Assembly (NCBI RefSeq): GCF_016859125.1
Contig: NZ_CP069338.1
Span: forward strand, 9,365,501-9,429,500
Origin: Archangium violaceum
GTDB lineage: Bacteria; Myxococcota; Myxococcia; Myxococcales; Myxococcaceae
Length of the DNA: 64,000 nucleotides
Reading direction: 5' to 3'
Shown here: piece after piece, positions 1-64,000 of the stretch
Layout of the letters: each line of letters opens with the position of its first letter
How positions within the stretch are numbered: position 1 is the first letter of the stretch
Program-made: the position numbers and the translations under genes
Notes under the pieces: generated by a model
Databases searched by the model: none
What the model saw: the letters and a program-made list of their open reading frames with translations, nothing else
Told to the model about the DNA's origin: nothing

Positions 1-294
1 GCGCGAGACGTGCGAGCCATCTGGCGCCATCTCGCTCACGGTGTAGAGGCCATCCTGCTTCTTCATCGCCGCGGCCATGGCTGCGTCCTGGGGCAGCAGG
101 TTGATGCCACACACGCCCCAGCCCTCCTGGCCGGGCCGTGCGAGGGCGCGGTCGGTGTAGATGGCCTGGTGGGCGCGGTGGAAGCCGCCCACGCCAATGT
201 GGGCGATGCCGGCGCGCACCCGGGTCCGGTCATAACCGGGGCGGGCGACGGAGGAGGGCAGGCGGGAGAGGTGGGCTTGATCGAGGGGGTGCAT
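1..294 (-). CDS. mtlD: Mannitol 2-dehydrogenase, N-terminal part (cut by window edge)
   Basis: The reverse strand from an ATG at 292-294 reads into the window edge. It encodes about 98 residues that include HIGVGGFHRAHQAIY, the N-terminal Rossmann glycine motif of the polyol-specific long-chain dehydrogenase family (mannitol, fructuronate and arabinitol dehydrogenases). Such enzymes oxidise D-mannitol to fructose with NAD. The start lies 14 bases after the stop of the upstream ABC ATPase gene, so it is the last visible gene of the polyol uptake operon, an order like mtlEFGKD of Pseudomonas. Most of the protein, including the catalytic lysine region, lies outside the window, so the exact polyol specificity cannot be read. 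Confidence 0.85.
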   Translation of the reverse strand, partial: MHPLDQAHLSRLPSSVARPGYDRTRVRAGIAHIGVGGFHRAHQAIYTDRALARPGQEGWGVCGINLLPQDAAMAAAMKKQDGLYTVSEMAPDGSHVSR

Positions 295-308
295 GGAAGA
301 GGGCGCTC

Positions 309-1391
<1,083 letters not shown>

Positions 1392-1404
1392 GGAGCGTGC
1401 TCCG

Positions 1405-2238
1405 TTACTTGACGGCGCCGAAGGTGAGACCGCGGACGAGTTGTTTCTGCGAGCCCCAGCCCAGGACCAGGATCGGAGCGCAGGCGAGCGTGGAAATGGC
1501 GGACAGCCGGGCCCAGAAGAGGCCTTCAGGACTCGAGAACGAGGCGACCAGGGCGCTGAGGGGCGCGGCCTGGGTGGTGGTCAGGTTGAGGGACCAGAAC
1601 GCCTCGTTCCAGTTGAGGATGAGCGCCAGCAGCGCGGTGGAGGCGAGTCCGCCCCGGCTGACGGGCAGGAGCACGCGGTAGATCTCCTGCGCGGTGGTGG
1701 CGCCGTCCATGCGCGCGGCCTCCAGGATGTCCCGGGGGATGTCCCGGAAGTAGGTGTAGATCATCCACACCATGATGGGCAGGTTGACGAGCGCGAACAC
1801 GATGATGAGCAGGAAGCGCGTGTCGAGCAGACCCGTGAAGCGCGCCAGCAGGTAGATGGGCACCAGCACGCCCACGCCGGGCAGCATCTTGGTGGACAAC
1901 ATCCACATGAGGGTGCCCTGGGTGCGCTCGCCGGGATGGAAGGCGAACGCATAGGCCGCCGGCACCGACACGAGCATGCCCAGCAGCGTGGCGCCGCCGC
2001 TGGTGAGCAGCGAATTCAAGGCGAAGTGCAGGTAGTTGTTGCGCTCGAGGATCTCCCGGTAGTTCTCCAGCGTGGGGGTGAAGAGGAAACTCGGGGGCAT
2101 GGAGAACGCGCCCAGCTCCGTCTTGAAGCTGGTGAGCACCATCCAGAAGATGGGGAAGAAGAGCAGCAGGGCGACGAGCCACGCGCAGATCGCGCGCACC
2201 GTCTCGGTGAGCTGGCGGCGTTTGTTCAAGTCGGGCAT
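1405..2238 (-). CDS. mtlG: Polyol ABC transporter permease (MalG/SmoG type)
   Basis: A 277-residue inner-membrane permease with about six hydrophobic helices. The cytoplasmic EAA loop near residues 175-195 (EAARMDGATTAQEIYRVLLP) docks the ATPase. It is the MalG-like second permease of a CUT1 importer and sits 4 bases after the stop of the first permease gene. Length and order (binding protein, permease, permease, ATPase, dehydrogenase) match mannitol/sorbitol systems. The assignment as a sugar permease is firm; the polyol substrate is inferred. Confidence 0.92.
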   Translation of the reverse strand: MPDLNKRRQLTETVRAICAWLVALLLFFPIFWMVLTSFKTELGAFSMPPSFLFTPTLENYREILERNNYLHFALNSLLTSGGATLLGMLVSVPAAYAFAFHPGERTQGTLMWMLSTKMLPGVGVLVPIYLLARFTGLLDTRFLLIIVFALVNLPIMVWMIYTYFRDIPRDILEAARMDGATTAQEIYRVLLPVSRGGLASTALLALILNWNEAFWSLNLTTTQAAPLSALVASFSSPEGLFWARLSAISTLACAPILVLGWGSQKQLVRGLTFGAVK

Positions 2239-2242
2239 GGGT

Positions 2243-4467
<2,225 letters not shown>

Positions 4468-4746
4468 TCGGCGACTCCGGCGGTTGCGCCCGCATGGCAG
4501 GCATTCGCGCCAATCTGGATGGCGCCAATGCGGACCATGCAACAAAACGGCGCGGGCGGGGAATGGCGCGATGGCGTTTGCAACTGTGTGGCTGCATGGA
4601 AATTTTCCTGAAGTGGTGACGTGCCCATGGCAGCCAAGGGTTCGGATGCGCTTTCGCGCTTCAGGATCTGGGAATGTCGGAGTCATCTGTTAAGAAGGTG
4701 ATTGCAGTACTTCCAGCTTCTTGGATGATGAAAGATTGAGGTCTTG

Positions 4747-6720
4747 ATGAAGAACATCCGATTGGCATGTCTCGCCGTGAGCCTCGCGCTCGGCGCCACC
4801 GCGCAAGCCGCGGCGCCGGAGAGTGAAGCGGTGTGCAAGGCGTCACCCGCATCGCAGAGCATCAGGAAGGTGGGCGAGGAGGTGGTGTACCGCCTCGAGT
4901 CACCGCACCCGTACGCCGCGGCGGTGGATCAGCGCGCCAGGGGGGTGCTCCTCAGCGAGAAGCTCACCCACCCCGGGGCCTCGTACATCGCCCCGCACTT
5001 CGCCACGCTCGAGCTCGAGGAGGGGGACTACCTCGTCGTCCGTTCACCGGACGGCTCGCGCTCCTGGCGCTATGACAACGCGCACCCGGGCGCGCGCGAT
5101 GGCTTCTGGGCCATCCACATCCCCGGAGACACCGCCATCATCGAGCTGCACAGCAAGGCGGTGGACCGCCGCGGCGTGCTCAACAAGTACGGCTACCGCA
5201 TCGACAAGTACGCGCGCGGCTACACCGCGCAGGAGCTGGACAGCTCCGACTTCAGCACCAAGGCCCTGTGTGGCGCGGACGACTCCGGTTGGGCCCGGTG
5301 CTACGAGAGCAGCGAGGCTCAAATCTACAACCACTCCCGGGCCGTGGTGCGCCTGCTCATCAACGGCTCCAGCGCGTGCACCGGCTGGCTCGTGGGCAAC
5401 GAGGGCCACCTGCTGACGAACAACCACTGCATCAGCACGGCCACGGCAGCGCAGAACACCGATTACGAGTTCATGGCGGAGGGGAGCACCTGCTCCACCA
5501 GCTGCGCCTCGTGGGGCGCGTGCCCTGGCACGGTGGTGGCCACCAGCGCCACGCTCATCAAGACGGATGCCCCTCGGGACTACACGCTGCTGAAGCTGCC
5601 CAGCAACCCCTCCGGCACCTATGGCTTCCTCCAGCTGCGCCCCACCGGGGCGGTGGTGGACGAGCGCATCTACGTCCCCCAGCACCCGGCGGCGCACGGC
5701 AAGAAGATCGCCGTCACCTCCAGCGCCACGGCCGACGCCTCCGGCTACGCCGAGGTGTACAACCTCAACGCGGCGGCCTGCCAGAGCGGCGGCCCCAATG
5801 ACGTGGGCTACTACGCGGATACCCAGGGTGGCTCCTCGGGCTCGCCGGTGATTGGCTACGCCGACCACCAGGTGGTGGCGCTGCACCACTGCGCCAACTG
5901 CCCCAACCGTGGCGTGCCCATCCAGGAGGTCATCAGCCACCTGGGCAACAGCCTCCCGCAGTGCGCCCTCCGCAGCGAGGAGTGCCCGGACCCGTGGGGT
6001 GCCGACGGCGAGCCGCCGCCCCCGCCTCCTCCTCCGCCCCCGCCGCCTCCTGAGTCCTTCACCTATACCGCCACCAACACCAACAACGCCCAGCAGAACA
6101 CGACGGACAAGAGCCTGACTCTCGACGAGGGGGACGTGGTGGAGGTGGGCACCTGCAACCTCACCGGCGCCACCTCCTCCGGTGACACCTACCTGCGCCT
6201 GCTCGACACCTCGGGCGTTCAGGCCGCTTCCAACGACGACGCCTCCGGCTGCAGTGGCAACGCATCCTACTTCAAGTACACCGTGCCCACGGGCAAGGGG
6301 GGCACCTACACGATTCGCGCTGGCTGCTACTCCAGCGGCTCCTGCGGCGGCACCGTGGTCTGGAAGATCACCGCCGGTACCCCGCTGCCTCCCGCTCCCA
6401 CTACCGGCTCGTTCACCTACAGCGCCAGCAGCACCCAGAGCGCCTCTCGCAACACCACCAACCACGATGTGACGGTGGCCGCGGGACAGACGATCCAACT
6501 CGGCACCTGCACCGTGGCGGGCTCCTCCGGCAGCGGCGACACGTACCTGCGGCTCTACACCTCCGCCGGCACCCAGGTTGGCTCCAACGACGACTCGTGC
6601 AGCAGGCTCTCGTACCTGAGCTACACCGTTCCGGCGGGCGCGGGCGGCACGTACCAGATTCGCGCCGGCTGCTACTCCGACGGCAGCTGCAGCGGCACGG
6701 TGGCCTACACCATCCAGTAG
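4747..6720 (+). CDS. Secreted trypsin-like serine endopeptidase with two PPC domains
   Basis: A 657-residue exported protease. A signal peptide covers residues 1-22. The chymotrypsin-fold domain holds the probable triad His227 (TNNHC), Asp278 (PRDYTLL) and Ser364 (GGSSGSP, where Ser replaces the usual Asp before the nucleophile). It resembles lysyl endopeptidase / Achromobacter protease I. A run of about 13 prolines near residue 425 links to two tandem bacterial pre-peptidase C-terminal (PPC) beta domains, each about 100 residues with GDTYLRL and RAGCYS cores. The ATG at 4747 is preferred to the TTG immediately before it. A role in extracellular protein degradation or predation is inferred. 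A terminator follows. Confidence 0.88.
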   Translation: MKNIRLACLAVSLALGATAQAAAPESEAVCKASPASQSIRKVGEEVVYRLESPHPYAAAVDQRARGVLLSEKLTHPGASYIAPHFATLELEEGDYLVVRSPDGSRSWRYDNAHPGARDGFWAIHIPGDTAIIELHSKAVDRRGVLNKYGYRIDKYARGYTAQELDSSDFSTKALCGADDSGWARCYESSEAQIYNHSRAVVRLLINGSSACTGWLVGNEGHLLTNNHCISTATAAQNTDYEFMAEGSTCSTSCASWGACPGTVVATSATLIKTDAPRDYTLLKLPSNPSGTYGFLQLRPTGAVVDERIYVPQHPAAHGKKIAVTSSATADASGYAEVYNLNAAACQSGGPNDVGYYADTQGGSSGSPVIGYADHQVVALHHCANCPNRGVPIQEVISHLGNSLPQCALRSEECPDPWGADGEPPPPPPPPPPPPPESFTYTATNTNNAQQNTTDKSLTLDEGDVVEVGTCNLTGATSSGDTYLRLLDTSGVQAASNDDASGCSGNASYFKYTVPTGKGGTYTIRAGCYSSGSCGGTVVWKITAGTPLPPAPTTGSFTYSASSTQSASRNTTNHDVTVAAGQTIQLGTCTVAGSSGSGDTYLRLYTSAGTQVGSNDDSCSRLSYLSYTVPAGAGGTYQIRAGCYSDGSCSGTVAYTIQ

Positions 6721-6744
6721 GCCCTCCGCGCTTCATGGTTCAAT

Positions 6745-6780
6745 GACGGCGGCCCCGTTTTCGAGGTCGCCGTCTTCTTT
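6745..6780 (+). terminator. Rho-independent terminator after the protease gene
   Basis: GACGGCG at 6745-6751 pairs with CGCCGTC at 6768-6774, and two further GC pairs extend the stem. A T-rich TTCTTT tail follows. It lies 24 bases after the protease stop and before the ribosome-binding region of the next gene. Confidence 0.65.
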
Positions 6781-6820
6781 CCGGGTCATCCCTTTTTCAA
6801 TTCCTCGAGAGAACACATTC

Positions 6821-7951
6821 ATGAAGAGCGGATGGAAGCTGTCGATGATCGCGTTGTCCGCGCTCCTGCAGAGCGCGTGTGGGACCACCACGCTGTCGGA
6901 GGACGCTCCGGACGACGGAGCCGTGCCTCTCGCGGCCGCGGACTGCGCCGCCGGAAACACCGCGGCGCTCCAGGACCTCGGGGATGACGTACCGGACGGA
7001 ACGGGCACGCCGGTGACGGCGATGACCATCAAGAACGTGGGCGGCACGGGCTCGTACGAGCGCGTGACGCACATGGTTCCCGGAGTCTGGGGACAGGCTT
7101 GCCCCTCCAATGCGTGCCAGAAGGCAACCACGCCCGTGAGTGGCGCGCTCGCGCCTTTCAACGAGGAGCTGACGGTCAACTTCCGCGGACCGATGGAGCT
7201 GTATGACATCGCCGTCTACCGGCCGGACGCGAGCTCCTGGAAGCGGGTGTCCTCGTGGAACCGCTGCGGCTCCACGAACCTCACCTTCTTCAACAACCTG
7301 GGCGGCACGGGAAGCGGCGAGTGGACGCTGTGCGGTGGGAACAGTCAGAGCTATGCCTCCGCCGATGCGAAGACGGCCGTCGCGGCACCCACCCGCTTCA
7401 ACGGCACGCTCGAGAACCGGGTCGAGATGAACATCCTGTCGGACGAGCCCTGCAACGGTACGGGGGATGCGAGCGAGTGCGGCTTCTACCGGGGCGTGAC
7501 GCGTCACGGCTGGGCGGGTGCGAAGATCTTCGCCATCCGCGTCCGCATGCCGCGCTACACGGGGCCCATCACCGAATACTACGACGACGTGCCGGCCATC
7601 TGGATGCTCAACGCCCGCGTGGTACGCACCGCGCAGTATGGCTGCAACTGCCGGGGCATGGGTTCGCCCGGCGGCTGCGGGGAGCTCGACGTCGCCGAGG
7701 TCATCCACGGCGAACATCCGATGCATGCGACGAGCACCCTCTACTCGTTCGAAGGAGCGACCGGCAGCGGCCCCAACTACTTCATGCGCCCGGTGAAGGA
7801 GAGCGCGACCTTCATCGTCATCTTCGACGCGAGCGGGAAGGTGCAGATGCTGCGGCTGAGGCCCGACGCCTTCGACTTCGGTGACAGCGTGTCCAATGCG
7901 ACCGTCTCCACCTGGTTGGCGATGACGGGCCACACCATGTCGATGCCCTGA
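6821..7951 (+). CDS. Lipoprotein, TOS1-like (DUF2401) putative glycosyl hydrolase
   Basis: A protein of about 376 residues that starts at the ATG at 6821; upstream in-frame codons run through the terminator hairpin and are rejected. A lipobox (LLQSAC) near residue 22 predicts a lipoprotein. The body resembles the fungal cell-wall TOS1 family: an N-terminal GGTGSYERV-type region, then a C-terminal domain with NRVEMNI, ECGFYRG, HGWAGAK and an ELDVAE motif (Glu288, Asp290, Glu293). The ExDxxE pattern is like that of GH16-type beta-glucanases. This suggests an outer-surface enzyme acting on beta-glucan, perhaps of fungal prey. Substrate is inferred; the family match is from recall, not a search. 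Confidence 0.7.
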   Translation: MKSGWKLSMIALSALLQSACGTTTLSEDAPDDGAVPLAAADCAAGNTAALQDLGDDVPDGTGTPVTAMTIKNVGGTGSYERVTHMVPGVWGQACPSNACQKATTPVSGALAPFNEELTVNFRGPMELYDIAVYRPDASSWKRVSSWNRCGSTNLTFFNNLGGTGSGEWTLCGGNSQSYASADAKTAVAAPTRFNGTLENRVEMNILSDEPCNGTGDASECGFYRGVTRHGWAGAKIFAIRVRMPRYTGPITEYYDDVPAIWMLNARVVRTAQYGCNCRGMGSPGGCGELDVAEVIHGEHPMHATSTLYSFEGATGSGPNYFMRPVKESATFIVIFDASGKVQMLRLRPDAFDFGDSVSNATVSTWLAMTGHTMSMP

Positions 7952-8001
7952 GTCTCATGGGCGTCGTGTAGGAGGGGGGCGCAGCGGCAGTCCTTCCCAT
8001 C

Positions 8002-8631
8002 TCAGAATCTGTAGATGGCCGCGAGCCGGACGAGGGGCCGCACCGCCTCCCGCTTCTCGACGCGCGTCTCGCCCTGGGTCAGCAGACACGGTGTGAAGAG
8101 AATGCACCCCGGGGTGGGCGGCTCCACGGTCTCGCTCCGTGTCTGGCTGACGTCGGCGCCCGCGCCGAGCGATACGCGCCATTTCTCTCCGAGTGACTGG
8201 GAGTAGCCCAGGAGTCCACCGACGGACGTCCGGCTCCCGCTCGTCCGTTCGTCGCGCTTGAAGAACGTGCCTTCCGCCTGCAGGCCCAGGAAGAGGCCCT
8301 GGAACGGCTGGTTGCCGATATAGAGACGGCTTCCGGCCTGAAGGCCCGCGGCATTCATGCCCATGCCGAGGTGAAAGCCCCCGAACACCGTGAGGTGCGG
8401 CATCAAGGGGTGCTCCAGGTCCACGACAACGGCCGGCGCTTCGGGCGTGGTTGCCTCCACCGAGAGCGAATGGCTGCGCAGTCCGACGGCGAGCGCGCTG
8501 TGCGAGCGACTCGGGGGCGGAGCGGACTCCTCGGAAGTGGTCTCGCTCGGGGCGTCATCCTGGGCGAGCGCCAGGGCAGGGGCCGTGAGGAGGCTGGCGA
8601 AGGCGAGGAAACGAGAGGTGTACGGATTCAT
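8002..8631 (-). CDS. Predicted outer-membrane beta-barrel protein
   Basis: A protein of about 209 residues from the ATG at 8629-8631 (an in-frame start five codons upstream is possible). A signal peptide ends near ALALAQ, followed by an acidic Ser/Glu/Pro-rich linker. The rest shows alternating hydrophobic strands (LTVFGGFHLGMGMNAAGL, FLGLQAEGTFF, WRVSLGAGADVS) and ends in Phe (AAIYRF), as expected for an outer-membrane barrel recognised by BamA. The family is not recognised. A likely disulphide pair sits in the CILFTPC segment. It is transcribed towards the TOS1-like gene. Confidence 0.65.
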   Translation of the reverse strand: MNPYTSRFLAFASLLTAPALALAQDDAPSETTSEESAPPPSRSHSALAVGLRSHSLSVEATTPEAPAVVVDLEHPLMPHLTVFGGFHLGMGMNAAGLQAGSRLYIGNQPFQGLFLGLQAEGTFFKRDERTSGSRTSVGGLLGYSQSLGEKWRVSLGAGADVSQTRSETVEPPTPGCILFTPCLLTQGETRVEKREAVRPLVRLAAIYRF

Positions 8632-8759
8632 ATACCCGCGGCTCAATCAAGAAGCGTGCCCTGCGCAACCCCTTGGAAGAACGGAGTCCCGTCATATCGG
8701 GTGTGAACCAGGCCGCACACGTGTGTACCCTTCGACAGCAGGTGGGACCCGGCCTCGGT

Positions 8760-9899
8760 TCAACGTGCGGACTTCTCGGACAGCAACCGCACGTTGAGCG
8801 CGGCATTGCCGTAGAACTGGGTGTTGTTCCCGACGGAGTGTTTCTCGAGCCGGCGCTGGAGGTGGGGGTCGTAGCGGCCGAGCTTCATGAAGCCGTCGTT
8901 GAACCAGCCATCTCCACGTCCCGAGCCGTCGACGTATTGGGCGTACCGCTCGTCCGAGGGCCAGATGACGGAGTCGAGCGTCACGAGGAGGGCGCGGACA
9001 TCGTCGTCCGTCCATTCCACTCCCGCCTCATGCGCCTCGATGATGAACGCCACCACGGCGTTGCCGTGTGACACGTCCTGGCCGGGGCGGGAGTGGGAGC
9101 CCCATGCGTCGTTCCAGAAGGAGGCCGCTTCGTTGATGGGGCTGGAGACCAGTTGCTCACGCAGGGACGATGAGTGGTTCGGCAGACTCCGGTTGATGTT
9201 GTTGAGCACCTCCAGGTACCGGGCCTTGCGTGCCGCGTCGGTCGTCATGAGCGACAGGTTCATCGCGATGGCGGCCCAGTGCGAGGCCATGTGCGTGTTC
9301 TCCCGGTAGATGTGGATGTTCGCCCCTCGTTGAAGCCATTTCTCGAAAATGTCCATCTCCGAGAACTCCAGCAACCGATGGTACTGCGCGCGATACTTGT
9401 CATTGTTGTAGAGCGCGGGCGTCTCACGGATGACGCGCAGCAGGCGGGTCACGTAGCGCCAGCAGTAGCTCTCGTACAGCGGCACCTCCTGCCCCAGTGT
9501 ATCCGGATGCCGGGAGGCCCAGCCTCTGTACACGTCCTGGAATTGGCCTCCCTCGAGCGACCAGGAGTCCCTGGCCGTGCTGACGACATTGTTGACGTAG
9601 AGCAGGGCCCGGTCGAGGTATTGAACCTTTCCCGTGGCCCGGTACATGGCGGTGTTGCCATCAATGCCATAGGCGAGCTCGTAGAGCCGCCAGCTGTCGC
9701 GCGAAGTGCTCCCGGGCAGGAAGGTCATCGTATGCTCGAGGTCCCAATGGGCGAGGAACAGCCGCTCCCATTCGTCCACGGATTGGAGCCCGGGAGGCGC
9801 TGGCAGGTAGACGAAGCCCTGCTCGGCCCAGGTCCGAGGGGCACACGCCACTGAGACCAGGAGGGAGAGGAACACGATCCGGTGACGGGAGTCCAACAT
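8760..9899 (-). CDS. Exported protein of unknown function, probable alpha/alpha toroid
   Basis: About 379 residues from the ATG at 9897-9899, which gives a clear N-terminal signal (IVFLSLLVSVAC, possibly a lipobox, then TWA). The mature protein is rich in Trp, Tyr and His and is built of repeated helices (DSWRLYELAYGIDGNTAMYRA, ESYCWRYVTRLLRVIRE, ENTHMASHWAAIAMNLSL). This resembles the helical toroids of polysaccharide lyases and some glycosidases. No catalytic motif could be assigned with confidence. Neighbours are secreted enzymes, so a carbohydrate-active role is possible but unproven. Confidence 0.65.
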   Translation of the reverse strand: MLDSRHRIVFLSLLVSVACAPRTWAEQGFVYLPAPPGLQSVDEWERLFLAHWDLEHTMTFLPGSTSRDSWRLYELAYGIDGNTAMYRATGKVQYLDRALLYVNNVVSTARDSWSLEGGQFQDVYRGWASRHPDTLGQEVPLYESYCWRYVTRLLRVIRETPALYNNDKYRAQYHRLLEFSEMDIFEKWLQRGANIHIYRENTHMASHWAAIAMNLSLMTTDAARKARYLEVLNNINRSLPNHSSSLREQLVSSPINEAASFWNDAWGSHSRPGQDVSHGNAVVAFIIEAHEAGVEWTDDDVRALLVTLDSVIWPSDERYAQYVDGSGRGDGWFNDGFMKLGRYDPHLQRRLEKHSVGNNTQFYGNAALNVRLLSEKSAR

Positions 9900-10067
9900 G
9901 AAAGGTGTCCTGGATTGAGAAGCCGGCCACATGGTTGGGCGGATGATTCAACAACGCATCGCGTGCGCTCACGAAATGCCGTGACATGTGTGCAGAAGTT
10001 CAAGCATGTCCTTTCTCCACTCCACGGATTGTCGCACGGCGTGCGGCGACCTTGTCCCCGGAGGCAA

Positions 10068-12908
10068 TCAAAGCCATCCCGCGGATGGCGTCTGGGCGTT
10101 CGGAGCGAGCGCCCGGAGGGGCGTATCCCGGCCCAGCGCGATGAAGGGAGCCCAGTAATAGGGGTGGGGTTGGATCCTTCGCAGGGCGCGCATGGCCTCG
10201 CGCAGGGCCGCGGCCCGGCCCTTGCCGGCCAGCAGGTGGCGGTAGTAGTCCTCCATGAGTATCTGGGTGGTGGCGTCGTTGACCTTCCACAGGCTCGACA
10301 CCACCGTTTCCGCGCCCGCGGTGACGAGCGCGCGGCTCAGACCGTAGATGCCCTGCCCGAGCCTGACGTCGCCCCGGCCCGTGTCACACGCGGAGAGGAC
10401 GACGAGCTCCGTGCCCCACAGGTCGAGGCTGGCGAGCTCGAGCGCGGTGACCGGGGCGCTGGTGAGGACCAACCCGGAGCGGAGCAGCGGGTCGGAGGGA
10501 CGCCGTGGGGAAGGGCCTCTATCGGCGGCGCCGACCTGAATCAGGGCACGAGAGTCCGCGGGAGCCGCGGTGTTCTCCAGGAAGAAGCCATGGGTGGCGA
10601 TGTGGAGGATACCGGGTGCTTTCACCTGGAACAGGCGCTCCCTGGTCGCATCGTGGCCGAGGAAGAGCTGGGTCTGGGGGAGCAGGCGCTGGATGGCCAG
10701 GGCTTCCTGGCGGGTGCCCGGAAGAGGTGCCCAGGGGGAGCCGGTGCCCTGCGTGGCCTCGAAGGAGGGAGCCGCGAAGACGACGACCGAACGTGAAGGA
10801 GAGGGGCGCTGGGGGCGCGGCAACAGATCCCTGCCAGAGGTGAGGCGGGTGAAGTCGAAACGCTCGATGAGGAAGTCATGGCCATCATGGAGCGCGTGGA
10901 AGGGGACGAGACCGAGCTGGCCGTCTGGCGCGATGAAGAGACGGCGGACGTCGCCCAGGAGCGGCAGCAGCGGCCGGAACGCCAGGGAGTAGAGCGTCCG
11001 TGCATGGTGCTGGTAGGCGGCATCACGGCTGGAGAAGGCGTTGCACAGCTCCGTGGTGGCCAGGTCGATGGGCGCCGCGGGCCCCAGATCCAGGGCGCGG
11101 ATGCGTCCACTTGGGAAGAGCACCAGAGCCAGGTAGCGGAGCGGACCGGCGCTCTCCGCCCGGTGCGGCCCGGACTCGGGGATGAGCGGTCGGTGCGCGT
11201 AGGCGACGAGCTCGACGAGAGCCGCGTCCTGGGGGAGGGCGGCGGCGACACGCTCGACCATTTCAGCGGGAGGTGGAAGGGAAATGAGGGCACGCAGGGG
11301 TGCCGAGCGCCTGACGAGGCCGGTTTCGAGGATGTCTCCCTGGGAGGCAAGCTCCTCGAGGCGACGTTGGTATTCGGCTGGAGCAAGCGAGCCGGGGCCC
11401 TGGAGGGCCAACGTGGCGAGCTGGGAGCGAATGGCACGCAGTTGCTCGAGTTGCTCTCGGTCCTGGGCGCCGAGGCCGCGGTAGACGATGCGGGAGGTGT
11501 TGGAGGTCTCCTCGATGGAGCGTCCCTTGCGCAGCAGCACGGCGGTCAGCGCCAGGTGCCGCACACGCGCATCATCCGGATGGGCCCAGAGCAGGGAATA
11601 GAGGCGCTCTTCATCGGTGTGGAGGAATTGCAGCAGATGCAGCTGGCGGGATTCGGAGAGGTCGAGCGCCTCTTCGCGCAGGTATTCCTCGGAGAGGGTG
11701 AAGGCGCGCATGAAGAGCGGGATGGCGTCGGCGAGGCGGTCCTGGGCCAGACGAAGCCGGGCGAACTCGACGATCGTGTGGATGAGCTGGGGATGATTCC
11801 TACCGAGGGTTGCTTCGCGAATGGCGAGCGCACGCCTGTAGAGGGGCTCGGCCCGCGCGTACAGTCTCCGATTCCTGCAGAGGGTGGCGAGGTTGTCGAG
11901 AACGGCGGCAACCGTGGGGTGGTGCTTGCCGAGAGACGTCTCCCAGATGGTGAGTGCACGCTTGTAGAGGGGCTCGGCTCGCGCGTACGACCCGCGAGCG
12001 GCGTAGAGGAGGCCGAGGTTGTTGTACGTGTGGCCGACATCGGGATGGTTCTTGCCGAGGGCTGCTTCGCGAATGGCGAGCGCACGCTTGTAGAGGGGCT
12101 CGGCCCGAGCGTACGCGCGTTGGTAGTAATGGACGCTCGCCAGGTCGTTGAGGGTGGAGGCCACATCGGGGTGGTGCTGGCCCAGGGACACTTCCCGGAT
12201 GGCGAGGGCGCGCTCGAGGAGCGGCTCGGCTCGGGCGTACTGCTTCTGATTCCTGTAGAGCAGCGCGAGCGTGTTGAGTGAGGCGGCGACCTGGGGATCA
12301 TTCCCGCCGAAAGCCGCTTCCTGGATGGCGAGCGCACGCTGAACGAGCGGCTCGGCCTGACCGTACGATCCCTGCTCTTGATAGGCACTGGCGAGGCTGA
12401 TGAGTGTCTGGGCCAGGTCGGGATGGTGTTTGCCAAGAGCTGTCTCTCGAATGGAGAGCGCTCGTTCATGGAACTGGGTGGCCTGACCGTACGCGCCCTG
12501 GATGCCAAGGAGGACGCCGAGGCTGTTGAGCGTTCGAGCGACGTCGGGATGGTTCCCGCCAAGAGTTCTCTCCTGGATGGCGAGGGCGCGCTCGAGGAGC
12601 GGTCTGGCACGGGTGGTATCCCTTGGATGCAGGTAGAGGTCGCCCAGCTGACTCAGGCTGGTCGCCACCTCGGGATGCTCGCCGCCCAGCACGGCCTCTC
12701 TCAATGTGAGCGCATGTTGGCTCCGCCTGAGGGCCTCGGTGTATTGGCCGGCCGCTTGGAGCTCGTTGGCTTCGTCGAACGCCGCCTGCGCCTCCAGCAG
12801 CCTCGCCTCCGCTCGCACCTCGCCGGCCGCCACGTTCGCCGTGCAGCACAGGACGGCCAATATCATCCATCCGAGCGAGCGCCACATGTCATTCATCCAG
12901 GAGCCCAT
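10068..12908 (-). CDS. TPR-CHAT protein (caspase-like peptidase) with N-terminal signal or anchor
   Basis: About 946 residues from the ATG at 12906-12908; starts at 12896 and 12887 are alternatives. The open frame continues upstream only by chance through decayed genes. Order: a hydrophobic segment (WMILAVLCCTANVA), about ten kinesin-light-chain-type TPRs with 42-residue spacing (residues about 60-480), a helical region, then a C-terminal CHAT domain. The caspase-type dyad is visible as His773 in ATHGFF and Cys841 in LSACDTGRG. CHAT proteases are caspase and separase relatives that cleave partner proteins; TPRs usually bind the trigger or substrate. An export signal on such a protein is unusual. 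No partner gene is adjacent. Confidence 0.88.
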   Translation of the reverse strand: MGSWMNDMWRSLGWMILAVLCCTANVAAGEVRAEARLLEAQAAFDEANELQAAGQYTEALRRSQHALTLREAVLGGEHPEVATSLSQLGDLYLHPRDTTRARPLLERALAIQERTLGGNHPDVARTLNSLGVLLGIQGAYGQATQFHERALSIRETALGKHHPDLAQTLISLASAYQEQGSYGQAEPLVQRALAIQEAAFGGNDPQVAASLNTLALLYRNQKQYARAEPLLERALAIREVSLGQHHPDVASTLNDLASVHYYQRAYARAEPLYKRALAIREAALGKNHPDVGHTYNNLGLLYAARGSYARAEPLYKRALTIWETSLGKHHPTVAAVLDNLATLCRNRRLYARAEPLYRRALAIREATLGRNHPQLIHTIVEFARLRLAQDRLADAIPLFMRAFTLSEEYLREEALDLSESRQLHLLQFLHTDEERLYSLLWAHPDDARVRHLALTAVLLRKGRSIEETSNTSRIVYRGLGAQDREQLEQLRAIRSQLATLALQGPGSLAPAEYQRRLEELASQGDILETGLVRRSAPLRALISLPPPAEMVERVAAALPQDAALVELVAYAHRPLIPESGPHRAESAGPLRYLALVLFPSGRIRALDLGPAAPIDLATTELCNAFSSRDAAYQHHARTLYSLAFRPLLPLLGDVRRLFIAPDGQLGLVPFHALHDGHDFLIERFDFTRLTSGRDLLPRPQRPSPSRSVVVFAAPSFEATQGTGSPWAPLPGTRQEALAIQRLLPQTQLFLGHDATRERLFQVKAPGILHIATHGFFLENTAAPADSRALIQVGAADRGPSPRRPSDPLLRSGLVLTSAPVTALELASLDLWGTELVVLSACDTGRGDVRLGQGIYGLSRALVTAGAETVVSSLWKVNDATTQILMEDYYRHLLAGKGRAAALREAMRALRRIQPHPYYWAPFIALGRDTPLRALAPNAQTPSAGWL
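11760..12720 (-). repeat. Tandem 126-base repeats encoding TPR units
   Basis: Near-identical blocks recur every 126 bases inside the TPR-CHAT gene, for example the recurring GCGCGCTCG/GCGCACGC followed by GGCTCGGC about 30 bases on. Each encodes one 42-residue unit containing ALAIRE and HPDVA cores. The high DNA-level identity suggests recent duplication or homogenisation, and unit number may vary between strains. Confidence 0.8.
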
Positions 12909-13073
12909 GGCCTGAAGTACCAGGGAGATGTCTGATTCTACTGTGATGGTCCTCACTGGCTTCGTATGAGATCGCTCACGAATAGGAGCCGGGTGGTGTC
13001 TGTTCTCTGAATCCCGGCGTGCTGCTGGCATTGACGCGTCAATGACGTGTCCAATGCTCGCGGTTCTCTGGCG

Positions 13074-13545
13074 ATGAGCGACGAAGAGCAGACAGCGATT
13101 CTCGACGAGCGCGGCCGGAGCCGGCCCGCTGCTGGTGGCTCCGCGGGGTCGTGGGAGGAGCCTGGCCGCACTCCCATCACCACCCCGGGCATCCTCCCTG
13201 GTGAGCGGCGTTCGCTCGAGGTGGGGATGTGGGTGACGGGCCGCTACCACACCGGGGGTTGCTGGGCGAGGGCGGCATGGGCCGCATCTGGCTCGTCGAG
13301 GACGTGTAGGAGCAGCGCCGCGTTGAAGGAGATGCAGGTCCCCGCGGGTCTGCCGCCCAACAAGGTCGAGGAGCTCGTGCTGATGTTCCGCCACGAGTTC
13401 TTCGCGATGAAGCGGCTCCAGGGCACGCTGGAGTACCTCGCCCCCGAGTGGCAGCGCGGCGCCAGCATCGATGGGCGCGCGGACCTCTACTCGCTGGGGG
13501 TGCTGGCCTTCTTCCTGGCCACGCGCCAGCTGTCCTTCAAGGGGG
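13074..13545 (+). pseudogene. Decayed serine/threonine protein kinase
   Basis: Fragments of one kinase survive in different frames. An N-terminal linker begins at the ATG at 13074 (MSDEEQTAILDERGRS) and runs to WVTGRYH. A frameshift moves the glycine-rich loop LLGEGGMGRIWLVEDV into another frame that ends in TAG. Then ALKEMQVPAGLPPNKVEEL resumes in the first frame. The catalytic loop (HRD) and DFG are missing: the sequence jumps from FFAMKRLQ to the activation-segment end GTLEYLAPEW, then GRADLYSLGVLAFFL. At least one frameshift and one internal deletion make it non-functional. It abuts the remnant of an unrelated gene. Confidence 0.8.
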
Positions 13546-13561
13546 AAACTGTCTCCCCGGG

Positions 13562-13870
13562 TCAGCGCAGCGCAGGGTAGTCCGTGTAGCCCTTCTCCTC
13601 GCCACTGTAGAGGGTGGAGAAGTCCGCCGTGTTGAGCGGGGCCTCGCGCCGGAAGCGCTCCGGCAGGTCTGGATTGGCGATGAACGGCACGCCGTAGGCC
13701 ACGAGCTCGGCCCGCCTCCCGGGCGTTCTCGGCCGCGCGCCGGAACTGCTCGACGATGCCGGGAATATCTCGTCGGTCGCGAGCGCTCGCGGCGTCACCA
13801 TGCGCGTCTTTCCCTTGAAGGTGAAGACCTCCCCGTCGACGGATTGCTCCAGGCGCGTACCGGCGGCAGA
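13562..13870 (-). pseudogene. Decayed Old Yellow Enzyme-type alkene reductase, C-terminal remnant
   Basis: The minus strand keeps the family C-terminus: ELVAYGVPFIANPDLPERF, then APLN and GYTDYPAL just before the stop. The preceding part, IPGIVEQFRRAAENAREAG, lies in a different frame, and a third piece (FTFKGKTRMVTPRAL) switches back. This is the signature of a frameshifted NemA/xenobiotic-reductase-like flavoprotein that has also lost its N-terminal two thirds. It ends head-on against the kinase remnant at about 13560, so one deletion or rearrangement may have destroyed both. Confidence 0.8.
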
Positions 13871-14100
13871 ACGACCAGACTCGCGCTCTTCGCTGAGTCG
13901 TCCACGCCTTGTTGCCTCGCGGGCAACGGATTGGGCGGGTGATATGAAATCCTGACAGTCCTTGCCCATGTCTTGTTGCTTCGCGAGCAACAGATTGAGA
14001 GGGTGGGACGACGGAATTCGCTGTCGTGAATGCGAGGAATTGACGGGATTCCGCGAGGTCTGTACGGTGACTGCCAAACCCGCGGACATGGGAGTCGAAC

Positions 14101-14499
14101 ATGAGGAGCTTCCTGCTCATCCTGGCAGCGTTTGTCGTATCTGGTTGTGGAGGGACGGAGTTCGAGCCCGGCGAGGACTTGCTGGCGCGAAGCGAGAGTG
14201 CCCTCGTCACCTGTTCGACGAGCTGCGCGAACGGAAACACCATCTCCTGTCAGGGGACGACCTGCTCCGCATCGGATGGCAATCATGTGACGTGTGATGG
14301 CACCGCTCAGTACTGCGGGCTCACGCCGGCGCCCATCTGCTCCTCGAGCAGCTCGTGCACGAATCTCAATGGGCAGTCGTGCTCGCTCCCTGGCTCCACG
14401 CGCAGCTGCTGTGTCGGCAGTTCCGTCGCGGGGACCTGCTCCTGCACCAGCACGAGGAAGTGGCGGTGCCTCTCCCTGCAGGATCCCGGGCTGCGATAG
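14101..14499 (+). CDS. Small cysteine-rich lipoprotein
   Basis: A 132-residue protein with a clear lipoprotein signal (MRSFLLILAAFVVSGCGG; lipobox VSGC). The mature part is short, Ser/Thr-rich and holds about 16 cysteines in closely spaced pairs (CSTSCANG, SCCVGSS, CSCTS), suggesting a disulphide-stabilised surface protein. No family is recognised. The C-terminus (KWRCLSLQDPGLR) is less typical and could reflect drift near the stop. It follows the decayed region, and about 180 bases without a recognisable gene separate it from the next stop. Confidence 0.6.
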   Translation: MRSFLLILAAFVVSGCGGTEFEPGEDLLARSESALVTCSTSCANGNTISCQGTTCSASDGNHVTCDGTAQYCGLTPAPICSSSSSCTNLNGQSCSLPGSTRSCCVGSSVAGTCSCTSTRKWRCLSLQDPGLR

Positions 14500-14679
14500 C
14501 CTGTAGTCCAGGCTCCTGTGAGAACGCTCTTCCCGGCGGAGCGGATGTCGCGCTATGGCACGGTGACCCCGGGGCGCCCCCTCCAGCGCATGCGGGCTCC
14601 GAGCATAACGCTGCGAACGTCGATCTCCGCACGCACCGGGTGGAGACCCTCTCACCGTGGTTCGACCACCACGTTCCCT

Positions 14680-15351
14680 TCACGGTGCACGGCCTCTGGG
14701 TTCCAGGTACTCGAGGAGGGATGCGGGCGGGCGGATGCCCTCGCGCAACTCCGGAGCGGGCACGAGCGGAAGTGGCATGAGCCGCAGCGGGAGCACTCCC
14801 GCCCAGCAATCCAGTGACAGATCCTCCTCGTCGTCGCGAGGTGGTCCGGTGCGGATCTTCGCCGAGGCCTCCTCCAGCGGCAGCCGAAGCACGGACGTCG
14901 CCTTCAACTCCTGGCCATTGGGTGGGCGCACCTCGGCCCAACGGCCGCGCAGGGCATGGTTCGTGATGGCCTCCAGTGCTCGGGTCTTCTCCGCGTCGTC
15001 CGTCACCAGCGACGCCGTGCCCAGCACCATCACCGAGCGGTAGTTCGCGCTGTGGTGGAACGCGGAGCGCGCCAGGACGAGCCCGTCCAGCAGCGTCACC
15101 GTGAGGCACACCGGCACGCCCTGGGAGAGCTGCCGGGCGAGCCGGCTCACCGAGGCGCCGTGCAGGTACAGGTTTCGTCCGATGCGTCCGTACACCATGG
15201 GGAGCACGTACGGTTGGCCCTCCACCGCCACTCCCACGTGAGCCACGAGGCCCTCGTCGAGGATGGCGTGGATGACGGGCTCCTCGTAGGAGGCGCGCTG
15301 TGGGAGGCGGCGGACGGTCCCTCGTTCACTGGGCGGGGTGGGTGTGTTCAT
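14680..15351 (-). CDS. PPOX-fold flavin-binding protein (NimA-like pyridoxamine oxidase family)
   Basis: About 223 residues. The first 150 match the FMN split-barrel family (RRLPQRASYEEPVIHAILDE, LPMVYGRIGRNLYLHG, VCLTVTLLDGLVLARSAFHH, RSVMVLG). Such proteins bind flavin, heme or pyridoxal derivatives. The start is the ATG at 15349-15351; the ATG at 15361-15363, closer to a GGAGAG, is an alternative. It is divergent from a MocR-type PLP-binding regulator, a pairing often seen for vitamin B6-linked genes, and the intervening 12-base inverted repeat is the likely operator. The actual reaction is unknown. Confidence 0.8.
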   Translation of the reverse strand: MNTPTPPSERGTVRRLPQRASYEEPVIHAILDEGLVAHVGVAVEGQPYVLPMVYGRIGRNLYLHGASVSRLARQLSQGVPVCLTVTLLDGLVLARSAFHHSANYRSVMVLGTASLVTDDAEKTRALEAITNHALRGRWAEVRPPNGQELKATSVLRLPLEEASAKIRTGPPRDDEEDLSLDCWAGVLPLRLMPLPLVPAPELREGIRPPASLLEYLEPRGRAP

Positions 15352-15371
15352 GCGTCTCTTCATCTCTCCGG

Positions 15372-15418
15372 ACTGGTCCATCCAACAGGCCCAGTTCCGA
15401 CAAATCGGATGGACCAGT
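15372..15418. promoter_or_regulatory. Inverted-repeat operator for the divergent MocR / PPOX promoters
   Basis: ACTGGTCCATCC at 15372-15383 is a perfect inverted repeat of GGATGGACCAGT at 15407-15418, with a 23-base spacer. The spacer also contains CCCAGTTCC, a direct repeat of the CCAGTTCC that extends the right arm. Mixed direct and inverted GGACCA-type boxes are typical of GntR/MocR binding sites, and the position between the two divergent starts fits. Confidence 0.65.
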
Positions 15419-15446
15419 TCCCGCGATCCGAGGCAGGCTCCCCACC

Positions 15447-16937
15447 ATGAAGGGCTGGGACCTGACGCTCGATCTCCGCGCACCCTCTCCAACGCCTCTC
15501 TTCGTGCGCATCGCCCGCGCGCTGGAGGACGACATCCGTCGCGGCCGGCTCCCTCCCGGGGCCCCGCTGCCCGGAAGCCGCACCCTGGCCGAGTCCCTGG
15601 GCGTGCACCGCAACACCGTGCTCGCCGCGTACCGGGAGTTGGAGACGCAGGGGTGGATCACCACCTCGGCGGCTCGGGCCACCTACGTCTCTCCCTCGCT
15701 TCCAGACGTGCCCGCGCATCCCTCCGCCGGAGCCCCCCGTCCGGACATGCCCTCGCACGTGGGCTTCCCGCTGCCTTCCGCGCCCCTGCGCCGTGAGTAC
15801 CCCACGCCTCCGCGTGGCACGCTCGTCCTCGCGGGAGGTGTTCCCGATGTCCGGCTCGTCCCCGCTTCCGTCCTGGCTCGTGCCTACCGTCGCGCGCTGA
15901 AGCTCGATGGCAAACGCCTGCTCGACTATGGCGATCCGAGTGGCCACCCGCGCCTCCGTTCCGCGCTCGCCGGAATGCTCTCCTCCCTGCGAGGGCTCGC
16001 CGTCCGCGCGGACGATCTGATCATCACCCGGGGAAGTCAGGGGGCGTTGGATCTGGTGGCGCGCACCCTGCTACGGCCCGGGGACACCGTGGTGGTGGAG
16101 GCGATCGGCTACCGTGCCGCCTGGAATGCGCTCCAGCTCGCCGGGGCCCGTCTCGTGCCCGTGCCGGTGGATGGCGAGGGCCTGCGGGTGGACGCGCTCG
16201 AGGCGCTCTCCCGTCGCTCGCCGGTGCGCGCGGTGTACCTCACGCCCCACCACCATTACCCCACCACCGTGACGCTCTCTCCGGCGCGGCGGCTCGCGCT
16301 GCTGGCGTGGGCTCGCACGCATCGCGTGGCCCTCATCGAGGACGACTACGATCACGAGTTCCACTACGAGGGCCGTCCCGTCCTACCGCTGGCGAGCGCG
16401 GACCGGGACGGGCTGGTGCTGTACGTGGGCACGTTGTCCAAGGTGCTGGCTCCGGCCCTGCGCCTGGGTTTCCTGGCCGCGCCGCGCCCCTTCCTGGAGC
16501 GAGCCCTCGGGGTGCGCGAGGCGGTGGATCGGCAGGGGGACTCCGTGCTGGAGGCCGCCGTGGCCGAGCTGCTGGAGGAGGGCGAAGTGCAGCGCCACGT
16601 CCGCAAGATGCGCGGCGTCTACCACGACCGGCGCGACGCCCTCGTGCGTGCGCTGGAGCGGGAGCTGGCGGGCGCGCTCACCGTTTCGCCTCCCGCGGGG
16701 GGTATGGCCTTGTGGGCGCACTGTGCTCCGGGTGTGGATGCCGATGCCTGGGCTCGCGCGGGGCTGGAGGCGGGCGTGGCCTTCGTCCCGGGAGGTGCCT
16801 TCACCTTCGACAGGCGTCCCATACCCACGGTGCGGCTGGGCTTCGCCTTCCTCGAGGAGTCCGAGCTCGCCGAGGCCGTGCGGCGCATGGCTCGAGCCCT
16901 CTCCAATACACTCCGAGTCAAACGCGCCCAATTATGA
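15447..16937 (+). CDS. MocR-family transcription regulator with aminotransferase domain (PdxR-like)
   Basis: A 496-residue two-domain protein. Residues about 1-75 form a GntR winged helix (PLFVRIARALEDDIRRGRLP, then GVHRNTVLAAYRELETQGW). Residues about 120-490 form a fold-type-I aminotransferase-like domain with the ITRGSQGALDL motif, EDDYDHEF (pyridine-ring Asp) and the PLP lysine in YVGTLSKVL. MocR proteins sense PLP or related amines and control a neighbouring gene. Here the divergent PPOX-fold gene is the obvious target, plus autoregulation. The ATG at 15447 is chosen because upstream codons would run through the operator. PdxR-type function is an inference. Confidence 0.88.
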   Translation: MKGWDLTLDLRAPSPTPLFVRIARALEDDIRRGRLPPGAPLPGSRTLAESLGVHRNTVLAAYRELETQGWITTSAARATYVSPSLPDVPAHPSAGAPRPDMPSHVGFPLPSAPLRREYPTPPRGTLVLAGGVPDVRLVPASVLARAYRRALKLDGKRLLDYGDPSGHPRLRSALAGMLSSLRGLAVRADDLIITRGSQGALDLVARTLLRPGDTVVVEAIGYRAAWNALQLAGARLVPVPVDGEGLRVDALEALSRRSPVRAVYLTPHHHYPTTVTLSPARRLALLAWARTHRVALIEDDYDHEFHYEGRPVLPLASADRDGLVLYVGTLSKVLAPALRLGFLAAPRPFLERALGVREAVDRQGDSVLEAAVAELLEEGEVQRHVRKMRGVYHDRRDALVRALERELAGALTVSPPAGGMALWAHCAPGVDADAWARAGLEAGVAFVPGGAFTFDRRPIPTVRLGFAFLEESELAEAVRRMARALSNTLRVKRAQL

Positions 16938-17041
16938 GGATGCTTTTATTTTGAACATAAATAGAAACCTGAACACCCGTGCACTGATTCGTCTATTCTC
17001 ACCGCGCCTCACCCAATCGATTCCCCCAGAAGGAGAACAGG

Positions 17042-17188
17042 ATGAAGCGTCTTCTCTTCGTCGCCGCCGCCGCCCTTGCCCTCGGCATGGGCTTTACCTC
17101 CGCTCCCGTGCAGGCCGAGGATTGCCAGCCGCCCTGCTACAAGCACCCGATCACCGGCGAGCTGATCTGCGGCACGCCCTGCCCGTAA
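17042..17188 (+). CDS. Small secreted cysteine-containing peptide (48 residues)
   Basis: A short gene with a strong AAGGAG ribosome site about 8 bases before the ATG at 17042. It encodes a signal peptide (MKRLLFVAAAALALGMGF, cleavage near VQA) and a mature peptide of about 23 residues, EDCQPPCYKHPITGELICG then TPCP, with four cysteines. It is probably disulphide-bonded in the periplasm or outside. No family is recognised. A GC-rich hairpin follows 31 bases after the stop. Confidence 0.6.
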   Translation: MKRLLFVAAAALALGMGFTSAPVQAEDCQPPCYKHPITGELICGTPCP

Positions 17189-17218
17189 CGGGTTCGGAGC
17201 GCTGTCCACGTGGCACGA

Positions 17219-17250
17219 GGGCCTCATCCGGCATCCCGGGTGGGGCCCTT
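17219..17250 (+). terminator. Hairpin terminator candidate
   Basis: GGGCCTCATCC pairs with GGGTGGGGCCC (wobble pairs included) around an 8-base loop, followed only by TTCG. There is no U tract, so it may be a weak terminator or RNA-stabilising hairpin after the 48-residue peptide gene. Confidence 0.4.
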
Positions 17251-17325
17251 CGCGTTCTCGTCAGCCCCCGTGCGATGTGACTACAGTCGCGAGGTCCGTG
17301 CCTGTACCCAGGCACCGGGGGAATC

Positions 17326-18420
17326 ATGAAACGCTTCGTCGTCAGTCTTGCCCTGCTCGCCGGCTGCACCACCACCGCCCGCCAGGCCGAGGCGCCCGTG
17401 AAAGCCGAGGCGTCACAGCAGCCCAACTCCATCTACGTGTTCGAGGGCGTGGAGGTCTTCGGCTCGCGCAAGGTCCCCAAGGAGAAGCTGCTCGCGCTCA
17501 TCACCCTGCCGGCGCCGGGCACGCGGTTCGACACGAAGGATGAGAAGCAGCAGAAGGAGTTCGTCGCGAATCTCATCGAGAGCAAGAAGCGGCTCACCGA
17601 CACGGGCTCCTTCGCGTTCATCCGGATGTCGGTGGGCCAGAACATGAATCACACCATGGGTGTGACGGTGGATCTGGTCGACCTCGGGGACGAGTGGCGC
17701 ATGCCCTTCAACCCCGAGCCGACGGGGGAGGTGGCCGATCCGGAGGGACTGCTCGCGGCCTGGTCGGACTACCTGAAGACGTTCTGGAAGCTGCGAGGGC
17801 AGGGCGCGGTGCCGGAGTGGGGCATGGGCACCTGCCGTGCGCCCATGGGGTGCTACGGAGGCTTCGATCACCCCGAGCTCGCGCCCAGGGAGCAGCGGTT
17901 CATCGACGGAGTGCCCCGCAACGCCGACGCGCTGGTGCGCGTGCTGCGCGAGGACAAGGACAGCGGCAAGCGCACGAACGCGCTCATGCTCCTGACGTAC
18001 CTGTCCTCACCCGAGCAACTGGTGAAGGCCATCCTCCCGTCGGTGCGTGACCCGTACGAGGGGGTGCGCAACGAGGCACTGCGCCGGCTCGGATCGGCGC
18101 AGGAGCGGTCGAAGAAGCCAGGCATCGTTCCGATCGACCCCGTGCTCGAGGCGCTCTGGTTCCCGCTGGAGTCCGATCGCAACAAGGCGGGTTGGACGCT
18201 GGTGCACATCCTGGAAGTGGAGGGCACCGTCCACCGGCAGCGGCTCCTCGACAAGGCGGGCGAGGTGCTGGTGGAGATGGCGGGCATGCGGTCGGCGCTC
18301 GAGCACGAGCCCGCGCGCAAGGTGCTCGCGCGGCTTGCGGGGCAGGACTTCGGCGACGACGTGGCGGCCTGGCGCCGCTGGTTCGAGCAGGCGCGCGGCC
18401 CGGGCTCCAAGTGCCACTGA
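17326..18420 (+). CDS. Lipoprotein with POTRA-like and HEAT-like regions
   Basis: A 364-residue protein with a lipobox (LALLAGC) at about residue 14. Residues about 36-105 read like a POTRA-type segment (VEVFGSRKVPKEKLLALITLP, then DTGSFAFIRMSV). The C-terminal half contains helical repeats of HEAT type (ADALVRVLREDKDSGKRTNA, QLVKAILPSVRDPYEGVRNE, VRNEALRRLG). The likely location is the periplasmic face of a membrane. Function is unknown; the domain assignments are from pattern only. It stands alone. Confidence 0.65.
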   Translation: MKRFVVSLALLAGCTTTARQAEAPVKAEASQQPNSIYVFEGVEVFGSRKVPKEKLLALITLPAPGTRFDTKDEKQQKEFVANLIESKKRLTDTGSFAFIRMSVGQNMNHTMGVTVDLVDLGDEWRMPFNPEPTGEVADPEGLLAAWSDYLKTFWKLRGQGAVPEWGMGTCRAPMGCYGGFDHPELAPREQRFIDGVPRNADALVRVLREDKDSGKRTNALMLLTYLSSPEQLVKAILPSVRDPYEGVRNEALRRLGSAQERSKKPGIVPIDPVLEALWFPLESDRNKAGWTLVHILEVEGTVHRQRLLDKAGEVLVEMAGMRSALEHEPARKVLARLAGQDFGDDVAAWRRWFEQARGPGSKCH

Positions 18421-18503
18421 GCGTCATTGCGCGTGTCTCCTGGGCTCCCAGGCTGCTATAGGGTCGCCCGTCGTACACCCGATGTTCATCAGGAGTGAAT
18501 GCG

Positions 18504-18656
18504 ATGGTGAAGTCCCACGAGACCTCGAAGCACACCGCGCCCAATGAGGGCGACGTCAACGTCCTTCCCTTCCGTCAGGGCGGGGCGGTCGCCCAGCCGA
18601 AGTCGCGGCAGTTGCTTCCGACCCCCCAGGTCGCGCCGCTCGTTCGCGAGGGCTGA
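18504..18656 (+). CDS. Possible 50-residue peptide gene
   Basis: A short ORF preceded by AGGAG at 18491-18495, well spaced from the ATG at 18504. It encodes a hydrophilic 50-residue peptide without signal sequence, starting MVKSHETSKHTAPNEGDVNV and ending QVAPLVREG. Its stop lies 12 bases from the stop of the convergent JmjC-like cupin gene. No family is recognised. It could be a substrate peptide, a small regulator or chance; the ribosome site is the only positive evidence. Confidence 0.4.
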   Translation: MVKSHETSKHTAPNEGDVNVLPFRQGGAVAQPKSRQLLPTPQVAPLVREG

Positions 18657-18668
18657 CCCCCCGCGGGT

Positions 18669-19688
18669 TCAGGCGGGGAACTCCATGTAGGTGTTCCCCT
18701 CCGGGAGCTGGAAGTGGAGGAAGGTGACCGAGGCGCTGACGTCGAGCGCGCGCACCCAGTGCCACCAGCCCACCGGAATGAAGATGAGCTCTCCCGGTTC
18801 GAGCACCACCTCCACACAGTGGGCTTCCAGGTAGGCGGGGTGGAGCGTGGGGTCCGGGTTCGAGGCATCCACGTGACTGAAGGTCCCGTCGCGCGGGTAC
18901 ACCCGGTGGGGCTGGAAGGAGGGGATGAGCTTGCAGTGCTTCCGTCCGAGGACCTGCCCCAGCAGGACGTTCGTCTTGTCATGGTGGAGCGGGGTGACGG
19001 TGCCGGCGGGGCCGAGCAGCAGCGTCATCGAGCGAGGATCGAGCGACGGGTCGATGATGCCGCTGGGGGCCCGGATGTCCTCACGCAAGGCGCGCAGGCC
19101 ATCCCGCTGCCAGTTGTCGTTGCGCGGCACCATGTAGAAGTCGTTCGTCTCACCCGCCTCGGTGATCATCCGGACGAACTCCGCCATGCGGACGGTGGAG
19201 CGATGCCGATCGTGTTCGAAGGAGTGGTTCGGGTTGGCGTCGCGGCCGGACATGATCTCCACCTCGGCCTCTCCGCAGGTTTCACGGATGTAGTCGAGTG
19301 ACCAGCGGCGCAGGGCGGGCCAGTCCTCCATGAGCCCTTGCAGCACGACGGGGCGGTGGCCGAAGTAGTACCGGGTGAAGAACTCCTCGGCGGACAGTCC
19401 GGCCCGCTTCTCCACTCCACGGTGATGGCCTGCCTGACGGTGCAGAGCGCTGTAGACGTCCATCAGCGACTCCATCCGCGCGTAGCGGCGGGCGATGCCG
19501 CGTCCCGCGCGCACGAAGGGGTGTTGATCGGCGGCGGCTACCTCCTCACGCGCCACCTCCTCGCTCACTCCGGCGGCGCGGAGCGTGGTGGCGACCTCCT
19601 CGAGGCTTGCGCCCTGGGCGAGGTTCTCCGCCAGCCATTGCTGCCACTCAGGAGAGAGACGGGAGGTTGCTGAATGCATGGGCGCCAT
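18669..19688 (-). CDS. Cupin-8 / JmjC-like Fe(II)-2-oxoglutarate oxygenase
   Basis: A 339-residue protein. The N-terminal 60 residues are a small helical domain (LSPEWQQWLAENLAQGASL). The remainder is a FIH/JmjC-like cupin: FTRYYFGHRPVVLQGLMEDW, then TPLHHDKTN with the HxD-type iron ligands in a TVTPLHHD context, KHCKLIPSF, and a distal WHWVRAL region with the last histidine. The family hydroxylates protein, RNA or small-molecule substrates using Fe(II) and 2-oxoglutarate. It starts 36 bases after the ARPP-type gene on the same strand, so it is probably third in that operon. The substrate is unknown; the convergent peptide gene next door is one candidate. Confidence 0.85.
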   Translation of the reverse strand: MAPMHSATSRLSPEWQQWLAENLAQGASLEEVATTLRAAGVSEEVAREEVAAADQHPFVRAGRGIARRYARMESLMDVYSALHRQAGHHRGVEKRAGLSAEEFFTRYYFGHRPVVLQGLMEDWPALRRWSLDYIRETCGEAEVEIMSGRDANPNHSFEHDRHRSTVRMAEFVRMITEAGETNDFYMVPRNDNWQRDGLRALREDIRAPSGIIDPSLDPRSMTLLLGPAGTVTPLHHDKTNVLLGQVLGRKHCKLIPSFQPHRVYPRDGTFSHVDASNPDPTLHPAYLEAHCVEVVLEPGELIFIPVGWWHWVRALDVSASVTFLHFQLPEGNTYMEFPA

Positions 19689-19724
19689 CTACCAGCCCAC
19701 GCGGGCGTTCGTCAGCAGGTGCGC

Positions 19725-20906
19725 TCACCATCGCCGGCCCTGCTGCCGCCGCAGGGCTGCCTCGAGCACGGACTCCTTGAGCAGGTAACCGAAACCTGCG
19801 TTGCTCAGTCGCGCCATCAGGTCGTCCCGGGTCGTTTTCAAATTCCCCGCGGTGCGCTCCAGATTCCACTCCGCGTGCGCGAGTTGCTTGAGCAGGTAGG
19901 CCCGCCGCGTCTGCGCCGCCGACAGGCGGTACGTCTTGAGGTACTCGAGCGTCCCGTCCCCGCGCACGATGACCTCGCCGATGTGATTCTCCTCGGTGGG
20001 CACCAGTCCGGTGACGAAGCGCTGGAGCTGGAACGGCCCCGCCTCGTAGACGGTGCTCGCCGAGACTTCCACGCCGAAGAGGCCCCCGGCCATGAAGCCC
20101 TGGAAGCTGGCCCAGTCCTTCCTCATCTGCTCGACGGCGGCCCGCAGGTCCCCGACCGAGGACACCCGCCGCTCATCGATGGACAGTCCCAGGGGCGGCA
20201 CGTCTCCGAGGAAGCCGTACTGGAGCAGCAGCTCTCCGTAGAAGTCCTCCACCAGCGCTCGGTGCAGCGCGCGGTAGTCCTCGGGGTGCGAGACGATGGA
20301 GGCGGACAACAGCAGATCGGCATGGAAGATGAGCACGCCCACCTGCTGCTCGTGGATTTCAAAGAGCCGCAGGGCCTCGTCGAAGGCGGTGCTCGCCCAT
20401 CCATCCACGGACCACTCGCTGCGGGGGTTCAACCCCCGGGAGAGGGCCTCCTGCGAGTACTCGGACCAGGCAACCTCCGGTCCGCCGAAGTGCAGGGCGA
20501 GGAAGCCCTCCATCGCCAGGTGCAGCGGCAACAGCCGCAGTCGGTTCTTCTCCTCCCGGTGCACCATGCGGTGCATCAACCGGACGGTGAACGGACCCAC
20601 CTTCAGCGCCTTGCCCTCGGGCTTGTGGAGCTGCGTCCCGAAGGCCGCTGCCGCGCTCCGGCTCCGGTCGTCCCAGGCCATCACCAGGCCGTGCGGCACG
20701 TAGGAGATGTACTTGAGCCCGGGCTCCATCAGCCCGCCTTTCAGCGCGACGACGGTGAGATCGTCATCGTACGTCCGCCGGGCGAAGCGCAGATCTCCCC
20801 GCACCTCGTCTCTCAGCACCGGCACCAGGCGGATGCTGCCCCACGCCTGCGCGGGTGCCAGCCGCAAGCCCGTGGGAAGGAGGTGCTTCGTCTCTGTGCG
20901 GGCCAT
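19725..20906 (-). CDS. ARPP-type (ARPP-1/2) domain protein with C-terminal Fis-like HTH
   Basis: A 393-residue protein. Residues about 10-330 look like the ARPP domains described next to vWA, TROVE and ADP-ribosylglycohydrolase genes (GLRLAPAQAWGSIRLVPVLR, GLKYISYVPHGLVMAWDD, LRLLPLHLAMEGFLALHFGG, RSEWSVDG, FEIHEQQVGVLIF). The last 60 residues form a Fis/NtrC-type helix-turn-helix (WNLERTAGNLKTTRDDLMAR). The ATG at 20904-20906 shares its A with the TGA of the vWA gene (TGATG), so the two are translationally coupled. ARPP domains have no proven biochemical role; my preference for ARPP-2 is from memory. A nucleic-acid-linked role is suggested by the HTH. Confidence 0.7.
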   Translation of the reverse strand: MARTETKHLLPTGLRLAPAQAWGSIRLVPVLRDEVRGDLRFARRTYDDDLTVVALKGGLMEPGLKYISYVPHGLVMAWDDRSRSAAAAFGTQLHKPEGKALKVGPFTVRLMHRMVHREEKNRLRLLPLHLAMEGFLALHFGGPEVAWSEYSQEALSRGLNPRSEWSVDGWASTAFDEALRLFEIHEQQVGVLIFHADLLLSASIVSHPEDYRALHRALVEDFYGELLLQYGFLGDVPPLGLSIDERRVSSVGDLRAAVEQMRKDWASFQGFMAGGLFGVEVSASTVYEAGPFQLQRFVTGLVPTEENHIGEVIVRGDGTLEYLKTYRLSAAQTRRAYLLKQLAHAEWNLERTAGNLKTTRDDLMARLSNAGFGYLLKESVLEAALRRQQGRRW

Positions 20907-22399
20907 CAATCCTCCTCCTCGGCAGTGGACGCTCCGGCGGTCTCCTGGGGCTCCGCTGGCGTCAGGCTCCGCTGCCCGCGCTCCAGCAACCGCCGCACGC
21001 GTGCCGCGAGATAGTCCTCGAGCTCCGACAGCGGGGCTGCGCCCTCTGCGAAGCGCGCGAAGCCGAGCACCGTCGGCAGATCCTCCGCATCCCGCACGCC
21101 CACCGTGGGTACGTGGAGGCCGATGCCTCGGGGAGCGTAGAGCTCCGAGGCGAACACGGGGTTCACGTGGACGATGGACGTGCGGCGAGCCGGGTCCAGC
21201 TTCGTGCGGAAGACGCGGGTCACCTCTGCCACGGCGTTCGGTGGATCATTGTCGTAGCCGTCGGACACGACGACGACCAGGTCTGGCCTCCAGTCCAGGG
21301 CATCGAGCAGCGGGGTGGACAGATCGGTCTGTCCCCGCGCGCCCATGAGGAGCGGATCCTCCACGGGGCTCGTCCAGAAGGCCCGGTACTCGCGGGCCGA
21401 GGCTGACAGCAGGTAATGCGCGGCGAGCGCCACCCCCAGCGGGCGGCGGCGCTTCTCGGTGGAGCCCGAGGCGGAGTCGCTGTTGTCCAGCACGGCGGCC
21501 ACCCGGCCCAGGGGCACGGAGGCCCGGCGCAGCGTGCGGGCCGCGGCCTGCTCCATCCCGGCATGCAGCTCGGCTTGTCGCTCTCGCCTCACCCCCGGCT
21601 TCAAGGAGAGCACGTAGAGCGCCAGCTTCGTGAGTGGTGCGCGCCCCAGCTCAAATGAGAGCGTCACTCCGTCCTCGCGAGCGGCCGACCCCTGCAGGCG
21701 CAGCCGCTCGGCAGCGGTGAGGCGCGGCTCGATACGCGTGAGGAACACGTCACGGGGAATGCCGTGCTTCACGGCCAACCCCTCGGCGACGGTGAAGGGC
21801 AGCTCGAAGAGGGCGGACGCGTCGTAGTGGGCCTGGCGGAACTTCTCCAGCAGCGGCGTCGTGAACACGCGCTTGCGCCAGCCGTGGAAGAGGAAGGGAT
21901 TGAGCTCGCCCCCGAGCTTCAGGTGCCCGTGCGCCACCGCGGCCCGCAGCTTGGCTCGGTACTTGATCGCCTCGAACCCCAGGTCTGGTCGTCTCTCTAG
22001 ATACTCCTGGACGATGGCGCGCGTCCGGCGGTTGTTGATGCGCCGCTCGCGCAGCACCTCCAGCACCCGGAAGGCCCGCTGCGGTGGCAACGTCCGGAGC
22101 GCCGCCGCGATGAGCGCTCCCTCCTCACGCCGATCCGTGGCCGGTGTCTGCTTTCCGGTGGCCAGCAGGTTGAGGATGATCTGCGCCTGGTTGAAGTGGT
22201 TGATGCCCGCGGCCAGCGTCCGCGCGTAGAGGCGGCGGTAGTTGCCCAGGATGTAGGCGTGCAGGAACTCGATGGAGACCGCCTGCCCGCGCGCGTCGTT
22301 GTAGAACTCGCGCTGCCCCGTGCAGGAGAAGCACGCGTTCACGAACATCACCAGGTCCTCGCGTGCGACCTGCTCGGCGCGAGCCAACGCCACGTCCAT
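20906..22399 (-). CDS. TROVE-like / von Willebrand A domain protein (Ro60-like)
   Basis: About 497 residues; the start is the ATG at 22397-22399 or the GTG just before it. The N-terminal 300 residues are a ring of helices like TROVE/Ro60 (NHFNQAQIILNLLATGKQ, AFRVLEVLRERRINNRRTR, AIKYRAKLRAAVAHGHLKLG). The C-terminus is a vWA domain with a MIDAS: LDNSDSASGS (DxSxS), Thr in GQTDLSTPL and Asp in VVVSDGYDND. Bacterial Ro proteins bind Y RNAs and assist RNA turnover or repair. The overlapping ARPP-type gene and the downstream cupin suggest a dedicated module. A TROVE-like ring is inferred by eye. Confidence 0.75.
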   Translation of the reverse strand: MDVALARAEQVAREDLVMFVNACFSCTGQREFYNDARGQAVSIEFLHAYILGNYRRLYARTLAAGINHFNQAQIILNLLATGKQTPATDRREEGALIAAALRTLPPQRAFRVLEVLRERRINNRRTRAIVQEYLERRPDLGFEAIKYRAKLRAAVAHGHLKLGGELNPFLFHGWRKRVFTTPLLEKFRQAHYDASALFELPFTVAEGLAVKHGIPRDVFLTRIEPRLTAAERLRLQGSAAREDGVTLSFELGRAPLTKLALYVLSLKPGVRRERQAELHAGMEQAAARTLRRASVPLGRVAAVLDNSDSASGSTEKRRRPLGVALAAHYLLSASAREYRAFWTSPVEDPLLMGARGQTDLSTPLLDALDWRPDLVVVVSDGYDNDPPNAVAEVTRVFRTKLDPARRTSIVHVNPVFASELYAPRGIGLHVPTVGVRDAEDLPTVLGFARFAEGAAPLSELEDYLAARVRRLLERGQRSLTPAEPQETAGASTAEEED

Positions 22400-22635
22400 C
22401 ACACGTCCACCTCCCGAGCGCCTGTCTGGGCCTGGATGAAATGAAGGAGCCGCTCGGGGAAGGCGGACACGACCAGCTAGTCAAGCTCCAGAGGCTCGGT
22501 TCGGAAGTCGCATCACAGTCCCGCGAGCGGCCCCTTCATCGTAGTACGACGGACGGTGCGCCAGTTCCTGACGCGCCCGGAGGGTATACGCCACGGCGCC
22601 ATCCGCTTCGTCACGCTCCACGACAGGCAGCCCAG

Positions 22636-23865
22636 CTAGGGCTTCGGCTCCTCGAGGGAGAGGCGGGAGATCCGACCGAAGGCGGTGGTGCTCACGGGCG
22701 GGTAGCGGGCGTGGTCCGGGTGGGAGACGAGTCGACTGGAGACGGAGGTCCAGCCAGCCCAGCGAGCTTGCAGCGTTCCGAGCGCGATCTGTGTCTGAGG
22801 AGCAGTCCCGGGCGCGTCCGAATCCGAGAAGATGACGGAGAAGGGCTTTTGCCAGGAGTCCGCCCGCGGGTTCACGCGCAGGCTGGAGAGCGGCAGGTCC
22901 ACGAGGAAGGCACTCCTGTCGAACGCCACGGTGGGCGGGGGCTCGGTGGAGCCGGGGGGCGGGTTCCAGTGGACGAGTGGTCCCCCCTGCTCGGTGCGGG
23001 CCACCACGAGCTGGAGCCTGGGGTCGTAGCCCCACTGGATCTTCAGGTGGTCCACGCCGAGCAGCCCCGTGTTGCTCAGGTCCTCCGCGGCGGGAATGAG
23101 GCGATCATCGCGCACCTGGATTCGCAGGCGGACGGTGTCGGCATTCAGGGCGAACGCGGTGACTCGCACGGAGGCGTCTTTCTCGCCCGTCCAGTGCTCG
23201 CGCCCGAGGTGGACGTGGTTGAACGTGGGCGGGAGCGCGGCGGCGGCCTCGGGTGAGGCGAGAACGGGGAGGATGGCTCCCTCGAACCGCTCCGTGATGT
23301 GCTTCTCCTTCGCGACCGCTGGGGGCCTGGAGTCCTCCGAGTCCACCGGCAGGCCGTGCTCGCCATCCAAAGCGGAGAAGGTCATCGAGGAGCGCAGTCC
23401 CTCCCAGTCCTTCTCCTCGGTGGAGCTGCCGGAGCCGTGAATGAAGGGGCTGCTCCGCGAGGACGCGACGAAGACGGGCTGGCCTTCGCGGAAGGCGAGG
23501 CTGACGCGGGACTCCTCATGCCCGTCTTTCCGTGACAGCTCCAGTCGGGAGGGCAGTGGCTTCGCACGAGGGGGCTTGGAAGGGCAGGGGAGCTGCTCGG
23601 GAGGGGCGTCGAGGCCCCAGAGGACGCCGGGTTCCTGCTCCAGCACGTAGACGGAGGAAGCGGGCTCGCGAGGGTTACACAGGCGGGCGAGGTGCTCAGG
23701 CGCGGGGTCCTCGTCGAGCCGGGCGCTGGAGATCCAATCCACGGAGAGGGAGCGGTGACGAGCGTACGCCTCGAGCTGCTCGCGGAAGGAGGGCGCGGCT
23801 CTCGCGAGGGAGGACCCGAGGAGGAGCGCGGCGAGGAGCCAGCGAGGGATGTCGGCAAGTCGCAT
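22636..23865 (-). CDS. Exported protein of unknown function
   Basis: A 409-residue protein starting at the ATG at 23863-23865, which gives a signal peptide (MRLADIPRWLLAALLLGSS, cleavage after ARA). The mature protein is rich in Pro, Ser and charged residues. It has a C-terminal region of alternating strands (TAFALNADTVRLRIQVRDDR, LQLVVARTEQGG, FSVIFSDSDAPG) that may be a carbohydrate-binding-like beta sandwich. No catalytic motif is seen. It is separated by 236 bases from the vWA gene start on the same strand, so co-transcription is possible but not shown. Confidence 0.65.
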   Translation of the reverse strand: MRLADIPRWLLAALLLGSSLARAAPSFREQLEAYARHRSLSVDWISSARLDEDPAPEHLARLCNPREPASSVYVLEQEPGVLWGLDAPPEQLPCPSKPPRAKPLPSRLELSRKDGHEESRVSLAFREGQPVFVASSRSSPFIHGSGSSTEEKDWEGLRSSMTFSALDGEHGLPVDSEDSRPPAVAKEKHITERFEGAILPVLASPEAAAALPPTFNHVHLGREHWTGEKDASVRVTAFALNADTVRLRIQVRDDRLIPAAEDLSNTGLLGVDHLKIQWGYDPRLQLVVARTEQGGPLVHWNPPPGSTEPPPTVAFDRSAFLVDLPLSSLRVNPRADSWQKPFSVIFSDSDAPGTAPQTQIALGTLQARWAGWTSVSSRLVSHPDHARYPPVSTTAFGRISRLSLEEPKP

Positions 23866-23910
23866 GAGCGGGATATAACAACAGCGTGTTCCAACCCGTA
23901 AGATGAGCGA

Positions 23911-24227
23911 ATGGATCCCCGGACAGCGAGTGACGACGAGTTCCTCGGAGCAGTGGAGGCGTCGATGTGGCCGGGTGAAAGCTTCGGACACCGGGAGCAC
24001 GTGCGGCTGGGATGGCTGTACCTGCGCCGGCACGGAAGCGAGGAGGGATACGCGCGCATCCAGGAGACGATCCGCCGCTACGCGACGGCACCTTCCTGGA
24101 GGCCCACCCGGAGCTGCTGAACGGAAAGCTGCTGGAGCGGCACTACCGGAAGGGGACGCTGGAGTCGGAGGAGGCGTGCCGGGACTGGGTCGAGCCGGAC
24201 GTCTCCCCGCTGCCCAGATTTTCCTGA
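23911..24227 (+). pseudogene. Decayed small conserved gene (frameshift and internal deletion)
   Basis: The first frame begins MDPRTASDDEFLGAVE and contains GHREHVRLGWLYLRRHG and IQETIRRYAT. Translation then goes out of frame, and the conserved C-terminal part continues in another frame: TFLEAHPELLNGKLL, then HYRKGTLESEEACRDW and PLPRF before the stop. The intact family, as I recall it, has a further helical stretch between RRYA and the FLEAHPELL part. That stretch is gone here, so an internal deletion shifted the frame. The function of the intact family is unknown. Confidence 0.7.
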
Positions 24228-24327
24228 GAAAGGTCCCCTCGATGAGTCTCTGGACTGGTGTCGAAGGACTCGCAACGCTGGATTCGATGCGGCCTCGCTA
24301 TGGACCTCACTACTGTCCTAGCCGCGA

Positions 24328-25113
24328 TCAACGCGTTTCCACAGCGTGATCGATCAGCACCACCGGCATATCCTTCGAACAGCGTTCCACGCGCCCTTCG
24401 ACACCATACGCCTCGCGAAGGATGTCGGCCGTCATGACTTCGGCCGGAGGGCCCGCCGCCAGCAGGCCCGCCCTGCCCAGGACGATGACGACGTCACAGA
24501 AGCGCATGGCCAGGTTGATGTCATGCACCGCCATCAGGCAGATCGCCCTGTCGCGGGTGGCGATGGTGCGCACCGTCTTGATGACGCCCAACTGCCACCG
24601 CAGATCGAGCGCGCTGGTCGGCTCATCGAGCAGGAGCAATCGCGGCTTGCGCACGAGGACCTGCGCCAATCCGACCATCTGCCGCTGCCCACCCGACATC
24701 TCCGCCAGCCGTCTCAACGCCAGGGCGGAGAGGTCCAACGCGTCGAAGGTTTCCGATACCAGGGACTCGGCGCGCCGGGTGGGAAGGTCGGGGCGCACCG
24801 CTCGCACCGCGCTCAGCATGGCTTCGTAGGCGACCAGGGACGTCGGCTGCGGCAGGGTCTGCGGCAGATAGCCCACCAGACGGACCCGCTGGCCAGGGCT
24901 CTGCGTCATCAGCTCCACGCCGTCGAGCAGGACGTTCCCCGTCGCCTTGTGCAGTCCGGCGAGGGTCTGGAGCAGCGTCGACTTCCCGACCGCGTTCGGG
25001 CCGAGCACGGCGACCATCGAGCCCGGCGCGATGACCGGCAGGCTGAGCTCCGACAGCACCCGGCGCTTGCCGTAGCCGGCGGAGAGCTGGGTGACCTTCA
25101 ATCCCTCGTTCAC
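24328..25113 (-). CDS. Siderophore/heme ABC transporter ATP-binding protein (FecE/FepC type)
   Basis: A 261-residue ATPase with Walker A GPNAVGKST, signature MSGGQRQMVGLAQ, Walker B LLLLDEPTSALD and switch His in MAVHDINLA. It starts with GTG at 25113, overlapping the TGA of the permease gene (GTGA), so it is translationally coupled. It powers uptake of a ferric siderophore through the FecCD-type permease. It is the last gene of the iron operon that begins with the MFS exporter. Confidence 0.92.
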   Translation of the reverse strand: MNEGLKVTQLSAGYGKRRVLSELSLPVIAPGSMVAVLGPNAVGKSTLLQTLAGLHKATGNVLLDGVELMTQSPGQRVRLVGYLPQTLPQPTSLVAYEAMLSAVRAVRPDLPTRRAESLVSETFDALDLSALALRRLAEMSGGQRQMVGLAQVLVRKPRLLLLDEPTSALDLRWQLGVIKTVRTIATRDRAICLMAVHDINLAMRFCDVVIVLGRAGLLAAGPPAEVMTADILREAYGVEGRVERCSKDMPVVLIDHAVETR

Positions 25114-26165
25114 GATCGCCTCCGCTGCGCGAGGATCAGCCCGACGAACAAAGGAATCCCCACGAACGTGGTGACCATGCCCACGGGGAGGATGAGACCC
25201 GGCACCAGGGACTTGCTGACGATGGATGCGAGCGAGAGTGAGAGCGCCCCCGCCAGGGTGCTGCCGGGCAGGAACACCTTGTGGTTCTCGCCCAGCGCCA
25301 TGCGGGCGATGTGCGGCCCGACCAGGCCCACGAAGGCGATCTCACCCACGAACGAGACCGCCACGGCCGCGAGCAGGCTGACCCGCAGGAGGACGAGCAA
25401 CCGCAGTCGCTCGACGGAGATGCCGAGGCTGCGGGCGTGGTCCTCGCCCCCTCGAAGCGCGGTCAGGGACCAGCTCTGGCGCATCGACAGCGGCAGGCAG
25501 AGGGCGAGCGTCACCGCGACGATGCCGATCTTGTCCCAATTGGCGCGCGACAGGCTGCCCATGGTCCAGAAGATGATCTCCTGCGAGGCGCTGGCATCCG
25601 CCATGAAATGCACCAGCGAGACCATGGATTGGAAGGCGAAGTAGAGCGCGATCCCGAACAGGACCACGACGTCGAGCGATGCGCCGTAGAACCGCGACAA
25701 GGTCTGGATGAGGAGGGTGGCGCAGATCGCCCCCACGAAGGCGCTGGCCGAAATCACGTAGTTCGAATCCACCCCGGGGAGATCGAACTGGAACACGATC
25801 GCCAGCGAGGCCCCCAGTGTCGCGGCCCCCGAGATGCCCAGCGTGAAGGGGCTGGCCAGCGGGTTGTTCAGCACCGTCTGCATCTCGGCGCCCGAGAGGC
25901 CCAACGCCGCCCCCACCAGCACCGCCATCACCGCATACGGCAGGCGCACGTCCCAGAGGATGACCTGCTTGCCAGCATCCAGCGCCGAAGGCTCGAGCAG
26001 ACCCGTGACGATGTCGCCGACGGGGAAGGTCGACGGACCCGTCGCGACATCGAACAGGAAGGACAGCACCAGCGCGGCGGCGAAGCCCGCAATGACGAGC
26101 AGCCGCGCCAGCAGGTAGCGGCGGTAGCCCGCGGCAAGAGAATCACCCGACGCGGCGGCGATCAC
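25110..26165 (-). CDS. FecCD-family iron-siderophore permease
   Basis: A 351-residue permease with about ten hydrophobic helices and the family motifs LGISGAATLGASLAIVFQ, LGISVERLRLL and GEIAFVGLVGPHIAR. The open frame runs further upstream, but the GTG at 26165 overlaps the binding-protein stop (GTGA) and gives the normal family length. It forms the homodimeric inner-membrane channel for the ferric siderophore. Both neighbours are coupled to it by GTGA overlaps. Confidence 0.9.
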   Translation of the reverse strand: MIAAASGDSLAAGYRRYLLARLLVIAGFAAALVLSFLFDVATGPSTFPVGDIVTGLLEPSALDAGKQVILWDVRLPYAVMAVLVGAALGLSGAEMQTVLNNPLASPFTLGISGAATLGASLAIVFQFDLPGVDSNYVISASAFVGAICATLLIQTLSRFYGASLDVVVLFGIALYFAFQSMVSLVHFMADASASQEIIFWTMGSLSRANWDKIGIVAVTLALCLPLSMRQSWSLTALRGGEDHARSLGISVERLRLLVLLRVSLLAAVAVSFVGEIAFVGLVGPHIARMALGENHKVFLPGSTLAGALSLSLASIVSKSLVPGLILPVGMVTTFVGIPLFVGLILAQRRRS

Positions 26166-27280
26166 TTCAATCCAATCCAGTAGGTGCCATCCAGCTCCAT
26201 GGGCTGGAAACGGCTGTAGAGGGTGCGCAGGGTCGCCTCGGGATCGACGTCGGCGAACAGGTCCGGGTGGAGCCATTTGGCGAAGGCCTGGACGGCGGCG
26301 ACGTTGAAGGGCGAGTTGTAGAAGTGATGCCACACGCCAAACGCACGGCCTTCCTTGACCGCCTTCAGCGCGCTGATGCCGGGACGGCTGGTCGCCCGCT
26401 TCAGGGAGGCACGCGCGACATCCGGCGTGACGCGAGCACCCAGCGCGATCTGATGGCCGCCCTTCGTGGCGGTCACCGCCGTGCCAATGGCGGTGCCCAC
26501 GTAGACATCGGGCTGGTGGGTCAGCAGGTATTCCAGGCTGACCGTTCCGTGGACGCCCGGCACCACGTCACGCGCGAGGTTGGTTCCGCCAGCCCATTCG
26601 ACGAAGCGGCCCATCATGCCGTTGACCATCGTGCTGCAGCACTCCTCCGACAGCCCGACGCGGTTGTCGATGAAGACCGACGGCTTCTTCCGGGCCTTCG
26701 CGATGCGATCGCTGACCCGCTTCATCTGCTCGTTGTAGAAGCCCACGAAATCGGCCGCGACCTTCTGCTGGCCCAGCACCTTGCCCAGCAGCTCGATGCT
26801 GCGCGGCGTGTTGACGAGCGGATCCTGACGGAAGTCGATGAAGATGACGGCGATTCCGGCGGCCTCCAGCCGGGAGATGACATCTTTCTGAGAGGGAGAC
26901 GGGCCATGTCCCTCGAGACCGAAGATCGCGACCTGCGGCGACAGCGAGATCGCCTTCTCGAGGCTGAACGTGTCCGCCGACGCATTGCCGATCAACGGCA
27001 CCTTGGCCAGCTTCGGGAAGCGCGAGAGGTACTGCTCGTACCCCGCCGGATCCAGGCGCTGGAACTCGCCGAACTGCCCCACGACCCGCTTGAGGGGATC
27101 CTCGCGATCGAAGATCGCCAGCACCGGCACGTAACGGCCTTCGCCGAGAATCACCCGCTCGACCTTCGTGGGCACCTTGACGGTCCGGCCAGCGAGGTCC
27201 GTCACCGTGAGGGTGTCGGCGGCATGCGCCGAGAAGGGGGTCAGCACCAGGAGAAGTGCGAGCAGAAGCAGACGCGGCAT
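26162..27280 (-). CDS. Periplasmic ferric-siderophore binding protein (TroA/FepB superfamily)
   Basis: A 372-residue protein from the ATG at 27278-27280. A signal peptide ends at SAHA. The mature start TLTVTDLAGRTVKVPTKVER is the usual sign of an iron-complex binding protein, followed by DVISRLEAAGIAVIFIDFRQ and NGMMGRFVEWAGGTN. It delivers the ferric siderophore to the FecCD permease whose gene overlaps its stop. A 101-base gap with a GC-rich hairpin separates it from the aminotransferase gene upstream, so its level may be tuned separately. Confidence 0.9.
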   Translation of the reverse strand: MPRLLLLALLLVLTPFSAHAADTLTVTDLAGRTVKVPTKVERVILGEGRYVPVLAIFDREDPLKRVVGQFGEFQRLDPAGYEQYLSRFPKLAKVPLIGNASADTFSLEKAISLSPQVAIFGLEGHGPSPSQKDVISRLEAAGIAVIFIDFRQDPLVNTPRSIELLGKVLGQQKVAADFVGFYNEQMKRVSDRIAKARKKPSVFIDNRVGLSEECCSTMVNGMMGRFVEWAGGTNLARDVVPGVHGTVSLEYLLTHQPDVYVGTAIGTAVTATKGGHQIALGARVTPDVARASLKRATSRPGISALKAVKEGRAFGVWHHFYNSPFNVAAVQAFAKWLHPDLFADVDPEATLRTLYSRFQPMELDGTYWIGLK

Positions 27281-27329
27281 GACGGCTCCAAGAGAGGGAC
27301 AACGAGACGACGGTTCCTTCCGTGAGGCG

Positions 27330-27358
27330 GCTCCCCCCCTGGGCGGCGGAGGGGGAGC
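27330..27358 (-). promoter_or_regulatory. Intercistronic GC hairpin between aminotransferase and binding-protein genes
   Basis: GCTCCCCC at 27330-27337 pairs perfectly with GGGGGAGC at 27351-27358. There is no T tract, so it is more likely an mRNA processing or stability hairpin, or a partial attenuator, than a full terminator within the iron operon. Confidence 0.45.
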
Positions 27359-27381
27359 ACGGGGGCCCGAGGACGTCCGGC

Positions 27382-28668
27382 TCAGGCGGCGCTGGTGGCG
27401 GGGGCCTGCTGGAGGCACTCGCGCATCGCTTCTTCGGCCATGTCGATGGTGTAGTCAATCTGTTCGACGGTGTGCGCCGCGCAGATGAAGTTGAGGTCGC
27501 GGCGCAGCAGGATGCCACGGCGCGCCATGGCCGCCTGGAAGGGCTGGGTGAGCTTCGCGTTCTCCACCGGGTTCTTGGAGAAGCGGAACAGGGGGATGGC
27601 GTCATAGCCCAGGATGCGCAGCGGCGAGCCCACGCGCTCGGCCCGGGCGTTGATGCCCGTGGCCAGCCGCCGGCCCAGGTTCGCCAGGTGCTCGGTGAAG
27701 CCCGGCTCGCGGGTCACCTTCAGCACGGCCTCGCACACCGCCAGCGACAGCAGCTCGCCGCCGAACGTGGTGGACACCTGCAGATCCGCCAGCTTGCTCA
27801 GGAACTTCTCCGGCCCCGCCACCGCCGACAGCGGCATGCCCGCGGCGATCGCCTTGGACAGACAGACGAAGTCGGCCCGCACGTCGAAGTACTGCTGGGC
27901 ACCGCCCGGAGCCAGCCGGAAGCCGGTGATGACCTCGTCCTGGATGAGCAGCACGCCGTGCGCCGTGCACGTGGCGCGCAGCTTGTGCATGAACTCGCGG
28001 GTGAGGCAGCGGTTGAAGGGCACCGACAGCAGCACCGCCGCGAGCTTCTGCCCCGTCTCCTCGATGGCGGTCAGCAGCGCCGCCTCGTCCGGCTCCTCGA
28101 AGAGCGGCATGCGCCGCGTGTACTGGGACAGCACCGCGGGCACTCCCGGCGTGTCATACATGAAGTGGTCGTGCCACCCGTTGTAGCCCACCGTGATGAT
28201 GTGCTCCTTGCCCGTGACGTGGCGCGCCAGGCGCACCGCCGCCGAGGTGGCATCCGCTCCCGTCTTGAAGAAGCGCGCCATCTCCGCGCCGGGGATCATC
28301 TCCACCAACGTCTTCGCGGCGCTGACCTCCCAGGCCGTGGGCAGCGAGTGCAGCAGCCCTTCCTCCAGGTGCTTGCGGATGGTGTCCACGACGGCCGGGT
28401 GGTTGTGGCCGAGCGAGCTCGCGCCCAGTCCGCAGATGTAGTCGATGTACTGCTGACCATCCACGTCCTCCACCAACGCGCCCTGCCCACGGGCGAGGTA
28501 GACCGGGAAGGAGCCCGGCGCGAACATCTCCGGCTTCTTCATCATCGTCTGGGTGAGACCGGGCACCAGCCGCTTCGCCTCGGCCAGCAGGCGGTTGGAG
28601 TTCGTGAGCTCCATCTTGCCCTCGATGGGCCGGGGCAATGACGGATGCCTGTTCGTGTGTACGTCCAT
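27382..28668 (-). CDS. mxcL: Class III PLP aminotransferase, MxcL-like (myxochelin pathway)
   Basis: A 428-residue PLP enzyme related to glutamate-1-semialdehyde aminomutase: DYICGLGASSLGHNHP, RFFKTGADATSAAVRLAR, VGYNGWHDHF, LLIQDEVITGFR and the PLP lysine in CLSKAIAAGMPLSA. In Stigmatella, MxcL of the same class converts the reductively released myxochelin aldehyde to the amine myxochelin B. Here it sits between an MFS exporter and a siderophore ABC importer behind a Fur box, which supports that role. The ATG at 28666-28668 is used; the open frame further upstream belongs to the MFS gene in another frame. No NRPS or DHBA genes are in the window. Confidence 0.78.
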   Translation of the reverse strand: MDVHTNRHPSLPRPIEGKMELTNSNRLLAEAKRLVPGLTQTMMKKPEMFAPGSFPVYLARGQGALVEDVDGQQYIDYICGLGASSLGHNHPAVVDTIRKHLEEGLLHSLPTAWEVSAAKTLVEMIPGAEMARFFKTGADATSAAVRLARHVTGKEHIITVGYNGWHDHFMYDTPGVPAVLSQYTRRMPLFEEPDEAALLTAIEETGQKLAAVLLSVPFNRCLTREFMHKLRATCTAHGVLLIQDEVITGFRLAPGGAQQYFDVRADFVCLSKAIAAGMPLSAVAGPEKFLSKLADLQVSTTFGGELLSLAVCEAVLKVTREPGFTEHLANLGRRLATGINARAERVGSPLRILGYDAIPLFRFSKNPVENAKLTQPFQAAMARRGILLRRDLNFICAAHTVEQIDYTIDMAEEAMRECLQQAPATSAA

Positions 28669-28706
28669 GGGATTCCTCGTGTGAAAGGGAACTGCGTTGG
28701 AAGAAC

Positions 28707-29930
28707 TCAGGCCGGCACCGCGCTCGGAGCGGAGGCGCGCCGGTCGAACAGCCAGAGCATGCCGAGCGCGCAGCCCGTCACCCCGGCGGCGATCCAGCCC
28801 ACCCGGCTGAACCCCACCAGCGAGCCGTCCGGCGTCACCGTCAGCAACAGGCCCCCAACCCATGCGCCGAGCCCGGAGGCGCCATCGCTCGCCGCCATGT
28901 TGATCGCCATGTAGCGGCCGCGCAGCGCGGGAGGCACCCGGGAGGCGACCAGCGCCAGGGTGGGGATGGCCCGCCCGGACGTCAGCACCATGAACAGCAC
29001 GAACACCCCCGCCACGGCCGGCAGCGGTGCCGCGGTCAGGTGCGTGAACAGCAGGTGCGGCCCCAGGGTGCCCACCAGCAGCGCGCCCAGGACGCGGGCC
29101 GGACCGAACCGATCGGCCAGCCGTCCCATCCACCGCGAGCTCAACAACGTGGCGGCACCGCCCGCCAGATATACCCAGGACAGGTCCGACAGCCGCAACC
29201 CGAGGTTGCCCACCATGAAGGGGCTCAGATAGGGAATCAGCAGGAAGCCGGAGAACACCACGCAGAAGGTCAACACCCACCCGAGCGCCAGGGCGGGCGT
29301 CCACCCCGGCACGGGCGCGGAACCGCCCCTCGCTTCAGGGCCTCTCGACGGGTGGGGAGGGACCGGGGGCAGGGTGGACAGCAGCGCGAGCCACAACACG
29401 CTCCCGAGCGCGCCGATGACCCAGAACGGCGAACGCCACCCCCACTGACTCGCCAGCCACAGCCCCAGGGGCACGCCCGCCACCGCGACCAGGCCATACG
29501 ACGACATCACCGTGCCAATGGCCCGGCCCCGGCGCTCCGCGGGGATGACGTCCCCGATGATGGCCTGCACCCCCGCGCTCATCAGCCCCGCGCATGCCCC
29601 CGCCACGGAGCGCGCCACGAACAACCCGAGGTGGCCGTCCGCGACGCCGCACAGCAGCGTGGACACGATGAACCCCGCGTAGAGCCCGAGCAGCGTGCGC
29701 TTGCGATCGAACCGATCCAGCCACAGCCCGCCCAGCAACCCCATGCCCGCGGAGGCCAGCGTGTACGCGGACACCAACGCCCCGAACTGCGCGGCCGAGA
29801 TGCCCAGGCGCCGCATGAACTCCGGCCCCAGCGGCATGACGATCATGAAGTCCAGCAGGTGGGTGAACTGCACGGCCGCCAACAGCCAGAGCACCCGCTG
29901 CTCGGATTTCGGCGAGGTGGAATCGCTCAC
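28707..29930 (-). CDS. MFS transporter, probable siderophore exporter
   Basis: A 407-residue major-facilitator protein with about twelve helices, the DRFDRKRTLLG loop-2 motif and a second RLADRFGPARVLG copy. The start is GTG at 29930 with GGAG about 10 bases ahead. Longer in-frame extensions run through the Fur box and are rejected. It is the first gene after that box, followed 38 bases later by the MxcL-like aminotransferase, so export of the catecholate is the likely job. Confidence 0.82.
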   Translation of the reverse strand: MSDSTSPKSEQRVLWLLAAVQFTHLLDFMIVMPLGPEFMRRLGISAAQFGALVSAYTLASAGMGLLGGLWLDRFDRKRTLLGLYAGFIVSTLLCGVADGHLGLFVARSVAGACAGLMSAGVQAIIGDVIPAERRGRAIGTVMSSYGLVAVAGVPLGLWLASQWGWRSPFWVIGALGSVLWLALLSTLPPVPPHPSRGPEARGGSAPVPGWTPALALGWVLTFCVVFSGFLLIPYLSPFMVGNLGLRLSDLSWVYLAGGAATLLSSRWMGRLADRFGPARVLGALLVGTLGPHLLFTHLTAAPLPAVAGVFVLFMVLTSGRAIPTLALVASRVPPALRGRYMAINMAASDGASGLGAWVGGLLLTVTPDGSLVGFSRVGWIAAGVTGCALGMLWLFDRRASAPSAVPA

Positions 29931-29965
29931 GACACGCTCCGGGAACACGACGTTTTTCAATTCGT

Positions 29966-29984
29966 GATAATGAGAATGAGAATC
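29966..29984 (-). promoter_or_regulatory. Fur box
   Basis: GATAATGAGAATGAGAATC matches 15 of 19 positions of the classical Fur consensus (GATAAT-type hexamers) and lies 35 bases ahead of the first gene of the siderophore operon. A flanking CAAAATC extends the AT-rich hexamer series. Iron-dependent repression of the whole minus-strand operon is the expected outcome. Confidence 0.8.
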
Positions 29985-30061
29985 AAAATCACGAAACCGG
30001 CGCACTGTAGACGACGCGGAGGGTGTTCGGCAAGTCCCGACTTCTCCGCTGGCCTGCTGGG

Positions 30062-30856
30062 TTAGTGCGTCAGGCGCACGTCGAAGCCGAGCCCCGCATG
30101 GATCGTCAACGCGAAGCGCTGGTAGGCCTCGTCGCCAATGAGGAAGTAGTCCGCTCCCACGTCCACCAGCGCGACGAAGCCGGCCGGTAGCGAGAGCCTG
30201 CCGCCCACCACCGCGCCGGCGCCATAGCCTCCCGCGCTGGGGTTGAGGGTGGCGCGTACGCCCATGAAGGGCCGCAGGCCGCCCCGGCCCGGCACGAGCC
30301 CTCCCTGGAGATGAAAGGCCGGAGGGCCTCCGAGCCACACGTGGGCTCCGCCCTCCCACAGGCCCCGGTAGAAGGAGAGCCCCGCGCCCGGTCTCCACAC
30401 GCGATTCAGGGGCTCGACGAGCGCCAGGGCCTCCATCCGCAGGACGATCGCCCCGCGCGCCCGCTCCAATGCCTGGCGTTCGCGAAGCGCCGCCTGCTCC
30501 GCCGCGTACAGCTTCTCGGCTTCCACCCGCTCACGGATGCCCTCCGCGAGGGCGACCAACTCGGGGGGGAAGCGGACGGGATCCACCCTCATCCCGGGGT
30601 GCTCACGCGCGAGCGCCTCGAGCTGCTGCTGGACCCGGTCCGCATATCCGAGCACATGCAGGGAGGCGGCCAGGTACATGCGCGCCAGCCCCCGCTCCTC
30701 GGCGGGACGCTCCGGCCCCGCCAGCACCCGCTCACAGGCCCGGACCGCCGCCTCGTACTGTCCGTTTTCATAGAGGCCGCTGCACGACGGCGTCTCGGCG
30801 CGTACGGCCCGGGGCAGGAACAACAGCACCACGACGGCGAGGACGCGCGGGCTCAT
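30062..30856 (-). CDS. Exported protein coupled to a Ser/Thr kinase (helical repeats plus beta region)
   Basis: A 264-residue protein with signal peptide (MSPRVLAVVVLLFLPRAVRA). Residues 25-135 resemble TPR-like helices (CSGLYENGQYEAAVRACERV), then a coiled Glu/Arg-rich segment. The last 110 residues alternate as membrane beta strands (AGLSFYRGLWEGGAHVWLG, VALVDVGADYFLIGD). It may sit in the outer membrane. The ATG overlaps the stop of the kinase gene (ATGA), so the two are made together. Such kinase-linked TPR exported proteins are common in myxobacteria; the exact role is unknown. Confidence 0.7.
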   Translation of the reverse strand: MSPRVLAVVVLLFLPRAVRAETPSCSGLYENGQYEAAVRACERVLAGPERPAEERGLARMYLAASLHVLGYADRVQQQLEALAREHPGMRVDPVRFPPELVALAEGIRERVEAEKLYAAEQAALRERQALERARGAIVLRMEALALVEPLNRVWRPGAGLSFYRGLWEGGAHVWLGGPPAFHLQGGLVPGRGGLRPFMGVRATLNPSAGGYGAGAVVGGRLSLPAGFVALVDVGADYFLIGDEAYQRFALTIHAGLGFDVRLTH

Positions 30857-32694
30857 GGCAGGGGGGAGGCCATTTCGAGGGGTTCGAGTTGGGTGGTGTA
30901 GGTCAGGGTTTCGCTCGGGGAGATGACGATCTTCTGCCGGTGGGGCTTGATGCCGGGATTGCGCAGCTCGAGCTCATGCTCGCCCGCGGTCAACACGTAA
31001 CGGTGCAGGGGTGGCACCCGCCCGAGCATCTCTCCATCCACCCAGACATGGGCCCAGGCGCCCTTGACGGTGAGGTAGAGCGTTCCCGTGGTGCTCGTCA
31101 CCGGGGGCTCCCGGGTGGCCTGGTCCCTGGCGGGCGGAACGGCGGGCCGTGGGGCGGGTGACTCCCCGGTGGAGCCCGTCACGACGCGCGCGGGAGTCTG
31201 GCGGGGCGTCTTCCTCGCCACGAGGGGAGGGGACTTCGCCGGGGCGGACGCCTCCGGGCGCGGCGAGGACGCTTCCGGGGTGGACCGGGGCTCGGGCTCG
31301 GGCGTGACGGCGGCGGGCAGTGGGTCCGCCGGAGCGGGAGCGGGGCGCTCTCCGGCCACGGCCGGCACCTGTGCCACCGGCGCCACGGAGGAAGGTCCGC
31401 GGCCCAGAAGCGAGACTCCCCCGAGCGAGAGGACCAGCAGGCCGCCCGCCATCAGGCCCTGACTCCAACGCGCACCTCGCGCGGGCGGGGGCTGGTGCTC
31501 CCGCACCAGGGGCGTTGGCGTCGCCAGGGACTGCATGGGCGTTGGTGTCGCCAGGGACTGCATGGGCGTTGGCGTCACGGGGGGCTTCTGGTGCTCACCG
31601 GAGGGGGACCCGGAGTCAGCGGACGGCCCCTGGAGGGTCGCGTCCTCCAGGAAGGCGAGGGCGGGGGCGGGCTTCACCTCGTCGAGGGAGGGCGAAGGCT
31701 TGCCGCTGGTGCTCCCGGGCCCCTCCTGCTCCTGGAGCAGGGCCCTCATCTCCCGGGCCACCTCGCTGGCCGAGCCCGGACGTTGCCAGGGCTCCTTGGC
31801 GAGCAACTGGAGGACGAGATCATCGAGCCGGTGAGGCAACACCACGTAGGAAGAAGGTCTGATCGCCGGGCTCTTCAGGTGATGGGCCACGATCTCCATG
31901 GAGGAACGACCCGGGAAGGGCCTCCGCCCGGTCAACATCTCGAAGGCGATGACGCCCACCGCGTACAAGTCGGTCCGGGGGCTCACCGCTTCGCTCAGGG
32001 CCTGCTCCGGAGCCATGTAGTGGGGCGTGCCGACGATCAGATCCGAGCGTGTCTGGGACGCGGTGCCATCGGGCTGGGTGCTGTGCTTGGCGAGCCCGAA
32101 GTCGAGCACCTTGACGAGCTCCGTGCCGTCCACCTCCCGCACGACGAAGATGTTGCTCGGCTTGAGATCGCGGTGGATGACGCCCCGGGCATGGGCGGCC
32201 GAGAGCGCATCGAGCACCTCGCCGAGCAACTCCACGACCCGGGCGGGCGGCAGGGGGGCGCACCGCGCGATGACGTGGCTGAGCGGCTCGCCTTCGAGGT
32301 ACTCCATGACGAGGTACTGGCCGATGCCCGGCTCCTGGCCGATGCCGAAGACGTCGATGATGCCGCGGTGTTGGATGGAGCCCGCGGCCCGGGCCTCGGC
32401 CAGCAGATTCCTCGCGTGGGGGCTCCGGGCGTGATCCTCACGCAGCAGCTTGAGAGCCACCCTGCGGCCGATGGTCACGTGCTCGGCCTCGTAGACGACG
32501 CCCATGCCCCCGCGGCCGATGCACCGGAGCACCCGGTACTCGCCGAGCCGCTGACCCACGAGCGCGTCATCCTCCGCCGTGGGCAGCGCGTCCTCCGGTA
32601 ACTCCAAGAGGGGGCCGTGCAGAGGGCACGCCACCGCCCCCGGAGGCAGGGAGTTGCCGCAGCTCGGACAGGAACGAGAGGCAGGCGGGCTCAT
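30853..32694 (-). CDS. Serine/threonine protein kinase with PEGA-type C-terminal domain
   Basis: 613 residues from the ATG at 32692-32694. Order: an N-terminal zinc-ribbon-like CPSCG...CPLHG segment, then a Hanks-type kinase domain (residues about 54-330) with GRGGMG loop, Lys82, HRDLKPSN (Asp176), DFG (Asp198) and APE, so it looks catalytically complete. A Pro/Thr-rich linker with short tandem repeats leads to one predicted transmembrane segment (LMAGGLLVLSLGGVSLLG). The C-terminal part carries a PEGA-like beta domain (TLYLTVKGAWAHVWVDGEML). The coupled downstream exported protein may be part of the same signalling unit. Confidence 0.9.
   Translation of the reverse strand: MSPPASRSCPSCGNSLPPGAVACPLHGPLLELPEDALPTAEDDALVGQRLGEYRVLRCIGRGGMGVVYEAEHVTIGRRVALKLLREDHARSPHARNLLAEARAAGSIQHRGIIDVFGIGQEPGIGQYLVMEYLEGEPLSHVIARCAPLPPARVVELLGEVLDALSAAHARGVIHRDLKPSNIFVVREVDGTELVKVLDFGLAKHSTQPDGTASQTRSDLIVGTPHYMAPEQALSEAVSPRTDLYAVGVIAFEMLTGRRPFPGRSSMEIVAHHLKSPAIRPSSYVVLPHRLDDLVLQLLAKEPWQRPGSASEVAREMRALLQEQEGPGSTSGKPSPSLDEVKPAPALAFLEDATLQGPSADSGSPSGEHQKPPVTPTPMQSLATPTPMQSLATPTPLVREHQPPPARGARWSQGLMAGGLLVLSLGGVSLLGRGPSSVAPVAQVPAVAGERPAPAPADPLPAAVTPEPEPRSTPEASSPRPEASAPAKSPPLVARKTPRQTPARVVTGSTGESPAPRPAVPPARDQATREPPVTSTTGTLYLTVKGAWAHVWVDGEMLGRVPPLHRYVLTAGEHELELRNPGIKPHRQKIVISPSETLTYTTQLEPLEMASPLP
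31509..31577 (-). repeat. 27-base tandem repeats in the kinase linker
   Basis: Units at 31509-31535 and 31536-31562 differ by one base, and a partial third unit follows to about 31577. They encode repeats of MQSLATPTP in the kinase juxtamembrane linker. The period is a multiple of three, so copy-number change would alter linker length without frameshift. Confidence 0.85.
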
Positions 32695-32838
32695 GTGGGT
32701 ATCGACCGGCAGAGGCTGTCGTACCACACATGGGAACCCCTGCGGACCCCCGCGACCGGGAGTGGCGCGGAGTGAACCGCCTCTCCCTCGGGTTTTCAGC
32801 TCGCCTGCTCGCGGGTGGAGGAGTCGTCCTCCGCCCGG

Positions 32839-33480
32839 TCAGGGGCGCCGCGCGGTGGCTCCTCGGGGCCCCGCACCCGGGGTGGACGCGAGGGCGGACT
32901 CGGTGGCCGCCAGGAGGACGCGCAGCCGGGGATGGCGTTGGAAGTCCCGGTGATAGCCCACCCAGATGTCCCGGCCGGGAGGCGGCTCGCCGAGGTCCAC
33001 CCGCACCAGGCCGGGCATGGCTTCTCCCAGCTGACGGGGCAGCACCGCGAGTCCCCCTCCCGCGGCGCACATCCTCGCCTGTACGTCGCGGCTGTTGCTG
33101 CGCCCGGTGATTCGCGCCTCGGGCAGCCGTCCCGTGAGCCAGCCCACGTCCGCCAGGTGGTTGAACGCCGCGTCCATGGTGATGAGCCCATGGCCCGCAC
33201 CGCCCGTGGAGGAGTCCGGGCGCCCTCGCCGCTCCAGGTAGTCCCGGGAGGCATAGGCCTCGTAGGCGATGTGCGTGATCTTCTTCTGCACGACGTGCGC
33301 TTCCTCGAAGCGGCGGAAGCGGAAGACGAGGTCGGCTTCCCGGCGCTCGAGGTTCAACAGCCGCGTCTCCGTGACGAGCTCCACCTCCAACTTCGGATGC
33401 TGGAGTTGGAGCCGGGCGAAGATGGGCGCCAGGACGTGGCTGGCGAAGGCGGAGTGGCGCGTACCGTCCGGCCCATCCAA
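32839..33480 (-). pseudogene. Truncated LysR-type regulator, effector-binding domain only
   Basis: The 213-residue frame matches only the C-terminal effector-binding half of LysR proteins (HVLAPIFARLQLQHPKLEVE, RREADLVFRFRRFEEAHVV, YEAYASRDYLERRG, CAAGGGLAVLPRQLGE). The whole winged-helix DNA-binding region is absent, and the next gene's stop lies 46 bases upstream. A 5' deletion is the simplest reading. It may still be open by chance but cannot bind DNA in the normal way. Confidence 0.75.
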
Positions 33481-33526
33481 CTGCTGCGCCTGCGGGTGCG
33501 TTGAGCCCCGTGGATGGCCGCCGGGA

Positions 33527-34099
33527 CTACATCAGCGTCCCGCAGTCGGCGATCCGTTGCACCCGAAGCGCGGCCAGCCGCTCCAGCGGCTCAGCCGCCT
33601 CTGGTCCCTCGAGCATCGCCACCGCGCGGGCGATCGCATCCAGGGTGGACATTCCAGAGGGGTGCGTGGGCTCGCGGAGCCGGAGCATCCCGGGCGTGGG
33701 TGGAGGCAGCACCAGCCGGGGGAGCGTCCGGAGCGAGGGGAGCCGCTGGGTCATCCGCCGGGCCTGCGACCAGCTCGCGTCCAGCACCACCAGTTGCCTG
33801 GGCGCGGGGGCGTCCGGCGGCGCGGTGGGGCCATCGGGGTAGAGCAGCCAGGTGCCGGGCTCGGAGAGCAGGGCGGTGTCGAGGGGCTCGGCCGGTGCGC
33901 CATAGGTGAGCAGCCTGGAGTTCGCGAGGGCCAGCGCGGCCACCCGCCCGGTGTTGCTCTTCTTCGGGATCTCCACCACGTGCTGGAGGAGGAGGAACCG
34001 GGTGCGCGTCTCCACCCGGGGGAGCTCGGCACACAGGCACAGGTGCCGCGGGAGGTTGCAGCGGTCACAGCGGGGCCGGGGTGGGACTCGGGGAGACAT
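33527..34099 (-). CDS. DTW-domain protein, probable tRNA-uridine aminocarboxypropyltransferase
   Basis: About 190 residues from the ATG at 34097-34099. An N-terminal zinc-type cluster (CDRCNLPRHLCLCAELP) is followed by LLQHVVEIPKKSNTGRVAAL, the DTW-region equivalent LDASWSQARRM and the C-terminal LRLREPTHPSGMSTLDAIA. The family (YfiP/TapT) adds acp to uridine in the tRNA variable or D loop using SAM. The substitution of DASW for the eponymous DTW is common in the family. It sits alone between two decayed genes. Confidence 0.85.
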   Translation of the reverse strand: MSPRVPPRPRCDRCNLPRHLCLCAELPRVETRTRFLLLQHVVEIPKKSNTGRVAALALANSRLLTYGAPAEPLDTALLSEPGTWLLYPDGPTAPPDAPAPRQLVVLDASWSQARRMTQRLPSLRTLPRLVLPPPTPGMLRLREPTHPSGMSTLDAIARAVAMLEGPEAAEPLERLAALRVQRIADCGTLM

Positions 34100-34379
34100 C
34101 CTCCGGCATCCTGTTCCGGGTGCCACGGGAAGAGAAGCGTTCGTTCATGGCGTCCGCTCCTTCTTCGGCGCCCGCCTCGCCGCTGCCTCGGGAGGCGGGC
34201 CTTCCTCATGCCCGGGCGACGTTCCGTTGCGTGAAATAGGGGCGGGGAGGGTCGGTAGCGGCGGCCACCGTGCTGTCGGGGTGCTCCGCGCTCACCTCGA
34301 AGGAGGCCTCGAAACCCTTCCACCCGCGGGGGGAGGTGGATTCGCGGGAGCGGGGTTCGCCACGGCGCTCTACCAGACG

Positions 34380-34906
34380 GTGGGCGTGCGCATGGGGCAG
34401 CGCCCCTTTCGAGAAGGAAGTGAAGCCGAGGCTGGAAGCGGCCGGGTGCAAGGCGCACCTGTTCCGCCCGTTGCCCGCGGACGAGAACCTCGCGCGCAAC
34501 CACCGCAAGGTCGTCGTGGTGGACGGCCGGGTGGGCATCACCGGTGGGGTGGCCATCCAGGACGAGTGGCTCGGGGATGCGCGCAACGAGAAGGAGTGGC
34601 GCGACACGAACGCGCGGGTGGAGGGCCCGGTGGTGGCGCAGCTCCAACAGGCCTTCGCGGAGAACTGGCAAGCGGCTGTGGATTGCCCAGGCGTACTTCA
34701 CACCGAACGAGGCGTTGACGGCGCTGCTGGTGGAGCGGGCGCGCGCGGGAGTGGACGTGCGGGTGCTCGCGCCCGGGGACAACATGCTCGAGGAAGGCTC
34801 GCTGGTGCTCCAGGACGACGAGGCCGCGCGGCGGATGGAGGCCTTCTTCCTGGAGGACCTGAAGCACGCGCGCGAGATGAAGGCCGGGCAGGCGACACGG
34901 GACTGA
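34380..34906 (+). pseudogene. Decayed phospholipase D / cardiolipin synthase-like gene
   Basis: The N-terminal HKD motif region survives in one frame (NHRKVVVVDGRVGITGGVAI, then DEWLGDARNEKEWRDTNARV and QLQQAFAENWQAA). It continues in a second frame as IAQAYFTPNEALTALLVERA, then VDVRVLAPGDNMLEE and a truncated end. The second HKD motif is missing, and the join between the frames lies near 34680. At least one frameshift and loss of both ends make it non-functional. It lies directly before the AGCS symporter gene. Confidence 0.75.
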
Positions 34907-34969
34907 AGAAGGGTTGCTCCGGCGGTGGCCCGTGTCATCCTCGGCCGCCATCGCACGGGAGGCATCGTC

Positions 34970-36337
34970 TTGGAGCAGGTCCTCGCATTCGCCAAAGCAG
35001 CTTCGGACTTCATCTGGGGGCCGTACCTTCTCATCCCATTGCTGCTCAGCACGGGCCTCTTCCTCACGGTGCGGCTGCGAGGCGTGCAGTTCCGGGAGCT
35101 GGGTCACTCCCTGTGGCTCGCCTTCGTGGTGCGCCGCGAGCCGGGGGCCCAGGGTGACATCTCTCACTTCCAGGCGCTGATGACGGCGCTGGCCGCGACG
35201 GTGGGCACCGGCAACATCGTCGGCGTGGCCACCGCCATCGCGCTCGGCGGGCCGGGGGCCGTCTTCTGGATGTGGATGACGGGCCTCGTCGGCATGGCGA
35301 CGAAGTACGCCGAGGCGCTGCTCTCGGTGCGCTACCGCATCACCGACGCGCGGGGCGAGCAGGCGGGTGGCCCCATGTACTACCTCAGCCGCGGGATTCC
35401 CTCCCGGCTCGGACGGGTGCTCGGCTGGCTCTTCGCCTTCTTCGCGGCCATCGCCGCTTTTGGCATTGGCAACATGGTGCAGTCCAACTCCGTGGCGTCT
35501 GCCCTGCACACCTCGTTCGGCGTGCCCCAGTGGGTGAGCGGCCTGGCCATCGCGCTGCTCGCGGGCGCCGTCATCCTGGGGGGCATCAAGTCCATTGGCC
35601 GCTTCACCGAGCTCTTCGTGCCGGTGATGATCGGCGCGTACATGCTCGGCTCGGGCGTGGTCATCGTGCTGCACCTGGAGCGCGTGCCCGCGGTCTTCGG
35701 CCTCATCTTCTCCGAGGCGTTCAGCGGGACGGCCGCGGTGGGCGGCTTCACGGGAGCGTCGCTCGTGGCGGGAATCCGCTATGGCGTGGCCCGGGGCATC
35801 TTCTCCAACGAGTCGGGGCTTGGCTCGGCGGGCATCGCGGCGGCGGCGGCCCAGACGCGCCAGCCCGTCGTCCAGGCCCTGGTGTCCATGACCCAGACGT
35901 TCATCGATACCCTCGTCGTCTGCACCTTCACCGCGGTGGCCATCCTCTCGACGGGGGCGTGGACCTCGGGCGCCAATGGCGCGGCGCTGACGCAGATGGC
36001 CTTTCGTGACGGACTGCCGGGCAACTGGGGCGGGTGGATCGTCGCCCTCAGCCTGACGATGTTCGCCTTCTCGACCATCCTTGGCTGGAGCTATTACGGC
36101 GAGAAGAGCATCGAGTACATCCTCGGGGCGCGCTCGGTGCTGCCCTACCGCCTGATCTTCGTGGTGGCCTCGTTCTTCGGGGCGCTCTACAGCCTGGACT
36201 TCGTCTGGACGCTCTCGGACGTGATGAACGGGTTGATGGCGCTGCCCAACCTCGTTGGGCTGCTGCTGCTCAGCGGCGTCATCGCGGCCGAGACGCGCGA
36301 GTACCTGGCACGCAAGCATCACGGGTCCGCGTCCTAG
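34970..36337 (+). CDS. Alanine/glycine:cation symporter (AGCS family)
   Basis: About 455 residues with ten to eleven hydrophobic helices and family motifs [43 protein letters not shown] and [13 protein letters not shown]. It imports alanine or glycine with Na+ or H+. The start is assigned to TTG at 34970, which has GGGAGG 8 bases ahead and gives the normal family N-terminus; an in-frame codon at 34925 lacks a ribosome site. No regulator or partner is adjacent. Confidence 0.88.
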
Positions 36338-36539
36338 CCGGGAAAAGAGGCAGTCGAAAGCACGGCGGAGCTCCAGATACCCAGATAGGCGCGTGGGACC
36401 TGCCCACGAGGGAGGCTCCTACGAGCGGGAAGGCTCTCCCCTATCCGACCGCTGGCGCACAGGGGGTACTCCTCTTCCCATGCGCTGTTATCTCCATCGG
36501 ATGGAGCCGTTGTCTCCATTTGCTGGGGAGGGAGCCGCC

Positions 36540-37517
36540 GTGAACCTCGAGACGTATGGGCAAGAGTCCCCGCCTGCCTCGCTGTCGGACGTGATGGATG
36601 CCCGGCGGGACGACATCGTCCGCCATTGGGTGGACCGGCTGCGCGAGGGTCTGGCTCCGGAGCCCCGGGCCCGAAGCGTGCTGGAGGACCACATTGGTGA
36701 CTACCTCCGGTCCTTCGCCTGGAGCCAGACCCGAAACACGTGCGCCACGACGGACCTGGAGGTGGCCCGGGGCGTAGCCGATAGAGCGGCGCTGGCGCTG
36801 GACAACGCGCGGCTGTACCAGGAGGCGCAGGAAGCCATCCGGGTGAGGGAGGACGTGGTGGCCATCGTCAGCCGCGACCTGCGTACCCCCCTCAATGTCA
36901 TCAGCCTGTCGGCCACGAGCCTGCTCAAGCGCGGGGACGTGGACAAGCGCGCCACCACTGCCGTCAATCGCATCCTCGCGGCGGCGGACCGGGCCAGCCG
37001 GATGATTCGAGACCTGCTGGACTTCAATCAGGCGCGCATGAAGGGCATCCCCGTACAGCGCGAGCCCCTGGACTTCCACGCGCATGTCCTACGGGTGGTG
37101 AAGGAGGTGCGGCTGGCCCATCCCGACAGACACATCGCGTTCCACGCCAGCGGAGAGGGGCAGGGCGAGTGGGATGGGGACCGGTTGGCCCAGGTGGTGA
37201 CCAATCTGGTGGGCAATGCGCTCCAGCACAGTCCGGCGGACTCACCCGTGCGGGTGTTCACCCGGGGCGAGGGCTCGCACGTCCTGCTCGAGGTGCACAA
37301 CGAGTACGTGGGGCACGCCATTCCACCCGAGGTGCTGTCGAACCTCTTCGAGCCCTACCGGCGGGGGCCCGAGGCCGGTGCGAGTCAGGGCAGCCTCGGC
37401 CTGGGGCTCTTCATCACCCGGCAGATCGTGCTCGCCCATGGTGGGAACATCCACGTGCGCTCCACGCCAGAGGAGGGCACCACCTTCACCGTGCGCCTGC
37501 CTCGACATCCGAGCTAG
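36540..37517 (+). CDS. Sensor histidine kinase-like protein lacking the phosphoacceptor histidine
   Basis: About 325 residues from GTG at 36540, which is preceded by a strong GGGGAGGGAG; the ATG at 36501 has none. Residues 15-57 resemble an RsbR-type N-terminal helical domain, 72-98 the last helix of a GAF domain (VARGVADRAALALDNARLY), then HisKA and HATPase. The H-box reads IVSRDLRTPLN: Arg112 (CGC at 36873) stands where His (CAC) is expected. The N-box NLVGNALQHSP and G2 SLGLGLFITRQIV are present. The middle of the GAF domain is missing. It may be a decaying kinase or a pseudokinase. Confidence 0.75.
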   Translation: MNLETYGQESPPASLSDVMDARRDDIVRHWVDRLREGLAPEPRARSVLEDHIGDYLRSFAWSQTRNTCATTDLEVARGVADRAALALDNARLYQEAQEAIRVREDVVAIVSRDLRTPLNVISLSATSLLKRGDVDKRATTAVNRILAAADRASRMIRDLLDFNQARMKGIPVQREPLDFHAHVLRVVKEVRLAHPDRHIAFHASGEGQGEWDGDRLAQVVTNLVGNALQHSPADSPVRVFTRGEGSHVLLEVHNEYVGHAIPPEVLSNLFEPYRRGPEAGASQGSLGLGLFITRQIVLAHGGNIHVRSTPEEGTTFTVRLPRHPS

Positions 37518-37654
37518 CGGTAACCCGTCATCAGATGACGGCGGATGGGGACTCGCTCCTCGTCCAGGCCCCATATGTCCTCTGAGGTGCTCACGGGCGG
37601 CGGTGCCTCGCCCAGGACGCGTACCGCGGCCCGTGAGCCCCATCAGGTGACGTC

Positions 37655-39139
37655 CTACTGCAGCGAGCCGTTGATGGCCCGAAGCAGGGACTGCTCGCTC
37701 GACGTGCTCAAGTCTCCGGCCAGCTCCCAGATCATGATGCCTCCGTGCTGCTTCGCCAGGGCCGTCTTCGCGCGCATCGTCGCGAGCCCGTTATACGAAT
37801 ACTGGGCCCCGTCGACGTTGAGCCAATCCGAGCTCCAGGCGTTCGGGTATTTCGCCAGGACGTCCTTGTAGAGCACGTAGGCGCTGCTCTTTCCTCCACC
37901 ACAGTTGCCCCAGCAGTACCCGTAGAAGGGCACTCCGAGCACGATCTTGTCCGGCGACACGCCCTTGTTCTTGTAGAAGGCGAGCGCGGTCTCCGCCTGC
38001 GCAAGACTCGAGTGCTCGCCCGGGCCCGTCCACGTGCCCGCGTTGTCGTAGGACATGATGGTGATGAAATCGAAGGAACGCAGCGTCGTGTCCGACATGC
38101 CGTACTGCATCCACTGAGAGACGGCGGCCGTCACGGGAAGGCCGCGCGGACGTGCCTTCGCGATCAACTTCGCGATGAACGTGTCGTACGCGGCACCCAT
38201 GCGATCCGGCGCCTCCACGTCCACGTCGATGCCATCCATGTTGTTCGAGACCACGAAGTCGATGATGTGGTCCACGAAGGCATCGACCTTGTCGGGCTGG
38301 TAGAAGGGCGTGATCCGACCGTCGCCTCCGCCACCGCAGAGCGAGGGGAACACCTTCACGCCCCGGGCGTGCGCGGCGTTCACGAAGGTCGCGAGGTCGC
38401 TGCTCGGCGCCAGCTCAAGGTGCCCGTTCGCGTCGCCCAGGGCGAAGGCGAGGTTCACATGCGTGAGCTTGTCGAAGTCCACCCGGCCGACCCAGCTCGC
38501 GTAGGAGCCGTACCAGTTCGGCAGATAGCCCACGACGCGCTTCGCCGTCTGCGGCGGAGGCTGGCTCGAGGGCAGGCCGGAGATCGTCAATTGCTCCCAG
38601 GGGCCGAGCGCGGCGCCATACGCGAACACCGTGCCGCCGCCGCCGTTCTCCGCTGATACCCAATGGCCCGTGGTCACCGTCTGCAGACCGACGACGTCGC
38701 TATTGGCGATCACGCCGCTCCCGTTCTGCTTGACGATGCGGAACGTCTCCCAGCCGAGGCGATTCGAGCTGGCGGCGTTCAGCGAGGAGCCGCCACCGTT
38801 CGCGGCCTGGAAATACTGCCCGGTGCCCGCGATGATGAAGACCGAGTCCCCACTCTCGAGGGAGCCGCCGTTGATGTCATCGAGGGTGAACTTCTCCCAC
38901 GCTTGCGCGCTGGTCGCCGTCGCGATGACCGCGCCACCGCCATTGTTCTGCGCGCCCACGTACCGGTTGCCGAGCACCGTCTTGAAGCTCACGCCGGAGA
39001 AGGTCAACGAAGCCGAGGAGGTCCCCGTGGCGTCGTCTTGCCTGTCAGGCGAATCGGCCGCCGGGGTGCACCCGCTCGCGAGGAACAGAATCGCGCACGC
39101 GGTGCGAAGGAGGAGCCCTGAACGTTTGTGCTGGAGCAT
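37655..39139 (-). CDS. Secreted GH18 chitinase lipoprotein with fascin-like/beta-trefoil N-terminus
   Basis: 494 residues from the ATG at 39137-39139. A lipobox-type signal (AILFLASGC) is followed by about 150 residues of fascin-like beta-trefoil repeats (SFKTVLGNRYVGAQNNGGG, GQYFQAANGGG, GHWVSAENGGGG). The rest is a GH18 barrel with VVGYLPNWYG, the catalytic DGIDVDVE (final Glu is the acid) and IMIWELAGD. It hydrolyses chitin by substrate-assisted catalysis. With the TOS1-like enzyme it suggests attack on fungal walls. The trefoil part may bind polysaccharide. Confidence 0.9.
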   Translation of the reverse strand: MLQHKRSGLLLRTACAILFLASGCTPAADSPDRQDDATGTSSASLTFSGVSFKTVLGNRYVGAQNNGGGAVIATATSAQAWEKFTLDDINGGSLESGDSVFIIAGTGQYFQAANGGGSSLNAASSNRLGWETFRIVKQNGSGVIANSDVVGLQTVTTGHWVSAENGGGGTVFAYGAALGPWEQLTISGLPSSQPPPQTAKRVVGYLPNWYGSYASWVGRVDFDKLTHVNLAFALGDANGHLELAPSSDLATFVNAAHARGVKVFPSLCGGGGDGRITPFYQPDKVDAFVDHIIDFVVSNNMDGIDVDVEAPDRMGAAYDTFIAKLIAKARPRGLPVTAAVSQWMQYGMSDTTLRSFDFITIMSYDNAGTWTGPGEHSSLAQAETALAFYKNKGVSPDKIVLGVPFYGYCWGNCGGGKSSAYVLYKDVLAKYPNAWSSDWLNVDGAQYSYNGLATMRAKTALAKQHGGIMIWELAGDLSTSSEQSLLRAINGSLQ

Positions 39140-39253
39140 GGAGCTGGTTTCGAGCGGACGAAGGGGGAGGGGGGTCATTTGGACAATAGGGACTCCCGCC
39201 GTGATTTTCGGGTCACGAGAATCGACAGGGGCGCATTTTGGCCGGGCGGGTGA

Positions 39254-39778
39254 CTACTCCTTCTTGGCGATGACGCCGCAAGCCACGCGGCTCCCCGAGT
39301 TGCCCGCGGGATCCGTGACGAGATCGTCCTCACCCGAGTGGATGACGAGGGCCTTGCCCACGACGTCATTGGCGGAGCCATCGCCGATCTTCCACTCCGT
39401 CTTGGAGAGCTTCAGTGTGCCCTTGCCGTCCTGGCCGATCTCGATGTTTCCGAGATCACCCAGGTGGTGCTCGGCATCGGGCGGTCCATGGGGATGGGAC
39501 GTGGGGTTCCAGTGGCCGCCCGCGCTGCTGGCGTCGGGAGCGCTGCAATCCCCAATCTGGTGGATGTGGGCGCCGTGCTTGCCTGGGGTGGCGCCGGAGA
39601 CCTCCAGCGTCAACGTCACCTGGTCACCGTCCTCACGGAAGGTCGCGGTGCCGGTGGTGGTGCTGCCGCTGCGGCTCTCCAGGGAGGTGGTGGCCTCAGC
39701 CCCACCGCCGCATGCGGCGAGAGCGAGCGCCACCGAGAGGACGGTTTCACGAACGCCGACGTCGACCCACTTCTTCAT
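39254..39778 (-). CDS. sodC: Cu-Zn superoxide dismutase, lipoprotein type
   Basis: A 174-residue protein. The N-terminal signal ends in a lipobox (LALAAC). The mature part shows the SodC metal ligands: HGAHIHQIGDC, GGHWNP, HPHGPPDAEHHLGDLGN and VIHSGEDD, plus GSRVACG with the second disulphide cysteine. It dismutes superoxide in the cell envelope. All ligands appear present. Its upstream region (39779-39849) holds a CCGCTG/CAGCGG hairpin and then the group II intron begins. Confidence 0.93.
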   Translation of the reverse strand: MKKWVDVGVRETVLSVALALAACGGGAEATTSLESRSGSTTTGTATFREDGDQVTLTLEVSGATPGKHGAHIHQIGDCSAPDASSAGGHWNPTSHPHGPPDAEHHLGDLGNIEIGQDGKGTLKLSKTEWKIGDGSANDVVGKALVIHSGEDDLVTDPAGNSGSRVACGVIAKKE

Positions 39779-39991
39779 GATGGCTCCTGTACTGGCTCCG
39801 CTGAATCAGCGGGGCCGGAAAAGCCACGCGCGTGACGCGGAGTCCCTCCGTGCGAAGGCGTGGCGGTTGGCGGAATGCGCCATACAGCCAACCAGCCTCA
39901 CGCCAAACCATTACTTCCGATGGCGGGATCGGTTGTGTTCCCATGTCAACCCAAGGGAACAAGTACGCCACCTCGGGTGAGCTAGACATTG

Positions 39992-39995
39992 GGCT
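39992..39995 (+). repeat. Target-site duplication, left copy (IS3-family insertion)
   Basis: GGCT immediately outside the left terminal repeat. The same four bases follow the right terminal repeat at 41247-41250. A 3-5 base duplication is normal for IS3-family elements. Confidence 0.7.
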
Positions 39996-40020
39996 TGCCC
40001 CGGTTACGTGGACAGTAGGG

Positions 40021-40896
40021 TTAAGATGCCAACTTCTGCGGTAAGGGCGCAAGCTCAAAATCCACTGGACTGACGTAGCCCAGCGAGGAGTGCCGCCGCT
40101 GGCGGTTGTAGAAGACCTCGATGTATTCGAAGAGGGCCAGCCGGGCCTGCTCGTGCGTGGCGAAGGCGGTGGTGTAGACGAGCTCCTGCTTCAAGCTGCT
40201 GAAGAAGCTCTCCACCACGGCGTTGTCCCAGCAGTTGCCCTTGCGCGACATGCTGCATTGGATGCCCCGAGCAGCCAGTGCCTGCTGGTAGTCGGTGCTG
40301 GCGTACTGGCTGCCCCGGTCCGAGTGGTGCAACAACCCCTGCGGTGGCTGGCGTCCCTCGAGGGCCATGTCCAGGGCGTTGAGCACCAGGTGCCGGTCGA
40401 TGTTCTCGCTCATGGACCAGCCCACCACCTTGCGAGAGAAGAGGTCCATGACGACGGCCAGGTAGAGCCAGCCCTGCCCCGTCCCCACGTAGGTAATGTC
40501 CGTGGCCCAGGTGCTATTGGGCTGGCCGGGGGAGAAGTTGCGCTCGAGGATGTTGGGGGCAACGGGCTGGTTGTGGCGGGAGTCCGTCGTGCGCACGAAG
40601 CGCCGTCTCTTGCGAGCAGCGATGTCGTGCTCGTTCATGAGCCGGGCCACACGCTTTCGACTCACGCGCTGCCCCCGGGCACGCAGCTCCGCGTGGACGC
40701 GAGGACTGCCGTACGTGCCGCGGCTGTCGCGATGTATCCGCGTCACCTCCTCGGCCAGGGCCCGGTCCGCCTTGTCCCGCGCGGACTCCGGGCGCTCCTT
40801 CCAGGCGTAGTAGCCCGAGCGCGACACACCCAGCTGCTCGCACATGAAGTCCACAGGGAAGTGGGCCTTCTCCGCGTCGATGAACTCGAACTTCAC
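40021..40896 (-). CDS. IS3-family transposase OrfB (DDE integrase)
   Basis: 291 residues with the rve core: first Asp in WATDITYVGTGQGWLYLAVV, second in HSDRGSQYAS, Glu in NAVVESFFSSLKQE. An N-terminal HTH-like region (GVSRSGYYAWKERP) precedes it. It can begin at GTG 40896, overlapping the OrfA stop (GTGA), but the -1 frame is open back to the A7 run at 40929-40935, so the active product is probably an OrfAB fusion made by ribosomal frameshifting. It catalyses cut-and-circularise transposition of this element. Confidence 0.92.
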   Translation of the reverse strand: MKFEFIDAEKAHFPVDFMCEQLGVSRSGYYAWKERPESARDKADRALAEEVTRIHRDSRGTYGSPRVHAELRARGQRVSRKRVARLMNEHDIAARKRRRFVRTTDSRHNQPVAPNILERNFSPGQPNSTWATDITYVGTGQGWLYLAVVMDLFSRKVVGWSMSENIDRHLVLNALDMALEGRQPPQGLLHHSDRGSQYASTDYQQALAARGIQCSMSRKGNCWDNAVVESFFSSLKQELVYTTAFATHEQARLALFEYIEVFYNRQRRHSSLGYVSPVDFELAPLPQKLAS

Positions 40897-41192
40897 CTCG
40901 AGGTCTCCTTCGCGAAGAAGGCCGCCGCTTTTTTTAGGAAGTCGCGCTCCATCTCCAGATGACGCACCTCCTTGCGCAGCCGCACCAACTCCTCCCGCTC
41001 GGCCGTGGAGAGTGCACCTGCCGACTCCTTGCCATCGCCTCCGTCGGCCTCGCGCACCCAGTTGCGCAGGGCTGACTCGGTCAGGTCCAAGTCCTTGGCC
41101 ACCTGGGGCAGGCTCTTGCTGCCCTCGCGCACCAGTCGGACCGCCTCGGCCCTGAACTCCGGGGTGAAACTCCGCCTCTTCCTTCGCTCCAT
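40893..41192 (-). CDS. IS3-family transposase OrfA
   Basis: A 99-residue HTH protein (MERRKRRSFTPEFRAEAVRL, then LTESALRNWVREAD) with a C-terminal leucine-rich coiled segment (LVRLRKEVRHLEMERDFLKK). The ATG at 41190-41192 has a perfect AGGAGGT about 8 bases upstream; the GTG at 41234 lies inside the terminal repeat and is rejected. The slippery CTAAAAAAAG near its end can direct -1 frameshifting into OrfB. Confidence 0.9.
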   Translation of the reverse strand: MERRKRRSFTPEFRAEAVRLVREGSKSLPQVAKDLDLTESALRNWVREADGGDGKESAGALSTAEREELVRLRKEVRHLEMERDFLKKAAAFFAKETSR

Positions 41193-41246
41193 GAACACTA
41201 CCTCCTGTGTAGCCGACTTATGAGGTGTGTCCACAAAACCGGGGCA

Positions 41247-41250
41247 GGCT
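41247..41250 (+). repeat. Target-site duplication, right copy (IS3-family insertion)
   Basis: GGCT directly after the right terminal repeat, identical to 39992-39995. Removing the IS and one GGCT rejoins the two halves of the group II intron 5' region. Confidence 0.7.
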
Positions 41251-41326
41251 CAGGGGCTCGTAGTACCTGGGAAGCGGGTAACGACCGTGGAGGGAAGGGG
41301 CCCTGGTTCAGAGTGCTGCTCGAGGA

Positions 41327-42643
41327 ATGGACGAGCGGGAGATTGGCGTGAGCCTGAAAACCCCTACGAAGCTTGAAGAGTTCCAAGAGAAGCTCTACGT
41401 GAAGGCCAAAGCGGAGCCGACGTTCCGGTTCTACCAACTGTACGACAAGCTCTATCGCTGGGATGTCCTGGTGGAGGCGCTGAAGCGAGCCAAGGCGAAC
41501 CGAGGCGCAGCCGGAGTCGATGGGCAGACCTTCGAGCAGGTGGCGGAGTACGGAGAGGAACGGTGGCTCAAAGAGCTGCAACGCGAGTTGCAGGAGAAGC
41601 GGTATCGGCCTCAGCCAGTGCGCAGGGTGCTGATTCCAAAGCCAGGAGGAGGAGAGAGGCCGCTGGGGATTCCGACCATCAAGGATAGAGTCACTCAGAC
41701 GGCAGCCAAACTCATCCTGGAGCCTATCTTCGAAGCTGACCTGGATGATGCGGCGTACGGGTATCGCCCCGAGCGCAGCGGCGTGCAGGCGGTGCGGAAG
41801 GTCCATCAGGAGCTGGGCAGAGGGAGGACCGAGGTCGTCGATGCGGATCTCTCGAAGTACTTCGACACGATTCCCCACGCCGAGTTGATGAAGTGCGTGG
41901 CGAGGAGGGTGTCGGATAAGGCGGTGCTGCATCTGGTGAAGATGTGGCTGAAAGTGCCAGTCGAAGAGAGAGACGAGCTGGGGCGGCCGAGGTACAGCGG
42001 AGGCAAGAGGTCCAAGCAGGGGACGCCGCAGGGAGGTGTGATTTCGCCGCTGCTGGCGAACATCTACATCAACCGGCTGCTGAAGGCCTTTGCGAGGAGC
42101 GACCTGATGAAGCGGAGCGGAGCGGTGCTTGTCAACTACGCGGATGACTTCGTCGTGCTGAGTAGCAGAGGCGCGGCGCAGGCCCTGGCGCAGGTAAGGG
42201 GATGGTTGGAGGGGATGAAGCTGAAGTTGAATGAGGAGAAGACGAGCATTCGCGACGCGCGGAAGGAACACTTCCGGTTCCTGGGGTACGAGTTTGGTCC
42301 GATGGTGCATAAGAAGACCGGCAACCGGTACCTGGGGGCCCGGCCCTCGAAGAAGGCAATGAGCGCAGCCCGGAAGCGGCTCAGCCAGCTTCTCTGGCGC
42401 GGCAGAACCGAGCGCTGGGAGGAGATACGGGATGAGCTCAACCGGTTCCTCCACGGGTGGGCGGGCTACTTCGCCTATGGTACGCCCCGCCCCAGCTTTC
42501 GCGTGATGGACATCCACGTCGCGCAGAGGGTGAGGAATCTCCTGAGGAGGCGCCACAAGTTGCCGTCGTCAACGGCTCGTTTCACGTACGCCGAGGTGCA
42601 CCGCGATCTCGGAGTGCTGGAACTGCAAAGCCTCTTACGCTGA
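41327..42643 (+). CDS. ltrA: Group II intron reverse transcriptase/maturase
   Basis: A 438-residue intron-encoded protein. RT blocks are visible: NRGAAGVDGQTFEQV, VLIPKPGGGERPLGIPTIKD, DADLSKYFDTIPH, GTPQGGVISPLLANIYINRL, and the catalytic YADD in LVNYADDFVVL. The maturase X domain follows (RWEEIRDELNRFLHGWAGYF). There is no C-terminal HNH endonuclease, so retrohoming would depend on nicked or replicating DNA. It normally promotes splicing and mobility of its own intron. The host intron is split by an IS, so splicing is likely lost, although the protein itself is intact. Confidence 0.92.
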   Translation: MDEREIGVSLKTPTKLEEFQEKLYVKAKAEPTFRFYQLYDKLYRWDVLVEALKRAKANRGAAGVDGQTFEQVAEYGEERWLKELQRELQEKRYRPQPVRRVLIPKPGGGERPLGIPTIKDRVTQTAAKLILEPIFEADLDDAAYGYRPERSGVQAVRKVHQELGRGRTEVVDADLSKYFDTIPHAELMKCVARRVSDKAVLHLVKMWLKVPVEERDELGRPRYSGGKRSKQGTPQGGVISPLLANIYINRLLKAFARSDLMKRSGAVLVNYADDFVVLSSRGAAQALAQVRGWLEGMKLKLNEEKTSIRDARKEHFRFLGYEFGPMVHKKTGNRYLGARPSKKAMSAARKRLSQLLWRGRTERWEEIRDELNRFLHGWAGYFAYGTPRPSFRVMDIHVAQRVRNLLRRRHKLPSSTARFTYAEVHRDLGVLELQSLLR

Positions 42644-43282
42644 ATGCCCCACGTGAAATCTGTCCGAGAGCCGGATGCGGGAAAATCGCACGTCCGGTTC
42701 GATGAGAGGCGAGGAGGAAACGGGCTGCGGGTGAGACTCGGCGAGAGGGCGAGCGGAAGCGGACCCTCGCAGTTGGCGCCGACGAACCCGAGCAGCACCG
42801 CGCCTCCCGCCCCCCTCTACTCCCCTTGGGCCCCTCACCGGGCGGGAGCGGCGAGCATTCCGTGCCTCATTCTGGCTTCTGGCGCCCATGCCATAGCCTA
42901 CTAATGCCGTGCCCTGGTGGCCTCCACCGGCCCGAGGTGCCCGCTGTGGCTGCGGGGCCACCCTGGTGGCCTCCATCGGGTCCTCTTGCGGAAGACGCTT
43001 TGTGACTTCCAGGACGGTGAGCCGTCTATGTTCGGCATCTACGCCGTAGAGCACGGCGAAGCCCTCAACCACGGAGGCCCTAGCGTCCATGCTCGGCGCT
43101 TCCTGCTGTGACGTCGGCCAGAGTGGCGGCTGCGCGGCGGTTAGTTCGTTGGCGAGGGTGTCCAGCTTCGCGCGGATACGCCCAGAGTCGTCAGTCGGAA
43201 GCGTTGCTAGCTGCCTCCAGGCTGCCGGGCTGATCTCCACCGTGTACGCCGTGCCGGGGTGTTTATCTCGGGTGCTCCCCAT
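42635..43282 (-). CDS. RelE/ParE-like toxin ORF with aberrant C-terminus
   Basis: The first about 100 residues look like a RelE/ParE-fold toxin: TAYTVEISPAAWRQLATLP, GRIRAKLDTLANEL, FAVLYGVDAEHRRLTVLEVT. Beyond about residue 105 the frame continues into Arg/Gly/Pro-rich sequence that runs antisense into the group II intron domain V, so the natural C-terminus is probably lost or shifted and the true end lies near 42900-42960. No antitoxin gene is recognisable on either side. If real it is an orphan or broken toxin next to the intron. Confidence 0.4.
   Translation of the reverse strand: MGSTRDKHPGTAYTVEISPAAWRQLATLPTDDSGRIRAKLDTLANELTAAQPPLWPTSQQEAPSMDARASVVEGFAVLYGVDAEHRRLTVLEVTKRLPQEDPMEATRVAPQPQRAPRAGGGHQGTALVGYGMGARSQNEARNARRSRPVRGPRGVEGGGRRGAARVRRRQLRGSASARPLAESHPQPVSSSPLIEPDVRFSRIRLSDRFHVGHSA
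42668..42700 (+). ncRNA. Group II intron domain V
   Basis: The stem GAGCCGGATGCGGG with a short AAAA loop and returning TCGCACGTCCGGTTC is the near-invariant catalytic hairpin of bacterial group II introns. It lies 24 bases after the maturase stop. Pairing of GAGCCGGA with TCCGGTTC is complete apart from the usual G-U. Confidence 0.88.
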
Positions 43283-43749
43283 TCAGGGCAGGCATATAGG
43301 CACGGTTCAACCTAGAAGCTTTGCACGGAAACCGTCCCTCGCTCCCAGAGAGCAGGGGAGCAAGCTGGGAGGGTTCACTGCCGAACCTTCCCGGCGGGAG
43401 GCTGTAGAGAATACAGCGCCCGATCATCCTCCGGGGCTTGCGTCACGCCCGAGCGTCTGCTGCCCATCCGAGGAGTTCGCGCGCGCTGGGTCCCGCGTCG
43501 CTGCCCCCCAGACCCGAGCATCGGTTGCCGCTGGAGTGTGCCCCACCCGACAGGCAAAGGGGGCGGTGCGTGGTGTGCGGCGCTCCTTCGGTACACTCGG
43601 CGTGAAACCGAGTCTGCGGGCGAAATCCGCAAGCCGGGAAGGGCACGGGCAATCTTCAAAACTCTTCACCCCATGTGGGAGGCACAAGCTCAGACCGCCG
43701 GACCGGAGCAGCCACGCGAGACCGTAGGGACGAATCAGGAGGACACCAG
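43283..43749. other. Intergenic stretch without a recognisable gene
   Basis: No frame on either strand gives a convincing protein. The region contains local hairpins (for example CCCTCGCTCCCAG with CTGGGAGGG near 43340-43380, and CTCGG/CCGAG near 43590-43610) and a GGAGG ribosome site just before 43750. GC falls towards its end. Confidence 0.5.
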
Positions 43750-44235
43750 ATGAAGTTGATTGTCTTGATAACGGCCGTCGCCATGGCGTGTGTTGGATGT
43801 GCTCACGCGCAGCGCCCGGAATCCAGAATCTACGTTGTCGCCAAAAGCGCGGAGAGGTTGGGCGCCGCGCTCGCTACTGGCGGCTCTGGTGGCCATGATT
43901 GCCAACAAGAGCACGTGGAGTGCATGCAACGTTGCTGGGACAACCGCTATCCGTGGCCGCACAGCGAGGAGCAAAGCGGTTGGTATCACGAAAGGTGCAT
44001 AAAGACCTGTCGAGAGCAGTTCGCGGAATGCGACAAGGAACAGGAAAAAGCACTGAGAGAAAAGGAAAAGAAGTTGAATTTCTCCAGCATGGATCGCGCG
44101 ATTGAATGGATCAATGGACATAAGGGCGAAATGACTGTCGGTGCGATTGTCGTTGTCGCGGGAGTCACCTTCGCCCTGGCGGTAAACCCCCTGGGCTGGC
44201 TGGTTTTGGTTCCTGTTGCCGCTGCTGCCTCCTGA
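43750..44235 (+). CDS. Lipoprotein with cysteine-rich middle and C-terminal transmembrane hairpin
   Basis: A 161-residue protein. Lipobox VGC after MKLIVLITAVAMACVG; a middle segment with paired cysteines (CQQEHVECMQRCWDNRYPWP, then CIKTCREQFAECD); a charged helix; then a long hydrophobic stretch (GAIVVVAGVTFALAVNPLGW). It is followed 7 bases later by a small cytosolic-looking gene, so they form a pair. The architecture resembles myxobacterial surface lipoproteins that precede toxin or immunity genes, but no toxin domain is recognised. GC is lower than in the flanking core genes. Confidence 0.7.
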   Translation: MKLIVLITAVAMACVGCAHAQRPESRIYVVAKSAERLGAALATGGSGGHDCQQEHVECMQRCWDNRYPWPHSEEQSGWYHERCIKTCREQFAECDKEQEKALREKEKKLNFSSMDRAIEWINGHKGEMTVGAIVVVAGVTFALAVNPLGWLVLVPVAAAAS

Positions 44236-44242
44236 GCTAGAT

Positions 44243-44653
44243 ATGCCGATGAAATACAATCCCAACTTTGACGTTGACTCTATTCTAAACACGCTGCGCA
44301 CCGTAAATGAGAAGTACCCGGAGGGCACACCAGAAGACGAGGCAATCCGGGTCGCCGCCGTGGCGCTGCTTTACGTCCGCGAAAACCAGAAGCTAGGCGA
44401 TTACCGCGAGTTCTTCCGTAAGTTCTACACGCCCGCCGCTGAGTACGTGACCGTTTCCCACACGTTCGCAACGAGAGAAGAAGCGGACGCATGGCTTGCC
44501 AGCGCCACGCCCCGGGACGGCGAGCTTGTCCGAATCGCTGGTCAGGGCTTCCAAGTCATCCCTCAGCGCGGCGGGCAAGGTTTTAGATTCCTCCAGACGC
44601 CATTGCCGGACGAGCTAGCGAAGAAGAAACCCAACGACCCCGGGAAAAAGTAG
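44243..44653 (+). CDS. Small cytoplasmic protein paired with the lipoprotein gene
   Basis: 136 residues from the ATG at 44243 (44249 is an alternative). It is helix-rich and hydrophilic without signal peptide: VDSILNTLRTVNEKYPEGTP, EAIRVAAVALLYVRENQKLG, FATREEADAWLAS, FQVIPQRGGQGFRF. It lies 7 bases after the lipoprotein stop and is probably co-expressed. No family is recognised. An immunity or adaptor role is a guess from the pairing only. Confidence 0.6.
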   Translation: MPMKYNPNFDVDSILNTLRTVNEKYPEGTPEDEAIRVAAVALLYVRENQKLGDYREFFRKFYTPAAEYVTVSHTFATREEADAWLASATPRDGELVRIAGQGFQVIPQRGGQGFRFLQTPLPDELAKKKPNDPGKK

Positions 44654-44695
44654 GGAGCCCTACCCAGACCAAAGCACGGCGCAGCCCTGGCGCCA

Positions 44696-45015
44696 TTACT
44701 CGCGCGCCGGGCTTCCTTTGACAGCCGGGAACGTCACGTTCCCAAGGATGACGGTACGGGGCCCTTGCGCTTCCCACAACTTGAGGGAGCAGGGGCAGCC
44801 GAGTTTCCCCGGTTCCCTCTCGGCCCCCACCACGACAAAGCCAAGGGCACCGGGAGCAATAGCCGACTCTTGCCACACGGAAAGCTCCACCTCCGCGCCC
44901 GTCGAGTCCTTCAACACCGCCCCCGCCACCGTCCAGGGCTCGGCGCCAGCGTTTGCGAGTTCAAGCCTTACCGCCAAGCTTCCCGGGTGGCTGTAGCTTC
45001 GGGCGTCCTCCGGTG
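44696..45015 (-). pseudogene. C-terminal remnant of a DUF2381 (myxobacterial) protein
   Basis: About 105 residues with the family tail: LAVRLELANAGAEPWTVAGA, VELSVWQE, then LKLWEAQGPRTVILGNVTFP. A stop lies just upstream in frame (near 45016) and the N-terminal two thirds are missing. DUF2381 proteins are a paralogous family of Myxococcales, often beside Ser/Thr kinases. Here the fragment abuts a truncated phage-type polymerase, indicating a rearrangement junction near 45020. Confidence 0.65.
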
Positions 45016-45029
45016 AGGGTCAAGACAGT

Positions 45030-45366
45030 TGTCGCGTGCCTCACGAATGGGCTCAATCAGACGCAGGTTATCTGCCGCCATCACCCCCAGGTCGAAGGCG
45101 AGATTTGCGCCGACAATATGCACGTCGGGGTCGGCGATCGTGTTGCTGAAAAAGTGCCGGGCCTGCGCCTTGTCGAGCAGTCTCTCGCTTCCGGGTTCGC
45201 GCGTCGCAATGCTGCCGCACACAAGAGGGGGCGCAATCAGGCCCGGGCGCTTGCGATGGGTTTCAGTATCAAACGACCAAATACTCAAGCCGCGCGCCTT
45301 ACTGTCTGGTGGGGAACCGGCTCGTGTCGCGAGCCACTCCCCGTCACGGTAGAATTTGCCCGACAT
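45030..45366 (-). pseudogene. N-terminal remnant of a phage-type DNA polymerase (3'-5' exonuclease part)
   Basis: From the ATG at 45364-45366 the frame reads MSGKFYRDGEWLATRAG, then an exonuclease block LSIWSFDTETH (DxE, Exo I) and HIVGANLAFDLGVMAADN (Exo II, NxxFD). The frame then runs into unrelated sequence and ends at 44968; the polymerase palm is absent. This is typical of the start of family A polymerases of phages and integrative elements. It is truncated at the junction with the DUF2381 remnant. Confidence 0.6.
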
Positions 45367-45392
45367 CGGACCTCTGGTAGTGTGCCTCTTCC

Positions 45393-46694
45393 ATGGACAC
45401 GACCAACAACAATGGGGATGACCCATTCTTTCTGTGGCGCGCAAGGGCCACTCTTCTGGCACCAAAGATGAAGCTGGATGCCTATTTGATCAATGAGGCA
45501 ATCGGCATCATCAATACCGTTTTGGGCGAGAGTTGGCTTCAAGCGGAGGGTCTCAGGAAAGATTTGGGAACCGTGGTCCCGTTTCGAGCGCACCCGATTG
45601 GCAATTGCCTGCAAGCCGTCTGGGAGCCCCAGGTCGCAGAGCTTGTTGAGTTGGCTGAGTACTTGAAATTTGCGGCTCGTTCGCAGAGTTTCTCTAAAGT
45701 TGCCGGGTGCCTTAGAGGAGACTACGCGTCAACGCGATTGCAGTTGGCATATGCATATCGGCTGCACAGTGTCGGCGCTGAACGTGTAGATTTTGAGCCG
45801 CCTGTTGCAGCGGGTCGGCATGGCGACATCGAGTTTGCTTATAAAGGAGTAGGCTATCTTGTGGAGTGCTTTGTTCCCAGGGAGCAAGTAACGGGCAGCC
45901 CAAAAGAGCAGCTTGAGCGCCTTCTCAAGCAGTCACTAGATGCCGTTGAGGACTTGTCTATTTCGGTTTCGATAGCCATTCAGTTGTTACGGCCAATAGA
46001 TGTCCGTGATCGCAAAGAGAACGTGCGGTGTGTTCAGGAGTTGGGGGCAGAACTGGAGCGATACACGAAATCCTCCCTCTCTCTGCCGAAGGCCCTACTG
46101 CGTCAGACACCCTCGGCGTTGATTTCCGTTGTGCTCACCGTTCCCACAGCTCCTGGGAAGAAACCTGTCATCAGTCTACATCCCAGCTTCCCAAGGCCAA
46201 ACGAGAGTCCCTATATGCTTATGGGGCTTTCGTGGGCGCCCAAAAGTATCGCGGGAGTTCAGGCTTCAGGACATCGGTCGGCTACTCAAAGCCATGTCGG
46301 CATATGGCTTTCTGACAAGGAGAGCCAAGAGCGGTCAATCATGCAAGATCTTGAAGAGCCTTTGAAGCAGCTTGCAAAGAAGCTCAAAAAGAAGACCGCG
46401 CAAACGAAACGCGGGCCCGAATGGGGTAGGCTTCTGCTTGTGCAAACATGGATTGCGTCCGAGTTTGATCGCATAAGGCGTGATCAGCTTGAGCGCTTCA
46501 AAAAAGAGCTTTTCGCCTCCAGTAGCTTGGGCGCAGCGCTGCTGGTGAGTCGAAAATGGGATGACTTGAGGCTAAGGCATACTTGGGTTGTGCATCCAAT
46601 CTTGCCGAATGATCGGCAATCGGATTTGTGGGAACTACTCTCTCAGTTAAGCCAATCGGCTCGCGAAGCTTTGGTGCCGCAAGTTGCAGTGTAG
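45393..46694 (+). CDS. Orphan protein in a low-GC island, possible nuclease or defence gene
   Basis: 433 residues with no recognised family. The composition and codon use are clearly more AT-rich than the flanking genes, pointing to transfer. A central segment, GRHGDIEFAYKGVGYLVECF, has spacing like the D...ExK part of PD-(D/E)xK nucleases but with Cys in the Lys position. Helical regions (LEEPLKQLAKKLKKKTAQTK) and a tryptophan-rich end follow. It is divergent from the decayed polymerase by 26 bases. A role in phage defence or mobile-element conflict is a guess from location. Confidence 0.6.
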   Translation: MDTTNNNGDDPFFLWRARATLLAPKMKLDAYLINEAIGIINTVLGESWLQAEGLRKDLGTVVPFRAHPIGNCLQAVWEPQVAELVELAEYLKFAARSQSFSKVAGCLRGDYASTRLQLAYAYRLHSVGAERVDFEPPVAAGRHGDIEFAYKGVGYLVECFVPREQVTGSPKEQLERLLKQSLDAVEDLSISVSIAIQLLRPIDVRDRKENVRCVQELGAELERYTKSSLSLPKALLRQTPSALISVVLTVPTAPGKKPVISLHPSFPRPNESPYMLMGLSWAPKSIAGVQASGHRSATQSHVGIWLSDKESQERSIMQDLEEPLKQLAKKLKKKTAQTKRGPEWGRLLLVQTWIASEFDRIRRDQLERFKKELFASSSLGAALLVSRKWDDLRLRHTWVVHPILPNDRQSDLWELLSQLSQSAREALVPQVAV

Positions 46695-46773
46695 ATTGAT
46701 GGGGCGCTCATTACGAAACGGCTCGTTTCGTGAGCCACTCGCCGACGGTTCCCTCCGTCGGACGGTGCCGCGG

Positions 46774-47304
46774 CTACTTGAGCGCTTCGGCCAGCGGGGG
46801 CAGCTTCGCCGCCTTGCGACCCTGCTCGGCGTGCGCGAGCTGCTCGTCGGTCATCTCGACGTGCTGCCAGCGGTAGCCGCTGATCACCTTGCCGGGAAGC
46901 CCGTTGGTCGCGGGAAGCTGCTTCGGGTAGCACTCGCACCGAATCAGCAGCTTCGTGCCCGCCTGCCGCTCGTCGGTGAACTTCGCGAGCGCGGCCGGGT
47001 TGGCGAATTCGTATTCATCCGCCCCGACGAGCGACATCAGGAACGCCTTGAAGCGTCCCCCGCCGCCCTTCTTCTGATCGGTGAGGTTCTCGACGTAGTC
47101 GACGGTCTCGCCGACACGGCTGGGGGCTTCGCCGCCCGGCAGCGGGGCCGACTCGCGCACCGTCAGCTCGGCGATCGCGCTGTCACCCTTGAAGCCCGAC
47201 TTCGTGCTGATGACCTCCACTTCGAGCAGGTAGCTGCCGAACCGCGGATAGCGCCCGCCGACCGCCGCCTGAGCAGTCGCGATCTTCGTCAATGCACTGT
47301 TCAC
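46774..47304 (-). CDS. Phage-type protein of unknown function (possible replication accessory)
   Basis: 176 residues from GTG at 47304, preceded by GGAGG. The pattern GGRYPRFGSYLLEVEVISTK, then GFKGDSAIAELTV, DYVENLTDQ, GRFKAFLMSLVGADEYEF and a final YRWQHVEMTDEQLA resembles DUF669-like or ssDNA-binding proteins of prophage replication modules. It lies on the same strand as the polymerase fragment, separated by the orphan gene on the other strand, consistent with one former mobile replication region. Confidence 0.6.
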   Translation of the reverse strand: MNSALTKIATAQAAVGGRYPRFGSYLLEVEVISTKSGFKGDSAIAELTVRESAPLPGGEAPSRVGETVDYVENLTDQKKGGGGRFKAFLMSLVGADEYEFANPAALAKFTDERQAGTKLLIRCECYPKQLPATNGLPGKVISGYRWQHVEMTDEQLAHAEQGRKAAKLPPLAEALK

Positions 47305-47799
47305 GTTGCTTGCCTCCTTCGCTTTGGGTTGTGTCGGCAGCGGCTTGTCGCGAGCGCCGACACCCCCTAAGTGCGTGCGGATTCTAGAGGTGGCTCAATC
47401 AGTGGGCGCCCCAAGCCCCCTCTCCGTCGAATAGGTGGGCGTGAGCTGAACATGGTTTCGTGGGCTGATCTCATGAGGAGTGCATGGGGCTGGGCAATAG
47501 ATGGAGAGTTGTGCTATGCCGTCAGGGCATAACCCTTCACGATGCAAATGGGATCCAATGAAAGCAAATCTCTACGCCGAGAACAGTGAAATGATTGGTT
47601 CAACGAACTAGCGCGTCGCGCGTCCAGCTCTGGGAATGGACGTACAGGGCTTGCGCTTGATGCCAAGGTGTATGTTAGGAAAAGTCAAACTGGATCGGGC
47701 CTCCAGCTCTCCATTTCTGTCGAGCCTGCTAACCAGTCGTAGGAGGCGAAGCACAGCTTCTGCGGAGTGCCTTCCGTTCCCTCAAGCAGGTGAGGAGGG
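47305..47799. other. Non-coding stretch in the accessory region
   Basis: No convincing gene. It contains a small hairpin (TATGCC TCAG-type loop GGCATA near 47514-47530), relatively AT-rich DNA around 47540-47610, and then the approach to an IS91-type remnant. Confidence 0.5.
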
Positions 47800-48058
47800 G
47801 GCGAGCGTGGCACCCCAGGCAGCGGTCAGGAAGGAGCCGAAGAAGAAGCGGATGCCGCGAGTGGACTGGGCGAAGCTGCTGCGCAGAACGTTCGCATTGG
47901 ATGTCTTCACCTGTGCCTGGTGTGGAGGCAGGCGCCGAGTGTTGGCGTACCTGACGGCACCCAACGCAGTGCGCCCCATTCTGGAGCACCTGTCACTGCC
48001 CACGCGGCCTGCTCAGCTGGCTGCAGCGCAGGGACCACCCCAGCACGCGTGGTGTTGA
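47800..48058 (+). pseudogene. IS91/ISCR-type transposase C-terminal remnant
   Basis: The frame keeps the end of a Y2 rolling-circle transposase: KKKRMPRVDWAKLLRRTFAL, then VFTCAWCGGRRRVLAYLTAP, NAVRPILEHLSLP. The CxxCGG zinc-finger tail is typical. All catalytic parts (HUH and Tyr) are missing. It marks past insertion at the right edge of the accessory region. Confidence 0.7.
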
Positions 48059-48175
48059 GCCTTGAGCAGTCACGGTGCCAAAGACGCCCACGCCCCTGCT
48101 GCCTTCCCCTGGGCCTGGCGAGCCGTGCCTCCTTTTTAGGAGTGGGTTCGACTCAAGGCGGCGGGCAGCCTTGAT

Positions 48176-48203
48176 TGGAGGCGGCGGGAATCGAAGCCGC
48201 CGC
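48176..48203 (-). other. tRNA/tmRNA 3'-end-like sequence (possible attachment site remnant)
   Basis: The minus strand reads GCGGCGGCTTCGATTCCCGC and then CGCCTCCA, like a T-arm, TTCGATTC loop and acceptor end of a tRNA or tmRNA. No 5' half is present and one T-stem pair is mismatched, so it is not a gene. It lies exactly at the border between the mobile zone and the core gene that starts at 48220. Confidence 0.45.
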
Positions 48204-48219
48204 TTTCGGTCCTTCTTAT

Positions 48220-51200
48220 CTAGTCCCAGCCCCTGAGCGCGACGCGCACGCCCCGGAGCCACCGGTCCAGCTCCTGGCGGCGAAGGGTGGCGAGCACCCG
48301 GCCACCCACGATGGTGAGGCCGGTGAGTGTCATCACCCCGAAGCCGATGCGATGATCCCTCAACCCCGCGTGGACGAGCGTGGCCACCACGTCCAGCGTG
48401 AGGAACAGCGTCCCCAGGGCCAGGTAGGCGCGGATGTGCAGCACCATGCCGGCCGCCACGCCCAGCAGGCACGCCGCGCCGAACACGAAGGCATAGGTGC
48501 CATTCTCCGCCTGGCCGATCTGCAGTGTCAGCTTCGCCGCCGCGGGCACGTACAGCAGCAGGCCGCCCAGGATGCGCACCGCGTTCCTCGCCGCTCGCGG
48601 CAGGCTGCGCGTGAAGAGCTGGCCCAACATCAACAGCAGCAGCCCGAGCGGCGCCAGGTAGATTTCAATGCCTTCCATGTCCAGGGAAAGCGCGCCGATG
48701 AGCAGCGCCGCGTTGCAGGCGGTGGCCGCGAGCGAGCCGAACAGCCGGCTGCGCTCCACCGCGCCCAGGGCCGCGTACAGGAGGCCCGAGCCACCCGCCA
48801 GCAGCGCGGCCTCCTGCGTGGCCTCGGCGGGCAGCACCAGCGCCATGCCCACGGGCAGCAACGCCGCGAATCGGCGGGTCGCCCGCTCCACCGGCGGAAC
48901 TCCCGCCCGCCGCGCCAGCACCGTCACGCCCACCAGCACGAAGCCAAGCGCCAGGGCGAAGAGGGCATCGTGCTCGGGGCGCAGTTCCCTGGCGTAGAGG
49001 GCCCTCACGAGCGCGTACACGCCCACCACCGCCACCTGCACGAAGTACACGTGCCGGCCAGTCATCTCCCGCCACGCGCAGTGCAGCGACACCGCCACCG
49101 CCAGGGCGATGGCCGAGCCCGCCAGCGGGAGCGCCCATTCGTCCGGCGTGCTCATCCAGGCCGCCACCAGCGCGAGCAGCCCCCCCGTGGCGATGAGCCA
49201 CCAGTCCCTGCCCCAGGCGAGCCCCCGCGCGAGGTCCTCGCGTCCCTCACGGAGCCGGCGGTTGGCCGCATGCGCGAGCGCCGCCACTCCCGCCGCGCAG
49301 AGCGCCAGGGCCGGGCCGTGCCACGCGAGGAGGGCCGTGTATCCTGGCTCCGTCGCGCCCACCACGAGCGCAACCGAGAGGCCCGTCAGCGCGGAGAGCC
49401 CCGCCAGCACCGTGGCCCATCCCGCTCCCATCCGTGCCAGCGCGCCCTTCCACTGGGATGCGCCGATGAACAGCGTGGCGGCGATGAGCGCCGTGGTGAG
49501 GGGGAGGGCAGGGGAGCGCATCCAGTCCCTGGCGAGGCCGTAGACGCTCGAGAGCAGCAGTCCGGGAACGGATACCTCTGGTTGGGTCGAGCCACCGCTG
49601 GCCAGCGCGTACACCCCCGCGTTCAGGGCGTAGAACAGGGCTCCGAGCTGAGCACGAGCGCGAGCCCGGCCCTCGTCGTGCCCCCGCCAGCGGGCCACCC
49701 ACGGGCTCAGCGCCACCACGCCCAGCCCCACGAGGGCGAGCAGGGGGCCCGGCCAGGCGCCGACGGTGGGCTCACGATGGGCCAGGGCGTGGATGACCAG
49801 GAGGAGGCCAAGGCCCGGCACCAGATGCCCCTGCGGCCGTGCCCGGACCGCGAGCAGCAGCAGCCCGGCGCCGAGGGTGAGCACGGCGGCCTCCAGCCCG
49901 GGCTGGAAGAACGCCGCCGCGAAGACGAGCCCCGCGGCGATGCCCGACCAACGGTGCAACACCTGGCGGAGTCCCGGGCCGAAGAAGTGGGTTCCTGGCG
50001 CCAGCCCCGCGCAGGCATACGCGAGCCCCGCGGCGGCGACTCCCGCGAAGGCCCGGTACCACAACTGGGGGACCGTCTCCCCGGGGCCCAGCCACGACCC
50101 GGACGCGAGCCAGTGGCCGCTCCGGGCGGCCTCCAGGAATTCGGCGCGCACCCACTGCCCACCCGGAGGACTCGCCGCCACCAGCGCATGTCCGAGCACG
50201 GTGCGATGGACGGCCCACAGCGCGGCCCCCGGGAGCCCCAGGAGCAACCCCAGATGGGTGAGCACCGGAGCCCGGAAGGAGAAGGCGAGCAGCAGCACCA
50301 GGAGCGCGGCCCCCAGGAGCAGCAGCGGAGGCACCACCGTCAGCGCGCGGGAGAGGCGGGGACCACCGGTGCTCCACGCGCTCACCGAGAGCACCACGGC
50401 CAGCGCGGCCACACCGGCGTGAGGGACGAGGTGGTAGAGGCGGCCGTGGAGCTCGTTCTCCAAACGGCATGCGAGCCATGGACCGAAGCGCCGGGTGGCG
50501 AGCGCCAGCAGCCAGAGGCCCACGCCGATGAGCGGGAGGCGCAGGGCGCTCATGTCGGGCGGGAGCGGGCGTCCCGCGCGGTTGAGCATCGCCGTGAGGG
50601 CGACGAAGAGTCCCGCGGCGGCGAGCACTCCCACCGAGCCGCGCAGGCGCCACGTGACGAAGCCGCGCGAGAGGAAGGCGAGCACCGCGCTTCCCGTGAG
50701 CAGGGCACCCGCGAGCACGGCCAGGGAGCGCTGGGCCTCGTCCGGGCGCTGCATCCAGCCCAGGAGGGCGAGGACGGTGAACGCGACCCCCACGGCCGAT
50801 ACGGCGGCGAAGCCATCGGTGTAGAGCGGGCGTCCCGACTCGGGGAAGGGCAACCGGAGCCACCCGAGCAGTCGCCGGCCTCTCGGGGCCGGAGTGGGTG
50901 CCTCGCCCTCGCGTCCCCGCAGTGCCGCGATGGCGCAGAGGCCGAGCGTCAGGCTCGCGAAGAGCAGGGCGCGCTCTCCCTGCGGCGGAGTGTCGCGCTG
51001 CAGGAAGAACTGCAAGGCCGAGTGTGCGAGTCCCCATGCCGCCAGGGTGCTGACGAGCCGGCTGCGCTCCCGTCTCACGCGCAGCAGCAGGAGCACCGAG
51101 GCGAGGAGGGTCGGCGCGCAGCCAATCATGAGCGTCAGGGAGAGCTCGTCGAGATTGGCGAAGCGTCTCGGCAAGAAGGGCGGCCCGTGGAAGCGCGGGT

Positions 51201-53202
51201 ACACTCGGGGGAGGGCGAGCAGGATCGACAGCGCGGCCACGCCGAGCGAAAGGTCGTCCAGGGGCAGCAGTTCGTCGCTCCTTCCCTTCCGGCGCATCCA
51301 CGCGTCCTGGAGGAGCCCCGCCGCGCCGTAGAGCGCCGCCGCCAGGGTGAGCACGGACAGCAGCGCCCAGTCCCTCGCCTCCACGCCCGTGGCGTCGATG
51401 ACGCCGAAGGTCCCGAAGACGACGGCGATTCCCCCCAGGTAATGCAGGGCCCGCCAGCGGTACCCGCCCGTGAGGTGCGCGGCCACGGCCACCAGCGCGC
51501 CCGCGGCGACCGCCGGCCACCCCGTGTCCGAGCCCGAAGACGTGGACGCGTACGCGGTCAGCGGGAGCGAGGCCAGCGAGAGCACCACGCCCCAGGCCAG
51601 CAGCCACAAGCCAAGGGCGCGCCAGGGGTTCAGACGGGCCACGGCCATCAGCCCCGCTCCCACGGCGGCGAGTCCCACCATCCACCCACCCGGCTCGGTG
51701 GGGCTTACCAGCCGTGCCACCAGGACACCGGCCAGGGCGAGGGCCAACACGGCCGGATGGACAAGCGCGCGGCGCCGGGGCTCGAGCACGAAGAAGACCA
51801 GCGCCCCCGCCACCGGCGTGAGTGCCGAGGCGAGGTCCACCCCGGGCTCCCACCCAGGCTGTACGGAGAAGGCCGCGAGCGCCGCGGCGAGCGCTCCACT
51901 GGCCAGCACCGCGTGCGCGAGTGTCTCCACCACGGGCGCAGCCTGGGGATGGGCCTCGCGCGCCGAGGGCTGGCTCGCCACACCCGCGGCCACCGCGGCG
52001 AGTGCCATCGCCCAGAGCATCATCCCGGCGAAGAGCGGGCTCCCCGGGGAGAGGGCCGCGAAGCCGGACGGTGCACTCGCGACGGCGAAGACGGCCAGGG
52101 CGGCCGCGCCATAGAGGCTCGTGGTGAGGACGGAGAGCCCGGCCCGGGCCTCCTCCCGGCGGGCGCGCCACGCCGAGGCCCCGAAGGCCGCCACACCGGC
52201 GAAGGCACAGAGGGTGCGCGACCAGGGCGCCTCCTCTAGCCCCATCAAGGGCAGTCCGGCCAGCAGCGAGGGGAGCAGCGCCACCCCGAGCGACACCGTG
52301 GAGGCGCCATACAGCAGGCGGCCCGTGGGCCTCAGGGTGAGCAGGGCCAGTGCGGCGACTCCGGCCGAGGCGGGCCCACCCAACGCCGGGGCCAGTCCCA
52401 CCAGGGAGGAGAGCGCGACGAAGACGACGGGCAACAGCGCGATGCCGATGCTCGCGAGCACCCGTCCCGCCGAGGCCGAGCGCCTGGCGAGGAGCACTCC
52501 GAGCCCGATGAAGGCCGCGTGGTAGGCGAAGAGAGCGCCCGTGACGAGCAGCTGCCGCGGCACGCCCCCGAGCGCGCGCCAGGCCTCGCGCACGCCCATG
52601 AGGGAGCCGCCGAGCACCAGCACCGCGCCGAGGAACCACCACACGTACTCGTACAGCCTGGGCGCCGCGCCGCTCGCGGAGTCATCGAGCGCCACCATGG
52701 CATCCAGCCCGCCCCCGAGCGCGCTCGCCTCCACGCGGTGGAAGAGCGCCTGCCCCGAGTCCGACGCCAGGCCGATGCCTTCCTCCTCGAGGTGGGACTG
52801 GGGCGCGGCCTCGCGCTCTCGCTCCTCACGAGCCGCGTTCTCCAGGGCCTGGAAGAACGCCTGTCCCCACGTGGGGCGCCAGTCCTCGAGCGCCTCGAGC
52901 TTCCCGGCGAGCGCGTTGGCCTTCTGCTCCAGCGTGCTCGCGTCCTCGAGCAGCGGCACCGCGACGGCGGCGCTCGCGGTGGCGGCATCGGAGAGGGACT
53001 CGGTGAGCTGGGACGCGGTGGACGGGTCCAGCAGCCTCGTGGCCTGCCAGTCGGCGATCCGCCGCTTCAGCTTCTCCTGGACGAGCCTGTCCAGGTGGGC
53101 CCGCGTCGCGGGCTCGAGCCTGGCGCCGCAGTCCGGACAGGTGCCGGCAGTCTCCTCCTCACGTAGCTCGGCACAGACCAGGCAGATCATCGGGGCCCCC
53201 AT
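48220..53202 (-). CDS. Giant polytopic membrane protein with N-terminal zinc ribbon
   Basis: 1660 residues from the ATG at 53200-53202 (an internal ATG at 53190 is an alternative). An N-terminal C4 zinc ribbon (CLVCAELREEETAGTCPDCG), then a helical, Glu-rich cytoplasmic region to about residue 175. The remainder is nearly continuous hydrophobic helices, roughly 40 to 50 segments (for example WWFLGAVLVLGGSLMG, LLLLGAALLVLLLAFSF), similar in style to DUF2157/DUF2339 membrane proteins but much longer. Function is unknown. It begins 13 bases after the P450 stop, so they probably share an mRNA. Confidence 0.8.
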   Translation of the reverse strand: MGAPMICLVCAELREEETAGTCPDCGARLEPATRAHLDRLVQEKLKRRIADWQATRLLDPSTASQLTESLSDAATASAAVAVPLLEDASTLEQKANALAGKLEALEDWRPTWGQAFFQALENAAREEREREAAPQSHLEEEGIGLASDSGQALFHRVEASALGGGLDAMVALDDSASGAAPRLYEYVWWFLGAVLVLGGSLMGVREAWRALGGVPRQLLVTGALFAYHAAFIGLGVLLARRSASAGRVLASIGIALLPVVFVALSSLVGLAPALGGPASAGVAALALLTLRPTGRLLYGASTVSLGVALLPSLLAGLPLMGLEEAPWSRTLCAFAGVAAFGASAWRARREEARAGLSVLTTSLYGAAALAVFAVASAPSGFAALSPGSPLFAGMMLWAMALAAVAAGVASQPSAREAHPQAAPVVETLAHAVLASGALAAALAAFSVQPGWEPGVDLASALTPVAGALVFFVLEPRRRALVHPAVLALALAGVLVARLVSPTEPGGWMVGLAAVGAGLMAVARLNPWRALGLWLLAWGVVLSLASLPLTAYASTSSGSDTGWPAVAAGALVAVAAHLTGGYRWRALHYLGGIAVVFGTFGVIDATGVEARDWALLSVLTLAAALYGAAGLLQDAWMRRKGRSDELLPLDDLSLGVAALSILLALPRVYPRFHGPPFLPRRFANLDELSLTLMIGCAPTLLASVLLLLRVRRERSRLVSTLAAWGLAHSALQFFLQRDTPPQGERALLFASLTLGLCAIAALRGREGEAPTPAPRGRRLLGWLRLPFPESGRPLYTDGFAAVSAVGVAFTVLALLGWMQRPDEAQRSLAVLAGALLTGSAVLAFLSRGFVTWRLRGSVGVLAAAGLFVALTAMLNRAGRPLPPDMSALRLPLIGVGLWLLALATRRFGPWLACRLENELHGRLYHLVPHAGVAALAVVLSVSAWSTGGPRLSRALTVVPPLLLLGAALLVLLLAFSFRAPVLTHLGLLLGLPGAALWAVHRTVLGHALVAASPPGGQWVRAEFLEAARSGHWLASGSWLGPGETVPQLWYRAFAGVAAAGLAYACAGLAPGTHFFGPGLRQVLHRWSGIAAGLVFAAAFFQPGLEAAVLTLGAGLLLLAVRARPQGHLVPGLGLLLVIHALAHREPTVGAWPGPLLALVGLGVVALSPWVARWRGHDEGRARARAQLGALFYALNAGVYALASGGSTQPEVSVPGLLLSSVYGLARDWMRSPALPLTTALIAATLFIGASQWKGALARMGAGWATVLAGLSALTGLSVALVVGATEPGYTALLAWHGPALALCAAGVAALAHAANRRLREGREDLARGLAWGRDWWLIATGGLLALVAAWMSTPDEWALPLAGSAIALAVAVSLHCAWREMTGRHVYFVQVAVVGVYALVRALYARELRPEHDALFALALGFVLVGVTVLARRAGVPPVERATRRFAALLPVGMALVLPAEATQEAALLAGGSGLLYAALGAVERSRLFGSLAATACNAALLIGALSLDMEGIEIYLAPLGLLLLMLGQLFTRSLPRAARNAVRILGGLLLYVPAAAKLTLQIGQAENGTYAFVFGAACLLGVAAGMVLHIRAYLALGTLFLTLDVVATLVHAGLRDHRIGFGVMTLTGLTIVGGRVLATLRRQELDRWLRGVRVALRGWD

Positions 53203-53215
53203 CTCTGATGTCCTC

Positions 53216-54589
53216 TCAGCCCGTCCGCCGGGGTCCCTCTCGCCGGGCCCGCACCTCGTCCAGCACCACGGGCACACCGCCACCTGGCGCGAGCATGATG
53301 TGGCGATTGATCATCGGCACCGGCTCCGATGAGGCCAGCCGGAGCTTCGCCCTCCAGAGCAGTGTCGCGAGCACCACCTTCATCTCGTACATCGCGAAAG
53401 CCATTCCCAGACACCTGCGGGCGCCGCCTCCGAAGGGCAGCCACGCGTAGGGATCCGGCTTCTGCTCGAGGAAGCGCTCGGGCTTGAAGTGCTCGGGCTC
53501 CGGGTAGAGATCCTCGCGGAAGTGGGTGAGCACGATGGCGGGGAGGACCGTCACTCCCGCCGGCAGCGTGTAGTGCGTCAACTCCAGGGGCCCCTTGAGC
53601 TGGCGGGAGATGAGCGGCACCAGCGGACGGACCCGCAGCGCCTCCTTGATGGTCGCATCGAGGTACTCGAGCTGTCCGATGTGCTCCGGCCCCAGCTCGT
53701 CGTCGCCCACCACCCGCTCCAGCTCCTCGTGCATCCGGGTCAGGGTCCTGGGCTCGGCCAGCAGCCGCTCCACCGTGAACGACAGGCCGATGGCGGTGGT
53801 TTCGTAGCCCGCGACGATGAGCGTCAGGAGCGCGTCTCGCAATTCCTGGTCGCTCATGGGCTTGCCGTCCTCGTGGGTGCTCTCCAGCAGCAGGCCGAGC
53901 ACGTCCGTCCGTTCCGGCCTCCGAGGCTCCGCACGGCGCCTCGCCACGAGCGCGTAGATGGCCGCGTCCACCCGTCTCTTCAGCCGCGAGGCGCGCGCCC
54001 AGGGCAGCAGCGTGAAGAGATCCATCCCGATCAGCGAGGGCAGCATCCGCAGCGGCGAGTTGGTGCTGTCCACCAGCGAGGAGAAGTCCCGGGAGAACGC
54101 GGCGATCTCCTCAGGCGTCTCCAGCCCGAAGACGTTGCGCAGCATCAACTCGAGGGTGAGCTCCGTCATGACGTCGAGCAGCGGGAAGGGCCGTGCCATC
54201 GGCCAGCGCTCCAGCGAGGCATGGGTCACCTCGCGCATTACCTCGGCATAGGCCTGCATCCGCTCGCCCTGGAAGGGCGGCAGCAGCAGTCGGCGCTGAC
54301 GGACGTGATCCCACTCATCGAGGATGACGACGGAGTGGGGGCCCAGGAAGGGCCGCAGCAGCGAGTTGCTCTCTCCGGCGTGAACCACTTCCATGGGGGC
54401 GTTGAAGACGCGCTTGATGTCCTGGGGCGAGCTGATGAAGACCATGTTCCCCGCGCCCGCCATGCGCAGGGTGAACGCCTCGCCGTACTGCTGGTGCCAC
54501 TGCCGCAGGTAGTGCAACGGCTGAGAGAGGTAGAGCGCGGTCTGGACCGGGCCCGGTAAGCGGGGGCCGGGAGGGAGAGGTGTGGGCAT
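53216..54589 (-). CDS. Cytochrome P450
   Basis: 457 residues from the ATG at 54587-54589. Complete P450 signatures: the I-helix AGYETTAIGLSFT, ExxR in KEALRVRP, and the heme loop LPFGGGARRCLGMAFAMYE with the axial Cys. It is a soluble-type monooxygenase; electron donors are not encoded nearby. Substrate is unknown. Codon use and GC match the core genome. It is followed at 13 bases by the giant membrane protein gene. Confidence 0.93.
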   Translation of the reverse strand: MPTPLPPGPRLPGPVQTALYLSQPLHYLRQWHQQYGEAFTLRMAGAGNMVFISSPQDIKRVFNAPMEVVHAGESNSLLRPFLGPHSVVILDEWDHVRQRRLLLPPFQGERMQAYAEVMREVTHASLERWPMARPFPLLDVMTELTLELMLRNVFGLETPEEIAAFSRDFSSLVDSTNSPLRMLPSLIGMDLFTLLPWARASRLKRRVDAAIYALVARRRAEPRRPERTDVLGLLLESTHEDGKPMSDQELRDALLTLIVAGYETTAIGLSFTVERLLAEPRTLTRMHEELERVVGDDELGPEHIGQLEYLDATIKEALRVRPLVPLISRQLKGPLELTHYTLPAGVTVLPAIVLTHFREDLYPEPEHFKPERFLEQKPDPYAWLPFGGGARRCLGMAFAMYEMKVVLATLLWRAKLRLASSEPVPMINRHIMLAPGGGVPVVLDEVRARREGPRRTG

Positions 54590-54696
54590 GGAGAGATGTC
54601 TTCGGGGAGCCTGGCAGGAGGCGGCGCCGGTCCGAGGCTCCCGTGTGATTCGGGCATTATGAGACGCCCACGGACGGGGCGAAAGAACCCGAGGAC

Positions 54697-54732
54697 AAAA
54701 AAAGCCCAGCAACCCATTGAGATTGCTGGGCT
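54697..54732 (-). terminator. Rho-independent terminator of ahcY
   Basis: On the minus strand AGCCCAGCAA (54723-54732 as its complement) pairs perfectly with TTGCTGGGCT (54703-54712) across a 10-base loop, followed by a run of seven T. It lies 55 bases after the ahcY stop. Confidence 0.9.
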
Positions 54733-54740
54733 TCTGAATG

Positions 54741-54771
54741 TGTGGGGGCGGCGGGAGTCGAGCCCTCCGCC
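54741..54771 (-). other. tRNA/tmRNA 3'-end-like sequence downstream of ahcY
   Basis: The minus strand reads GGCGGAGGGCTCGACTCCCG and then CCGCCCCCACA, again like a T-arm and acceptor end without a 5' half. It shares GGCGGCGGGARTCGA (plus-strand view) with the sequence at 48176-48203 and has the same orientation. It may be a fragment of an old attachment site or a chance GC-rich hairpin between ahcY and its terminator. Confidence 0.3.
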
Positions 54772-54786
54772 TCGGAGCGCTACCGC

Positions 54787-56205
<1,419 letters not shown>

Positions 56206-56278
56206 GCATTGCTCCTGATTGGCAGGGGGCTGGATGTGGCAGACGGCTCTTGCTCGCCTCCCGGGCATCCAGCCACGA

Positions 56279-56346
56279 GTCAGCGAGCGCCGTTGCACGA
56301 ACCTGAGCCTGGCGGGGGAGGACCCCCGTTGCAGCGCTCCTCAGGG
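56279..56346 (-). ncRNA. SAH riboswitch upstream of ahcY
   Basis: The minus strand shows the conserved SAH-riboswitch core in order: CTGAGGAGCGCTGCAACG, a GC hairpin (GGGGG TCCT CCCCC), CCAGGCTCAG closing the first stem, then AACGGCGCTC forming the pseudoknot-side stem with GAGCGC. It starts about 74 bases before the ahcY start codon. The class binds S-adenosylhomocysteine and turns on SAH recycling genes. Both sequence and target gene agree. Confidence 0.93.
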
Positions 56347-56512
56347 TATGGGGACCCTATATCAGGACAGTGGCGCTTCGCCACAGAAGTGAACCCACCG
56401 AGGCTCCGGGCGAGCGGGTGGGGGGCCCGGAGGGAGGAGTCCCCCACCTCGGTGGATGGGGACGGGGGCCTGCTTCCTTCCCCGCCCTTTCCCGCGGAGC
56501 GGACGCTCCAGT

Positions 56513-57883
56513 TCATCCGCGAGCGCCCCGATCGGAGACGCGAGCTCCTCGAGGAGCACCGCTGAGGTTCGACGCCAGCAGCCAGCGCACGCCCACGAGG
56601 CCGAGCTCCCGGGCGAGCTGGTCGACCATCTGGCCATAGTGCTCCTGCACCCATTGGCGGAAGTAGAGGTCTGGCACGGAGAGCACCAGGTATCCGTCCT
56701 CCACGTCCACGGGACGGGCCTGGGCGAGCCAGGTGAGGGCGTACCGCTTCCCATGGTCGTTGAGTGAGGAGAGGCACGCCTGCCACAGGCGGCCGGCCTC
56801 GGTGCTCACGTCCACGGACGGAGGACCGGACGGCGCCCTGGCCGGGTTCTCCTGCGGGACGGGCTGGAGGTAGCGGCCCCAGACCCGAGGGGTACAGAAG
56901 GCTTCCGCCGTGCAGCGGGGCTCGCGGGAGCGCCCCCAATCGGAGTGGAGGTAGCCCCGCCAGGCCTCCAGGAGCCGTCCCTCGTCGCCGCCCACCTTGT
57001 TCAGTGCGCCGCGATACCAGATCGCCCACCCCTTGGGTTGTTCCTCGGGGGGAATGCCGGGCAGCGCGCGGCAACGTTCCTCCTGACAGGTCTCGAAGAA
57101 GGCCGCGGCCCCGTCCGAGGCCTTCTCCGGAGCCCGGGACGCCTGGGACTCCGTGTCCTCGGACGCGGAGGTCGTCAGCACGGCGGTGGCCACGGCCTGA
57201 CGCCATTCCTCGCGGGGAGGCGACGCGGGCACGATGTGCGTGCCGGGCAGGGCGAGCTGGACGGGCATGTCGTCCGCGGACGCGTCCTCGTCCGGGCGGG
57301 GCAGCGGGGCGACGGGGGCGAGACGTCCGGCGGACATTGCCGCTTCCAGGGCCTCTGCTGCAGCAGAAGAAGAAGTCTTCTTCTCACTCTCCTTCTCCCT
57401 CTTCTTTCTTGCGGGGGACGTCCCGGGTTCGTCCGCGGGACGTCCGGCGGACACGCCGGAACCCTTGGCGGCACGCTCCCGGCGCTTGCGCTCGGCCTCC
57501 TTCCTCTTCTTTTCGAGGACTTGCACGTAGCGATCGCAGAGGGTGAAGCGGACGCCGTCTCCTTCCCGCACCAGGAGTCCGGCGCGGAGCAGCGCGTCCC
57601 AGAAGGCTCCGGGCTCGCCCGTCCACCGGACCGCGCCCTCGACCGCGTCCCGCCACACCGCCTCGTCCGCGGACGCGTCCGCGGACATGTCCGGGACGTG
57701 TCCGCCGGACGCGGGGAAGGGTTCGAAGCGTCCGGTGGGCAGGGCCTGCACCGCCCAGATCTGAAGCTCCACCATGGCGCCCAGGAAGGCTCGCCGATCC
57801 ATCCCCAGTGTGCGTGCCGCGCACACCACGGGGAGGCTCATGGGAAAGCCCACGTCCACCTGTACCCAATCCAACCCGGCCAC
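56513..57883 (-). CDS. DnaA N-terminal-domain-like protein (phage-replication type)
   Basis: 456 residues from GTG at 57883, with GGGGAGG about 8 bases ahead. The N-terminal 100 residues are winged-helix-like (MDRRAFLGAMVELQIWAVQA, FWDALLRAGLLVREGDGVRF). A basic, Lys/Glu/Arg-rich linker follows. The C-terminal 75 residues resemble the DnaA domain I (LWQACLSSLNDHGKRYALTW, VLSVPDLYFRQWVQEHYGQM). No AAA+ ATPase is present. Such architecture is seen in prophage replication proteins. The gene itself contains six near-palindromes of GTCCGCGGAC type. It follows a 91-residue ORF with a one-base gap. Confidence 0.7.
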   Translation of the reverse strand: MAGLDWVQVDVGFPMSLPVVCAARTLGMDRRAFLGAMVELQIWAVQALPTGRFEPFPASGGHVPDMSADASADEAVWRDAVEGAVRWTGEPGAFWDALLRAGLLVREGDGVRFTLCDRYVQVLEKKRKEAERKRRERAAKGSGVSAGRPADEPGTSPARKKREKESEKKTSSSAAAEALEAAMSAGRLAPVAPLPRPDEDASADDMPVQLALPGTHIVPASPPREEWRQAVATAVLTTSASEDTESQASRAPEKASDGAAAFFETCQEERCRALPGIPPEEQPKGWAIWYRGALNKVGGDEGRLLEAWRGYLHSDWGRSREPRCTAEAFCTPRVWGRYLQPVPQENPARAPSGPPSVDVSTEAGRLWQACLSSLNDHGKRYALTWLAQARPVDVEDGYLVLSVPDLYFRQWVQEHYGQMVDQLARELGLVGVRWLLASNLSGAPRGARVSDRGARG

Positions 57884-57884
57884 G

Positions 57885-58160
57885 TCACCGCCTCCCCAGG
57901 GACCCGCGCGCGGCGCGCGTGATCCCCGTGTGCATCCGGCTCGCGCCGGCGGCCACATCCACATCCCCCTGCGTGGGGTACATCGTGGCGCCCTCCCCAG
58001 GAGGGGAGCGGTGCCGTCCGTGTCGCCACGCCGCCAGCAGGGTGAGCCGCTGGGAAATGGCCTCGGGGTGATCCACTCCCGCGATCTGGGCCGTCCCTCC
58101 CGGATCGTCTACCCCCCGGGTCACCTGCCCCCAGGGGCTCCCGTTCGTTGGTGGAGCCAC
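57885..58160 (-). CDS. Small ORF directly upstream of the DnaA-N-like gene
   Basis: 91 residues from GTG at 58160 (MAPPTNGSPWGQVTRGVDDP at the start), ending with TGA one base before the GTG of the next gene, so coupling is likely. It is hydrophilic, with a helical middle (HPEAISQRLTLLAAWRHGRH). No family is recognised. A palindromic operator lies 4 bases upstream of the start. It could be a small regulator, or the leader of the downstream gene. Confidence 0.45.
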   Translation of the reverse strand: MAPPTNGSPWGQVTRGVDDPGGTAQIAGVDHPEAISQRLTLLAAWRHGRHRSPPGEGATMYPTQGDVDVAAGASRMHTGITRAARGSLGRR

Positions 58161-58164
58161 GTGT

Positions 58165-58182
58165 TGCTACAAGGATGTAGCA
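58165..58182. promoter_or_regulatory. Palindromic operator candidate
   Basis: TGCTACA (58165-58171) and TGTAGCA (58176-58182) form a perfect inverted repeat around AGGA. It lies just upstream of the 91-residue ORF and between divergent transcription units (minus-strand DnaA-N-like gene, plus-strand Tad-like operon). The size and symmetry fit a dimeric repressor site of phage type. Confidence 0.5.
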
Positions 58183-58337
58183 GCCACGGCGGGCGCTACG
58201 GGGTGATCCTGGTTCCCCAGGGGCGGTGTTCCTCACCCCCAGTTATCCTCCTATAATCCAGGAAAACAGAGATATTGGACATATCTCCATCATTCTCTGG
58301 ATTCCCGGACCGAATCCGAGCAAAAGGGCCCTCCGCC

Positions 58338-59093
58338 ATGTCGCGGAATCTCCCAGCTGCGCTTCAGTCTGGCCAGGCGGCGGTGGAAGCAGCGCTCACG
58401 CTTCCATTGGCGGTCTTCCTGGTCCTGGGGACGCTCCAACTCTTCCTGTTGCTCCAGGCGCGTGCTCTGACCGAGTACGCGGCGTTCCGGGCCGTGCGCA
58501 CGGGCAGTGTCAAACACGGGGATTGCGAGGCCATGACCCACGCGGCCATCGCGGTGTTGCTGCCCACCTTCGCGCGGACCGACTCGCCGGCGGCGCTCGG
58601 GACGGCCTTCCGCAACCACCGGGAGAACCAGTACCGGCCCGAGCACGACTCGGGGCACAGCGGCAGCATCGTGTGGATTGCCCGGGAGCGTCCGCTGCGC
58701 GGGGAGATCCGCGCGGACGAGGAGGAGTCCTTCGATGATCCGGCGCGCTACGCCAGCGTGGCGGATGTGATGCGGTTGGAGGTGCGGCTCGTCTTCTGGT
58801 TTCCCCTGCGCATCCCCTTCGCGGACTGGGTGTTGGGCCGGATGTTCCTGGCCCACCTGGGGTTGCGTGAATACTCCTCCACGGATCCGCTCATTCCGAC
58901 CCACTCGGCGCGTTGGACCGGCCAGGTGGTCGCCTCGCTCGATGCGGCCATCCGCCAGGAGCTGCTCTCGCGCGCCGAGCGTCATGACTATGTCTTCCCG
59001 CTCCAGGCCAGTTACTCGATGCGCATGATGACGTCGGCACGGGCCCGGTACTTCCGGACGCAGAACTGTCCCCTCACTCCGGAGGGCCTATGA
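58338..59093 (+). CDS. TadE-like pilus/secretion pseudopilin-type protein
   Basis: 251 residues. The N-terminus (SGQAAVEAALTLPLAVFLVL, then FLLLQARALTEYAAFRAVR) is the TadE motif: a polar leader followed by a single hydrophobic helix ending in a glutamate/tyrosine-rich turn. Tad-family minor pseudopilins and export proteins share it. Its stop overlaps the next start (ATGA). No Tad ATPase, prepilin peptidase or secretin gene is present here, so this is a satellite cluster. Confidence 0.75.
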   Translation: MSRNLPAALQSGQAAVEAALTLPLAVFLVLGTLQLFLLLQARALTEYAAFRAVRTGSVKHGDCEAMTHAAIAVLLPTFARTDSPAALGTAFRNHRENQYRPEHDSGHSGSIVWIARERPLRGEIRADEEESFDDPARYASVADVMRLEVRLVFWFPLRIPFADWVLGRMFLAHLGLREYSSTDPLIPTHSARWTGQVVASLDAAIRQELLSRAERHDYVFPLQASYSMRMMTSARARYFRTQNCPLTPEGL

Positions 59094-60580
59094 GCCCCAT
59101 GCGCCCCCCTCGCGGCCAGTCCCTGGTGCTCCTGTGCCTGACGATGCTGCTGGTCACGGTGATGGTCTGCCTGACGCTCTCGTTCTCCCTGAAGATTCGC
59201 GAGAAGATGGAGACCCAGAGCGTGGCGGACCTGGCCGCCTACAGCGGAGCGGTGGCCACCGCGCGCACCTTCAACAGCATCGCCCTGATGCGCCGCGCCC
59301 AGACCGCGCACCTGGTGGCCGCGACCGGGACGATGAGCCTCATCAGCTGGACCAGCATGATGCGCGCCAACCTCAACGCCTCGCGTCTGGCCGCCGCGGG
59401 CTGTCCCGCCGCCGCCGAGGCGCTCGAGGCCCTGGACAGCAAGAACGAGGAGATCTCTCAAAAGTGGCATGAGCTGGACGCGGAGGCGGGTGTCCAGACC
59501 TACAACATCCATATCCTCACCCACCATCTGGCGTACCTGCAGGGCATGATGTTCCAGCAACTCCAGGAGAGCGTCGGGGGAGGGGAGAAGTCCTTCGCCG
59601 AGCAGCTGGCGAAGCTGGCCAACGAGGGCAGCCGCTTTCCGAATGAGCTGCGTGCGGGGCCCACCCCGGTGTCCCTGGGTGAGCTGTCGTATGCCACCAC
59701 CGGCGGCTTCGACCACGCCGTGGACATGGCCATGGCCAGCCGGGGCTACGAGTTCATCACCCGCCGCCAGGGCATACCGGCCATCAATGCGGCCGGGGGC
59801 CTCCTGGGAGCGATCTCGGCCGCGGGGGGCAGCCTGCGCGTCATCCGCGGGGGAGGCAGCGCCTATTGGGGCGCGGCCCTGGGGCATGGGGGACGGGCGG
59901 ACAAGACCTGGTTCACCTGGGCGGAGGATCATGCCGTGGTGGAGGTCACCTTCCCCGGCTGCGCGCCCTTCCGCGTGACGGCCTTCGCGGGCGTGAAGGC
60001 CACCGACCGGCAGGATGACTCCGACAACCACTGGTGGTCCCCCAGCAGTCCGGTGCTCGGAAACGCGGACCCGGGCATGGAGAAGCAGTACCGGCACACG
60101 CTCCTGCCCTGCTGGCCGCGCGAGTACTGCCCGACCACCTTCGTCGGGGGCATGGCGTACAACACGAGCGATCACTCGGACGACAACATCTGGGCCCAGC
60201 CGAAGATCTTCGCGCTCGCCCAGCGGGACTACAAGGAGCGGGGGCTGCGAGCGGATCCGTGGAACCTCCTCTTCCGCTTCCGCTTTACCCCCGGGCGCGA
60301 CAGCACCTTCGACAACCACGGCCTGCACCTGGCGGACGGCACGGACATCAGCGTGCAGTCCGCGCTCGCCACCGGGCTGGCCTACTACCACCGGCGCGGA
60401 CACTGGAACGAGCCGCCCAACCTCTGGAATCCCTTCTGGCGCGCCACGCTCGTCGCCGCGGACATCGACAGTGGGGGCGACCTGAGGCGCGGGGGCACCG
60501 ACATCCCGGACACCGTGGGCGGACCGGCGGCCGAGGCCTACCGGCAGCTCATCCGGGCCGGCTACAGGGGAGTGCACTGA
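59090..60580 (+). CDS. TadG-like membrane-anchored protein
   Basis: 496 residues with an N-terminal RGQSLVLLCLTMLLVTVMVC helix and IREKMETQSVADLAAYSGAV, as in the TadG/TadE-G family. A helical stretch (residues 60-190) precedes a large, Trp-rich extracytoplasmic region. It starts at the ATGA overlap with the preceding gene and ends in a TGATG overlap with the next one. Role in pilus or surface-assembly is inferred from the motif. Confidence 0.7.
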   Translation: MSPMRPPRGQSLVLLCLTMLLVTVMVCLTLSFSLKIREKMETQSVADLAAYSGAVATARTFNSIALMRRAQTAHLVAATGTMSLISWTSMMRANLNASRLAAAGCPAAAEALEALDSKNEEISQKWHELDAEAGVQTYNIHILTHHLAYLQGMMFQQLQESVGGGEKSFAEQLAKLANEGSRFPNELRAGPTPVSLGELSYATTGGFDHAVDMAMASRGYEFITRRQGIPAINAAGGLLGAISAAGGSLRVIRGGGSAYWGAALGHGGRADKTWFTWAEDHAVVEVTFPGCAPFRVTAFAGVKATDRQDDSDNHWWSPSSPVLGNADPGMEKQYRHTLLPCWPREYCPTTFVGGMAYNTSDHSDDNIWAQPKIFALAQRDYKERGLRADPWNLLFRFRFTPGRDSTFDNHGLHLADGTDISVQSALATGLAYYHRRGHWNEPPNLWNPFWRATLVAADIDSGGDLRRGGTDIPDTVGGPAAEAYRQLIRAGYRGVH

Positions 60581-61644
60581 TGAGGGGCATGCGTCGCCGC
60601 GCTCCACGCGGCCAGTCCTCGTTGGAACTGGCCCTGGGGCTGATCGTCTTCGTCACCGTGATCATGTTCGGCATCCACTTCGCCGAGGTGGGCTACCTGT
60701 CGCTCAAGGTGCACGAGGCCGCCGTCTCCCCGCTCTGGGACAGCACGGCGCTCCGGGTGCATCGGATGCGCGAGCAGCGGGGCGCCGTCGGTGACTTCAG
60801 CACCTTCCCCGCCATCGCTCCCGCGGTGATGGCCAACGCCAACGCGCGCTACGTCGACTTCGACGGACGCAGCTCCACGCCGGGCTCCCGCGCTCAGATC
60901 ACCCAGGTCTTCACCCGGCTGAATGAGATGCGTGTGCGGTGCGACCGCGAGGACGAGCTGGAGTTCGACATTCCCCGGAGCCATCGCCCCATCCTCATGG
61001 CGCCACGGCAGGGCGACTGGCCCGAGGCCCCGCCCGGACAGGACATAGGGGACGCGGAGGACAGCGTGCTCGACGGTGTTTACGAGAACCTGGGGGGCAT
61101 CCGCTGTGAAGCGGAGGCCCACATCGAGGGGCTGCCGTCGTTGCCCACCACCTTCCTCGAGGGACGCACGGGCTTCTTCGAGGAGAAGCACTCCATGGGG
61201 CTCGACATGCGGGTGTGCGCGGCGGGCCGGGCCGTGGGGGGCAGGTGTCAGGGGAGCTACGGCATCCTGCTCGGAGACTACGGCTTCGCCGATCGCGAGG
61301 TGAGCGGGCACTGTCCCCTCCGGCCGGAGCAGCCGGACGCGCCCTGCGGTGGGAACGGGGCCTTCTATGAGGCGGCCCGGAATGTGTTCGACAAGAACGG
61401 GCGCGCCGCCGGCCACGCCTCCTCCGACTTCGCCGACTACTTCGTCGGCTTCAGCCCCATCGACGAGAACGGCTTCTTCATGAGCTACCGCGGCGAGGAG
61501 GACGACTACATCGAGCAGAGCACGCCGCCGGGCGAGTCCCTGGATGAGATGGACCGGCCACGAAATACCGGCGGTATAGAGCACAAGCCGACCGCCCTGC
61601 GCCGTCAGTCCAACGTCTGTTTCCTGGGGTTGAAGGAATGCTGA
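60580..61644 (+). CDS. TadE-like protein (second)
   Basis: 354 residues; N-terminal RGQSSLELALGLIVFVTVIM helix with the ExxxG-type TadE start, then a long extracytoplasmic domain with several Cys residues (for example HCPLRPEQPDAPCGG). It begins with ATG sharing its A with the preceding TGA, and its last 7 bases overlap the next start. Clearly one operon with the two genes before it. Confidence 0.7.
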   Translation: MRGMRRRAPRGQSSLELALGLIVFVTVIMFGIHFAEVGYLSLKVHEAAVSPLWDSTALRVHRMREQRGAVGDFSTFPAIAPAVMANANARYVDFDGRSSTPGSRAQITQVFTRLNEMRVRCDREDELEFDIPRSHRPILMAPRQGDWPEAPPGQDIGDAEDSVLDGVYENLGGIRCEAEAHIEGLPSLPTTFLEGRTGFFEEKHSMGLDMRVCAAGRAVGGRCQGSYGILLGDYGFADREVSGHCPLRPEQPDAPCGGNGAFYEAARNVFDKNGRAAGHASSDFADYFVGFSPIDENGFFMSYRGEEDDYIEQSTPPGESLDEMDRPRNTGGIEHKPTALRRQSNVCFLGLKEC

Positions 61645-62309
61645 GCTGGCTGCTCGTCCTCGAGTTGTTGATGGCCGCACCCACCACCGCGGAGGCGAGG
61701 GATCCCTTCCACTGGAAGGTGCCGGGGCTGGTGTCCACGGTGGAGGTGCCCGCCCAGATGAGCGTGGGAGGCGTGCCCGTGCGCCTCCAGGTCTACACCT
61801 CGCGGGAGACCGTGCAGCGCCTCCTCCAGTACTTCGCCACTGCCTTCGACGAGGCCGGCTTCTTCATCCAGCGCGAGCAGCAGCAGCTGATCGCCCAACC
61901 CCACCTCACCGCGCTGGATACGCGGACCTTCACCTCCTACACCGTCATCCTCGAGCCCGAACCCGGAGGGCTCACGTCGGTGGTGCTCGGCGAGGCGAAG
62001 CTGGACGCGCCCCGGCCGGCCGCTCCTTCCAACCTCATGCCCGTGTACCCCGGAGCGGTGAACGTCCTGCATGGGGACTTCGAGGGAGCACGGACGCTCA
62101 CCTTCCGGGTGGCGGCGAAGGAGGCGCAGGTGCTGGACTGGTATCGTGTGCGGCTCGCCCGCGCTGGATACAAGGAGGAAGCGCCCGGGGTCTTCCGCAG
62201 CCGGGAGCAGGAGATCCGGCTGTCCCTCTCCGCGAAGGGGGAAGGGGTCGACGCCGTGCTCTTCCTCAAGACGGCTGGAGAACCCCAGCCCCTGGAGCCC
62301 GGGCGGTAG
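61638..62309 (+). CDS. Exported protein of the Tad-like operon, unknown function
   Basis: 223 residues with an N-terminal signal (MLSWLLVLELLMAAPTTAEA). Two similar alpha/beta halves can be seen (RLLQYFATAFDEAGFFIQRE, then WYRVRLARAGYKEEAPGVFR), suggesting an internal duplication. It overlaps the previous gene by 7 bases, and its 3' end overlaps the convergent desaturase gene by 44 bases. No family is recognised. Confidence 0.7.
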   Translation: MLSWLLVLELLMAAPTTAEARDPFHWKVPGLVSTVEVPAQMSVGGVPVRLQVYTSRETVQRLLQYFATAFDEAGFFIQREQQQLIAQPHLTALDTRTFTSYTVILEPEPGGLTSVVLGEAKLDAPRPAAPSNLMPVYPGAVNVLHGDFEGARTLTFRVAAKEAQVLDWYRVRLARAGYKEEAPGVFRSREQEIRLSLSAKGEGVDAVLFLKTAGEPQPLEPGR

Positions 62310-63840
62310 CGAGCCCCGCGAGCAGTCCAGCTCGGGGCACGGACCAGATCTCCTCTCCCTGGATGTCCCAGCCCGCGAGGAGATGGTTGGCCGCCATGAA
62401 GCCCGAGGTGGTGGCGCGCTCCATCAGGGCCGTGGGGATGGGCAGGCGGACGAAGTCTCCGGCGAGCGCCACCCGAGGCGAGGGCGTCTCCACCGTGGGC
62501 CGCGTCCGGAAGGAGCCCGGAGCGAAGGAGGGGCAATCCCGGCGGAGCAGGAACCGCTCCTCGAGCGTGCGCGCGTCCCGAAGCTCCGGATAGAGCGCGT
62601 GCAGTCCTCCCAGGAGCTCGCGCCGCACCGACGCCTCGTCGATCTCCAGCGGTAGACCATAGGCGTGGAGCTCGACCACCGAGCCGCCCGTCCGCGCCGC
62701 CCACCGACGGCTCTCGCCCTCGAACAGGTGATAGAGCGAGATGTTGTCGATGATTCCCAGCCCGGTGGTGCCCACGAAGGGATGGCGGCCCGGCGCGGAC
62801 GGGCGATCGAGCCACAGCCGCCAGACCGCGAACGGCGAGGTCAACGAGAGCCCCAGGACCTTCTCGCGCCACCCCGTGTCGAGCAGCTCCGGAGACTCCG
62901 TCACGATCCGCTGGAGCGCTGGCACCGTGGTGGCGAGCACCACCGCGTCCGCCTCGACGGGCTCCTCGCCGTCCACCTGGATGAGCACGCCCCCGTCCGC
63001 GCGAGGGTTCACCGCGGTGACCGACTGGCCGAGCCGGAACCGGACCTGTCTCTCCTCCAGGTAGCGGCGCAGCGGGTGCCACAGCGCCGAGGCGAACGAC
63101 TCGTCGAGCACGTCGAAGACGAGGCCCTCCGGATTCCCCATGAAATAGAAGTGGAACATCATCAGCAGCTCGGCCGCCGACATGTCCTCCTCCGGATTGA
63201 AGAAGGAGTGGGAGAAGACATTGAACAGCATGCGCCGGGCATGGGGCGGGAAACGGAGCGAGTCCAGGTACTCGCGCGCGTTGCGGTGGTCGAACGTGGC
63301 GTACGTCCGCTCCATGTCGAACGCGAGCATCGCCAGGCCGGAGCGGACGTCGAGGTGGCGCAGCTCCATCAGCCGCAGCGACGGGGAGCGGCGAACGAGG
63401 CTGATGAGATTGAAGGGCGGGAGCGCGGGGAGGTGTGAGAACGACTCCACGCTCCCTCCAGGGCCGTGGATGGGGTAGTCCTCCAGCCGGCGCAGACGCT
63501 CCAGTCGGGGATCCACGCGGCGCAGCAGCGCGCGCAGGTTGTAGTACTGGCGGAAGAAGGCATGGAAACCGCGCTCCATGTCGAAGGGCTCTCCGTCCGC
63601 CAGGCGCTCCCTCCAGGCTCCCACCCGGCCACCGAGGAACGGCTCGCGCTCGATGACGGTGACGCGAACGCCGCGCTCGGCCAGGACGGTGGCGGCCGCC
63701 ATGCCGGCCAGTCCGCCGCCCACCACCGCGGCGGAGAGGCCCTCGGGCGCGCGCGGGCGCTTCGCTCGGGGAGAGGGGGCGAGCCGCTCGGGGGAGAAAC
63801 GCCCGGCGGGCAGTTTTGGCAATGCGAGCGGAAGGCGCAT
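62266..63840 (-). CDS. FAD-dependent carotenoid desaturase-family oxidoreductase (CrtU/CruE/CrtD-like)
   Basis: 524 residues. The Rossmann FAD motif AAVVGGGLAGMAAATVLAER is followed by VIEREPFLGGRVGAWRE and the hallmark ERGFHAFFRQYYNLRALLRR of the CruE/CrtU branch of phytoene-desaturase-like enzymes, with a C-terminal ALAGDFVRLPIPTALMERAT FAD-closing block. Such enzymes modify carotenoid rings or polyenes. The exact reaction is not readable. It starts 12 bases after the stop of the gene upstream on the same strand and overlaps the convergent Tad-operon gene by 44 bases. Confidence 0.82.
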   Translation of the reverse strand: MRLPLALPKLPAGRFSPERLAPSPRAKRPRAPEGLSAAVVGGGLAGMAAATVLAERGVRVTVIEREPFLGGRVGAWRERLADGEPFDMERGFHAFFRQYYNLRALLRRVDPRLERLRRLEDYPIHGPGGSVESFSHLPALPPFNLISLVRRSPSLRLMELRHLDVRSGLAMLAFDMERTYATFDHRNAREYLDSLRFPPHARRMLFNVFSHSFFNPEEDMSAAELLMMFHFYFMGNPEGLVFDVLDESFASALWHPLRRYLEERQVRFRLGQSVTAVNPRADGGVLIQVDGEEPVEADAVVLATTVPALQRIVTESPELLDTGWREKVLGLSLTSPFAVWRLWLDRPSAPGRHPFVGTTGLGIIDNISLYHLFEGESRRWAARTGGSVVELHAYGLPLEIDEASVRRELLGGLHALYPELRDARTLEERFLLRRDCPSFAPGSFRTRPTVETPSPRVALAGDFVRLPIPTALMERATTSGFMAANHLLAGWDIQGEEIWSVPRAGLLAGLATARAPGAGVLQPS

Positions 63841-63852
63841 GGGTCGCTCCGG

Positions 63853-64000
63853 TCAGGGTGAGGCGGGCAGGGGGATCAACACGCGGGAGAGCCCGCCCAG
63901 CCAACGGGCGAGTGCGAGCGGCCCGAATCCCGCGAGCGTGAGGGCGTCCCTGTACACCTGGGGCCGGTTCCTCGCGATGTGCTGGAGGAAGCGCACGAAG
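63853..64000 (-). CDS. C-terminal fragment of an upstream gene, possibly radical SAM with DUF4070
   Basis: Only the last 48 or so residues are visible: FVRFLQHIARNRPQVYRDAL, TLAGFGPLALARWLGG, then a short tail and TGA at 63853-63855. The helical HxxRxRPQ pattern resembles the end of B12-binding radical SAM proteins (DUF4070), but this is weak. It is 12 bases upstream of the desaturase gene and probably in its operon. The start lies beyond the window. Confidence 0.4.
   Translation of the reverse strand, partial: FVRFLQHIARNRPQVYRDALTLAGFGPLALARWLGGLSRVLIPLPASP

What the first reader, a model, noticed from the sequence alone, without database searches (positions are those of the whole stretch)
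10068..12908. Exported-looking TPR-CHAT caspase-like protein with homogenised repeats
CHAT proteases normally act in the cytoplasm, yet this one starts with a signal-like hydrophobic segment. About ten 42-residue TPRs are nearly identical at DNA level, so unit number may vary and alter binding. The His773/Cys841 dyad is intact.
Basis: partly seen in the sequence, partly recalled or inferred. Interest (0 to 1): 0.52.

Follow-up and report, generated by a model that had tools for sequence, protein, structure and literature searches.

The report
Exported TPR-CHAT caspase-like protease, myxobacterium
A bacterium of the myxobacterial group makes a caspase-like protease that appears to be sent out of the cytoplasm, and its relatives suggest it is one arm of a membrane-spanning alarm system rather than a one-off oddity with copy-cat repeats.

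Summary
The gene is real: 10068-12887 (-), signal-like segment, kinesin-light-chain-type TPRs, CHAT domain (Pfam E 2e-74) with His773/Cys841 (numbering from 12908). An AlphaFold2 model (pLDDT 87.8) resembles the TPR-CHAT protease Csx29 (Z up to 27) and separase (Z 24). Three points of the finding change. (1) The repeats are not near-identical: 8 complete units, 47-73% DNA identity, each closest to a unit in another protein. (2) Unit number varies between species: the same-genus relative aligned lacks exactly seven units, in register; strains were not testable. (3) Export is not odd here: 21 of 23 near relatives (2.6 in shuffles) and 51 of 72 distant ones (11.8) have signal-like N-termini. New: 15 of 49 copies in 8 genomes lie within 10 kb of a gene for an ADYC-domain protein (0.57 expected), in several loci with a kinase-nSTAND1-TM-FGE gene. 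This genome keeps four such kinase/ADYC pairs elsewhere; one kinase is 78% identical to those beside the nearest relatives. Most likely it is an extracytoplasmic effector protease of a transmembrane STAND receptor system, here detached from its operon. Export is well supported by sequence; the partnership is inferred.

The parts
10068..12887 (-).
   Evidence: ORF; start matched to MWRALGWM / MRRALGWM of the nearest relatives and to the sequence upstream of their starts
12825..12887 (-). signal-peptide-like segment MWRSLGWMILAVLCCTANVAA, likely cleavage VAA|GE
   Evidence: heuristic rule met; conserved in position in relatives; cleavage site is inference
12678..12803 (-). N-terminal partial TPR (residues 36-77, numbering from 12908)
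   Evidence: HMM built from the complete units hits from residue 47; the borders of the part are by register
11670..12677 (-). eight complete 42-residue TPR units of kinesin-light-chain type (residues 78-413)
   Evidence: fixed 42-residue spacing, TPR_12/TPR_10, helices in the model
11007..11669 (-). linker region, mostly helical, between TPR and CHAT (residues 414-634)
   Evidence: model secondary structure; nearly invariant RKGR in the alignment
10131..11006 (-). CHAT protease domain (residues 635-926)
   Evidence: Pfam PF12770 E 2.2e-74; separase and Csx29 fold matches
10590..10592 (-). catalytic His773 codon
10386..10388 (-). catalytic Cys841 codon

Best explanation
The gene encodes an exported caspase-like protease. 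The N-terminal segment takes the protein across the inner membrane. The kinesin-light-chain-type TPR superhelix binds a regulator or substrate peptide, and a change in the TPR/linker region aligns the His773/Cys841 dyad, as in Csx29. Recurrent partners in this clade are a membrane receptor (cytoplasmic Ser/Thr kinase and nSTAND1 NTPase, one transmembrane helix, outer FGE/C-type-lectin-like domain) and a secreted ADYC-domain protein. So the CHAT protein probably works outside the cytoplasm as the proteolytic arm of a trans-envelope sensing system against invaders or neighbours. In this genome the CHAT gene has become separated from its operon and would act in trans with the kinase/ADYC pair near 3.48 Mb. 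Shown by computation: domains, dyad, conserved signal-like N-termini, fold, neighbourhood enrichment. Inferred: actual export, partnership, activation, biological role.
For: Domains and dyad; dyad columns invariant in 66 aligned sequences, query included, and intact in the query and the 23 near relatives checked. Signal-like N-termini in 21 of 23 and 51 of 72 relatives against 2.6 and 11.8 in shuffles; a like rule was met by kinase-like neighbours 0 of 9 and neighbour ORFs overall 66 of 220. Model pLDDT 87.8, pTM 0.83; Csx29 Z 23-27, separase protease Z 24.4 at rmsd 3.6 over 308 residues. Neighbourhood: an ADYC-family gene and a large kinase gene beside CHAT, all on one strand, in 8 of the 20 relative loci fetched (Pfam on part of them); ADYC within 10 kb of 15 of 49 copies, at 12 separate places, in 8 genomes against 0.57 expected. 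A hydrophobic helix lies between the nSTAND1 and FGE regions in 12 of 12 kinase proteins, and the 15 ADYC proteins inspected have hydrophobic N-terminal segments. The window protein groups with three relatives, all operon-linked. This genome's L162 kinase is 78.5% and 77.7% identical to the kinases beside two of them.
Against: The window copy has no ADYC gene near it (one search finds four in the genome, none in the window) and no kinase-STAND-FGE gene beside it, only a kinase fragment. Of 49 copies in the 8 genomes, 34 have no ADYC within 10 kb, and 39 of 53 ADYC genes have no such CHAT copy within 10 kb, so independent roles are possible. The operon label is scattered on the tree: 6 changes, 16 of 500 shuffles as low. 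The signal-peptide rule is a home-made heuristic, not SignalP; two near relatives, L120 (7991-10037) and L123, miss its threshold, and the query's n-region has one Arg. No interaction, cleavage or localisation data exist in any call.
Confidence: 0.5

Rival explanations
1. An exported TPR-CHAT protease that works alone at the envelope or outside the cell (protein turnover, predation, development), with no fixed tie to the kinase/ADYC operons.
For: 34 of 49 copies lack an ADYC gene within 10 kb; the window copy has none; no gene close to the window CHAT gene recurs in the 20 relative loci.
Against: Fifteen of 49 against 0.57 expected is far above chance, and the three nearest relatives of the window copy are all operon-linked.
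Confidence: 0.3
2. A cytoplasmic CHAT protease whose hydrophobic N-terminus is an artefact of start choice.
For: Three in-frame ATGs lie within 24 bases, and the sequence before them in the window shows no strong ribosome site by eye.
Against: The hydrophobic segment is conserved in position: the rule is met in 21 of 23 near relatives against 2.6 in shuffles, and relatives start just before it.
Confidence: 0.07
3. A hypervariable repeat array that changes length quickly within the species and retunes binding.
For: Unit number ranges from 1 to 20 in the near relatives, and the query and its relative in G004 differ by exactly 294 residues, seven units, in register.
Against: Units are only 47-73% identical in DNA and 60% on average against 55% for random synonymous codons; each of 8 units has its best match in another protein, so length changes are probably old in this copy.
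Confidence: 0.06
4. A pseudoprotease or scaffold in which CHAT binds but does not cut.
For: No activity has been shown for this clade in any call.
Against: His and Cys are invariant in 66 aligned sequences and in the 24 rows checked, query included.
Confidence: 0.07

Closest known systems
Csx29, the TPR-CHAT protease of type III-E CRISPR (Craspase)
   Same: TPR followed by CHAT with a His/Cys dyad; long fold match (Z 23.2-27.3; rmsd 4.2-8.3 over 518-608 residues).
   Different: Only 12-15% identity in those matches, no Cas family among the neighbours scanned, and a signal-like N-terminus. Csx29 works with Cas7-11 on Csx30 (passages of PMC10028731).
Separase protease domain
   Same: CHAT-type fold, Z 24.4 at rmsd 3.6 over 308 residues.
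   Different: Separase is a eukaryotic cohesin cleaver (recalled); 15% identity.
STAND NTPase-FGS (FGE-sulfatase domain) conflict systems of multicellular bacteria
   Same: The partner genes of relatives carry nSTAND1 plus FGE, an architecture proposed as invader sensing (passages of PMC10907252 and PMC8195603).
   Different: Here the effector is a separate, exported TPR-CHAT protein with an ADYC protein and a transmembrane receptor; the window locus itself lacks the STAND-FGE gene.
Kinesin light chain TPR domain
   Same: 42-residue TPR type; 38% identity and rmsd 2.0-2.2 over 239 residues.
   Different: A eukaryotic cargo adaptor with no protease domain (recalled).

Membership tests
CHAT protease family (PF12770) | profile match over the curated cut-off | tested here: met
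   250.9 bits, cut-off 24
CHAT protease family (PF12770) | His/Cys catalytic dyad | tested here: met
   H773, C841; invariant in 66 sequences
CHAT protease family (PF12770) | caspase/separase-like fold | tested here: met
   model ma9f8ce71ea41; separase and Csx29 matches
CHAT protease family (PF12770) | proteolytic activity | not testable with these tools
   needs an assay
Type III-E CRISPR TPR-CHAT (Csx29) | encoded with Cas7-11 and Csx30 | tested here: not met
   no Cas family in the 7 neighbour ORFs scanned in 4744-16937; wider surroundings not scanned
Type III-E CRISPR TPR-CHAT (Csx29) | TPR + CHAT fold arrangement | tested here: met
STAND-FGS conflict system | STAND NTPase with FGS domain encoded next to the effector, at the window locus | tested here: not met
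   none among the neighbours; the four best matches to the kinase-STAND-FGE protein in this genome lie elsewhere
STAND-FGS conflict system | same, in relatives | tested here: met
   8 of 20 relative loci carry members of the kinase and ADYC clusters; nSTAND1 and FGE confirmed by Pfam in 5 of those 8 kinase proteins (L119, L120, L123, L129, L131), the other three only by clustering
Exported protein (Sec signal peptide) | n-, h- and c-region at the N-terminus | tested here: met
   heuristic with shuffled and neighbour controls; no SignalP available
Exported protein (Sec signal peptide) | found outside the cytoplasm | not testable with these tools
   needs fractionation
Lipoprotein | lipobox before a Cys | tested here: not met
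   query reads AVLCC with no G/A/S before Cys; motif rule recalled; some relatives (L127, L128, L040) have better candidates

The most novel reading that the evidence does not exclude
Myxobacteria, and probably Acidobacteriota and Cyanobacteria, run caspase-like proteolysis outside the cytoplasm. In myxobacteria an exported TPR-CHAT protease and a secreted ADYC protein form the outer half of a receptor whose membrane-spanning partner couples a lectin-like FGE sensor to a cytoplasmic nSTAND1 switch and Ser/Thr kinase. This would be a trans-envelope inflammasome-like system for detecting neighbours, prey or phage at the surface. The protease gene is readily shed from, and recruited to, the operon, and its TPR length changes in whole-unit steps.
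Probability: 0.25. Interest if true: 0.75.

Novelty: new variant of a known kind. Interest (0 to 1): 0.42.

Why it matters
The best-studied CHAT protease, Csx29, acts inside the cell (recalled; no call tested the rest of the family). A large exported branch, tied in some loci to transmembrane STAND-FGE receptors, would place caspase-like cleavage at the bacterial surface. It would also give a concrete, testable partner set (kinase-STAND-FGE, ADYC, TPR-CHAT) for conflict systems that are so far mostly predicted from sequence.

Tried and rejected
Homogenised repeats: rejected on unit identities, a synonymous-codon null and cross-protein best matches. True near-identical arrays do occur elsewhere in the family: 15 of 92 proteins with three or more units have a pair at 90% or more (the query is one of the 92 and not of the 15).

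A different C-terminal half in paralogues: one search listed many matches ending near query residue 325, which looked like domain swaps. tblastn on L026-L038 showed split alignments of relatives that cover the CHAT part as well.

Dyad loss: a regular expression flagged L129 and L132 (Cys motif) and L133 and L135 (His motif). The alignment shows that His and Cys are present in all four and only neighbouring residues differ.

Kinase remnant at 13047-13580 as a decayed operon kinase: not adopted. It has a weak Pkinase match (E 2.6e-6, below the cut-off), lies divergent to the CHAT gene, and its affinity to any kinase subfamily was not tested.

Local conservation: no gene close to the window CHAT gene recurs in the 20 relative loci; two window genes about 18-21 kb away (a kinase, 30853-32838, and 32839-33531) do cluster with genes of some of those loci. 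A CHAT remnant beside the four kinase/ADYC loci of this genome was sought and not found at E 1e-3. Promoter and terminator scans gave 0 promoter-like sites and 1 terminator-like site, as in shuffles (0.2 and 0.9).

Known-family scans: PADLOC at E 0.001 matched the protein only to a TPR model; NCBIfam gave no match over a cut-off.

Papers: 'ADYC domain' gave 0 papers, 'TPR-CHAT' with 'signal peptide' 0. One search listed 9 papers, mostly on CRISPR systems. The titles and abstract openings listed showed nothing on exported CHAT; listings only, capped, and only the held open-access library. The PDB search with the CHAT part alone gave weak Csx29 hits (E 0.066-0.17).

Rows dropped: split pieces of one gene were merged and 16 rows at 66 bits or less were left out of the 49; two of them lie within 10 kb of an ADYC gene. 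In some searches, ORFs under 600 aa, with no TPR hit, or open at the 5' end were left out, ORFs under 200 aa. The 20 relative loci were nearly all the best matches, so 8 of 20 is a biased sample; the 8-genome count is the fairer one, though its 15 copies sit at only 12 places. The kinase cluster is single-linkage and also holds other kinases (one is a histidine kinase). A1 used 65 of the 85 relative stretches prepared.

Full report
What is there. The ORF on the minus strand ending at 10068 encodes a 946-residue protein if read from 12908. Pfam gives kinesin-light-chain-type TPRs (TPR_12, TPR_10) and a CHAT domain at residues 635-926 with E 2.2e-74. His773 and Cys841 sit in ATHGF and SACDTG. 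The ORF stays open upstream to 14243, but the nearest relatives have MWRALGWM or MRRALGWM at this place, and the bases before that Met resemble those before the third ATG here. The better start is therefore 12887.

The repeats. There are eight complete 42-residue units and a partial one. Pairwise DNA identity is 47-73% over 28 pairs, and TRF sees 69% over 3.5 copies. Mean unit identity is 59.7% against 55.1 +/- 0.8% for the same residues with randomly drawn synonymous codons, a faint trace of common origin. All eight units match a unit of some other protein (among 23 near relatives) better than any sibling. This array is therefore not homogenised. In 15 of 92 family proteins with three or more units at least one pair reaches 90%; the clearest, L097 from Nostoc sp. 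FACHB-110, averages 96%.

Unit number. An HMM built from the query's units counts 9 in the query, 2 in L119 and in the first L120 protein, 1 in L123, and 7 to 20 in the other near relatives (L039, L040 and L119-L138). Against L119, the query has an extra 294 residues, exactly seven units, with the break in register. Unit number thus changes in whole steps between species. The direction is open: L031, next out in the tree, matches only from residue 388, while the other near relatives are long. One genome per species is held, so strains could not be compared.

Export. A simple rule (start codon, net charge not negative with at least one K/R, hydrophobic 12-mer, small-residue cleavage motif) was met by 21 of 23 near relatives (2.6 in shuffles) and 51 of 72 more distant ones (11.8 in shuffles); the two near misses, L120 (7991-10037) and L123, have a similar but slightly less hydrophobic segment. 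By group with a fresh shuffle: near relatives 21 of 23 (2.8), Acidobacteriota 17 of 22 (4.4), Cyanobacteria 31 of 45 (6.7), other Myxococcota/Deltaproteobacteria 2 of 3 (0.4), other 1 of 2 (0.4). The phylum labels are mine, from record titles. A like rule was met by 66 of 220 neighbour ORFs, which include truly secreted proteins, and by 0 of 9 kinase-like ORFs. Two of seven distant relatives scanned also carry a PPC domain, which I recall as typical of secreted proteins. Export is thus probably a family trait here, not an exception.

Fold. AlphaFold2 on a 66-row alignment gave pLDDT 87.8 and pTM 0.83. Foldseek and VIA-align place it with Csx29 (Z 23-27) and separase (Z 24.4, rmsd 3.6 over 308 residues); the TPR part matches kinesin light chain 1 (Z 25.6, rmsd 2.0-2.2 over 239). 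Csx29 is switched on allosterically through its TPR domain, which re-aligns the dyad (passages of PMC10028731). That is my model for activation here, by analogy only. Dyad geometry in the model was not measured.

Neighbours. No gene close to the window CHAT gene recurs in 20 loci of relatives. Among those loci, 8 of 20 have, on the same strand as CHAT, an ADYC-family gene and a large kinase gene. Pfam was run on five of the eight kinase proteins and each has Pkinase, nSTAND1 and FGE-sulfatase domains. Pfam was run on three of the eight loci's ADYC proteins, and further ones lie at ADYC family-search hits. A hydrophobic helix sits between the nSTAND1 and FGE regions in 12 of 12 such proteins, four of them from this genome (mean hydropathy 1.57-2.15; 9 of 12 over the first threshold of 1.7). 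The FGE part is therefore probably outside and the kinase inside. The 15 ADYC proteins inspected have hydrophobic N-terminal segments (for one, L165, a longer stretch was searched). In 8 near-complete genomes, 15 of 49 TPR-CHAT copies, at 12 places, have an ADYC gene within 10 kb against 0.57 expected by random placement (maximum 4 in 2000 trials). The other 34 do not, and 39 of 53 ADYC genes have no such CHAT copy within 10 kb.

This genome. It has one copy of this TPR-CHAT type and seven other CHAT genes. Three of the latter share an open frame with an nSTAND1-region match and are probably fusions. It has four ADYC genes, each beside one of the four best matches to the kinase-nSTAND1-FGE protein. 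The one at 3.48 Mb (L162) is 78.5% and 77.7% identical to the kinases next to the CHAT genes of L120 and L119; the other three are near 45-47%. In the tree the window protein groups with L119 and L120 (95/78) and then L123 (96/92), all operon-linked. The simplest reading is that the window copy belongs to the L162 receptor but now lies 5.9 Mb away. No CHAT remnant was found beside L162. The operon label is otherwise scattered on the tree (6 changes; 16 of 500 shuffles as low), so recruitment and loss look frequent; rows L026-L038 in that tree were not checked for neighbours.

Known background. STAND-FGS systems have been proposed as invader sensors in multicellular bacteria, with FGS as a lectin-like sensor and peptidases among the effectors (passages of PMC8195603; passages of PMC10907252, which also discuss periplasmic placement of some such sensors and a DGR target with CHAT). 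I found no paper on the ADYC domain or on TPR-CHAT with a signal peptide in the held library. PADLOC matched this protein only to a TPR model; the partner's listed PADLOC matches (25 of 33 shown) fall in its kinase domain or just beyond it.

Verdict. An exported TPR-CHAT protease is well supported by sequence. The trans-envelope partnership is a good hypothesis from neighbourhoods and matching subfamilies, not a demonstration. The homogenised-repeat claim is wrong. I rate it a new variant of a known kind.

Noticed in passing
L120:7992-18138: In genome G006 two TPR-CHAT genes, with 2 and 9 TPR hits, flank a kinase-nSTAND1-FGE gene and an ADYC gene in one run of same-strand genes.
   Followed up: partly
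L097:43-2920: A TPR-CHAT gene of Nostoc sp. FACHB-110 has eight TPR units averaging 96% DNA identity, a real near-identical array.
   Followed up: no
G000 at 2.62, 3.16 and 4.86 Mb (L140, L144, L142): Three of the other seven CHAT genes of this genome lie in the same long open frame as an nSTAND1-region match, so they look like CHAT-nSTAND1 fusions.
   Followed up: no
window 13047-13580 (+): Fragment of a protein kinase gene, divergent to the CHAT gene, apparently a remnant.
   Followed up: partly
window 8760-9932 (-): 390-residue protein downstream of the CHAT gene on the same strand, hydrophobic N-terminus, no Pfam match; no relative in the 20 loci compared.
   Followed up: partly
window 4744-6720 (+): Trypsin-like peptidase with a signal-like start and a below-cut-off PPC match, a second likely secreted protease near the CHAT gene.
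   Followed up: no
G000, whole genome: 148 matches to the kinase-nSTAND1-FGE protein, mostly through the kinase domain: a large kinase complement.
   Followed up: no
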